Source: a virus. Taken from it: a stretch of 33,322 nucleotides of DNA. The stretch is from the IMG/VR virus record IMGVR_UViG_3300012000_000076, positions 1 through 33,322 of that record. One strand, written 5' to 3'. This document shows positions 1 through 33,322 of the stretch, piece by piece; the first letter of the stretch is position 1, and every line of letters begins with the position of its first letter. The position numbers were made by a program, and so were the translations under genes. The notes under the pieces were generated by a model that was not told the DNA's origin, ran no database searches, and saw only the letters and a program-made list of their open reading frames with translations.

Positions 1-277
1 GAGCCATTTCAGCCGCGTTTTTATGCGCAGCTAATTTGATCACAAGTTCCATCGTGCGCACCGGATCTTGAAGCGCCGCAGCGAGCGCTTCCTTCTGGTG
101 CGATTCGATCCGCTCGTTCTCCACGCAAGCCTTTACGGCTTCCGGGATCAGATGAGCCAACTTTTCGTTGATCTCAGTCTGCGCCTTGTCGGCGGCAGCG
201 GCCTTGGTCATCGCCGCATCGGAGTAACCGATGTAGTCGATGATCTTCTGTACGAGGGCGTTATTTTCGGTAGACAT
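1..277 (-). CDS. Hypothetical protein, N-terminal part (runs off left edge)
   Basis: I do not recognise this protein. The first 92 codons are present and the rest lies beyond the left edge. The ATG at 277 is chosen because a strong Shine-Dalgarno sequence (GGAGGT) lies 5 to 6 bases upstream. The visible part is probably alpha-helical and rich in Ala, Lys and Glu, with no signal peptide or membrane segment. It begins 16 bases after the stop of the scaffold-like gene upstream, so it is probably in the same late transcript. The position suggests a head-assembly gene, but that is inference from neighbours only. Confidence 0.8.
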   Translation of the reverse strand, partial: MSTENNALVQKIIDYIGYSDAAMTKAAAADKAQTEINEKLAHLIPEAVKACVENERIESHQKEALAAALQDPVRTMELVIKLAAHKNAAEMA

Positions 278-293
278 TAAAACCTCCGTTGGA

Positions 294-1658
294 TCAACGA
301 TTCACGAGTTCGATAACGTGCTGCTTCATCATGTCCCGCAGTTGGCGCGAACGCTTTGTGCGAGCTTCTTTAACTTGAAACTTACCAGCACGCTTAAAGT
401 TTACAACAGCGCGACCGATGGCGTCTAAATCTTTAGCAGCCGCCATCTTCGGTTCTTCAACCGGAGGAGCGCCAGCTTCAGGAGCCGGAGCGCCGCCACC
501 TTCAGCGCCGGACAGCGCCTGCAGTAAAGCTTCCGGGGGAATGCCAAGCTCTTCGAGAGCCATGGCAAGTTCTTGAACAGCTTCATCTTCAGACGGCTCA
601 CCGCCGCCGGCAGCTTCGGGACCCATGTCGCCGCCGCCTTCGGCGCCCATCATGGCTTCAAGACCAGCCGGGGCAGCGCCCGCAGCAGCGTCAGCCGGGG
701 GAGCGTCGCTGGCGCCAGAAGCGGCGTCAGCCGGAGCAGAGTGATCTTCGCCTTCGGCCGCTTCTTCGGTCGGGTCAGCCGCGGCGGCCTTCGACGTTAC
801 GAAGCCGATGAAGAGGTCAGCCATCTCGTCGGCTTCGCGCAGCGTGTTAGCGCAGACGTCGCGGACAGAAGCTTCAGCTGCTTCCTTGCTGAGACCAAGC
901 TGCGTGGCCAGTTCATAACCAGCCTTGAACGCAGCCGCTTTATCCGAGCGCAGCGCGGCGAGGTCAGAGCCCTCGATCTTGCCATTGTTGTTGACGTCCA
1001 GCTTGTGCTGGTCGCCCTTCAGCTCTCCGTGCGAGCCGTCGGCCTTCTCTTCCCCGCTGGCGTGCTCGCTCTTCTCCTCAGCGGGAGATTCTTTTTTTTC
1101 GTGAGCAGCGGCAAGGGCAGCCGGCATCTCCGCAACTTTTTCGTTCTTGAGCTTGTCGGCACCGAAGTTAATCAGGTTAGCAAGGATATCGTTGCCAAGA
1201 GCGCCAGCACGGTCGCGGGCTTCCTTGAACGTTACCGAGCTGTACTTCTCGCCGTCGTTAGCCTTGACGGGCGAAGTTGTGCCCGGGTCATCCTTGTCGC
1301 CTTTGAAGTCCTTCTCGTTGGAGGGATCTTCGCCGGTGGCCTTAGCCGACACGCCGATGTTCGTTTGCACATCGTCTTGGCGGCCTTCTTGCGACATTTC
1401 CGGTGTGTTGTCTACAGCAAGAGCACCCTGCTGCTTCTTGATGTCGGCTTCGTACTCGCTGGCGCGCGCACCAGTGGTAGCGTTCTGCACACCATTGTCA
1501 GCGCTGGTCGTGGGGTGCGAAGAAGCACCTTGATAGCCACCCGGATCAGCAGGCACGGGGCCGGCAGACTTTTCAGCCGCGGTCTTAACTGGGCTCTGCG
1601 CAATTTCAGCGGCGAGCGCATTGAGTTGATCGAACAGTGAACGTTGCATCCGTGCCAT
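294..1658 (-). CDS. Acidic Ala/Glu-rich protein with EF-hand loop, probable scaffold or head-assembly protein
   Basis: A 454-residue, very acidic, low-complexity protein. Residues 20-215 are hydrophilic and charged, and 290-400 are Ala/Gly/Pro/Glu-rich. The C-terminus (about 400-454) is basic and helical, as in many phage scaffolding proteins whose C-terminus contacts the capsid protein. Residues 221-232 (DVNNNGKIEGSD) match the calcium-binding EF-hand/dockerin loop: D at 1, N at 3 and 5, G at 6, I at 8, D at 12. The ATG at 1658 has AGGAG 6 bases upstream. It follows the maturation-protease-like gene, the usual protease-scaffold order of phage head operons. The scaffold role is inferred from composition and position; no homology is recognised. 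Confidence 0.75.
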   Translation of the reverse strand: MARMQRSLFDQLNALAAEIAQSPVKTAAEKSAGPVPADPGGYQGASSHPTTSADNGVQNATTGARASEYEADIKKQQGALAVDNTPEMSQEGRQDDVQTNIGVSAKATGEDPSNEKDFKGDKDDPGTTSPVKANDGEKYSSVTFKEARDRAGALGNDILANLINFGADKLKNEKVAEMPAALAAAHEKKESPAEEKSEHASGEEKADGSHGELKGDQHKLDVNNNGKIEGSDLAALRSDKAAAFKAGYELATQLGLSKEAAEASVRDVCANTLREADEMADLFIGFVTSKAAAADPTEEAAEGEDHSAPADAASGASDAPPADAAAGAAPAGLEAMMGAEGGGDMGPEAAGGGEPSEDEAVQELAMALEELGIPPEALLQALSGAEGGGAPAPEAGAPPVEEPKMAAAKDLDAIGRAVVNFKRAGKFQVKEARTKRSRQLRDMMKQHVIELVNR

Positions 1659-1676
1659 GACTTTCTCCTTTGGGGT

Positions 1677-1696
1677 CTAATCGTTTAACCGATTAG
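1677..1696 (-). promoter_or_regulatory. Intergenic hairpin before the scaffold-like gene
   Basis: A perfect 7-bp inverted repeat (CTAATCG / CGATTAG) with a 6-base loop lies in the 45-base gap between the protease-like gene and the scaffold-like gene, just upstream of the latter's AGGAG site. There is no T-tract, so it is not a typical terminator. It could be an RNA-processing or stability element, or modulate translation of the highly expressed gene downstream. Confidence 0.5.
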
Positions 1697-1703
1697 CTTC
1701 CGT

Positions 1704-3161
1704 TCATGTGACATAATTTTGCAATACACAGTGGTTTGCTGTCAACCAATTGTTTCCGTATTTCTCGCAGATAGTAGTGAAGGCAGCAATCTTATACAAC
1801 GCGTAATGTTGCGCAAGAGCTGTTTCTGCTTTTCCACTCGCTTGCTTGTCGGACGGAAACTCAACTGCCCGCGTGTCTCGAAGGGCGGCTAAGTAGGCGC
1901 GCTTCTCAACGTTAGCGGGTAATACGCTATGTGTGTGTGCTACCTTTTCAGCCCACACGCGCACACTATGGGGCGCCGCGTTGGCCGGGTAGTACACGTT
2001 GTTCTCAAGCAGCGAGACAACATCGACGTCGTTCGCCAACTTAGAAAACACATTAGGCAGCGCATACGCCACTGCACTAACAAGTTTTGCGTCTGCTGAC
2101 TTAACTGTCAACGCTAAAAAATCTCGCACAGGCAAGATTACTCCAACGTCGGTCAGGCCGCGCAAGACCTCAGACATTTTAACAGATGGGCAGCTATTTA
2201 CATCAAGGGGCGGCTGTACAGTCTCGGAGCTGGCCAGAGCGGTCTGCGCCCAGTTACCCCCGGCGGCAGCTGCTTTCTCGGCCTGCACCAGTTGTGTTAA
2301 CGCCTCCAGTTGCGACTGCACGCGGGCAGCCGGGACGCCGCCGATATCAAAGCCGACGGGCGCAGTAACACCCAGCTGCTCAGCGAGTTCAACCCCGGAA
2401 ATGCAACGATTTGAAGCGGCTTTTTGCAACTGCCCGGATACATAAGCAATGCGGTCAGCCGGGCGGAATACGTGGCTGATATCAAAAAACGTCGGGTTCG
2501 GGTTGTCGGCGTGCAGCACATGGCCGTCTTCCAGCACGCGACCGATGTTGTGCTTTAAACCGCCCGCCTTGCAGTGCCCGCCGTTCTCAACCGAGTCGCA
2601 GTATTCGGCGCGGGTTTTGGCTGTATTTCCGCAGGCCGAGCACTTATCGAACGGGATCTTGCAGGCCATGGAAACCGCAATTTCCTTATCGTTAGCCAGC
2701 TTTTCCAGTTCCTTGTCGGCAATCAGGCCGCCGTTCCGGTCCGCCGCTTCCTTTGAACCGTTGAGCGCCACGACTAACTCGATCCGGCGCATGGGCTCGT
2801 GGTAGGCCGACGCTTTTACAATCCCGAAGCTCTTGGCCGGGTTCTTGTTGGCGTGGTCCCGATAGAAGCGCGCAAACTTCTCAAACGTCTGGTGGTAGTT
2901 GCGGCAGCAGTCTCGTGTAAAGCCGTCGCCGTTGCGGTTCGGGCCGTAGTCTTCTGTAGCGCCGATCGCGATCATGTGGACCGGCACCTCGTCCTTGGCA
3001 AACTTGATGTTTTCAAGCTTGTGGGCGAATTCGGCTCCGGCGCGCTTTACCAGCTCTTGCTTGTCGGCGCCGATGATTCCGCGGCTGGATATCTTAATCA
3101 GCGCGGCGACCGGCTCGCTAAAGTCTTGCGAGTGCGGTTGAATCACCTTGATCATGCTCAT
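1704..3161 (-). CDS. Putative capsid maturation (prohead) protease with Cys-cluster insert
   Basis: A 485-residue protein. Its N-terminal third resembles phage prohead proteases: an NRNGDGF signature (75-81), then His103 in FYRDHANKNP, then a beta-rich stretch with MRRIEL (124-129), and Ser164 in IAVSMAC. His103 and Ser164 fit the His/Ser pair of herpesvirus-type serine proteases such as HK97 prohead protease; the assignment is by pattern, not alignment. Right after it, Cys174, Cys177, Cys188 and Cys197 could form a zinc site. The C-terminal half (240-485) is unassigned and may be released or act in assembly. GGGGAG sits 5 bases before the ATG at 3161. The scaffold-like gene follows directly, which supports a head-maturation role. 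Confidence 0.6.
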   Translation of the reverse strand: MSMIKVIQPHSQDFSEPVAALIKISSRGIIGADKQELVKRAGAEFAHKLENIKFAKDEVPVHMIAIGATEDYGPNRNGDGFTRDCCRNYHQTFEKFARFYRDHANKNPAKSFGIVKASAYHEPMRRIELVVALNGSKEAADRNGGLIADKELEKLANDKEIAVSMACKIPFDKCSACGNTAKTRAEYCDSVENGGHCKAGGLKHNIGRVLEDGHVLHADNPNPTFFDISHVFRPADRIAYVSGQLQKAASNRCISGVELAEQLGVTAPVGFDIGGVPAARVQSQLEALTQLVQAEKAAAAGGNWAQTALASSETVQPPLDVNSCPSVKMSEVLRGLTDVGVILPVRDFLALTVKSADAKLVSAVAYALPNVFSKLANDVDVVSLLENNVYYPANAAPHSVRVWAEKVAHTHSVLPANVEKRAYLAALRDTRAVEFPSDKQASGKAETALAQHYALYKIAAFTTICEKYGNNWLTANHCVLQNYVT

Positions 3162-3163
3162 GG

Positions 3164-4132
3164 TTACTCCCCTGCGGACGAGCCGCCAAAGCTGTTAAGA
3201 AGCGCCGGGACGCCAAGTGCGCCGGCAAGCGGCAGGCCGATGCCCGCCCAACGGCCACCTACGCGCGGCAGCTTACGGAAAGCTTGGCGCAGTTGGGTGC
3301 CGGTTAAACGACGCCCGGCGGCGCCAACGCCGGAAGCGGGCTCAGATGCAATCGCGGCTAATACGTCGGCGGCCTCGTCCGAGTTGCGACCGAGAATCCC
3401 GCCGAGGAAGTTACCGCGGGCAGCGTTTTCACCGACACGCACACGACCGGGAACCGCAGCCGGCGTTGTCATCCCAGCAGCCTCTAGCGGCATGCTTACG
3501 TCACGACGCATGTGCTCCGAGCCGCGCATCATGCTAAGGATCTGACCCATCGTGGTCGGATCGGTTGCGTCGGCGGTGTTGCGCACGTGCTGCGACAGGT
3601 TCTTGGCCACGCTGGAGGGGCCGTTGTTGGCGCGCAGCTGGTCGACTGTCGGACGAAGCTGTTTAGCGATCGGGTCGCCTGATTCAAGGAACCGATCCAG
3701 CTTGCCGTAGGCGTCGAGTGAGTTGGCTACCTGTCGGCCGCCGTAAGCACCTGCGCCAGCAGCGCCGAGGTTAAACAGCGTCTTACCTGTCGCGCCGTCT
3801 TCTTTTGCGGCGGCCACGTTCGGCGGCGGGGCGGTGGGCTTGAGCAACATGTTCTTCGCCGCTGTGGCGCCGAGACCGCCAATACCGCCCATCAGTGCGT
3901 AATCGAGCATGGCGCGGCGCTTCTTCTTACCCTGCAGCGCGCCGATCAGGCCGCCGGCGCCAGCTCCGAGCACGGCGTTCTGCAGATACGGGTTGCTCAG
4001 TACCTGTTGCAGGTCAGCTTCTTTCTGCAACTTAGCGGTAACGCCGGCGACTTTTTCGGTGGCTGGGTCGTTTTGTCCAAGTGCGATCGCGGATAAACCG
4101 CGCGCCAGTTCTTGTGCGTCTGTGTTATTCAT
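3164..4132 (-). CDS. Hypothetical Gly/Ala-rich protein with hydrophobic segments, probable virion protein
   Basis: I do not recognise the family. The 322-residue chain has several glycine-rich hydrophobic stretches (about 52-68, 76-92, 119-137 and 297-315) that could be membrane-active segments. Between them lies a polar helical region (140-230). The N-terminus carries TEKVAG and LQKEAD, a Lys-x-Ala pattern that recurs in neighbouring proteins. It starts 3 bases after the previous stop and ends 2 bases before the protease-like gene starts, so it is translated as part of a tight operon. A structural or DNA-injection role is plausible from context alone. Confidence 0.8.
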   Translation of the reverse strand: MNNTDAQELARGLSAIALGQNDPATEKVAGVTAKLQKEADLQQVLSNPYLQNAVLGAGAGGLIGALQGKKKRRAMLDYALMGGIGGLGATAAKNMLLKPTAPPPNVAAAKEDGATGKTLFNLGAAGAGAYGGRQVANSLDAYGKLDRFLESGDPIAKQLRPTVDQLRANNGPSSVAKNLSQHVRNTADATDPTTMGQILSMMRGSEHMRRDVSMPLEAAGMTTPAAVPGRVRVGENAARGNFLGGILGRNSDEAADVLAAIASEPASGVGAAGRRLTGTQLRQAFRKLPRVGGRWAGIGLPLAGALGVPALLNSFGGSSAGE

Positions 4133-4135
4133 GGC

Positions 4136-5512
4136 TTACAGTAACCCACGGGCCTTTTCTTGCGCTTCTAAGTTACTCTTCAGGCTTTCGGCGCGCAGCT
4201 TCTCCATCTCGATAAGTTGCTTCACGTCGAAGTCGGCTAACTGCCCCGCTTCTAGACGCTTACGTAACAGCGCCTGCATCGCCGCGCTCGAACCGGTGAA
4301 GTTCGGGGCAATCTCCGCAATCTGGTTGTACGCCGACGCGATCTCGTGCGGGTCGTAGCCAGAGATTACCGGGTCGTTCAGGATGAGGTCGTTCAGTACG
4401 CCGCGAGACTTGATTTGCTGCAGCTTGTTTTCGTGATCAGCGTCCGACATGCTCATGAACGCTTTGCGCTTTTGCTTTTCCGGGTTTGTGCTGGCCTCTT
4501 CGTTGGCGTTCATTTCCGACGACATGCCGCCCGGGCTCATGAGCTTGCCGAGATGCCCCATCGTGCCGCTATAGGAAGTCAGCGGCGGGGCACTATCTGG
4601 TTTTTTTTTAACTACGTTCGCCACCTTCAGCGCTAACGGCGCGGTGCGCGGATCGTGCAGAATCGATCCCGTTACGGGCTCCGGCGCGGCTTTCTTTTCA
4701 ACCGGCGCCGGTGTTTGCGCGGCTAACTTGTTCTGCGCGTCATTAAATGAACTGACAGACGAAATAACGTTTTCAACCAGCGTGACGACAGGAAGGTTAC
4801 CGAAGTAATCTTGCTTGGTCGCGGCCTGTTTCTCCAGTTGTGGATACACAGCGGCGACCTTCTGCAGCACCGAAACGCCGGTCGGGCCAAGGCGCAGACC
4901 AACTTCGCGGACAGCGTCGTTGAAGGACATGTTGCCGGGTACGCGGAAGTACTGGGCCAGTTCGTCCATGGCAGCAGCAGCCTTGGCGTGCGCAACCGTA
5001 GCTTGGCGGCGCACTTCTTCAGCCGCACGTTTCTCAGCCTGCTTCTGGCTGTACAGTCGGCGCGCAGCAGAGTGTTCGTCGCGCGGCGGGGGTACGTATT
5101 CAGGCGCTGGGATCATCGCGCGGGCGGCGGCCGACTTGCGCAGCTGTTCTTGGCGCCGGGCAATAAAGCCCGTCGGCGAAACAGCGTACTCGGTCGAAAT
5201 GATGCTGGTTTGTTTAAGCTCTGCCGATGTCTTTACTTGCTTCGGGTACAGCGCCTCCATGACAACGTCGGCGTCGGCAAGCTGGAAGTCAGCTGCCTTC
5301 TCCAGCGTGTCGGCGCCGAGTTCGCGCTGCTTGTTGGTGCGGCCGGTGTTATAGGCATGCACCATGAGGTTAATGTGCCCGGCCGGAATGTTGGCGGCAG
5401 AAGCGCTCTTGATGATCGCGTCATTGGGGCTCGCACCCTCGTTTACAAGGGTCGCCGCGCGTTCGATCGCGCCGAGCAATTTTTGTTCAGCTTCTTTACT
5501 TAGTGCCCGCAT
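4136..5512 (-). CDS. Hypothetical helical/coiled-coil protein, probable virion protein
   Basis: A 458-residue protein without recognised domains. The middle (about 130-185) is highly charged and likely coiled coil (QKQAEKRAAEEVRRQ). The C-terminus (about 415-458) is another charged helix. The chain contains many short Lys-x-Ala motifs (IIKSA, LEKAA, LRKSA, LQKVA, LEKQA). An ATG at 5545 would lengthen it by 11 residues, but the ATG at 5512 is preferred because GGAG lies 7 bases upstream and it overlaps the end of the previous gene by 17 bases, the local coupling pattern. There is no signal peptide or membrane segment. Neighbours suggest a structural role. Confidence 0.85.
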   Translation of the reverse strand: MRALSKEAEQKLLGAIERAATLVNEGASPNDAIIKSASAANIPAGHINLMVHAYNTGRTNKQRELGADTLEKAADFQLADADVVMEALYPKQVKTSAELKQTSIISTEYAVSPTGFIARRQEQLRKSAAARAMIPAPEYVPPPRDEHSAARRLYSQKQAEKRAAEEVRRQATVAHAKAAAAMDELAQYFRVPGNMSFNDAVREVGLRLGPTGVSVLQKVAAVYPQLEKQAATKQDYFGNLPVVTLVENVISSVSSFNDAQNKLAAQTPAPVEKKAAPEPVTGSILHDPRTAPLALKVANVVKKKPDSAPPLTSYSGTMGHLGKLMSPGGMSSEMNANEEASTNPEKQKRKAFMSMSDADHENKLQQIKSRGVLNDLILNDPVISGYDPHEIASAYNQIAEIAPNFTGSSAAMQALLRKRLEAGQLADFDVKQLIEMEKLRAESLKSNLEAQEKARGLL

Positions 5513-6443
5513 CGGTTTTCTCCGGGAAACGCAGTTCTTGGACAAGAGTTTGATTCTCTAAAGAACCGCCAGCCGCAATAACCATCATTTCATCGTTACG
5601 TAATTCTGCAGCGCCGTCATCAAAGGGTAACATTTTTATGGCTACGGAATCCAGTTTTGTTCCCACTTTAAACGGCAAGCTCGACAGCATAGCCCCGATA
5701 TTTTCCACAATCGTGGCCTGCGATTTCGAGGCGTTGTCGCTGTTTTTCTCGATCTCTACATATTTTACAAAAGAATCGATCAGCGGTAACTGGGTGTGCG
5801 TGTTAACTGGGATGCTGAGGCTGGCGATCGCGGCTTTGTACTTCATGGAGTTAATCGCCACGTCTTGGAAGAAGTTCGATACTCCGCCGGCGTTTTCCGG
5901 CTTGGGGACGTCGACAAACCGATTGATGGCGGCGTCGAGGGCGTGCGCTCCGCCGCGATAACCCAGCAATTTCCATAAAAGATCGTAGTGACGTTCCTGC
6001 AGGCCGCGCGTTACAGCGTCGCCCATGACAACGTTTACGATGTAATCCGAGTTGTAGATTTTTTCGCGGACGTCAAAAAATACGTTGGCATACGCCGTGA
6101 CGATCTCTTCGTTTGTTCCGAGTTTTTCCGCAATTTCTTTATCGCTCTCGCCGGCAAGGATTCGCGCCTCGATTGCCCAACGTGTTGGCGCCTTATCATC
6201 CGCCCAGATCGAGTGCGCCCAGAACAACGCCCGGTCGCGATACAGCGTGGCGTATAACGCGTCGGCGCGGTTGTTTGCCTGCTCGAAGTGCCGCTTCAAG
6301 CGCAAAGCGCGGCGGATCCACGTAAAACCATCGGGGCCGTCAAGCGCGCGGCTTGCGCGTAATCCACCCCCGTCGATATGTACGGCCCGAAGCCAGCGCC
6401 AATTCGGCGGACGCTTCGGGTTATCCCGCATTGCGTTAAGCAT
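5496..6443 (-). CDS. Hypothetical protein with helix-turn-helix
   Basis: A 315-residue protein. Residues about 91-125 (IEARILAGESDKEIAEKLGT and following) read as a LuxR/sigma-region-4-like helix-turn-helix, so DNA binding is likely. The N-terminal 80 residues are basic and tryptophan-rich, and the C-terminal half looks mixed alpha/beta. Phage proteins with a helix-turn-helix in a head-gene cluster are sometimes small terminase subunits; a transcription factor working with the nearby phage polymerase is an equal alternative. I cannot choose between them. The start at 6443 overlaps the previous stop as TAATG, indicating translational coupling. Confidence 0.75.
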   Translation of the reverse strand: MLNAMRDNPKRPPNWRWLRAVHIDGGGLRASRALDGPDGFTWIRRALRLKRHFEQANNRADALYATLYRDRALFWAHSIWADDKAPTRWAIEARILAGESDKEIAEKLGTNEEIVTAYANVFFDVREKIYNSDYIVNVVMGDAVTRGLQERHYDLLWKLLGYRGGAHALDAAINRFVDVPKPENAGGVSNFFQDVAINSMKYKAAIASLSIPVNTHTQLPLIDSFVKYVEIEKNSDNASKSQATIVENIGAMLSSLPFKVGTKLDSVAIKMLPFDDGAAELRNDEMMVIAAGGSLENQTLVQELRFPEKTDAGTK

Positions 6444-6826
6444 TAGCGAAGCGTCGGCGTATCTACAGTCACGGAAAAAACAAACGTCTTTGTCGCCGAC
6501 GGGGTCACCTTGAGATAAAGATATCTTTGCGGGTTCGTCGGAGTTCCGTCGCGGTTCAGGTACGAAACATCTAAATTGTTTGTAAACGGCGTCGTCTGGT
6601 CGAACGACAAGACTTTAAACGTGTCGGCCGGCAGCGAGCTGTTCGGCGCTTTGTCCTGCTTGCTCGAATACAGCGTGGCCGTGAAATTGCCGGTGGCGCC
6701 GCCTGCGGCTTCAACAAGGCTGTAACCCTTCAAAATACCGCGGTGCGGCATGGGTACGGCAACGGTCGTTGCCTGCCCGCTATTGGCTGTAAATGTAACG
6801 CTACCGGACCAAACTGTACTGGGCAT
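6443..6826 (-). CDS. Small beta-rich virion-like protein
   Basis: A 127-residue protein with alternating hydrophobic and Ser/Thr residues, many Gly and Asn, and almost no charged helix: an all-beta pattern typical of phage decoration, fibre or collar proteins. There is no signal peptide. AGGTGA lies just upstream of the ATG at 6826, and the gene begins 10 bases after the 794-residue gene ends. I do not recognise a named family. A role as a virion surface or accessory protein is inferred from composition and position. Confidence 0.8.
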   Translation of the reverse strand: MPSTVWSGSVTFTANSGQATTVAVPMPHRGILKGYSLVEAAGGATGNFTATLYSSKQDKAPNSSLPADTFKVLSFDQTTPFTNNLDVSYLNRDGTPTNPQRYLYLKVTPSATKTFVFSVTVDTPTLR

Positions 6827-6836
6827 AGTTCACCTA

Positions 6837-9221
6837 TTAAGCGTTTGCGATGGCGCCGAGATCGATATCTTGCGCCGCCTCTTCCGGGTACGGCTCAATC
6901 GTCTTTTGCTTGAGGAAGAGGATCACGTCGCCAAGCATTTCGAATGCGTTGCGCAGCGAGTCTTCCAGCTCCGGCATGTCGGCCTTACCATACCGCTCAG
7001 CGAAGCGATCGCCGTGCCAGTAGAACATGAACAAGATGCGGCCGAGCTTATCGAGGCCCTTGGTCAATTCGCCCATGTAACGATCGACGAGCGAATCGTC
7101 ACGTACGGCGCGGAGCATGGCTCCAACCATTGCCGTGTCGAACACTTCGCGCTGACCGCTCTGAGCGGCGTCGATCACCGAGCGCACGTCCTTCTGGTCG
7201 AGCATGGTGTTCGGGTTGTATACGCTGCGGTCGGTCTGGCTCGCGCTCATGCCCGGAACAGGAACGCCGACGTCGATACCGAGTTGCGTCGGTACGCTGG
7301 CGCCCATGATCGTTTCGCCACCCATCACCGGACCCGGATCAGACGGCGCGCCCGGCGCGTCGTTGATCATCATCGGAGCACCGTAGGGCGCGGCGTACTT
7401 CACGCGGCACTCAAACTTCCGCTTGGCAGCGGCGGTCTTCAGGATCTCGCGCGCGGCTTCTTCACGCAGGCCGTGGTGCTCGACAAGCGTCACCAGCGCC
7501 TTGATCGGGCTGAGGCCGGCTTCCTTATTAATAACGACTTCAGTGCCGTTGTGATACACGGTCAGCGCGGCCGTCTTGTTCATTAACGCCAGCTGGGCGT
7601 CGACAAGATTGCCGGGCTGCAGGGCCGGAGGATCGCTCTCGCCGCAACCGCACGCGCCCTGATCTTCCGCTACGTCAGCGTCGTCTTCACCCTTGCTGAC
7701 CTTAAGGAGCTTGAAACCCTCCGGCACAAAGATGTCGCCCATGCTGGCGCGCAGGCTGGCACCCTTCTTGCCGTTCAAGTGGAGACGCACTCCGTCGCGC
7801 CACTTGTCGTAGTTCAGCGGGTCGGTGTAGCAAGAACCACAGATGCTGCCCTTGGGCGGGTACTTCGAGTGGTCTTCGAGGTGAACTTCGTAGGTCTGGG
7901 TGTTGTCGTCAGACTTGCCGTACTCGCGAATGACGCGGAACGGGGTTGTCGTGTCGCCGCGCTTGCTGAGCGCGATGTAGCGAGATGTTTTGCTTGGTAC
8001 GCTGTTCGCTTCGGGCAGCGAGTCGAACCAGTCGTCAAACTCGTCGCCTTCAACGCGGGCCAGCGCAAATACTTGGTCAGCGCGGGTGTTCAGCCAGTCG
8101 GGTTTCCCTTCTGTGCGGACCACGGTGATGAAGTTCTCGCGCTTGGCGGCACCTTGTGGATGAACAGCGACGTAGCAGCGCTCGATGTTGCCCGGCTTGA
8201 CAAGAATCTCGTACAGGCCGCTCTCGGTCGGGTTGAACAGCTTCTTCTCGACCTGAATGTGATACGGAATCGAGACGTTGTCGCGGTCACGCTGGTCAAC
8301 GATCAGCACGCCGTCGCGCAGCAACTTCTCGTGATCTTCTTCGGTGTAGCCGCGCGGAAGCTTGGTCTGTACCGTCGCGTCATACGTAATGACCTTCAGG
8401 CCCTTAGCCGCTTCCGGCTCCTTGGGCGCTTCGGACAGCACGCTGGCTACCTTTGTCGTCGGCGTAGCAGCGCGCACCTTCGCGGCGTCCATCGCCTCTT
8501 TGATGATATTTAAACCGTGAAACTCCTCGATGGCAGCGGCGATCTGCGGGGCATGCTTGCAGGTGTTAATCAGCGAGCCGATCATCTGCAGGCCGGCTTC
8601 CTTCAGGAACGCCTTCAGGTTTACAGCGTTGCCGATTTCCTTAAGCGTTTGCGCCGTGTCCAGCGTGGCGCTCTTGGCCAGCGCCGGCATGGCGGCGGTC
8701 ATCATCTCTTTGAGCGTGGGCTGCGCCGAGCCGAACTTGGCCGGGCTGCGCGAAAGCTGGGTAAAGTCGGGCTGGCGCTGGCCGAGGCCCGAAAGGTTCC
8801 GCTCGACGCCGCTGCCCAGAATGTTGGGCTTGCGGTTAACGAGGTAGTTAATCCAGTTTTCCTTGAGCGGTACGAACATATCCTGATTCTTGATGTACAG
8901 GAGTTCGTGGCCCTTGAGGTCGCCGTTCAGGAAGAAGACCGGAGCGTACAGCCAGTTAGAACCGACCTTGAACGCAAAAACGCCGACCGCCTTGGTGTTT
9001 TCACGGTTGCGGTCGAGAAGCTGGAAACCGATTTCGTGGTCGAGCAGCTTGGGGGCCGAGTCGCGCAGATAGGCGTGGGCTAAATTGCTGAAAGATTGCT
9101 CGAAAGAAGTGTCGTCGCCTTTGCCGCCTAAATCAGCGTACTTGGTCTGGGTGCGGTCATACGACTGCATTACCTTCAGCCAGTGCTTTACAGACGACTC
9201 TTTAGCTTTTTTGTTGTACAC
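6837..9221 (-). CDS. Large hypothetical protein, probable virion component (GTG start)
   Basis: A 794-residue protein of unknown family. The start is GTG at 9221, supported by a GGAGG site 7 bases upstream; the next in-frame Met is 17 residues in. Residues 1-130 look globular alpha/beta, 160-265 are helical with Lys-x-Ala motifs (LAKSA, LKEAG, TKVAS), and 275-510 are beta-rich. There are two Cys pairs, CGSC (461-464) and CGC (524-526), that may bind metal. The last 130 residues are strongly helical and amphipathic. It directly follows the RNA polymerase C-terminal gene, so it could be a structural protein co-packaged with the polymerase or simply the next late gene. Confidence 0.85.
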   Translation of the reverse strand: MYNKKAKESSVKHWLKVMQSYDRTQTKYADLGGKGDDTSFEQSFSNLAHAYLRDSAPKLLDHEIGFQLLDRNRENTKAVGVFAFKVGSNWLYAPVFFLNGDLKGHELLYIKNQDMFVPLKENWINYLVNRKPNILGSGVERNLSGLGQRQPDFTQLSRSPAKFGSAQPTLKEMMTAAMPALAKSATLDTAQTLKEIGNAVNLKAFLKEAGLQMIGSLINTCKHAPQIAAAIEEFHGLNIIKEAMDAAKVRAATPTTKVASVLSEAPKEPEAAKGLKVITYDATVQTKLPRGYTEEDHEKLLRDGVLIVDQRDRDNVSIPYHIQVEKKLFNPTESGLYEILVKPGNIERCYVAVHPQGAAKRENFITVVRTEGKPDWLNTRADQVFALARVEGDEFDDWFDSLPEANSVPSKTSRYIALSKRGDTTTPFRVIREYGKSDDNTQTYEVHLEDHSKYPPKGSICGSCYTDPLNYDKWRDGVRLHLNGKKGASLRASMGDIFVPEGFKLLKVSKGEDDADVAEDQGACGCGESDPPALQPGNLVDAQLALMNKTAALTVYHNGTEVVINKEAGLSPIKALVTLVEHHGLREEAAREILKTAAAKRKFECRVKYAAPYGAPMMINDAPGAPSDPGPVMGGETIMGASVPTQLGIDVGVPVPGMSASQTDRSVYNPNTMLDQKDVRSVIDAAQSGQREVFDTAMVGAMLRAVRDDSLVDRYMGELTKGLDKLGRILFMFYWHGDRFAERYGKADMPELEDSLRNAFEMLGDVILFLKQKTIEPYPEEAAQDIDLGAIANA

Positions 9222-9224
9222 GGC

Positions 9225-9236
9225 CAGCCTCCATGC
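9225..9236 (-). repeat. Ribosome-binding leader GCATGGAGGCTG, copy 1
   Basis: The 12-mer GCATGGAGGCTG precedes the GTG start at 9221 and recurs exactly before the ATG at 12143. It holds the GGAGG Shine-Dalgarno core and decides the GTG start. The ATG inside the 12-mer opens an overlapping 10-codon frame that ends just after the main start. Confidence 0.6.
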
Positions 9237-9248
9237 GGCACAAATATT

Positions 9249-9272
9249 GGCGCGATATTAATTTACCGCGCC
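9249..9272 (-). promoter_or_regulatory. Intergenic hairpin containing 12-mer GGTAAATTAATA
   Basis: The 79-base gap after the RNA polymerase C-terminal gene holds a 9-bp inverted repeat (GGCGCG plus one G-T wobble and two A-T pairs) with an AATTAA loop. On the minus strand its centre reads GGTAAATTAATA (9256-9267), identical to a 12-mer at 29371-29382 in another intergenic region. It could be a phage promoter element read by the phage polymerase, or an RNA hairpin separating two messages. There is no U-tract for intrinsic termination. Confidence 0.45.
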
Positions 9273-9300
9273 GAAGTCTCTATATCCTACAAAAACAGGC

Positions 9301-11181
9301 TCAAGGCTTCCACCCGCTTGTTGCGCCTGTTACGCCAAATTGCTCGCCCTGCGCTAAAGCCGGGACATAGCTACTGCCCGATGTATCGCTTGTTAACCCG
9401 CGCTGGACGCTATTCATGAGTCCTTTTTCCTGATACGAACCGAGCATGCGGGTCATCCAGTCGGGGTCGTTCGAGATATTTGCCATACCGCGGACCATCT
9501 CGGCTTGGAACGGCGGCGGTTCTTTATGCGCCTGCACGGTTTTTATGCCGTATTTATTCAAGTTGGTCAGCACGTTTTTACCGATCTTTGTGCCGATTGA
9601 ATAGTGCAGTATGGGTTTTTCAAGATAATGCCCAGTTAATGTGTTCGGCGCGCCGGTCACACTACCATCGCGCGGCGTCCAGTTTCGCTCGATCGCGGAA
9701 TAAGGCACGACGTCGTCCGGCGCGTAATCGCCGTATTCGTCGGTCATGCGAACATGATTTACAAGCCCACGCGCCAGTAGTTCAATGTTGCGCCGATGGG
9801 CTGTAATACCGCTGTTTCCCATCACTTGACGCATAGCTTGTACAAAATACCGTCGACCCTCCCCGACGCCCTTATGGCGAACAATTTCCGCTGGATTTGG
9901 CATACCGTCCGATAAGACGTCACCAGCTTCAAGGTCATCGCCCTTTTTAACCGCCAGTTCTCTTTCCGTCGGGACGTAATGGTCCTGCCCGTTAATCTGC
10001 ACATAGTGGCCGCCCTGCGGAGCCGGACGAACTTCCTGCACCCGGCCATCGAGCTGGGCGTGGGTAGCGCCGCCGGGATACTTCTTCGGCACCTGTACAA
10101 GCGCGTTGAGCGCTTTAAAACCCGAGATTGCTCCTGCGCCTCCGACACCGCCAGAGTGCTTCGAGCTAATCTGGCTTTGCGTGACAGGTTCAGACAGTGC
10201 TTGGGCCGCCGCGATACCCACATAATCTCCGACAGGCGGTAAACGGCCTTTTTCACGATAGCCGACATCTTTTGCATAAACACCACCATCTCCCGGGCCG
10301 CCTACGATCGGGCTACGGACTAAGATATCTTTAGCGCCCATGTCCTTCAGGTCGCGAAGGATCTTGGGCGTTAAAATTGTGTTGCGCTTGTACGGACCGA
10401 CGGCGCGCGCCAGCAAGGCGCCTTCGTTATCGGGGTCGTCAACGTCGGTCGGGTAGCCGCGCTCTTCTGCGGCTGCCTTGCGCTCTTCGTCGGTGTCGTC
10501 ATCGTCGTCACCTGTCACGAGCAGGCGGTGGGTCATCTGCGCCAACTGCTTGCCGTAAAAGCCAGCGTCGGCGGTGGCGGTCTTGAGGTCGATAACACCT
10601 TTGCGGGTGCCGAACGCGCCAGCGAAATACTCGACGGGGCGTAATCCTTGGCTGTAGCCGCGCAGCACGGGAATTGGGATCGGGTCGCCGCGGTGGTCGA
10701 GATACTGCATGTCGGCGCCAAGGATCGAGTTCAACTGGAACTTGTTGCCAACGCCTGACCCGGCAATCTGATGCACGAGCGGGTTGTCTTGGCTCTCGGC
10801 TTCCTTGTACACCTTGTCGAGCAGTTCTTGCTGCGCGGTCTGAGCAAGTTCAAGCAGCTTGAGTTGCCGCTGCTTGTCGTCGAGCCTGCGGTCAGCAAAG
10901 ATGTCGCGCATCTGGTTTTGCACGCGCAGCTGGACCGCGCGGGCGGCGAGCGTGGGTTTGATATCTTTAAGCCCGAACGACAGCCCGTTGGTTGAGTAGC
11001 CGGCGTCGCGGCCGATGTCGTGAAGTTTTTTCATGACTTCACGGTATTTTTCCGGGTGTTTTTTGGCTAATTCAGTCGCCACGCCGGACATACTCTTTTT
11101 GGTCAACACGCGATCGTAGTCGCGCATATCAGGCGGTAACGCCTCGTTAACCATCAGTTGTCCGAGCGTGGTTTTTAACAT
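9301..11181 (-). CDS. RNA polymerase beta-prime subunit, C-terminal part
   Basis: A 626-residue protein matching the C-terminal half of bacterial beta-prime. Residues 191-213 (GTRKGVIDLKTATADAGFYG and on) are the bridge helix. Residues 320-345 (YVGIAAAQALSEPVTQSQ, then SSKHSGG) are the trigger loop, with His342 in the place of the catalytic trigger-loop histidine. The insert between them (224-310) is acidic (DDDDD). RRNIELLARGLVNHVRM near 490 resembles the conserved C-terminal block of beta-prime. It must pair with the fused beta/beta-prime N chain at 12165-16574 to form the active centre. The start at 11181 is preferred: it sits one base after the previous TGA (TGACATG). An upstream in-frame start at 11235 would overlap that gene. 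Confidence 0.93.
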   Translation of the reverse strand: MLKTTLGQLMVNEALPPDMRDYDRVLTKKSMSGVATELAKKHPEKYREVMKKLHDIGRDAGYSTNGLSFGLKDIKPTLAARAVQLRVQNQMRDIFADRRLDDKQRQLKLLELAQTAQQELLDKVYKEAESQDNPLVHQIAGSGVGNKFQLNSILGADMQYLDHRGDPIPIPVLRGYSQGLRPVEYFAGAFGTRKGVIDLKTATADAGFYGKQLAQMTHRLLVTGDDDDDTDEERKAAAEERGYPTDVDDPDNEGALLARAVGPYKRNTILTPKILRDLKDMGAKDILVRSPIVGGPGDGGVYAKDVGYREKGRLPPVGDYVGIAAAQALSEPVTQSQISSKHSGGVGGAGAISGFKALNALVQVPKKYPGGATHAQLDGRVQEVRPAPQGGHYVQINGQDHYVPTERELAVKKGDDLEAGDVLSDGMPNPAEIVRHKGVGEGRRYFVQAMRQVMGNSGITAHRRNIELLARGLVNHVRMTDEYGDYAPDDVVPYSAIERNWTPRDGSVTGAPNTLTGHYLEKPILHYSIGTKIGKNVLTNLNKYGIKTVQAHKEPPPFQAEMVRGMANISNDPDWMTRMLGSYQEKGLMNSVQRGLTSDTSGSSYVPALAQGEQFGVTGATSGWKP

Positions 11182-11182
11182 G

Positions 11183-11422
11183 TCACGGCGTCCAGACGAT
11201 CTTTTGCATCGGCTTTGGTTTGAAGTCCGACACAACCACGGTCTTGTCGATCCCTAACGCCCGCAAGAGCGAATGAAAGTCTTTTTCCCCGGGCGTTGAG
11301 TAAACAATCGCTTCGTCGACCTGAATGGCGACGAAGATGGGGTTGCCCAGATCGTCTTCAACAACGACGCTGTGCGCTTTCTGCTCCGCTGGCTGCAGGC
11401 TGTTTTGTGTCTTAACCAGCAT
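11183..11422 (-). CDS. Small hypothetical protein between RNA polymerase genes
   Basis: A 79-residue protein of unknown family. It overlaps the end of the Pro/Ala-rich gene by 11 bases and ends one base before the polymerase C-terminal gene begins. From about residue 17 it looks like a small beta-alpha-beta domain (AHSVVVEDDLGNPIFVAIQ, then DEAIVYST). The in-frame Met at 11452 would lengthen the overlap; the ATG at 11422 is favoured. Its place between the two polymerase genes suggests a polymerase-associated factor, but nothing in the sequence proves it. Confidence 0.75.
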   Translation of the reverse strand: MLVKTQNSLQPAEQKAHSVVVEDDLGNPIFVAIQVDEAIVYSTPGEKDFHSLLRALGIDKTVVVSDFKPKPMQKIVWTP

Positions 11423-12143
11423 CGTTCGCGAGGCTCCGAAGCATGGCAGCAAGCGCGTTTGCTTTAATCTGCGTCTCGGTGGGCTCGCTCGGATCTTGGG
11501 CGACGTTTAACGGTACGGGGCGACCAATGTAAGACGCCGACTTTACCGGCTCGGGCGCTTCCCACCATGCAGCCTTCGCGCTTGGGTCTTCCTGCGGCGC
11601 GTTGGGCGGCATCGGACCGCCCGGGGGCAGCGGACCACCCGGCGGCTGCATTCCGCCCTGCGCGTTCGGGTCTTGCGGCGGCGGAGCCATCGGGCCGCCG
11701 GGCAGCGCGGTTTCAGCCGGCGGCGCGCCAGTCGTGCCGGGAGGCAGAACCAGCGACTCGGGCGGCACCTGCACGCCCATCGCGTTCATAATCGCGGTAA
11801 GTTGCTGCTGCATGTTGTACAGCCGGTAATCGAGCATCTGCATCATCTGCTCTGGCTTCAGCTTTTGCTGAACACCAGCGGCAGGAGCTGCGCCCGGAGC
11901 GGCAGGTGCGGCCGGAGCTGCGGGAGCAGCGGGCGGTACCATCCCCATAGCCGCAGGATCCATTGGTGGCGCAGCGGCTGCGGCAGCAGCCGGATCGGCC
12001 GGAGGAGCAGCCCCCATGGCGGCTGGGTCGACCGGCGGCGCACCACCAGCGGCAGCAGGATCCACTGCCGCTCCGGGCACTAAAGCGGACTTTTCAAATC
12101 GCGCCTTGGCCAGCGCAATTAATTCGGGGTTTACGGTAAACAT
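11412..12143 (-). CDS. Pro/Ala-rich low-complexity protein between the two RNA polymerase genes
   Basis: A 243-residue protein. The first 20 residues are an ordinary helix. Residues 27-71 contain four degenerate tandem units of the type DPAAMGAAPP, followed by an AAP repeat (72-88). Residues 90-125 form a predicted helix rich in Gln and Met (KPEQMMQMLDYRLYNMQQQL). Then comes a Pro/Gly-rich stretch to about 190 and a charged C-terminus containing PVKSASYIG. The ATG at 12143 has GGAGG 5 bases upstream. The architecture suggests a flexible linker or tether with one structured helix. It is the first of two genes inserted between the polymerase halves; no known sigma or polymerase-factor motif is visible. 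Confidence 0.8.
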   Translation of the reverse strand: MFTVNPELIALAKARFEKSALVPGAAVDPAAAGGAPPVDPAAMGAAPPADPAAAAAAAPPMDPAAMGMVPPAAPAAPAAPAAPGAAPAAGVQQKLKPEQMMQMLDYRLYNMQQQLTAIMNAMGVQVPPESLVLPPGTTGAPPAETALPGGPMAPPPQDPNAQGGMQPPGGPLPPGGPMPPNAPQEDPSAKAAWWEAPEPVKSASYIGRPVPLNVAQDPSEPTETQIKANALAAMLRSLANDAG

Positions 12144-12144
12144 A

Positions 12145-12156
12145 CAGCCTCCATGC
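12145..12156 (-). repeat. Ribosome-binding leader GCATGGAGGCTG, copy 2
   Basis: Identical to the 12-mer at 9225-9236. It supplies the GGAGG site for the ATG at 12143. The ATG inside it would encode a 7-codon peptide overlapping the main start. Confidence 0.6.
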
Positions 12157-12169
12157 GTAACAAGTTACG
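12156..12169 (-). repeat. Palindrome at the stop codon of the RNA polymerase fusion gene
   Basis: CGTAAC-TT-GTTACG is a perfect 6-bp dyad overlapping the TAA stop of the fusion gene. The 2-base centre is too tight for a stable RNA hairpin, so a protein-binding dyad or chance are both possible. Confidence 0.3.
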
Positions 12170-15100
12170 TATTATCTTCCACAATATGGACCGGGGTGTC
12201 CACCTCGATTTCGCCACGACGGTACGCTTGCATCGCGTCTTGCTTGCTGCGAAACACCCGCGGTTTGGCCTTTTTGTTAATTCTACTGGACGCCAGATAC
12301 AGGCCGGTCTGGTAATCCTTGTTCGGAACATAGTGCGCCCGGAACGTCGACGCGGCGAATAAGTTCTTGCTGGGCAGCATCTTTTCGACGGCTTCTTTTG
12401 CGGCGTCGTCCGTACTGGGTACGTGATACTGCATCGCGTCGCCGTCGAAGTCAGCGCCGAAGCCCTTGGTGATCACGGGGTTTACTTCCATCACCTTGTT
12501 CTTCGTCAGCCGCGGATAGAACGCCATCATACCGTAGCGGTGTAACACCGGCGCCCGATTAATAACAATCGGGCGCGAGCCCATCTGGCGATCAAGCTCG
12601 GCAGCGGCTTCCTTGTTTTTATCTTCGACGGCTTGCATAGCCTGCATCCGCGGTAAACCTCGACGCACAAGCCCGCGCACCACGAATGGCTTATAAATAT
12701 CCCACGCCTTCTCTTCTGGCAAGGCGACTTCGTCCATGTCCAGATCGGGATTCGGCGTGATCACGGCGCGGCCGACCAAATCCACCGTCGAGCTGAGTAA
12801 CTTACGCTGGACGGTGCCGTACTTTGGTGAGTTACCAAAGATGTGGCGCAGGAAGCCCTTCACGTCGCGCTCGGCGTTCTTGGGCTGCTGCGGCTCACCC
12901 AAACCAGTCACGGCCTTCATCGAGTCGTAAACACTCAGCCGCTCGTCGCCGTAATCTGTCAACGCGCCCGACGCTTCCTTGAGCGTGTCATTGGCGTCGA
13001 GCAGTTCTTTGTAAAGGTAGTTCGCGTCCGCCACGAGCGGCAGCTTTTTACTGCCCATTGTCGAGACTGGACGAAACAACGGCGGCAACACAGGCACCTT
13101 GCTGATCATCCAGTCCTTCGGGTGTACGCCAGTCTTCTCGGCGCTCTTTAAGAAACCCAGCCGGCGGACAGCGGCATCGCGCAACGTCTTGCGGCCCGAT
13201 TTGATATCTTCGCGGGCCTGATCGATCGCCTTCGGTAAGTTAATACGTTCCAGCGCTTCTTTGATTGCCGACGGGCCGGTCTTGTCGCCCAGCTGCTCTC
13301 GTCCAGCCAACACGTTGCGGAACTGCTTTTCGGTCATCCCCAACACGCGGCGAATCGGATCTTCCATGACGGGATTGGGCATCGGCTCATGCAAGGTGAT
13401 CTTGCTCCAACGATTGCCGCCGTGGCCGCCTGTCAGCGTCTCATCAAACAAGCCGCCAGCGATGGGCTTGAGCCGACCTTTCCAGTCCACCGTCTCGGAG
13501 CTTTTCAGTTCGCGTGCGCCAGCAAGGGCGTCAACATCCTTGTCTGTCATCGCCATGATGTTGGACTTGGTGCCCGTGCGCACGACGTTAATACCTGACG
13601 CCTTGAGCTGATTAACAAACTTCTCGTAGACGTGCGGCACCTTGGGCAGCGGCGGCGTATAGCCAGCCATGAACTGCGACCAGTACTCGGGATTGGCTTG
13701 GCCGCGCACCATTTTGGCGTCGCGGATAACTTTGCCGGCGCCGTGCGATAACAGCGCGCCCAGATCGAGCATGCCGATGCGCTTGGCGCCCTCGCTTCCG
13801 CCCTTGGCCGGCGTGCCTTCGGCGGTGTACGCGCCCATCGCGCGGCCTTGCGCCTTGGATTCGCTCGTGTGGTGCAGCTTCATAAAAAAGCGCTGCCCAG
13901 TTAACACGCCGCCAATCTTTCGCCCTGTTTCGGGATCGATAACGTCCTCGGTATCGGACAGGCCGTGCTTGGCGAGTTCTTTCTGCGCAAACTCAATCAG
14001 GTCGGTCTTGTTATCAAAATCCTTGAGCTTGAACGGCTGGCCGGTCTTAGCGGCGACTTTACCCAGCGCGGCTTCGATAACCTGCGCCGGGTTAATACGG
14101 CTGATCAGGCCCAGCGGCGACACCAGCACCTCGAACGGGCTGCCTTCGCGGTCCTTGGGCATCTGGTCGTCGGGTACGATCTCAGCCACTACACCCTTGT
14201 CGCCGAAGCGGCCCGTGAGCTTGTCGCCTACGTCCATCGGGGCTTGATTCTTAACGACAACGCTCACGCCCTTCTTGGTGTGCATGACGTCGGTGACAAT
14301 CCCGGGCGCATGATGATCCCACGTGATTGTTTCGTTGGTGAAGCTTCCGGCACGTCCACGGTGAACTTTGCCGTACACCGTGTCTTTTTTCTTGGCGACT
14401 AACACCAACGGGTCGCCAAATTTTACCGTGGCGCCTTTTTTAATTGCGCCGTTGTCGTCAAAGTTATCAAGCAGTTTTTTGTCGTATTCAGACGGAAATA
14501 AACTCACGAACGCCTTTTTGCCAACGTGAGTATTATCGTCCCACTCTGCTTCATGCTGATACATGTGCTCCGATGTCAGCCGCTTGGCAGCCGATTCAGA
14601 GATCACGACCGCATCTTCGTAGTTCTTGCCGCGGAAGGGTAGGTACGCCGTGCGCAGGTTCAGGCCCAGCGCCGCGCTCCCCTTGTCGTCCGTAAAGTTC
14701 GACCGCGCAAGCAGCTGGCCGGGTTCAACCACGTCGCCGGGTTTAACAAGCGGCGTCTGGTGTAAGAACGTCTTACGGTTGTAAGGCATCTCGTTGTACA
14801 AATCGATCGTTTTTTTGTTGCCGTCTTTGTCGCGCAGCACGATGCCGTCCGGCGTCACGTCGACCACTTGCGCGCGCTCGGCCGCTCGTGTGGCGCCCAG
14901 CTTCTCGCCCATCTCATCTTCGTGCGAGACGCCGCCGTCGTCGTCAGCCTTGGCCGACTGCACCAGCGGCGCCTCAGCGCCCACCAGCGGGAGCGCCTGT
15001 GTAAACATGCGGCTACCCATGATCACGCGGTGTCCCTTGATCATGGTTTTCATCGGCACCATGTTGGACAACGTCGAGAACGTCGAATCCATGTTCGGCA

Positions 15101-16574
15101 GGCTGAACTGCGCTTCTTTCTTCGGCACGTACTTGAGCTTGCCGTTGACCAGCGCGGCCACGACGGGCAGGCCGTTGTCTTCTTCGCCGGGGAACACGAG
15201 CGGGGTGTCGGCCAACTCCTGCGGTGTTTTAAATATCTTTTCGCCGGTCTTCATGTCGATCACAGGCGTATAGATCTTGCCGTCGGAGCCCTTCATGGCG
15301 CCGCGGGCGAAGCGCATGTCGACACCCACTTTTCCAGACTCGGGCGTGCGCAGATAGTCGATAAAGCCCAGATGGCTCGGCTGGACGCTGCGCGATTCCG
15401 CGGGCACGGCATCCAGCGAACCGATGCCACCCTCACCCATGCGGGTCACGCGCGTCTGGTGGTCGAAGATCTCGGCGGGATTGATTTCTTCCAGACTCGA
15501 CCCCAAGCCGCTGCCGATCAGTGCCGCCGAGATAGCCTTGTCGAACACGCCTGTCGGGATGTGGTCGATCGACTTCTTGGCGGTGGCTTTCCAGAGCAGT
15601 TTGTTTAAGCCCTGCCGATCTTTGGTGAACCGCTCGGCAATGAGGTCTTCGGGGCCGACGACAGACTGATACACCATGTTGTCGCGGTCGTCGCTTTCGG
15701 CCTCGCGGCGGTTCACTGCGATAAGCTTTTTGGTGATCGCCAGAATCGTGTCCGGCGTCATGTTCTTGTATTCAGAACCCAGCGTGCGCCGTGTTACTTC
15801 CGGGTCGAGTTCGGTCTTGGCAAACTCCTCGGCAATCGCCTTGGCCTTGGCAATGGCGTCAGCGCCGGCGACGGGACGATTCACCATGCGAGCGTAAATC
15901 TTGTCGAGCGTGCCGGCGTCGCCCTTCTGCATGTTAACGGCGGTGATCTCGTTGCCCCACGCCTTGCGAATATCCTGATCCGACACGCCCATGCTCTTGA
16001 GCAGCGGCATGAGCGGGATCTGCGCCTGCCCGATGCTGATCTTGAACACGCCAGTTTTTGGATCTAGAAAGTATCGGTGCGAGCGGCCTTTGCCGGGCAG
16101 CGTGTTGACGTGCGCCTCGATCTCGCCGTTGTCCTTCTCGCGGGTAAACACGCCGGGACGCAGGCGCATCTGGTGCGCCAGTGTGTACTCCACGCCGCCG
16201 TTTACGAACGTGCCGGCGTCAGTCAGATACGGCACATGCGCGATGGTAGCCCGACGCTGCCCGACCGGCTGGCCGGTTTTGTTATCAATAAGCGTCCACG
16301 TGCCCTGCAGTTTCCGGGCCAACGTCCCTCTAGAAAGAACGGCTTTCTTCTGGTCTGCCCGCGTGAAGCGATCAGGCCCGGAGTATCCGACGTCCTGCAG
16401 TTGCAGCGTATACAGATCGTTCTGCAGCGGCTTCAACCCCTGCGCGCTGGTCAGCGCCTGATTGAAGATGTTGTTGCGCATCGAACCGATGTCGCCGAAC
16501 GTGCGCATCGTGGGCGCAGCTGGCAGAATCGGCGCGGCGGGCGCTTTTATGGGCGGCAGCTCGGGGGTCGGCAT
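12165..16574 (-). CDS. RNA polymerase beta subunit fused to beta-prime N-terminal half
   Basis: One 1469-residue chain covers beta and the first half of beta-prime of a DNA-dependent RNA polymerase. Beta landmarks: PSHLGFIDYLRTPESG (399-414, rifampicin-region block), GKNYEDAVVISES (649-661), GDKLTGRFGDKGV (783-795, with the two conserved active-site lysines), and the C-terminal clamp block ending near KASGINV (991-997). Beta-prime starts near 1020 (LKPIAGGLFDE, 1035-1045), then VPVLPPLFRPV (1160-1170), INRAPVLHRYG (1338-1348) and the catalytic GADFDGD with Asp1375, 1377 and 1379 chelating magnesium. The beta-prime N-terminal zinc-finger cysteines are absent. The chain ends 90 residues after the catalytic loop; bridge helix and trigger loop are in the gene at 9301-11181. 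The start at 16574 follows the previous TGA by 3 bases. Confidence 0.95.
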   Translation of the reverse strand: MPTPELPPIKAPAAPILPAAPTMRTFGDIGSMRNNIFNQALTSAQGLKPLQNDLYTLQLQDVGYSGPDRFTRADQKKAVLSRGTLARKLQGTWTLIDNKTGQPVGQRRATIAHVPYLTDAGTFVNGGVEYTLAHQMRLRPGVFTREKDNGEIEAHVNTLPGKGRSHRYFLDPKTGVFKISIGQAQIPLMPLLKSMGVSDQDIRKAWGNEITAVNMQKGDAGTLDKIYARMVNRPVAGADAIAKAKAIAEEFAKTELDPEVTRRTLGSEYKNMTPDTILAITKKLIAVNRREAESDDRDNMVYQSVVGPEDLIAERFTKDRQGLNKLLWKATAKKSIDHIPTGVFDKAISAALIGSGLGSSLEEINPAEIFDHQTRVTRMGEGGIGSLDAVPAESRSVQPSHLGFIDYLRTPESGKVGVDMRFARGAMKGSDGKIYTPVIDMKTGEKIFKTPQELADTPLVFPGEEDNGLPVVAALVNGKLKYVPKKEAQFSLPNMDSTFSTLSNMVPMKTMIKGHRVIMGSRMFTQALPLVGAEAPLVQSAKADDDGGVSHEDEMGEKLGATRAAERAQVVDVTPDGIVLRDKDGNKKTIDLYNEMPYNRKTFLHQTPLVKPGDVVEPGQLLARSNFTDDKGSAALGLNLRTAYLPFRGKNYEDAVVISESAAKRLTSEHMYQHEAEWDDNTHVGKKAFVSLFPSEYDKKLLDNFDDNGAIKKGATVKFGDPLVLVAKKKDTVYGKVHRGRAGSFTNETITWDHHAPGIVTDVMHTKKGVSVVVKNQAPMDVGDKLTGRFGDKGVVAEIVPDDQMPKDREGSPFEVLVSPLGLISRINPAQVIEAALGKVAAKTGQPFKLKDFDNKTDLIEFAQKELAKHGLSDTEDVIDPETGRKIGGVLTGQRFFMKLHHTSESKAQGRAMGAYTAEGTPAKGGSEGAKRIGMLDLGALLSHGAGKVIRDAKMVRGQANPEYWSQFMAGYTPPLPKVPHVYEKFVNQLKASGINVVRTGTKSNIMAMTDKDVDALAGARELKSSETVDWKGRLKPIAGGLFDETLTGGHGGNRWSKITLHEPMPNPVMEDPIRRVLGMTEKQFRNVLAGREQLGDKTGPSAIKEALERINLPKAIDQAREDIKSGRKTLRDAAVRRLGFLKSAEKTGVHPKDWMISKVPVLPPLFRPVSTMGSKKLPLVADANYLYKELLDANDTLKEASGALTDYGDERLSVYDSMKAVTGLGEPQQPKNAERDVKGFLRHIFGNSPKYGTVQRKLLSSTVDLVGRAVITPNPDLDMDEVALPEEKAWDIYKPFVVRGLVRRGLPRMQAMQAVEDKNKEAAAELDRQMGSRPIVINRAPVLHRYGMMAFYPRLTKNKVMEVNPVITKGFGADFDGDAMQYHVPSTDDAAKEAVEKMLPSKNLFAASTFRAHYVPNKDYQTGLYLASSRINKKAKPRVFRSKQDAMQAYRRGEIEVDTPVHIVEDNT

Positions 16575-16577
16575 GGA

Positions 16578-17450
16578 TCACCCCGCCTGTGCTTGCTCGG
16601 CCCGCTGTTTCAGCGCAAGGATCTCGTCGGGATCGACGTATGTCGGCAGAATGCCGGCAATTCGCGCCTTCGACTTCGCAGCTTCTTCGACCGCCTTGGC
16701 CCGCGAGCGCTCACGCGCCCGGTCGTACATCAGCTTGGCGGCCAGTCCGCCCAAGCCCAGACCGGCACCAACGTACGCGCCGCCGACAGCTGCCGGCACC
16801 CGCTTGGCAACGTCATAGGCGCCGTTCAGCCAGTCCAGCAGCGCCTTCTTCTCCGCGGCGGCTTTCTCGTTTGCCGAGTCGTATACGTCGTCAAGCTGCT
16901 TGCCAGTGTCGCCGCCGGTCAGGGCGTCATAGTAAGACTTCTCCGCGGCGGCGATTTCGTCTTGCTGGTCGCGGCGCTTCTTGCGCTTGTGCAGCGCCTC
17001 GATGAGCTTGTAACCGCCGAGTAAACCCAGCGTGCCGGCACCAAACGTCGCGCCAGTACCAAACGACGAGCGGATGACATTCGGGTCGTATGTGTTTTGA
17101 TTCTTTGGGCCGGTCGACGGGGTAAACGGCTTCAAGAAGCTCAGCACCGAGTCCGGCAGCATTTTGCCGACGCCCGTGCTCATGCTGTCATACACGCCGG
17201 CTATTTTTGCCTCGGTGATCTTGGGCGTCGCTTCTTCGTCGTCTTCTTCGGCTTTCGGCTGCGTCAGGGCCTGCGAAAGGCCACGAGCCAAGTAGTACAA
17301 GCTAGCAGCCCCAGCACCGAGACCAAGCCCACCAACACCAGTCCGAATAATACGATCCCCCCAAAAACGCTGGTAGTCTTGGGGTGAAGGTTTGCCAACA
17401 GGGGCAGCTGCGGGTGGGACATTATTGGCGAGCTTTTCGAGTGTGGTCAT
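16578..17450 (-). CDS. Hypothetical protein with glycine-rich hydrophobic segments
   Basis: A 290-residue protein, not recognised. Hydrophobic Gly-rich segments lie at about 36-58, 130-150 and 218-240, separated by charged helices (KRKKRRDQQDEIAAAEKS and others). This could be a membrane-active virion protein or three membrane spans. The N-terminus (MTTLEKLANN) and TEAKIAG carry the Lys-x-Ala-like pattern of nearby proteins. It lies 3 bases upstream of the RNA polymerase fusion gene, so it shares its message. A structural role is inferred from context only. Confidence 0.82.
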   Translation of the reverse strand: MTTLEKLANNVPPAAAPVGKPSPQDYQRFWGDRIIRTGVGGLGLGAGAASLYYLARGLSQALTQPKAEEDDEEATPKITEAKIAGVYDSMSTGVGKMLPDSVLSFLKPFTPSTGPKNQNTYDPNVIRSSFGTGATFGAGTLGLLGGYKLIEALHKRKKRRDQQDEIAAAEKSYYDALTGGDTGKQLDDVYDSANEKAAAEKKALLDWLNGAYDVAKRVPAAVGGAYVGAGLGLGGLAAKLMYDRARERSRAKAVEEAAKSKARIAGILPTYVDPDEILALKQRAEQAQAG

Positions 17451-17462
17451 GAGGCGTACTCA

Positions 17463-17810
17463 CTATGTCTTGGGCGGGATCATGCCATAAACCTGCGCCC
17501 ATTCAAGCCAGACGCGAAAATGTTTATTGTCATCATCCCAATTGTCGCTTCGTTTTAACAGCCGGTACCAGCCGTTCACAATTTTATCATTTATGTCGTC
17601 AAATTCGGCTTTCTGGTTCACGTCCCACAGCTCGAACATTTTGGACTTAAAATCGTACTGCAGCTCGATATTTTCAAGCTCGTCCTGTTTTAAGTCGTTC
17701 CGCTGCCCAGAGCCCAGCACCGGAAAGCCGTCCAGCGTTCCGGGCCAGTTCAGGCGCGCGTTGTTGTGCTGCGAACCGCCAATCTCGCCGTGATATTTAC
17801 GGAGACTCAC
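17463..17810 (-). CDS. Hypothetical protein (GTG start)
   Basis: A 115-residue, Trp-, Asp- and Asn-rich soluble protein of unknown family. The GTG at 17810 is used because it lies 3 bases after the previous stop and AAGG is 6 bases or more upstream; no ATG gives a comparable reading. The C-terminal half (FELWDVNQKAEFDDINDKI, then HFRVWLEWAQVYG) looks like a compact helical domain. No signal peptide or membrane segment is seen. The tight spacing places it in the same operon as its neighbours. Confidence 0.8.
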   Translation of the reverse strand: MSLRKYHGEIGGSQHNNARLNWPGTLDGFPVLGSGQRNDLKQDELENIELQYDFKSKMFELWDVNQKAEFDDINDKIVNGWYRLLKRSDNWDDDNKHFRVWLEWAQVYGMIPPKT

Positions 17811-17813
17811 AGG

Positions 17814-18170
17814 TTACCTTTCTGGCCGGTATAAACGTAACTTCTTGTTCGTTTTCGCCCGCGCGGCGTACGCCTTATACGCTGCCGCCAGTTCGCGCGC
17901 CTTCAGATCCTCTTCGTCCACGTCGGGCTCAGTCAGCTTGCCGGCCAGATGTCCAGCCAAGCCACCGCCGACTGTCGCCAGCATGAGCGGTGTATACGCC
18001 ACGTTGCCCAGCGCGTTCCACGAGTCAGCCATCGACGGCAATTCCAGCGCCGACTTGATAAACGAGCTGGCCGCTTTGACGCGCGCATTCAGGGCTTCGC
18101 CGGTCAGCTGTTCTTCGGCGCAGCGCTTGAGAAAGCCAAGCTTGAAAGCTTCTTTTTCAGTGACGTCCAT
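17814..18170 (-). CDS. Small hypothetical protein with one hydrophobic segment
   Basis: A 118-residue protein. It begins with a short helix (KEAFKLGFLKRCAEEQLT). A hydrophobic, Gly-rich segment at about 59-77 (YTPLMLATVGGGLAGHLAG) may cross or touch a membrane, and the C-terminus is charged and basic. The ATG at 18170, one base after the previous TGA and with GGAG upstream, is preferred over an upstream in-frame start at 18269. The function is unknown; a virion or membrane-associated role is possible. Confidence 0.78.
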   Translation of the reverse strand: MDVTEKEAFKLGFLKRCAEEQLTGEALNARVKAASSFIKSALELPSMADSWNALGNVAYTPLMLATVGGGLAGHLAGKLTEPDVDEEDLKARELAAAYKAYAARAKTNKKLRLYRPER

Positions 18171-18171
18171 G

Positions 18172-18666
18172 TCAGAAGTCTCCGGGCAGAATAAGTTTTT
18201 TGGCGGGCGCTCCGACGGAAAAATCCGGGGTAACTTGTTTACCCGTATCTTTGCCGACTGGTAACGCACCCGGCAGCGCAGTCGTAAAGTTTGCGCCGCT
18301 GGCCATCGATATCTTACTCTTTCTGCCCGGCCGGTGTCGCATAAACCACGCGTCGACTACCGGATCATTACGGTCGCCCTGCTCTTTGGCCTCTTTTGTG
18401 ACCGCAATCATATCTTCAATTGCCCGCTGTAAAGCAGCCCGGTCAGCCGATAACCACGCGGCTTTTCCGGGGTTTTCCGCAGCAATCGTGCGCAACCGTT
18501 TGGCCTCGTCGCTGATGGCCTGCGCCCGCTGTAGAAATTCTTTACGGGTGAGGACGAAAAACTCGCCCGTCTCCTCGTCATGCAGGCAGATAAAGCCGTT
18601 TTTGGCGTAAAACTTCAGACTGCCGTACGTATAGCACTTTCCGGTCGTTCCGTGTCCGGCGGGCAT
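18172..18666 (-). CDS. Hypothetical protein
   Basis: A 164-residue soluble protein, not recognised. Residues 10-45 look like a small beta domain (KCYTYGSLKFYAKNGFICLH), 45-105 form a charged helical hairpin (likely coiled coil), and the C-terminal 50 residues are Gly/Pro-rich and probably disordered. AAGGTG precedes the ATG at 18666. It starts 8 bases after the zinc-finger protein gene and ends one base before the next ATG. Confidence 0.8.
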   Translation of the reverse strand: MPAGHGTTGKCYTYGSLKFYAKNGFICLHDEETGEFFVLTRKEFLQRAQAISDEAKRLRTIAAENPGKAAWLSADRAALQRAIEDMIAVTKEAKEQGDRNDPVVDAWFMRHRPGRKSKISMASGANFTTALPGALPVGKDTGKQVTPDFSVGAPAKKLILPGDF

Positions 18667-18674
18667 TCAGCACC

Positions 18675-19031
18675 TTACTTCGTGGGGATCGGGCAACTGC
18701 CGCCTTCACAATCGCTTGTTTTCACAGGCGGCAGCGGTTTCACTTGCAGACGCATAGCGGGGTTCAGCCCGTTACTCTGCATCCTGACTTTGTCGCCAGT
18801 CTTCGGCTCGCAGTCGGGGCAATCGGTCCACGGGTGATTGCTGTCACCGGTCGGGATCTTGCCGGTGCCCTTGCAGCGCGTGCAGTCCTTCGTATCGACC
18901 AGCGGCTTGGTTACTGGCGAATCAGGAAGCAAAGCAGCGTAAGCAACCTCTGCAGCGACCATCCCGATATAGTCTTTTTTGGGCGGTTCGGCATAGGTCA
19001 CCGGAGCAAGCGCGAAGATCCATTCGAACAT
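18675..19031 (-). CDS. Probable exported protein with DnaJ-type CxxCxGxG zinc finger
   Basis: A 118-residue protein from the ATG at 19031. The N-terminus is hydrophobic and ends in an export-like TYA-E junction. A CTRCKGTGKI motif is followed 13 residues later by DCPDCEP: together one CxxCxGxG/CxxC zinc-binding half-module like that of DnaJ and related ribbon proteins. The C-terminus has a further CEGGSCP pair. No clear ribosome site precedes 19031. The same frame stays open to a GTG at 19109, which would add basic residues (RRPR) and a longer hydrophobic stretch, a better signal peptide but overlapping the cysteine-protease gene by 49 bases. The start is therefore uncertain. Function unknown; it follows the protease gene. 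Confidence 0.7.
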   Translation of the reverse strand: MFEWIFALAPVTYAEPPKKDYIGMVAAEVAYAALLPDSPVTKPLVDTKDCTRCKGTGKIPTGDSNHPWTDCPDCEPKTGDKVRMQSNGLNPAMRLQVKPLPPVKTSDCEGGSCPIPTK

Positions 19032-19060
19032 GATTGTGCTCACACAAGAAATAAAACTGA

Positions 19061-20086
19061 TCAGATGAATCCGCGGGCGCCGTAGCTTTTCAGCTTCTTC
19101 GGCGGCCACCCGTTTACGCCCGAGATCGCCACCATGTAACGATTTTTGATATCAGACCATCGAGCCCAGAAAGCACCAACAGGAATGTCGATGTTAGTAC
19201 CAAAAATACGGCGGCTTCCGTCATTCCACGCGCCCCAGCTGTTTTGAATCAATACCAGCGGTTCGCTGTACAGTTTCTTTATTTCATCGCGGTCGTCAAC
19301 AGCAAGATACGCGAGCGCATGCGCCCAGCCGCCCTTGCGCTTACTTACGCCGTTGGCGTCCCGTTCGGCCGAGAAGCCTTCGCTCCCGCAGCTACTTACG
19401 CAGTAACCGTTCGCGAGCAGATCGCGCAGCGCTTCAAACTCTTCAACCTCGGTAACCGTCTGAACGCGATGATTCTCGCCGATCTTGCGCCACGACTCGG
19501 GCGGTGTGCGGGAGCCATACAAACCGGCGTTGCGTGCCGAGTATTGCGTGAAGTCGACGTCAATCTCGTCGTACTTTTTTCGGAGCCAGAGGCCGCTGTC
19601 GTTTAACAGAACTTGCGCAGCTTCCGCGCAGCTCCACCCGTCGCCGCCGTGCCGGCGCCAGTTGTAAATCGCTTCGGTACTCAGCACGCCGTTGAGCCGC
19701 GCCGTGGTGGTGACCTCCGGCGCGCCTTCTAACCTGCCGCTGTTCGGATCAGGAATGCCGCTCGTGATCTCGCAGCACATGGTACCCAGCGCGGCATTGC
19801 GGCTCGACCAGCTGACGCAGTCGCCGCGACCTTGCGCTCCACCCGGCAGGCAATCCGGGTAGAGCTTCAAGATCTCAAGAAACGGGAGGCTTAGCTTCCC
19901 TTTGCCTGTTTCTTCAAGCTTGTATGTCGAGCATGCCATGGCGCCGTCGGGGATACCACCGGCGGACTTGATCTGATCGCGCAGCGCTTCAGCGGCTTCG
20001 GGGTTGCCATACGCGCCCACAAAGCCGCTTTCATACGCTGCCACGACGTCATATACATTACTGAAAAACTGTTCTTTGTCGGCCAT
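19061..20086 (-). CDS. Papain-family (C1-like) cysteine protease
   Basis: A 341-residue protein with the papain catalytic pattern in order: Cys90 in GRGDCVSW (replacing GxCWAF), with Gln85 a possible oxyanion-hole residue; His256 in GGWAHALAY; and Asn282 in LIQNSWG, the NSWG hallmark of C1 peptidases. There is no obvious signal peptide. Extra cysteines (104, 105, 153, 229, 233) could form disulfides. Residues 1-80 may act as a propeptide or substrate-binding extension. GGAG lies 7 to 8 bases before the ATG at 20086. It shares its operon with a metalloprotease (21329-22153) and several exported or membrane proteins. It may be a virion protease acting on the host surface, or process phage proteins; the target is unknown. 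Confidence 0.85.
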   Translation of the reverse strand: MADKEQFFSNVYDVVAAYESGFVGAYGNPEAAEALRDQIKSAGGIPDGAMACSTYKLEETGKGKLSLPFLEILKLYPDCLPGGAQGRGDCVSWSSRNAALGTMCCEITSGIPDPNSGRLEGAPEVTTTARLNGVLSTEAIYNWRRHGGDGWSCAEAAQVLLNDSGLWLRKKYDEIDVDFTQYSARNAGLYGSRTPPESWRKIGENHRVQTVTEVEEFEALRDLLANGYCVSSCGSEGFSAERDANGVSKRKGGWAHALAYLAVDDRDEIKKLYSEPLVLIQNSWGAWNDGSRRIFGTNIDIPVGAFWARWSDIKNRYMVAISGVNGWPPKKLKSYGARGFI

Positions 20087-20105
20087 GACATCTCTCCGGC
20101 ATACG

Positions 20106-20561
20106 TTAAGCGGTCGGCTCTTCGTTCTTTTCCTCGCGGACCAGCGTCACACCAAACGCACCGGGCTGCGCGGGCGGAAGCGTGTCTTCGGCGACAAACT
20201 CCAGCACAGCGGGCTCAGAGCGGTTACCGGCGTCATCGACGTCCACCAGCGTGAGCAGCACCGACGCGCCCTGTGGCACGCTGATTTCGCCCAGCTCCGT
20301 GGTGTCAGCCGGAAAGACTTTGAACTCGTCGACCGGGTTGGTGCCGTTGATCGCGACAACCAGCTGGCGCTCGACAACGTCCGCATCAACAACCGGACCG
20401 ACAGAAACTTTGTAAACAAGCACATCAGCCATAGTGGGATTGCTCCTGATTTGGGAAACAGTCAAGGCTACCGGGGCAAACGGCGCGTTTAAAAACAACG
20501 CCATCACCACCAGCAGCCACACGATCAAACACAACAGCACCGCGGCGGTGACAAGCGCCAT
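20106..20561 (-). CDS. Membrane-anchored beta-sandwich (FN3/Ig-like) protein with alternative internal start
   Basis: From the ATG at 20561, one base after the previous stop, this is a 151-residue protein with one strong N-terminal membrane span (about 3-25) and a beta-rich domain with the look of an Ig/fibronectin-III fold (LLTLVDVDDAGNRSEPA, about 100-118). A second in-frame ATG at 20432 has its own AGGAG site about 10 bases upstream and would give the beta domain alone (108 residues, starting MADVLVYKV). Both forms may be made, or only one start may be real. Such domains occur in phage virion and adhesion proteins. It lies just upstream of the papain-like gene. Confidence 0.72.
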   Translation of the reverse strand: MALVTAAVLLCLIVWLLVVMALFLNAPFAPVALTVSQIRSNPTMADVLVYKVSVGPVVDADVVERQLVVAINGTNPVDEFKVFPADTTELGEISVPQGASVLLTLVDVDDAGNRSEPAVLEFVAEDTLPPAQPGAFGVTLVREEKNEEPTA

Positions 20562-20562
20562 C

Positions 20563-21015
20563 TTACTTAGCCGCCGTTGCCGAATTAACGACAACAGTAC
20601 ATGCCTCCACCAGTTTCTTTAGTACGTCGGGCGTCACTGCAACAACATCATCCGTGCCAACGCTCTTAGCGAACACGCTCTCAATCGCCTCGTCCAGTCC
20701 CGGGTACTTACCGGGCTCTTCGATGGCGAGCTGCAGCGTGTTCTGCTGTGTCAGTTCCCACTTCTCTGTTGTTGTCAGTAACTCAGCAGCTTTCGGCCGC
20801 TGCAGCACGTGAATCAAACCGCTATACACGCTGATCACGCGCGCTTTTTCTTCGGGCGTAGCCGGCGTCAGCAGCTTAACAATCGTGGCGTCAGTCGGTC
20901 CTTCAGGTACGACAACTTCCGGCGTCGGCACGGTCAAAGGCTTTAGCGGCAGCCCGTTCGGGAAAACAAGCGAAACCAGCAGCAGTAACCCGGCGACCCA
21001 AACAAGCTTCTTCAT
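20563..21015 (-). CDS. Probable exported small protein
   Basis: A 150-residue protein with a classical N-terminal signal sequence or anchor: MKK followed by a Val/Leu-rich core to about residue 20. The mature part is predicted helical and acidic with a Pro/Val-rich linker (25-45). There is no lipobox cysteine. The start at 21015 overlaps the previous stop as ATGA. I do not recognise the family. It may be periplasmic and work with the adjacent membrane proteins in lysis or host-envelope interaction; that is inference from location. Confidence 0.78.
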   Translation of the reverse strand: MKKLVWVAGLLLLVSLVFPNGLPLKPLTVPTPEVVVPEGPTDATIVKLLTPATPEEKARVISVYSGLIHVLQRPKAAELLTTTEKWELTQQNTLQLAIEEPGKYPGLDEAIESVFAKSVGTDDVVAVTPDVLKKLVEACTVVVNSATAAK

Positions 21016-21293
21016 ACAACACCTTTTGAGGGCTGTTCATACTCCACAATGACACGCAGCAAAGCAGTGCACGCATCGACGCCTTCTTTGCAGCCTTCGG
21101 CGGCGAGTTTGTCGCGCAACTTGGTGACAGACAGAATGTCGTCCACAAGCGGAACGGCGATCGAGTCATGAACGGCCGGTGCGTTTGTTGTCGTCGCGCG
21201 CACAACCTTCAGCTTCGCCAGCAGTTCTTTCCGGTACGCGACCGCCAGCAGGCCGCAGAACAAACAAGCACAAACTAATTGAAACGCAGTCAT
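21012..21293 (-). CDS. Small membrane-anchored protein
   Basis: A 93-residue protein with one N-terminal hydrophobic segment (about 3-19, with two Cys) followed by KELLAKLK and a soluble tail of about 65 residues. GGAGG lies 4 to 5 bases before the ATG at 21293. It resembles in outline phage spanin or small lysis proteins but carries no diagnostic motif. It overlaps the next gene by 4 bases and follows the metalloprotease gene by 35 bases. Confidence 0.75.
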   Translation of the reverse strand: MTAFQLVCACLFCGLLAVAYRKELLAKLKVVRATTTNAPAVHDSIAVPLVDDILSVTKLRDKLAAEGCKEGVDACTALLRVIVEYEQPSKGVV

Positions 21294-21328
21294 AGCTCCT
21301 CCAGTGTTAGCAGCAGTTTGCTATTTTA

Positions 21329-22153
21329 TCAGGTTTTCGGCACGAGTACATACGGCCGACCATTAATAACAAGTGTGCCGTTGATCTGCAAACCGGCATC
21401 TTTAGTAATGGGGTAAGGTTTCGTACGTTTGCCGTAAAGTTTTATGATTTCCGCAATGTCGCCCTCTTGCGGCTTTGTAACGTTCGGGTCGTAATACGGC
21501 GCCATGAGGTTGCCGGCGTTTAAGTGCGGCAAGCCCAGCGCATGACCCAGTTCATGGCAGATGACAGCGACGGCCATATTGAATGACCAGTCTTCCGCCT
21601 CGTCGAACATCTGATCGAGCTGGACGTTCTCCGCAACGCCACACGGCAGTTCGCTCCACGCCAACGTGCCGCCTTTGTTATCTAAACCGTTCTTCTTGCC
21701 GACGCCGGAGCGGGCGTAAATGTTCGCCTTCTTGTGCGTGTCCACGCGGACCGGGTCAACCATGCAGACCTCGGCCCACTGCGAGAACGCAATGTCGTAC
21801 GCCTCGGCGACTTGAGCGTTTGTCAGCCCCGGCAGATGGATCTCGTGGTAATACGAGATGTTCGGCATCGGCCACTTGCAGGGATCGCCACCGGGGGCTG
21901 TGATGTTGAAATCAGGCAGCCCGCAGCGGTGACGATTGATGCGATGCGCGGTCTTCGGGCCGACTGTGCCGGTGGGATTCAGGCCGTTGAATTCTTGGAA
22001 CGTCCGAATCGCCTTTTGCAGCTCTGCCCCTTTGATCTTTTTGACCTGAGCCAGCGTTTTGTCGCCGAAGTACCCCAACGAGTGGAGCCGTCGGAGAATT
22101 TCACTGATGGGCAGAACATGAGCATCGCTGTGTATTGTTGGCTTCCGTGCCAT
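21329..22153 (-). CDS. Matrixin-type zinc metalloprotease with peptidoglycan-binding prodomain and cysteine switch
   Basis: A 274-residue protein with the full layout of matrix metalloproteases. Residues about 12-75 form a PG_binding_1-like helical domain (AELQKAIRTFQEFNGLNPTG). RCGLPDF (76-82) is the cysteine switch, Cys77 being the expected zinc ligand of the latent form. The catalytic domain holds HELGHALGLPH (200-210; zinc ligands His200, His204, His210, base Glu201), the Met-turn Met217 in NLMAPYYD, and the family-typical ending GDIAEIIKLYG (231-241). A short beta tail follows. No signal peptide is visible, so export would need lysis, a holin or packaging in the virion. AGGA is 9 bases before the ATG. 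Its neighbours are small membrane proteins, which favours a lysis or cell-envelope role. Substrate unknown. Confidence 0.92.
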   Translation of the reverse strand: MARKPTIHSDAHVLPISEILRRLHSLGYFGDKTLAQVKKIKGAELQKAIRTFQEFNGLNPTGTVGPKTAHRINRHRCGLPDFNITAPGGDPCKWPMPNISYYHEIHLPGLTNAQVAEAYDIAFSQWAEVCMVDPVRVDTHKKANIYARSGVGKKNGLDNKGGTLAWSELPCGVAENVQLDQMFDEAEDWSFNMAVAVICHELGHALGLPHLNAGNLMAPYYDPNVTKPQEGDIAEIIKLYGKRTKPYPITKDAGLQINGTLVINGRPYVLVPKT

Positions 22154-22174
22154 AGTGCGCGTCCTTGCAAAATG

Positions 22175-22579
22175 CTAGTGCGCGGCAGCCAACTCCATTA
22201 ACCCGGCCGCCGTCGAATCATCAATTGTAGCACTCAGGTCGTACACTGCGTTAACAATCGGGTTCGACTTGGTGTATTCAATCCCGGCCTTTGCGCAGTG
22301 CTCGCGCCACAGATTGTTTAACCGCCGACGCAAGCGCATTAACTTACGGGGCGGCAACGTACGCAGTTCTCGCATCCGCTGCTGAATAGCCTCGGCCGAG
22401 CTTTGCTCACGACAGTGAATGATCACCTGCACCAGAATCGAAATGATCATGATGATGGTGATCGGATCAAACTGATACGTGTTGCCGCCCTTTGCGGCCA
22501 GCTTTTCCGTGAGCCGGTCGCTGAGGGCAGACAACGCGGGCGATTCTTGAATACGGCGTTGTAATTCTTCCGTGGTCAT
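22175..22579 (-). CDS. Small membrane protein
   Basis: A 134-residue protein with one strongly hydrophobic span at about 39-55 (ITIIMIISILVQVIIHC), flanked by a charged helical N-terminus and a very basic segment (70-92, RKLMRLRRRLNNLWR) that should stay in the cytoplasm. The ATG at 22579 overlaps the preceding stop as ATGA-type coupling. The family is not recognised. Its position between a holin-like gene and the matrixin suggests a lysis or membrane-remodelling function. Confidence 0.78.
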   Translation of the reverse strand: MTTEELQRRIQESPALSALSDRLTEKLAAKGGNTYQFDPITIIMIISILVQVIIHCREQSSAEAIQQRMRELRTLPPRKLMRLRRRLNNLWREHCAKAGIEYTKSNPIVNAVYDLSATIDDSTAAGLMELAAAH

Positions 22580-22950
22580 CAGTTCCCCACTCGTTCAGCC
22601 CGCATCTTTTCGACCGCCACCGCTTCCATGTAGCGATACCGGGCGTCGATCATTTGGGCGCGCAGTTCAGTGCGACCAGCCAGATACTTCCAGATCAGCG
22701 CGCTGTTGAGCACGACCACCTGCGTGGCGCCAACAATCGCCGTCACAGCCTTGACCAGCGTCTCGGCCTGCGACTGATCGACCCAGCCGATAAGAACACC
22801 GACGGCAATCAGGTTGCTCACGGCGCCGATTGCCATGGTCCAAAACTCAGGTGTCAGCCAGTTGTTGGAATCAACATTTACGTCGTCCGCCGCGGCATTT
22901 AACACACGCAGTTCTTCACGTACCGTTTCAACACTCTTCTTCGTGGCCAT
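22579..22950 (-). CDS. Small two-span membrane protein, holin candidate
   Basis: A 123-residue protein from the ATG at 22950, which has AAAGGAG 6 bases upstream; an in-frame ATG 19 codons upstream lacks this. It has a charged N-terminus, two predicted membrane spans (about 36-55 and 64-87) joined by a short loop containing DQSQAE, and a basic C-terminal helix. Size and layout fit a class II holin or a similar phage membrane protein, but no family signature is recognised. It is the first gene after a possible promoter at 22980-23007 and is coupled to the next membrane-protein gene. Confidence 0.75.
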   Translation of the reverse strand: MATKKSVETVREELRVLNAAADDVNVDSNNWLTPEFWTMAIGAVSNLIAVGVLIGWVDQSQAETLVKAVTAIVGATQVVVLNSALIWKYLAGRTELRAQMIDARYRYMEAVAVEKMRAERVGN

Positions 22951-22979
22951 ACGTTCTCCTTTAAGTGAAGGCACGGGGT

Positions 22980-23007
22980 ATTGTACCGCCCGACCATAAT
23001 TACGCAA
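22980..23007 (-). promoter_or_regulatory. Possible sigma70-type promoter
   Basis: On the minus strand TACAAT (22980-22985, five of six matches to the -10 consensus) lies 16 bases after TTGCGT (three of six, 23002-23007). It sits in the 63-base gap before the holin-like gene at 22950. A host-type promoter here would add transcription of the lysis-like cluster. The weak -35 keeps confidence low. Confidence 0.3.
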
Positions 23008-23013
23008 GACAAA

Positions 23014-24057
23014 CTACCGCCCAAACAAGCTAGGTACGACGGCGTGCATCATGCCGCCCCATAAACCCATCTCTTGTAACTTATTTTGCCCTTCCGGCGT
23101 TAACCCGGCGAGCGCAGCCAAGGTTTTGCCGGCAACCGTGGCCGTGGCTAGCCCGACGCCCGCAGAGGCAATCCCGCGGACAACGTCGATGGGCCGGATG
23201 ATGGGGGAGTTCATGTTCGTGCTAATCCCGGACATGAGCCCGGTGGCGGCTGCAGCGAACTGCGGCGGCGTATGCTGCTGAAAGCCACGGTACATACCCA
23301 TATTTACGTCCTGCCACGCGGCCTGATTGAACTGCGGCACAGACACGGTTGGAGAAAACATCGGTTCGTTTAAAAACGCGCCAGTCGCTCCGCCCATGGG
23401 CGCAGACGAGTCCTTCTCCATCTTCTCTTCGTACGGGTAAACGACCGGGGTTTTGTTATTTGTAAACAGACCCTTGAGCGTGCTCGTTCGCATGGCCCGG
23501 GCATTGGCGTATGAGTTCAACCCCGCCAAACCCGCACCGCCCAGCGCGCCAATCATGCCCAGCGTGCGGCGCAGCTTACCGCGCTGTAAATACCGGGCGG
23601 GGAAAAACTGCTCTACCAGCGTGCCAGCGCCGTAACCCAGTCCGCCGGCCAACAATCCGGCCACGATACCGTTGGACAGCGGCGTCGGCCCGCCCAGCAG
23701 TTTGTTGCTCGCGTTCCACACCGGCGCGAGGCCGGGAACTAGCGAACCCTGCTTGATGACGATCTCGGCGTCCGGGTCCACTTCGGTACCGCTGAGCTGA
23801 ATCGCTGACACGTTGTCGATCCCGGCGGCGTGCATGTCGGCCGCGTAGGCGTCAAACGCTTCTTTTGTTAACGTCACTGGCGTATACAAGGCGATGGAAT
23901 TCACGTCCGGCAGCCATGTCGCCGCAGTCGTCGCCAGCACGTGCGCTTGTGTCGCCGCTTTTTCATGCGCGGCCTTCAAACGGAGCGCCAGCGGGAGCAG
24001 CGTCGCAACGCGCTCAGGAACCGACTGCCACTCGTACAACGTGCTCGCGTGGTCCAT
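23014..24057 (-). CDS. Hypothetical protein with hydrophobic glycine-rich segments
   Basis: A 347-residue protein of unknown family. The N-terminal 100 residues look like a soluble alpha/beta domain. Gly/Ala-rich hydrophobic segments follow at about 128-148 (GIVAGLLAGGLGYGAGTL) and 165-182, and again at about 288-315. The middle (200-270) is Pro/Met/Asn-rich. The ATG at 24057 follows the previous stop by 6 bases. The layout resembles other Gly-rich proteins of this window (3164-4132 and 16578-17450), which may all be membrane-penetrating virion components. That role is inference. Confidence 0.8.
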   Translation of the reverse strand: MDHASTLYEWQSVPERVATLLPLALRLKAAHEKAATQAHVLATTAATWLPDVNSIALYTPVTLTKEAFDAYAADMHAAGIDNVSAIQLSGTEVDPDAEIVIKQGSLVPGLAPVWNASNKLLGGPTPLSNGIVAGLLAGGLGYGAGTLVEQFFPARYLQRGKLRRTLGMIGALGGAGLAGLNSYANARAMRTSTLKGLFTNNKTPVVYPYEEKMEKDSSAPMGGATGAFLNEPMFSPTVSVPQFNQAAWQDVNMGMYRGFQQHTPPQFAAAATGLMSGISTNMNSPIIRPIDVVRGIASAGVGLATATVAGKTLAALAGLTPEGQNKLQEMGLWGGMMHAVVPSLFGR

Positions 24058-24063
24058 GGATAC

Positions 24064-24330
24064 TCAGCGCCCAAAAGACAGCATGAACTTGATAAATACC
24101 ACCAGCCACGCCAACAGGCCGCTGATAGCGAAAAAAACGATGACCGCGCTCAGACTGACCACGCGCCCGAGCTTCTGAATGGGGATGTCGCGCAGCAGTT
24201 TCCACGCCTTGAGGTAATCAACCGCGCCGGGTTGCTTCGGCGGTGTGGGTTCCGGGGTCGGCGCCGGGGTGTCGGGCTTCTTTTTCCGTCCCAGCAGTTC
24301 GTTGAGCTTATCAAGCAGCGGTGTCGCCAT
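24064..24330 (-). CDS. Small protein with C-terminal membrane span
   Basis: An 88-residue protein. The N-terminus is charged (LLDKLNELLGRKKK), followed by a Pro/Thr-rich linker (about 19-34) and a single hydrophobic span near the C-terminus (about 60-84). The ATG at 24330 lies inside the end of the previous gene (20-base overlap) and is preceded by GGGGGAA. The layout, a tail-anchored protein with a proline-rich stalk, is seen in some spanin-like or injection proteins, but no motif allows a firm call. Confidence 0.76.
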   Translation of the reverse strand: MATPLLDKLNELLGRKKKPDTPAPTPEPTPPKQPGAVDYLKAWKLLRDIPIQKLGRVVSLSAVIVFFAISGLLAWLVVFIKFMLSFGR

Positions 24331-25750
24331 GTGGCTTCCCCCAGTTCTTAATCGTGTCAAAGACGTCGTTGCCGTACAGCTGCGTCGCCTTGTCAAACGT
24401 GTTCATCTGCGGCAGCGTTCCAGTCGCAGCGGCTTGCGCCATCTCGTAGCGGTAACGCGGATCGAGCATCGAACGGTACTGATGGGCCTTCATGCGCGAC
24501 GCCAGAATGAAATCGCCGCGCTGTTTGGCCTTCATCAAGTGATCGACGACGTTTTCGTACACCGGTTTGCCGTGATCAAACACAAACGGCGTGCGGAAGT
24601 TCAACAAGTTGCCAAACTGCTGCGCATACACGCTGTTGGTGGCCGCTTTGACGTGCGAACCGACAACTCCGGCTGGCGCATGAAACCGAAACTTCGTCGG
24701 CGTGTGCGTAATGCCCTTGTACTTCGGCTTTGGGTCGTCCACGTGCCAGTCCTGCGGCGCTTGCGCGATTAATCGCCGCAGGATCTCGTGCTTGCGGTCG
24801 TAATCGCGGCGATCCGAGTGCGTTTTGGCCGCCCGGAGTTCGTCGAGGATGCGCGGACGGGCTGGTGTGTCGTCCTGCTCCGCGCCTTTCTCTATTTCTT
24901 TGACTTTTTCGTAGTACTGCGGATCTTCGGACAGGTGATCTTTGGCAATTTCTTTGGCAATTTGATCATTTCTTGTGTGTTCGTGCTCATGTTTAGCTCC
25001 TTCGGCTAAGGCAGGCGCAGAAAAATCCCGATCGGGTAAATTATCGGCTTCACCGCCCGGTAACAGGTCTTTTTTTACCGAGCGGGAAAGATCGTTGGCC
25101 GCTTTTAGTTCTCCCCTACTGATGGGGTTACTAAACCTATGCTCTTCGTCACTTTCGGCAGGGGTTTCGTAACCCTTGGCCTTGCCGTTGTCGAGGAGAA
25201 TGCCCTTGCGGCGCACGGCAACAGTGATGTGAAACGGGTGATCGCCGTTAGGCAGAGCCGACAGGCCGTAGCTCTTGCGCAAAGTCGCCAGAGTGGGCGC
25301 AGACACCTGAATCGCCCAGACTTTGCTGATGTGGCCGCCGCCGTCAGGTGTAATTTCTTTCAGGCCGCTCAGCGTATAGCCAAACATGTGGCCGCGCTCG
25401 TTGATTTTGTCCGCGCCGACTTGGTTCACCTCGTCGGCGGTCATCACCGAAATGTGCGCGTTTAAGAGTTCCTGCTTGTCGCCGAGATTCCACACGCCGG
25501 CGGTGGGCAGTTCCGCGCCCGGTTCCGTCATGGCGTCGAACACGCCGCGGATAAGGGCGTTCGGTACAGATAACAAAAGCCAGCCGGACTTGGCGAGATA
25601 GAGACGGCCAGCCAGCGGGTAACTCATGGCGGCTTGTTTTCCGCCCACACGCTGTAACCAGCCAAACGCATTGCCGGCCGCATATGCCGGATGCTTGCGC
25701 AGGTACTCAGGCTGCCACGCCAGCGGATCTAACGCAGATAAGCTATCCAT
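24311..25750 (-). CDS. Protein with N-terminal 2H-phosphoesterase-like domain
   Basis: A 479-residue protein. Two H-x-S/T-x motifs, NAHISVMT with His99 and PFHITVAV with His174, are spaced 75 residues apart inside a beta-rich region (about 55-185), the pattern of 2H phosphoesterases (LigT-like fold), which act on 2'-5' or cyclic nucleotide phosphodiesters. Residues 190-330 are charged, His/Asp/Lys-rich and probably disordered or coiled coil. The C-terminal 140 residues form a second, unassigned domain (KFRFHAPAGVVGSH and on). AAGG is 6 bases before the ATG at 25750, 14 bases after the tRNA. Known phage 2H enzymes include anti-CBASS protein Acb1; that role here is only a hypothesis. Confidence 0.6.
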   Translation of the reverse strand: MDSLSALDPLAWQPEYLRKHPAYAAGNAFGWLQRVGGKQAAMSYPLAGRLYLAKSGWLLLSVPNALIRGVFDAMTEPGAELPTAGVWNLGDKQELLNAHISVMTADEVNQVGADKINERGHMFGYTLSGLKEITPDGGGHISKVWAIQVSAPTLATLRKSYGLSALPNGDHPFHITVAVRRKGILLDNGKAKGYETPAESDEEHRFSNPISRGELKAANDLSRSVKKDLLPGGEADNLPDRDFSAPALAEGAKHEHEHTRNDQIAKEIAKDHLSEDPQYYEKVKEIEKGAEQDDTPARPRILDELRAAKTHSDRRDYDRKHEILRRLIAQAPQDWHVDDPKPKYKGITHTPTKFRFHAPAGVVGSHVKAATNSVYAQQFGNLLNFRTPFVFDHGKPVYENVVDHLMKAKQRGDFILASRMKAHQYRSMLDPRYRYEMAQAAATGTLPQMNTFDKATQLYGNDVFDTIKNWGKPHGDTAA

Positions 25751-25764
25751 AGCGCGCCTTCAAA

Positions 25765-25836
25765 CTGCCTGAGTAGGACTCGAACCTACAACCCCAGCAT
25801 TAACAGTGCCGTGCACTACCATTGTGCTATCAGGCA
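25765..25836 (-). tRNA. tRNA-Asn (anticodon GUU)
   Basis: A 72-base cloverleaf folds on the minus strand. The acceptor stem is TGCCTGA/TCAGGCA (7 bp, perfect). The D-arm is GCAC/GTGC. The anticodon arm is CGGCA/TGCTG with loop CTGTTAA, giving anticodon GTT. The T-arm is GTAGG/CCTAC with loop TTCGAGT. The discriminator base is G and no 3' CCA is encoded. It lies between a small membrane-protein gene and the 2H-like gene and is probably processed from the same transcript. It is the only tRNA I find in the window. Confidence 0.95.
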
Positions 25837-25841
25837 ATCAT

Positions 25842-25991
25842 TCACGGGGTTGCACTTACCGTTGGCGCAATCGTACTCCCAACTGCGTGATGTGCTACCG
25901 CCGCATAAGCCGACACCAGCAGCATAAGGCAGAAGAACGCTGAAGCACCCCACGCGGCCACGCTCAATTGTTTACGAATGGTCATGGTCAT
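25842..25991 (-). CDS. Very small single-span membrane protein
   Basis: A 49-residue protein: short basic N-terminus (MTMTIRKQ), one hydrophobic span (about 10-33) and a Ser/Thr/Pro-rich tail. The ATG at 25991 is chosen because GAGGAG lies 10 bases upstream; in-frame ATGs at 26000 and 25985 are alternatives. It overlaps the end of the holin-like gene by 20 bases in a different frame, as lysis genes often do. A function in lysis is possible but unproven. Confidence 0.65.
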   Translation of the reverse strand: MTMTIRKQLSVAAWGASAFFCLMLLVSAYAAVAHHAVGSTIAPTVSATP

Positions 25992-26355
25992 GTTTTGCAT
26001 GCTCCTCGGAATCGATGTGGCGATTGATCTCATCCCGGTCTCGTTCGTGGTGGATGATGACTTTGATCCCCGCGCCCGATAACAGCGAAATCACTAAATC
26101 TGTCAACGTCGAACCGCCCATGCCCGCCAGCACGCAAATGCCGATCAGGCCGTAGACGTTTTCCGCTTTTCGGTAGTTTTGATACCAAATCAGCGCAATG
26201 GCGAGGCCGAGAAACCCGGCGTTCAGCATGGCGCTGATCACCGCTAGTTTAGAGAGTTTCTTGGCAAACCGCAAAAGCGTTGCCAGCCCAGCAAAAGCAG
26301 CTGCGCCAAATGCGCTAAAAAGCACCGACAACGAATGTAATGTTTCGTCGTCCAT
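25972..26355 (-). CDS. Three-span membrane protein with His-rich tail, holin candidate
   Basis: A 127-residue protein from the ATG at 26355; the open frame extends upstream through a non-coding-looking hairpin region that I exclude. Three hydrophobic segments lie at about 8-28, 36-58 and 68-95, followed by a hydrophilic tail with many His and Asp/Glu residues (HHERDRDE, then HAKHDHDHS). Three spans, small size and charged C-terminus fit class I holins. The His/Asp tail could bind metal ions. It precedes other small membrane proteins. The ribosome site is weak (AGG at a long distance), so translation may depend on the structured leader upstream. Confidence 0.7.
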   Translation of the reverse strand: MDDETLHSLSVLFSAFGAAAFAGLATLLRFAKKLSKLAVISAMLNAGFLGLAIALIWYQNYRKAENVYGLIGICVLAGMGGSTLTDLVISLLSGAGIKVIIHHERDRDEINRHIDSEEHAKHDHDHS

Positions 26356-26360
26356 GATTT

Positions 26361-26492
26361 TTAACTGCCTGTAGTTGTTGAAGTTATAAATTGTGTCAAA
26401 AGCCCCTGCGATCCCCTGTCCGCAGGTCCTATCCCGACCGAAGTCGCGATTCCGCAGCAACTTTCAAGGATATAATTTATCCCGTGTGGCAT
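26361..26492 (-). CDS. Possible 43-residue peptide in structured leader
   Basis: The ATG at 26492 has a strong GGAGGA site 7 bases upstream and opens a 43-codon frame ending 5 bases before the holin-like ATG at 26355. The peptide (starting MPHGINYILESCCG) has no recognised motif. The same DNA holds three inverted repeats, so the region may instead be an RNA leader, or a leader peptide that couples translation to the next gene. Coding is uncertain. Confidence 0.4.
   Translation of the reverse strand: MPHGINYILESCCGIATSVGIGPADRGSQGLLTQFITSTTTGS
26405..26482 (-). promoter_or_regulatory. Three hairpins in the leader of the holin-like gene
   Basis: Three inverted repeats lie in a row: CCTGCG/CGCAGG (26405-26426), CGAC-TTCG-GTCG (26435-26446, a UUCG tetraloop in minus-strand RNA) and GGATA/TATCC (26468-26482). 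They overlap the possible 43-residue frame. As RNA they would shape the leader of the gene at 26355. Confidence 0.45.
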
Positions 26493-26698
26493 TTGCTGCT
26501 CCTCCGCCCGTGAGCCCGACAAAATCTGACCACGGAACCGTGTAACCCTCGCAGCATCCCTGCTTTGAAAGTCACTCCTAACCAGCCGGCCACCACGACT
26601 AACTTTTGACACAACCCCATTTTACAACTTTTATCCGCCGCAAGATAAAGGCGGATAAAAAGATTTGGGTCGGCGCTAAATTGTCAAAGAGCGATGGA
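26493..26698 (-). other. Intergenic region, no gene seen
   Basis: These 206 bases between the phosphodiesterase-like gene and the possible 43-residue peptide hold no convincing gene. They contain dyads: CACGG/CCGTG (26531-26542), GCAG/CTGC (26551-26563) and the long repeat at 26629-26660. A TTGACA hexamer (minus strand, 26682-26687) has no good -10 partner. The region probably serves as a regulatory leader or a small RNA. Confidence 0.5.
26629..26660 (-). repeat. Perfect 11-bp inverted repeat
   Basis: TTTTATCCGCC and GGCGGATAAAA are exact reverse complements around a 10-base spacer. The A/T runs are on the outside in the opposite order to an intrinsic terminator, on both strands. It could be an operator-like dyad, an RNA stem or a replication/packaging signal. 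Confidence 0.6.
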
Positions 26699-27154
26699 CT
26701 AAATGTAACGCGCTGGGCAATTGCTGCACAGGCCAGCCGGCTCAAATTGCTCGACCCAGCCGGGCGCGTCTTCGGGTAGAAAGGCGATGGATCGCGCGGC
26801 CAACTCGCGCGGCGACGGCGTCCAGATAAACTGCGCGCTGGTGAGCGTCGGCCCAGCTTCGTTCACAAGAAACGCGTGCGCATTCACGTTGCACAACGCG
26901 TCCAGTGTTTCGGCGTCGTAGCAGCGGGACCAGACGCGCTGATTGGAGAAGAAACTGGGCGGGGCAACGTTAAACCCCCCGTCAAAGGGAAGCAAAAAAC
27001 TCCCTTGATGAAACACAACTTCGGCGCAGACGTGCCAACCAGCTTTGAGTGCGGCCTGCAGGTATGCCAGCCGGTTTTCCTTGTCCGGCCGCGGTCCGTT
27101 GATGTTTCCGAGATGTGCAATCAAGATGCCGTCGAACCGTGTCCCGCGCCCCAT
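26699..27154 (-). CDS. Small glycerophosphodiesterase-like protein, probably degenerate
   Basis: A 151-residue protein. Its order of motifs resembles short GDPD/PLC-like phage and viral proteins: AHLGNINGPRPDKEN (14-28) in the place of the usual HRGN-type start, then GWHVCAEVVF (39-48) in the place of the metal-binding DVEVDVW strand, and the C-terminal IWTPSP block (109-114). The usual catalytic Arg and an acidic metal ligand seem replaced, so catalysis may be lost. Cys in CSNCPARY at the end may bind metal. GGGGAG is 6 bases before the ATG at 27154. The assignment is by pattern memory and is tentative; hypothetical protein is the safe alternative. Confidence 0.6.
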   Translation of the reverse strand: MGRGTRFDGILIAHLGNINGPRPDKENRLAYLQAALKAGWHVCAEVVFHQGSFLLPFDGGFNVAPPSFFSNQRVWSRCYDAETLDALCNVNAHAFLVNEAGPTLTSAQFIWTPSPRELAARSIAFLPEDAPGWVEQFEPAGLCSNCPARYI

Positions 27155-27180
27155 ACCGACTCCCCTGACTTGTTATTAAT

Positions 27181-27203
27181 CGCCACGTGTTTCGCATGTG
27201 GCG
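27181..27203 (-). promoter_or_regulatory. Intergenic hairpin after the actin-like gene
   Basis: CGCCACGTG and CATGTGGCG form a 9-bp inverted repeat with a 5-base loop; one position is G-U on plus-strand RNA and A-C on minus-strand RNA. On the minus strand it is followed by ATTAATA, shared with two other intergenic regions, and then by the ribosome site of the gene at 27154. It may stabilise or terminate the upstream message. Confidence 0.45.
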
Positions 27204-27242
27204 TATCGTACTCGTGACCGCAGTGCGTGTCTACGAAACAAA

Positions 27243-28274
27243 TCAGAGAATCTTCGCGGCGATTAAGCAACCGCGAGCGACGGCGTGCAGCGGATCCTTG
27301 GCGTGGCGCACTTCTTTCACCGGCAGCGGAAAACCGTTCTCGGCCAGCTTCTTCGTGAACATTTCCACGAAGCCCTTGGCCCGCGTTGTCCCGCCGGCTA
27401 CAGATATCAAAATCGGCTCTTTGAATTTCGGCAGCGCTTTGTGATCCAGCAGCGCGGCGGCCAGCTGCTTCGTCGTGTAGTCGATCAGGCGCTCGTAATA
27501 CACGCTCACGGCGGCCAGAATCGTATTCTCGTTCTGCTCGCCAATGACAAACGTGCCGTGTTCTTTTTCAGCCTGCACAACAGAGTCGGGCTCGTTCGTG
27601 GCCACGGCTGTCATGCGGTCGATCCAGTCGCCTGACTTCGTGGTCGAGAACAGCACGGTCGGCTCGCCATTGAGCATCACGCACACGTTCACCATACCGG
27701 CGCCCCACGACAGGCCGATGCCGGTGTAGTCGTCGTGTTCTAACTCCGAGTAACACAGCGCCTCGGCCTCGTTAATAGCTCGCGCCGCATAACCCTGCTC
27801 CGCCAGCACGGTGCGCACCACGTCTTCGTGATACGCCACGTCGAAATCATCGTCCTCTTGGTCGACGGGCTGCGCCGGGACACAGAAGATCAGCTTTTCG
27901 TTGGGGGTGCTGGCGGTGCCCACGACTTCCTTGAGAATAAACGCCAGTACGCGCTTGGCCTCTTTTTCCTTGGGGCTGACCACGCCGCGGTACATGGGAC
28001 GCTTGGCCGAGTCGTTGCGCTCGACGGCTTTCTCAATGGCGTCTTGGCCGAGAATAATGAAGCTCCCGTCGGCGTCCTTCACGAACACCTTTCCCTGCAG
28101 GCCCTTCTCGATCATCTTCGTGGCCACGGGCGTCGTCGGCTTGATGATGTAGAACGCGTCCCGGAAATCCTTGTATTGGACGTTGCCGACCACGTGCGGA
28201 TCCGTGGTGGAGTTGGCGGCTGCATCTTGCGCCAGCACAATAAACGATGTCCCGACGTCTAAACCCTTTGCCAT
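27243..28274 (-). CDS. Actin-like ATPase (actin/MreB/Hsp70 fold)
   Basis: A 343-residue protein carrying all five actin-fold signatures: phosphate-1 GLDVGTSF (4-11), connect-1 INEAEALCYS (167-176), phosphate-2 GIGLSWGAGMVNVCVM (185-200), adenosine SVAGGTTRAKGF (291-302), and connect-2 DPLHAVARG (327-335). Length fits bacterial MreB/ParM-type proteins. It should bind ATP and may polymerise into filaments. There is no membrane-binding N-terminal helix like that of MreB. AAAGG lies 9 bases before the ATG at 28274. The gene directly upstream encodes a small membrane protein and ends 2 bases before this start, a possible anchor. Roles could be positioning of phage DNA or replication sites; which one is not shown by sequence. 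Confidence 0.88.
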   Translation of the reverse strand: MAKGLDVGTSFIVLAQDAAANSTTDPHVVGNVQYKDFRDAFYIIKPTTPVATKMIEKGLQGKVFVKDADGSFIILGQDAIEKAVERNDSAKRPMYRGVVSPKEKEAKRVLAFILKEVVGTASTPNEKLIFCVPAQPVDQEDDDFDVAYHEDVVRTVLAEQGYAARAINEAEALCYSELEHDDYTGIGLSWGAGMVNVCVMLNGEPTVLFSTTKSGDWIDRMTAVATNEPDSVVQAEKEHGTFVIGEQNENTILAAVSVYYERLIDYTTKQLAAALLDHKALPKFKEPILISVAGGTTRAKGFVEMFTKKLAENGFPLPVKEVRHAKDPLHAVARGCLIAAKIL

Positions 28275-28276
28275 GA

Positions 28277-28618
28277 CTATTTACCTTTCAACTGGGCCAG
28301 CTTGGATACAGAGGAACTAATATCATCTTGTGTCTGGATCGTTTTGCCAAGAGTAAAGTCCTGCGTCTTTTGCATGCCGACGGTGTTAATTTCGCCAACG
28401 TATTTGCCGGTATCGATTGCGATCTTGCCGCTCACAGGTCCAGTTGTGTCTTTCATGGCCGCGCGCAACGTATTGGCTACAGGCGCCGCGGGCGTGAAGT
28501 CGCGGGGCGTGACACTAACCAGCCGCGCTACCAACCAGTCGAGCCGGCCGATCGCGTAGCCCAGCGCGACACTCCCGGCGACGATTAAAACCAAGATAGA
28601 GTACGGCAGGATTAGCAT
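28277..28618 (-). CDS. Small N-terminally anchored membrane protein coupled to actin-like gene
   Basis: A 113-residue protein with one N-terminal hydrophobic span (about 3-24, LPYSILVLIVAGSVALGYAI), then a basic stretch, and a soluble tail with Thr/Gln/Lys-rich sequence ending in a likely helix (VSKLAQLKGK). Its ATG lies inside the last codons of the homing-endonuclease gene, and its stop is 2 bases before the actin-like ATG. No family is recognised. Tight coupling suggests it works with the actin-like protein, for example as a membrane anchor or filament regulator. Confidence 0.75.
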   Translation of the reverse strand: MLILPYSILVLIVAGSVALGYAIGRLDWLVARLVSVTPRDFTPAAPVANTLRAAMKDTTGPVSGKIAIDTGKYVGEINTVGMQKTQDFTLGKTIQTQDDISSSVSKLAQLKGK

Positions 28619-29316
28619 GTTTCAGGCTTGCGCCATCCCCGGTGTGACTTGATGCGACCGCAGTTGACGCTGCGCATATGGCAGTCGCTTAAGTTATTTT
28701 TACGGCAGAAGTCTTTGAGGTTGTGAATCGTGGTCAGCTCGCCGTCGGGGTTCAAAAACTGATACGTTTTGGAGTATTTTTTGCTGATCGCCTGTCGGCC
28801 ACGGGCGCGAATCTCCTGCATCTGTTCTTCAGGAATCGCGTGCAGGCCGGTTTTTAACTCCACTGATTTCGTGCCGCCGATGCTGGCCCATTTCAGGTGC
28901 TGTTTCCGTGTCATGTTCAAGAAGCCGCCGCCATTCGAGATCGAGCGCTCCAAGGCGATGCGGCGCTGCGCGTCAGTGAGCAGGAACCGGCCGGCAGCGT
29001 TGCGGTTCAGACAGACTTCCGGGCCTAAATACTCCGTGTTGGCGTGGGCGTTTTTAATCAGCGTGGTTTCGGTGTCGGACAGCTCTTTGGCGGCTTTCTT
29101 CGAGGCCCGGCGCTTTTCGGCCCGCAGGATTACTTTCAGCGCGTCGGCCTGATATTCCGGGTGCGTCGGATCGTTGTACTGGGCAAACGTCACCGGCGAC
29201 CCAAAGTACTGGTGGTCGTCTTCGGGGGCTTTGTCAGTGATGCGCGAGCCGTAGTAAAACTTGTAACCCAGCGACGGGTACAAGATCACGTACAGGTAGT
29301 ACCAGCGTTTGGCCAT
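28612..29316 (-). CDS. GIY-YIG-like homing endonuclease
   Basis: A 234-residue protein. The N-terminus matches the GIY-YIG nuclease start in degenerate form: YYLYVI (6-11) and KFYYGSR (18-24), then a DD..YFGS block, as in phage Seg/Mob-type freestanding endonucleases. The C-terminal part (about 180-234), YQFLNPDGELTTIHNLKDFC to GWRKP, is a NUMOD-type DNA-recognition module with helix-turn-helix. The ATG at 29316 is preferred because an ATG at 29340 falls inside a hairpin and lacks a ribosome site; that site would add 8 residues. The gene is freestanding, inserted between a phosphatase and the membrane-protein/actin pair. The target site is unknown. Confidence 0.7.
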   Translation of the reverse strand: MAKRWYYLYVILYPSLGYKFYYGSRITDKAPEDDHQYFGSPVTFAQYNDPTHPEYQADALKVILRAEKRRASKKAAKELSDTETTLIKNAHANTEYLGPEVCLNRNAAGRFLLTDAQRRIALERSISNGGGFLNMTRKQHLKWASIGGTKSVELKTGLHAIPEEQMQEIRARGRQAISKKYSKTYQFLNPDGELTTIHNLKDFCRKNNLSDCHMRSVNCGRIKSHRGWRKPETC

Positions 29317-29317
29317 G

Positions 29318-29383
29318 CACTGAATCCGTTCAGTGAACATTGCGGGGTTAGATCCGTCTAACCGGCCGGGTATTAATTTACCC
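29318..29383 (-). promoter_or_regulatory. Three tandem hairpins in the leader of the homing endonuclease gene
   Basis: Three inverted repeats follow one another from the HAD-gene stop to the endonuclease start: GGGTA/TACCC (29368-29383), GGTTAGA/TCTAACC (29346-29363) and CACTGAA/TTCAGTG (29318-29335). The last two have 7-bp stems and the same loop, CGGA on the minus strand. The loop of the last one carries GGA about 10 bases before the ATG at 29316, so folding may hide the ribosome site. The first includes the 12-mer GGTAAATTAATA shared with 9256-9267. Confidence 0.6.
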
Positions 29384-29814
29384 TATTGCGGTAGCATTTC
29401 TAAAATTGGCGGCCAGTAACTCTCAGGGTGCACAACCTTGGGTGTAAAAATCGGCAGGGTTTCGCAGACGTTTACCGTGCCGTCAATCCGGGCTAACTGG
29501 GCGGGTGTTAATCCGCCCACGCCCTCGGGCAGGTCGTCGATCCAGATATCGATGTGAATGCCCAGCTGCTTGGTGATCTCGCGCTTGGGCAGGTGGTTGC
29601 AGAACACACACCGCGTCAGCAGGCTAAACGTACGCGGGCCGAACGTGTTGTATAACTCCGCGCGGCTGTACGGCGTCTCGGTGCGGCCGGTCACGCAATA
29701 CACCTTGTGGCCGCGCTGCGTAAACATGCGAATCATCGTCCGCCACATGTCCACGTCGCTGGTGAACGTGCGGTCAAAATCAATCGCAATGCTGGTCGGC
29801 CGGTACGGATTCAT
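29383..29814 (-). CDS. HAD-like phosphatase
   Basis: A 143-residue protein of the haloacid-dehalogenase fold. Motif I is IDFDRTFT (11-18), with Asp12 the expected nucleophile and Asp14 the acid/base. Motif II is VTGRT (41-45), Lys77 in LPKRE is a candidate motif III lysine, and WIDDLPEG (91-98) is motif IV with Asp93/Asp94 for magnesium. The family hydrolyses phosphate esters; phage members act on nucleotides or polynucleotide 3' ends, but the substrate here is not evident. The ATG at 29814 overlaps the previous gene as ATGA. Three hairpins follow its stop. Confidence 0.8.
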   Translation of the reverse strand: MNPYRPTSIAIDFDRTFTSDVDMWRTMIRMFTQRGHKVYCVTGRTETPYSRAELYNTFGPRTFSLLTRCVFCNHLPKREITKQLGIHIDIWIDDLPEGVGGLTPAQLARIDGTVNVCETLPIFTPKVVHPESYWPPILEMLPQ

Positions 29815-30380
29815 TCCGCGTCGTTGTGCACGCCGTCTTCGACCTCGCGGACATAGCGCATGCGCCGCTTGTATTTCACGCGCTCGATAAACGCCGTGGG
29901 CGTCGAGTAGCGGCGGCAGACATAGTCCACGATCTTGTCCACCAGCTCCGTGCGCTTGTCCTGATACTCCGTTTCCGGCCAGCGCCCGTACAGGTACGAC
30001 ACCTCACCGACGCAGCCGTCAAACAGCGGCGTGATAGTCGCCCGATAGAGCGTGATGTTGCGAATTGAGTCCGGGGAGTTCCCGCGCATCGTGCGCTTGG
30101 GGCAGCGGGTCTCGATGAGAAACACGACGCGCTGCGGCGTGTGAATATCCAGCCGGCCGACGGAACAGGCGTCCATGTCCAGTTCGATGTGCAGGTTTAG
30201 GTCGTTGCGCATCTCCTTGAGCATCGCGTCGAGATCCGCTAGCGACGTGTCCAGCGCGGCGCTCGGGTCGTCCGCTTTACCGTCTTCGGCCAGCTTGATG
30301 TAGCGCTGCGCCCGGCCAATCACCCCCGCTAACGCCCCCAGAAACGTGGGTACTTCGTCGGCAACGTCGTCACTGTACAC
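29811..30380 (-). CDS. Hypothetical protein (GTG start)
   Basis: A 189-residue protein, not recognised. The N-terminal 75 residues are helical and acidic. From about 76 a mixed alpha/beta domain follows (VGRLDIHTPQRVVFLIETRC) with a basic C-terminal helix (RVKYKRRMRYVREVED). The start is GTG at 30380 with AGGAG 7 bases upstream, overlapping the previous gene by 11 bases. It could bind nucleic acid because of the basic helix, but there is no motif to prove it. Confidence 0.82.
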   Translation of the reverse strand: MYSDDVADEVPTFLGALAGVIGRAQRYIKLAEDGKADDPSAALDTSLADLDAMLKEMRNDLNLHIELDMDACSVGRLDIHTPQRVVFLIETRCPKRTMRGNSPDSIRNITLYRATITPLFDGCVGEVSYLYGRWPETEYQDKRTELVDKIVDYVCRRYSTPTAFIERVKYKRRMRYVREVEDGVHNDAE

Positions 30381-30585
30381 GATTCAACTCCTGTATACGT
30401 GTTTCCAGTTCGTTGATCTTGCGCCGGGCTTCCTGATGATCCGCCGCGGCTTTGGTTACCATGCCGGCAATCAGTGAATTCAGCCGGTCCAGCTCGTCAG
30501 CGGCTGCGTCAAGCGTCTGCCGGTCGACCATGCCGTGCATCGTGCGCAGTTTCTTACTGAGATGGTGTCGCGTGTCGTCACTCAT
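30370..30585 (-). CDS. Small coiled-coil protein
   Basis: A 71-residue, almost wholly helical protein. Heptad-like spacing of hydrophobic residues runs from about 22 to 69 (LDAAADELDRLNSLI, then INELETRIQEL), indicating a coiled coil. AAGGAG lies 8 bases before the ATG at 30585, which overlaps the deaminase stop as ATGA. The function is unknown; it could be a small dimeric adaptor. Confidence 0.82.
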   Translation of the reverse strand: MSDDTRHHLSKKLRTMHGMVDRQTLDAAADELDRLNSLIAGMVTKAAADHQEARRKINELETRIQELNRVQ

Positions 30586-31067
30586 AGCTCAATCTCCTTC
30601 CCGTCGCGTAAAAGTTTTACGCCAACTTTGTCGGTGATCCGGCGGCAGATAATACCGGCTTCGCGCAGCATCTCGTCGGCGCGTTCGATGCTTTCTTTCC
30701 ATGACCCGTGCGCTTCCGGGTACGCCAGCCCCACGACTTCGTGAATCCCGGCAATGATGATCGCCCGGGCGCAGTCGGTGCAGGCAAACCACGGGCAGTA
30801 GAGCGTGGCGCGCTTGGTGGGAATGCCGAGTCTGGCCGCGGTATAAATAACATTACGCTCGGCGTGCTCGATGTAGTTGTACTTCATCGGGCGTTCAAGG
30901 CGCTCGGCGCGATGTTGGACATCCGGCGGCAGGGTGTTGGCTGCGGCTACGTTTTCGCCGCGCTCGGCCACCAGCACCGCGCCGTTTTGCGTGTGCGGAT
31001 CATCGGACTGCGTGCGAGCGACGTTACAGGCGACGCGCAGGAAGAACGGATCAAGAGTTGCGTGCAT
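30582..31067 (-). CDS. Deoxycytidylate (dCMP) deaminase family protein
   Basis: A 161-residue zinc deaminase. Zinc site: HAE (His68, Glu70 as proton shuttle) in YIEHAERNVIY, and CPWFACTDCA with Cys96 and Cys99 as the other ligands. Length and the C-terminal half (ERADEMLREAGI and following) fit phage and ComEB-type dCMP deaminases, which convert dCMP to dUMP for thymidylate synthesis. No ribosome site is obvious before the ATG at 31067, so the start is less certain. It overlaps the next gene by 4 bases. It belongs to nucleotide-pool control during phage replication. Confidence 0.88.
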   Translation of the reverse strand: MHATLDPFFLRVACNVARTQSDDPHTQNGAVLVAERGENVAAANTLPPDVQHRAERLERPMKYNYIEHAERNVIYTAARLGIPTKRATLYCPWFACTDCARAIIIAGIHEVVGLAYPEAHGSWKESIERADEMLREAGIICRRITDKVGVKLLRDGKEIEL

Positions 31068-31073
31068 GGCTGT

Positions 31074-31166
31074 TTAACAAGAGATGCGGGTTGGATACTG
31101 GCAGCAGAACCGCTCGTGTTCCGCTTGTGCTCGTGTGACGTAGGGGCGAAGGAGGCGCTTGGACAC
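31074..31166 (-). CDS. Possible 30-residue peptide (GTG start)
   Basis: A GTG at 31166 opens a 30-codon frame ending 6 bases before the deaminase start, encoding a basic, Cys-containing peptide (MSKRLLRPYVTRAQ and on). No ribosome site is clear. It may be an unannotated small gene or simply untranslated leader. Confidence 0.2.
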   Translation of the reverse strand: MSKRLLRPYVTRAQAEHERFCCQYPTRISC

Positions 31167-31168
31167 GT

Positions 31169-31333
31169 TTAAAACCCAGCAACCAGTACCCGGCACCACG
31201 GCTGTCCAAGTGTGGTGCGAACGCCGGGAGGACGACCGGCGTTCTGCGGCGTCACTTCCGGTCCGGCGCAGAACAGGCGGGAGTGACCTGCTCGCAGCAC
31301 AAAACCGGCCGCCATGCCGCAACTTTCCCGCAT
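31169..31333 (-). CDS. Possible small protein of 54 residues
   Basis: The ATG at 31333 lies 2 bases after the ferritin-like gene stop and has GAGGA 7 bases upstream, the normal coupling pattern here. The 54-residue product has three Cys and many Gly/Arg residues and no recognised motif. It would fill most of a 268-base gap that otherwise has no gene. Coding is plausible from the start signals but the sequence composition does not prove it. Confidence 0.4.
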   Translation of the reverse strand: MRESCGMAAGFVLRAGHSRLFCAGPEVTPQNAGRPPGVRTTLGQPWCRVLVAGF

Positions 31334-31335
31334 GT

Positions 31336-31887
31336 TTATTTCCTCGAATCCAACATGTTCAACTTGCGCAACTGACGGTGATCCACATCGGCCAGAATGC
31401 GCTGAATATGCCGGGCGTCCTCGAAACTATCCTGCAGCTGATCTTCGTAAAACACTTCGAGATACGCGGCCGCAACCTTGTCGTCGAGCGACTTCAGCTG
31501 CTCCAGTCGCTTGGCGTAGTTTGCCACGACTTGGCGTTCCAGCGTGTGCGCCTCGATTAAGATATCTTCGATGCGCGTATAGGTTTTAAGCGGATGCCCG
31601 CCGGCGCAGGGCTGGACGAAGTCAAACCCGTACAGGCAGTCCAAGAACTGCTGCACGTGATTCAGCTCGCCCTTGGCCGCTTCGGTTAAGAACTCTTTGT
31701 ACTCTTCCGCGTGCAGGCCCGTGACGGCGCTGGCGTGGTACAGATAGAACTGCAGATGCGTCCATTCATTCTGCAGGTCTTCGTTGATCAGGGTGACAAA
31801 CTCGGCCAGCGTGTACCTGCCCGGCTCGCCTTCGGGTCCGGGTTCGCCGCTGTGATTGGTGACGCCAATATCAATATCGTCCGTCAT
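31336..31887 (-). CDS. Ferritin-like diiron protein
   Basis: A 183-residue protein, mostly four long helices after a Gly/Pro-rich N-terminal 24 residues. Candidate iron ligands follow the ferritin/bacterioferritin spacing: Glu41 in NEDLQNEWTHLQ, Glu74 and His77 in GELNH (the ExxH of helix B), Glu117 in HTLERQ, and Glu148/Gln150 in YEDQLQD. Such proteins store iron, protect DNA from peroxide (Dps-like) or oxidise substrates. The ATG at 31887 overlaps the methyltransferase stop as ATGA and has GGGAG 8 bases upstream. Its role in a phage is open; the fold call is by motif spacing. Confidence 0.75.
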   Translation of the reverse strand: MTDDIDIGVTNHSGEPGPEGEPGRYTLAEFVTLINEDLQNEWTHLQFYLYHASAVTGLHAEEYKEFLTEAAKGELNHVQQFLDCLYGFDFVQPCAGGHPLKTYTRIEDILIEAHTLERQVVANYAKRLEQLKSLDDKVAAAYLEVFYEDQLQDSFEDARHIQRILADVDHRQLRKLNMLDSRK

Positions 31888-32414
31888 GTCACAAACTCCC
31901 GTTTGAGGTAATCAGCCAGCCGCTCGGCCTGCGGCGTTTCTTCTTTTACGATTTGGTCAAAGCAGACCGCACCGTACTGCCGAAAGATTTGCACGTTATT
32001 TACGAACCAGCCCATATGGTACCCAAGCTGCATAAACCCGCATAGGCGAGTTGTGGCCTCTGCGTCATACACGTAGTTATGACAGCCAAACTTATGCGCC
32101 CAGTATTCCTTGGGTTGACAGTTAATGTGCCCGTGTCCGCCCTGTCCGGGTTGTGCCGCGCTGAAGATCACCGTGGGCGCAACACCGACGAGCTTTTCCA
32201 CGAACTTATCGGCTAGCTCTGGGTCGATGTGCTCCGCCACTTCCAAGCACAGGCAGATGTCGTAGTTCCTGTACATGTCAAACTGCGGATGAAACACGCT
32301 GAGTTTGTCGTAGGGACAGCGCGGATCAGGGTCCACACCGTCCGCCTGCAGGCCCAGATTGCGCAGGGCCGTGACGTAAATCCCGGGGCCGCAACCGACA
32401 TCAAGAATTCGCAT
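31884..32414 (-). CDS. SAM-dependent methyltransferase (class I)
   Basis: A 176-residue Rossmann-fold methyltransferase. Motif I is ILDVGCGPG (3-11), followed by the acidic strand end GVDPDP (26-31) and the post-II block CLCLEVAEHIDP (54-65). The sequence looks like the small-molecule/protein methyltransferase group (Methyltransf_23-like), without the DPPY motif of DNA adenine methylases or the PC motif of cytosine C5 enzymes. The substrate is unknown; capping of a sugar or nucleotide is possible. GGGGAG is 6 bases before the ATG at 32414, which lies within the end of the nuclease-like gene. Confidence 0.85.
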   Translation of the reverse strand: MRILDVGCGPGIYVTALRNLGLQADGVDPDPRCPYDKLSVFHPQFDMYRNYDICLCLEVAEHIDPELADKFVEKLVGVAPTVIFSAAQPGQGGHGHINCQPKEYWAHKFGCHNYVYDAEATTRLCGFMQLGYHMGWFVNNVQIFRQYGAVCFDQIVKEETPQAERLADYLKREFVT

Positions 32415-33018
32415 ACTGCACTCCCCGCACGAGATCGGCGAAACCCGTCACGGCGTCTGGCGGGATCAGCAGTTTTGAAATGGGCGCGTTCCAGCAGTCC
32501 CATTTGAACGTCCAGTCGTTGTGGCTGATGTGATCTATCTCGCCCTTGGCTGCAAACGTGGCGACTGATTCAAAAAACATGTCTTTGGGAAGAAAACCCA
32601 GAATCCATGCGCGTTCGCAGTCATTGTGCACGCGAACGAAGCAATACCAGTCGCACAGCTGGTGGATATTGGCGTCGCAGACCGTGCAGTTATAGAACGG
32701 CTTCGGCGGTTGGCCGTAGTTTTGCAGCTTCGTTTTGACGTCCACGCGCCCCAGAATCTTGTTCCGCAAATCCCAGTTATAAATATCTTCACCGGTCGAT
32801 CGCGTCCACTGCTGCTCGTAAAAATCGTAAATAATTTCTTCACCCAGCAGCCCAATGAAGACGCCTTGGCCTTCTTTGATCGAGTCGTTGAGATGTGCAC
32901 GCCCGTAGCGCTCGATCACACGGGCCGTCATGTCTTCTTCGCGGTCCAGTGCGCGCTTTAACTGGTCCGCGGTGACAGGAACTTCCAGAACATGACGCCC
33001 GCAGCGTACTGCTGACAT
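32401..33018 (-). CDS. Putative PD-(D/E)XK-type nuclease-like protein
   Basis: A 205-residue protein from the ATG at 33018, which has AAAGGAA just upstream; the frame is open to 33072 but that extension covers the promoter-like region. The core GLLGEEIIYDFYEQ (57-70), D83 in NWDLRN and RVDVKTK (91-97, D93-x-K95) fits the E...D...(D/E)xK order of PD-(D/E)XK nucleases. Cys111, Cys114, Cys122 and Cys126 may bind zinc. The fold call is by motif only. It overlaps the methyltransferase gene by 14 bases. Roles could be host-DNA degradation or processing of phage DNA. Confidence 0.62.
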   Translation of the reverse strand: MSAVRCGRHVLEVPVTADQLKRALDREEDMTARVIERYGRAHLNDSIKEGQGVFIGLLGEEIIYDFYEQQWTRSTGEDIYNWDLRNKILGRVDVKTKLQNYGQPPKPFYNCTVCDANIHQLCDWYCFVRVHNDCERAWILGFLPKDMFFESVATFAAKGEIDHISHNDWTFKWDCWNAPISKLLIPPDAVTGFADLVRGVQYANS

Positions 33019-33043
33019 GTGTTTCCTTTCAGAGGGTGGGCGC

Positions 33044-33072
33044 AGTGTAATGCACCCCCTGAAAGCGGGCAA
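33044..33072 (-). promoter_or_regulatory. Possible sigma70-type promoter
   Basis: On the minus strand TTGCCC (33067-33072) and TACACT (33044-33049), each matching four of six consensus bases, are separated by 17 bases. They lie in the 73-base gap between phoH and the nuclease-like gene, with the start 25 bases downstream. This would suit host-polymerase transcription of the accessory block. Confidence is limited by the moderate hexamers. Confidence 0.35.
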
Positions 33073-33091
33073 GAGAAACCGCGCGTATCGT

Positions 33092-33322
33092 TTACAGCTT
33101 TTTTAAGATCGCTGCGACAAGTGGATGACGCACGACGTCACTGTGGGCAAACTGCACAATATCAATGCCCGAGATACCCTTGAGTTTACTCACCACTTCA
33201 TTCATGGGTGGCGGCGAGATGGGCAAGTCAGTCTGTTGCGGATCACCCGTCACGATGATCTTCGAGTTCTGCCCGAAGCGCGATAAAAATAACTTAAACT
33301 GCGTGTACGTGGCGTTCTGGGC
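33092..33322 (-). CDS. phoH: PhoH-like ATPase, C-terminal part (runs off right edge)
   Basis: The last 76 residues of a PhoH-family P-loop ATPase. AQNATYTQFKLFLSRFG is the family block after the Walker B region, and KIIVTGDPQQTDLP is the conserved post-Walker B strand with Gly-Asp and Gln. The ending DVVRHPLVAAILKKL matches the usual C-terminus of the family. PhoH proteins are ATP-dependent RNA-binding or helicase-like enzymes very common in phages. The Walker A and B motifs lie beyond the window. The stop is TAA at 33092-33094. Confidence 0.9.
   Translation of the reverse strand, partial: AQNATYTQFKLFLSRFGQNSKIIVTGDPQQTDLPISPPPMNEVVSKLKGISGIDIVQFAHSDVVRHPLVAAILKKL

What the first reader, a model, noticed from the sequence alone, without database searches (positions are those of the whole stretch)
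9301..16574. Phage RNA polymerase with beta fused to the N-half of beta-prime and a separate beta-prime C-half
The 1469-residue chain contains all beta landmarks, then beta-prime up to and just past DFDGD. The bridge helix and trigger loop are in a second gene. Jumbo phages of the phiKZ/AR9 type are known to split both beta and beta-prime into separate genes, Helicobacter has a full beta-beta-prime fusion, and cyanobacteria split beta-prime. A beta plus beta-prime-N fusion together with a split beta-prime combines both features and I do not recall it as a described phage arrangement. The rest of the subunit set (alpha, omega, sigma) is not in the window.
Basis: partly seen in the sequence, partly recalled or inferred. 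Interest (0 to 1): 0.85.

Follow-up and report, generated by a model that had tools for sequence, protein, structure and literature searches.

The report
Fused-and-split phage RNA polymerase
This large phage makes its own bacterial-type RNA polymerase from two rearranged chains, one carrying all of beta joined to the front half of beta-prime and the other carrying the back half, and it belongs to a widespread, apparently undescribed phage lineage whose cultured member packs the enzyme and a sigma factor into its particles.

Summary
ORF 12165-16574(-), 1469 aa, is RpoB joined seamlessly to RpoC up to about 90 residues past DFDGD. ORF 9301-11181(-), 626 aa, is the rest of beta-prime, with bridge helix and trigger loop. 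It is not an assembly accident: I found 85 distinct homologous fused chains. In the 75 with beta-prime-C in view, it always lies downstream on the same strand, 0.6-5.9 kb away. Cultured Salmonella phage Arash and Vibrio phages D69/D148/D181 share the layout. In Arash virions the fused chain is the most detected protein, beside beta-prime-C and a sigma factor whose homologue is in 34 of 35 related genomes. No alpha was found. A broader set of phages carries beta and all of beta-prime in one ORF of about 2,050 aa; together with the window's clade they form one group (support 100), apart from bacteria and mReC-like phages. Most likely beta and beta-prime fused first, and beta-prime later split near the site cut in cyanobacteria and phiKZ-type phages. 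I found no description of either state. Best reading: a sigma-dependent, alpha-less virion RNA polymerase, a new variant of a known kind. Virion role, assembly and activity of the window's own proteins are inferred.

The parts
12165..16574 (-). fused beta + beta-prime-N gene, 1469 aa
   Evidence: Pfam Rpb2_2/2_3/2_6 then Rpb1_1/Rpb1_2 in one ORF; PDB matches to beta then beta-prime; homologues in 85 distinct chains
13560..16574 (-). beta part (about residues 1-1005), with the GDKLTGRFGDKG lysine motif
   Evidence: alignment to bacterial beta to its C-end; motif kept in 79 of 85 chains, rest truncated or variant; model aligns with bacterial beta, Z about 33-35, rmsd 3.3-4.8
12168..13559 (-). 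beta-prime N-half (about residues 1006-1469), joined without linker domain; N-terminal zinc-binding domain missing
   Evidence: alignment of ELKSSETVDWKGRLKPIAGGLFDE to [23 protein letters not shown]; no Cys near this point in 85/85 chains
12438..12452 (-). catalytic DFDGD (residues 1375-1379)
   Evidence: sequence; D[FY]DGD present in all 83 chains long enough to show it
9301..11181 (-). separate beta-prime C-half gene, 626 aa, ATG start
   Evidence: Pfam Rpb1_5; predicted model pLDDT 78 aligns with E. coli beta-prime 569-1371, Z about 28
10531..10638 (-). bridge helix (residues 182-217 of the second chain)
   Evidence: 36-residue helix in the model; alignment to Salmonella beta-prime
10132..10200 (-). 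trigger loop region, SEPVTQSQISSKHSGG (E. coli R933 and F935 positions are S and K, H936 kept)
   Evidence: alignment; the pattern [IL][SG].KH recurs in the clade
11412..12143 (-). Pro/Ala-rich gene (243 aa) between the two halves, function unknown
   Evidence: conserved at 160 clade loci, no match in Arash/D69; no Pfam or PHROG match
11183..11422 (-). small conserved ORF (79 aa from ATG) directly before the beta-prime C-half
   Evidence: 144 clade loci
6837..9221 (-). homologue of Arash Gp218, a virion protein
   Evidence: HMM match 7.9e-13; Gp218 in Arash virion proteome
4136..6443 (-). two overlapping genes (5496-6443, 4136-5545), weak homologues of Arash Gp219 and Gp220
   Evidence: HMM matches about 2e-6; Gp220 in virion proteome
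1704..3161 (-). homologue of Arash Gp222, a virion protein
   Evidence: HMM match 1.5e-51; Gp222 in virion proteome

Best explanation
The two genes encode the core of one bacterial-type (double-psi beta-barrel) RNA polymerase: chain 1 brings all of beta plus beta-prime up to and past the Mg-binding DFDGD, chain 2 brings bridge helix, trigger loop and the rest of beta-prime. Shown: domain content, conserved catalytic motifs, invariant pairing of the two genes, absence of a detectable alpha in relatives, and co-conservation of a sigma factor encoded elsewhere. Inferred: the covalent beta/beta-prime join replaces the assembly role of the alpha dimer; the second chain docks on chain 1; the phage sigma directs the enzyme to phage promoters; and core plus sigma are packed into the virion and delivered with the DNA to transcribe early genes without host polymerase, as the Arash proteome suggests. 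Evolution: beta and beta-prime fused in an ancestor (state kept by the fully fused phages), and beta-prime was later cut after its barrel domain in the lineage holding the window. A mobile element at the cut is a plausible route, because this lineage carries many inteins and a group I intron in these genes.
For: Domains and folds. Motifs kept. Every one of 75 chains with beta-prime-C in view is fused, with the partner downstream on the same strand. One beta-prime barrel per genome in 11/11 records, so a single RNAP; no alpha in any of 11 and 15 records (controls ring). Sigma homologue in 34/35 genomes, including Arash Gp10 and Vibrio D69, with Sigma70_r3 and r4 domains. Arash virion proteome: fused chain Gp206 most detected (3516 spectra, 128 unique peptides, 100% coverage), beta-prime-C Gp216 1210, sigma Gp10 467; per residue about 2.3, 2.0, 2.0 (my division; PMC10585845; lengths). 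The second sigma Gp196 is not in that list. Window genes downstream of the RNAP match Arash virion genes. Trees: fused lineage one group, support 100; fully fused relatives.
Against: No biochemistry. Virion data are from Arash, about 32% identical to the window's chain; its authors name carry-over of abundant protein as an alternative, spectral counts are crude, and some enzymes with only 2 unique peptides also have high counts. The trigger-loop arginine and phenylalanine are replaced, so kinetics may differ. Omega was not searched. The fused-chain model is moderate (pLDDT 71, pTM 0.49). L311, a fully fused chain inside or beside the split clade, leaves one split plus re-fusion, or more than one split, open.
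Confidence: 0.75

Rival explanations
1. It is an active phage RNA polymerase, but a non-virion one, made during infection for middle or late genes; its presence in Arash particles is carry-over.
For: Arash authors raise carry-over. Several metabolic enzymes also appear in that proteome.
Against: Gp206 tops the list with 128 unique peptides, partner and one sigma appear at similar counts per residue, while the other sigma (Gp196) is absent. Genes sit among virion genes in both subclades.
Confidence: 0.2
2. Assembly error or frameshift makes the apparent fusion and split.
For: The window is a metagenomic fragment.
Against: 85 distinct chains in independent assemblies plus four cultured phages share it; Arash peptides are reported to cover 100% of the fused chain.
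Confidence: 0.01
3. The split came first, or independently of fusion, inherited from cyanobacteria or a phiKZ-type ancestor with a split beta-prime, and fusion to beta came later.
For: The cut lies about 15 residues from the cyanobacterial one and in the region cut in phiKZ/AR9 (PMC7598289).
Against: Fully fused, unsplit chains are the wider group and the split chains with L311 form one clade beside or among them, 98-99 support; trees place the lineage away from YerA41 and EP_H11, which are split but unfused. phiKZ/AR9 were not in the trees.
Confidence: 0.1
4. The enzyme has lost transcription and serves as a structural or DNA-translocating virion protein.
For: Very abundant in Arash particles; trigger-loop substitutions.
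Against: Catalytic DFDGD and both beta lysines conserved across the lineage, and a sigma factor is co-conserved.
Confidence: 0.04

Closest known systems
Salmonella phage Arash Gp206 + Gp216 + Gp10 (PMC10585845); Vibrio phages D69, D148, D181
   Same: Same fused beta/beta-prime-N, same separate beta-prime-C, homologous sigma, partly syntenic virion genes.
   Different: Only about 32% (fused) and 24-27% (C-half) identical; halves 4.7 kb apart in Arash with opposite-strand genes between; published annotation calls them plain beta and beta-prime. D181 has a group I intron in the fused gene.
phiKZ/AR9 virion and non-virion RNAPs (PMC7598289, PMC7824862)
   Same: Phage multisubunit RNAP, beta-prime cut after the barrel, no alpha.
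   Different: There beta is also cut, nothing is fused, two RNAPs per genome, no sigma; here beta is whole and fused, one RNAP, sigma present.
mReC phages (PMC7481178)
   Same: Deep-branching phage beta and beta-prime recognisable by bacterial models.
   Different: Contigs with the mReC capsid hallmark Gp23 have separate, unsplit beta-prime then beta; the window's clade has no Gp23 (0/14) and is a separate group in the trees.
Yersinia phage YerA41, Escherichia phage EP_H11
   Same: Beta-prime in two genes.
   Different: Beta is not fused to beta-prime; different branch of the tree.
Yeast linear element pGKL2 ORF6/ORF7 RNAP (PMC6211774)
   Same: Beta fused to part of beta-prime, plus a small separate beta-prime C-end: the same topology.
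   Different: By that paper only the last conserved beta-prime regions are on the separate small chain, so the cut is later; eukaryotic element.
Helicobacter/Wolbachia beta-beta-prime fusion (own knowledge) and cyanobacterial RpoC1/RpoC2
   Same: Fusion in the first, near-identical cut site in the second.
   Different: Neither combines both; both use alpha and omega (own knowledge).

Membership tests
Double-psi beta-barrel multisubunit RNA polymerase | beta and beta-prime conserved domains | tested here: met
   Pfam Rpb2_2/3/6, Rpb1_1/2/5
Double-psi beta-barrel multisubunit RNA polymerase | DxDGD and the two beta lysines | tested here: met
Double-psi beta-barrel multisubunit RNA polymerase | RNA synthesis | not testable with these tools
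   needs protein
Arash-type virion RNAP lineage | fused beta/beta-prime-N plus separate beta-prime-C, common ancestry | tested here: met
Arash-type virion RNAP lineage | co-encoded Gp10-type sigma | tested here: met
   in 34/35 genomes of the lineage; the window itself is a fragment and none was seen in it
Arash-type virion RNAP lineage | protein present in virions | not testable with these tools
   published for Arash only
phiKZ/AR9 jumbo-phage RNAP | beta split into two or more chains | tested here: not met
   beta is one piece, fused onward
phiKZ/AR9 jumbo-phage RNAP | beta-prime split after its barrel domain | tested here: met
phiKZ/AR9 jumbo-phage RNAP | two RNAPs per genome and no sigma | tested here: not met
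   one barrel per genome, sigma present
mReC | Gp23 (PF07068) capsid | tested here: not met
   0/14 in the clade and 0/14 in fully fused-side records; 7 of the 8 mReC-like records are positive
mReC | member of the mReC RNAP clade | tested here: inconclusive
   separate from mReC-like contigs in trees, but the paper's own contig list could not be read
crAss-like/YonO single-chain RNAP | no recognisable sequence similarity to bacterial beta/beta-prime models | tested here: not met
   strong Pfam matches
Yeast VLE K2ORF6/7 RNAP | common ancestry | not tested
   compared from the paper only

The most novel reading that the evidence does not exclude
A broad, undescribed phage lineage carries a sigma-dependent, alpha-free RNA polymerase in which beta and beta-prime are one chain of about 2,050 residues, packed in the virion as a holoenzyme; in one branch, holding the window, the single chain was later re-cut next to its active site, showing the order fusion then split.
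Probability: 0.55. Interest if true: 0.78.

Novelty: new variant of a known kind. Interest (0 to 1): 0.66.

Why it matters
Cellular multisubunit RNAPs rely on an alpha-type platform to join beta and beta-prime. This lineage offers a natural, apparently alpha-free, bacterial-like enzyme in one or two chains, with its own sigma and an isolated phage (Arash on a laboratory Salmonella strain) to test it in. It makes two open questions testable: how phage RNAPs assemble without alpha, and in what order RNAP subunits fuse and split. It also suggests how such phages could transcribe early genes independently of the host, and it gives a new deep branch for RNAP evolution.

Tried and rejected
L142-L144 (phage-collection records with separate rpoB/rpoC) first looked like unfused phage relatives; their sequence is plainly bacterial and they were used as outgroup. 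A search of bacterial genomes with the fused alignment found no relative, so no host or prophage clue. A scan with the Bacillota beta-prime alignment found only one relative, itself a fused-type contig. PHROGs gave almost nothing for neighbouring genes. Identity with mReC was considered and dropped on capsid, gene layout and tree, with the caveat that the paper's contig list was not readable. A single origin of the split was tested: not rejected (AU p 0.18), not proven. Promoter motifs were not analysed. Papers on the arrangement: none found, but most subscription papers and bioRxiv are not in the library. The trees used the quick method with LG+G4 or LG+C20 models; deep branches should be treated with care.
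Full report
1. Observation. The window is a complete 33,322-base IMG/VR record, a linear fragment. On the minus strand, ORF 12165-16574 encodes 1469 aa and ORF 9301-11181 encodes 626 aa. Pfam finds Rpb2 domains 2, 3 and 6 followed by Rpb1 domains 1 and 2 in the first, and Rpb1 domain 5 in the second. PDB searches agree. Alignment to bacterial proteins places the join at the natural beta C-end and beta-prime N-end with no linker domain, and the cut between Salmonella beta-prime residues about 553 and 568, some 90 residues after NADFDGD. The N-terminal zinc-binding domain of beta-prime is missing (no cysteine near this point in 85/85 chains).

2. Structure. AlphaFold2 of the second chain (pLDDT 78) aligns with E. 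coli beta-prime 569-1371 and with cyanobacterial RpoC2, whose residues 1-6 fall at model residue 15-18. So the phage cut lies about 15 residues before the cyanobacterial one. The high rmsd most likely reflects domain orientation of an isolated half. The fused chain from residue 295 (pLDDT 71) aligns with bacterial beta (Z 33-35; Foldseek 1e-44); the junction region is modelled as ordered.

3. Distribution. Searches of viral contigs with the fused chain, with an alignment of it, and with the C-half gave 85 distinct fused chains, down to about 31% identity. In all 75 with the C-half in view it is separate, downstream, same strand, 614-5936 nt away. In one further contig (L391) it lies about 48 kb away. 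Cultured phages with the layout: Salmonella Arash, Vibrio D69, D148, D181. The two halves are therefore stable partners, not debris.

4. Wider lineage. Of the 80 kept, 47 carry beta, beta-prime-N and beta-prime-C in one ORF with nothing separate; complete ones are 2007-2301 aa, median 2066. In whole-chain trees, fully fused and fused-split chains form one group (100), apart from bacteria and from mReC-like phages; the fused-split chains plus L311 form a clade (98-99). One split is not rejected (AU p 0.18). Where the motif could be read, fully fused chains mostly keep a bacterial trigger loop (MRTFH/MKAFH), whereas split chains and L311 have the variant with Lys-His, which agrees with the tree.

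5. Accessory subunits. Long relatives have one RNAP, no alpha (controls positive) and a sigma-like protein with regions 3 and 4, homologous to Arash Gp10 (1e-17) and present in 34/35 genomes; region 3 is also found in 13/15 records of the fully fused side. Omega was not searched for.

6. Virion link. In Arash virions (PMC10585845) Gp206, the fused chain, leads with 3516 spectra and full coverage; Gp216 has 1210, Gp10 467. Divided by length these are about 2.3, 2.0 and 2.0 per residue, portal 1.5, capsid 4.3. The other sigma, Gp196, is not listed. The authors offer early transcription or carry-over as explanations. The window's genes downstream of the C-half match Arash Gp218, Gp220 and Gp222, listed in virions, and Gp219, which is not listed. 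Hence a virion holoenzyme is the likeliest role, by inference.

7. Comparison. phiKZ/AR9 enzymes cut beta too, fuse nothing, come in pairs and lack sigma (PMC7598289, PMC7824862). YerA41 and EP_H11 have split but unfused beta-prime; Carin-5, RHph_Y65, Va2 and 1.031.O have whole beta-prime. mReC-like contigs have beta-prime then beta as separate genes and the Gp23 capsid, which the fused lineage lacks. The yeast pGKL2 enzyme has the same topology with a later cut (PMC6211774). No paper found describes the phage arrangement.

8. Origin of the cut. These genes attract mobile elements: inteins at several active-site positions and a group I intron in the fused gene of Vibrio D181. Intron-driven splitting has been proposed for phiKZ-type RNAPs (PMC7598289). 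For the window it is plausible, not shown.

9. Verdict. Real, conserved, apparently undescribed as an architecture, and experimentally accessible; a new variant of phage multisubunit RNAP rather than a new kind of system.

Noticed in passing
L207 1-6414 and 7522-11457; L005 15329-18385; L126 9013-14661; L225 7204-10257; L029 9980-15421: Inteins (Hint/Intein_splicing/LAGLIDADG in Pfam; L029 by splice motifs only) interrupt these RNAP genes at conserved sites, including the trigger loop and, in L207, the DFDGD loop itself; L207 carries four inserts.
   Followed up: partly
L145 7431-7711 and 3634-3841: Two group I introns in Vibrio phage D181, one inside the fused RNAP gene next to a homing endonuclease; the relative D69 has the gene uninterrupted.
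   Followed up: partly
window 27243-28274 (-): Actin-like protein of the Volactin family (PF25216, 1e-62), in a part of the window that the fetched relatives' loci do not cover or share.
   Followed up: no
window 21329-22153 (-): Matrixin-type metallopeptidase with a peptidoglycan-binding domain, conserved in about 94 loci.
   Followed up: no
window 24311-25750 (-): 2H-SAK phosphoesterase domain with DUF5661, function not examined.
   Followed up: no
window 25764-25837 (-): tRNA-Asn(gtt) gene.
   Followed up: no
L107 14955-18581, L194 8998-13107, L121 16030-18786, L389 13912-17631: Beta-prime-C chains with a C-terminal extension of roughly 300-750 residues of unknown content.
   Followed up: no
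L142, L143, L144: Records filed as phage clones are bacterial rpoB/rpoC contigs, a contamination of the public phage collection.
   Followed up: yes
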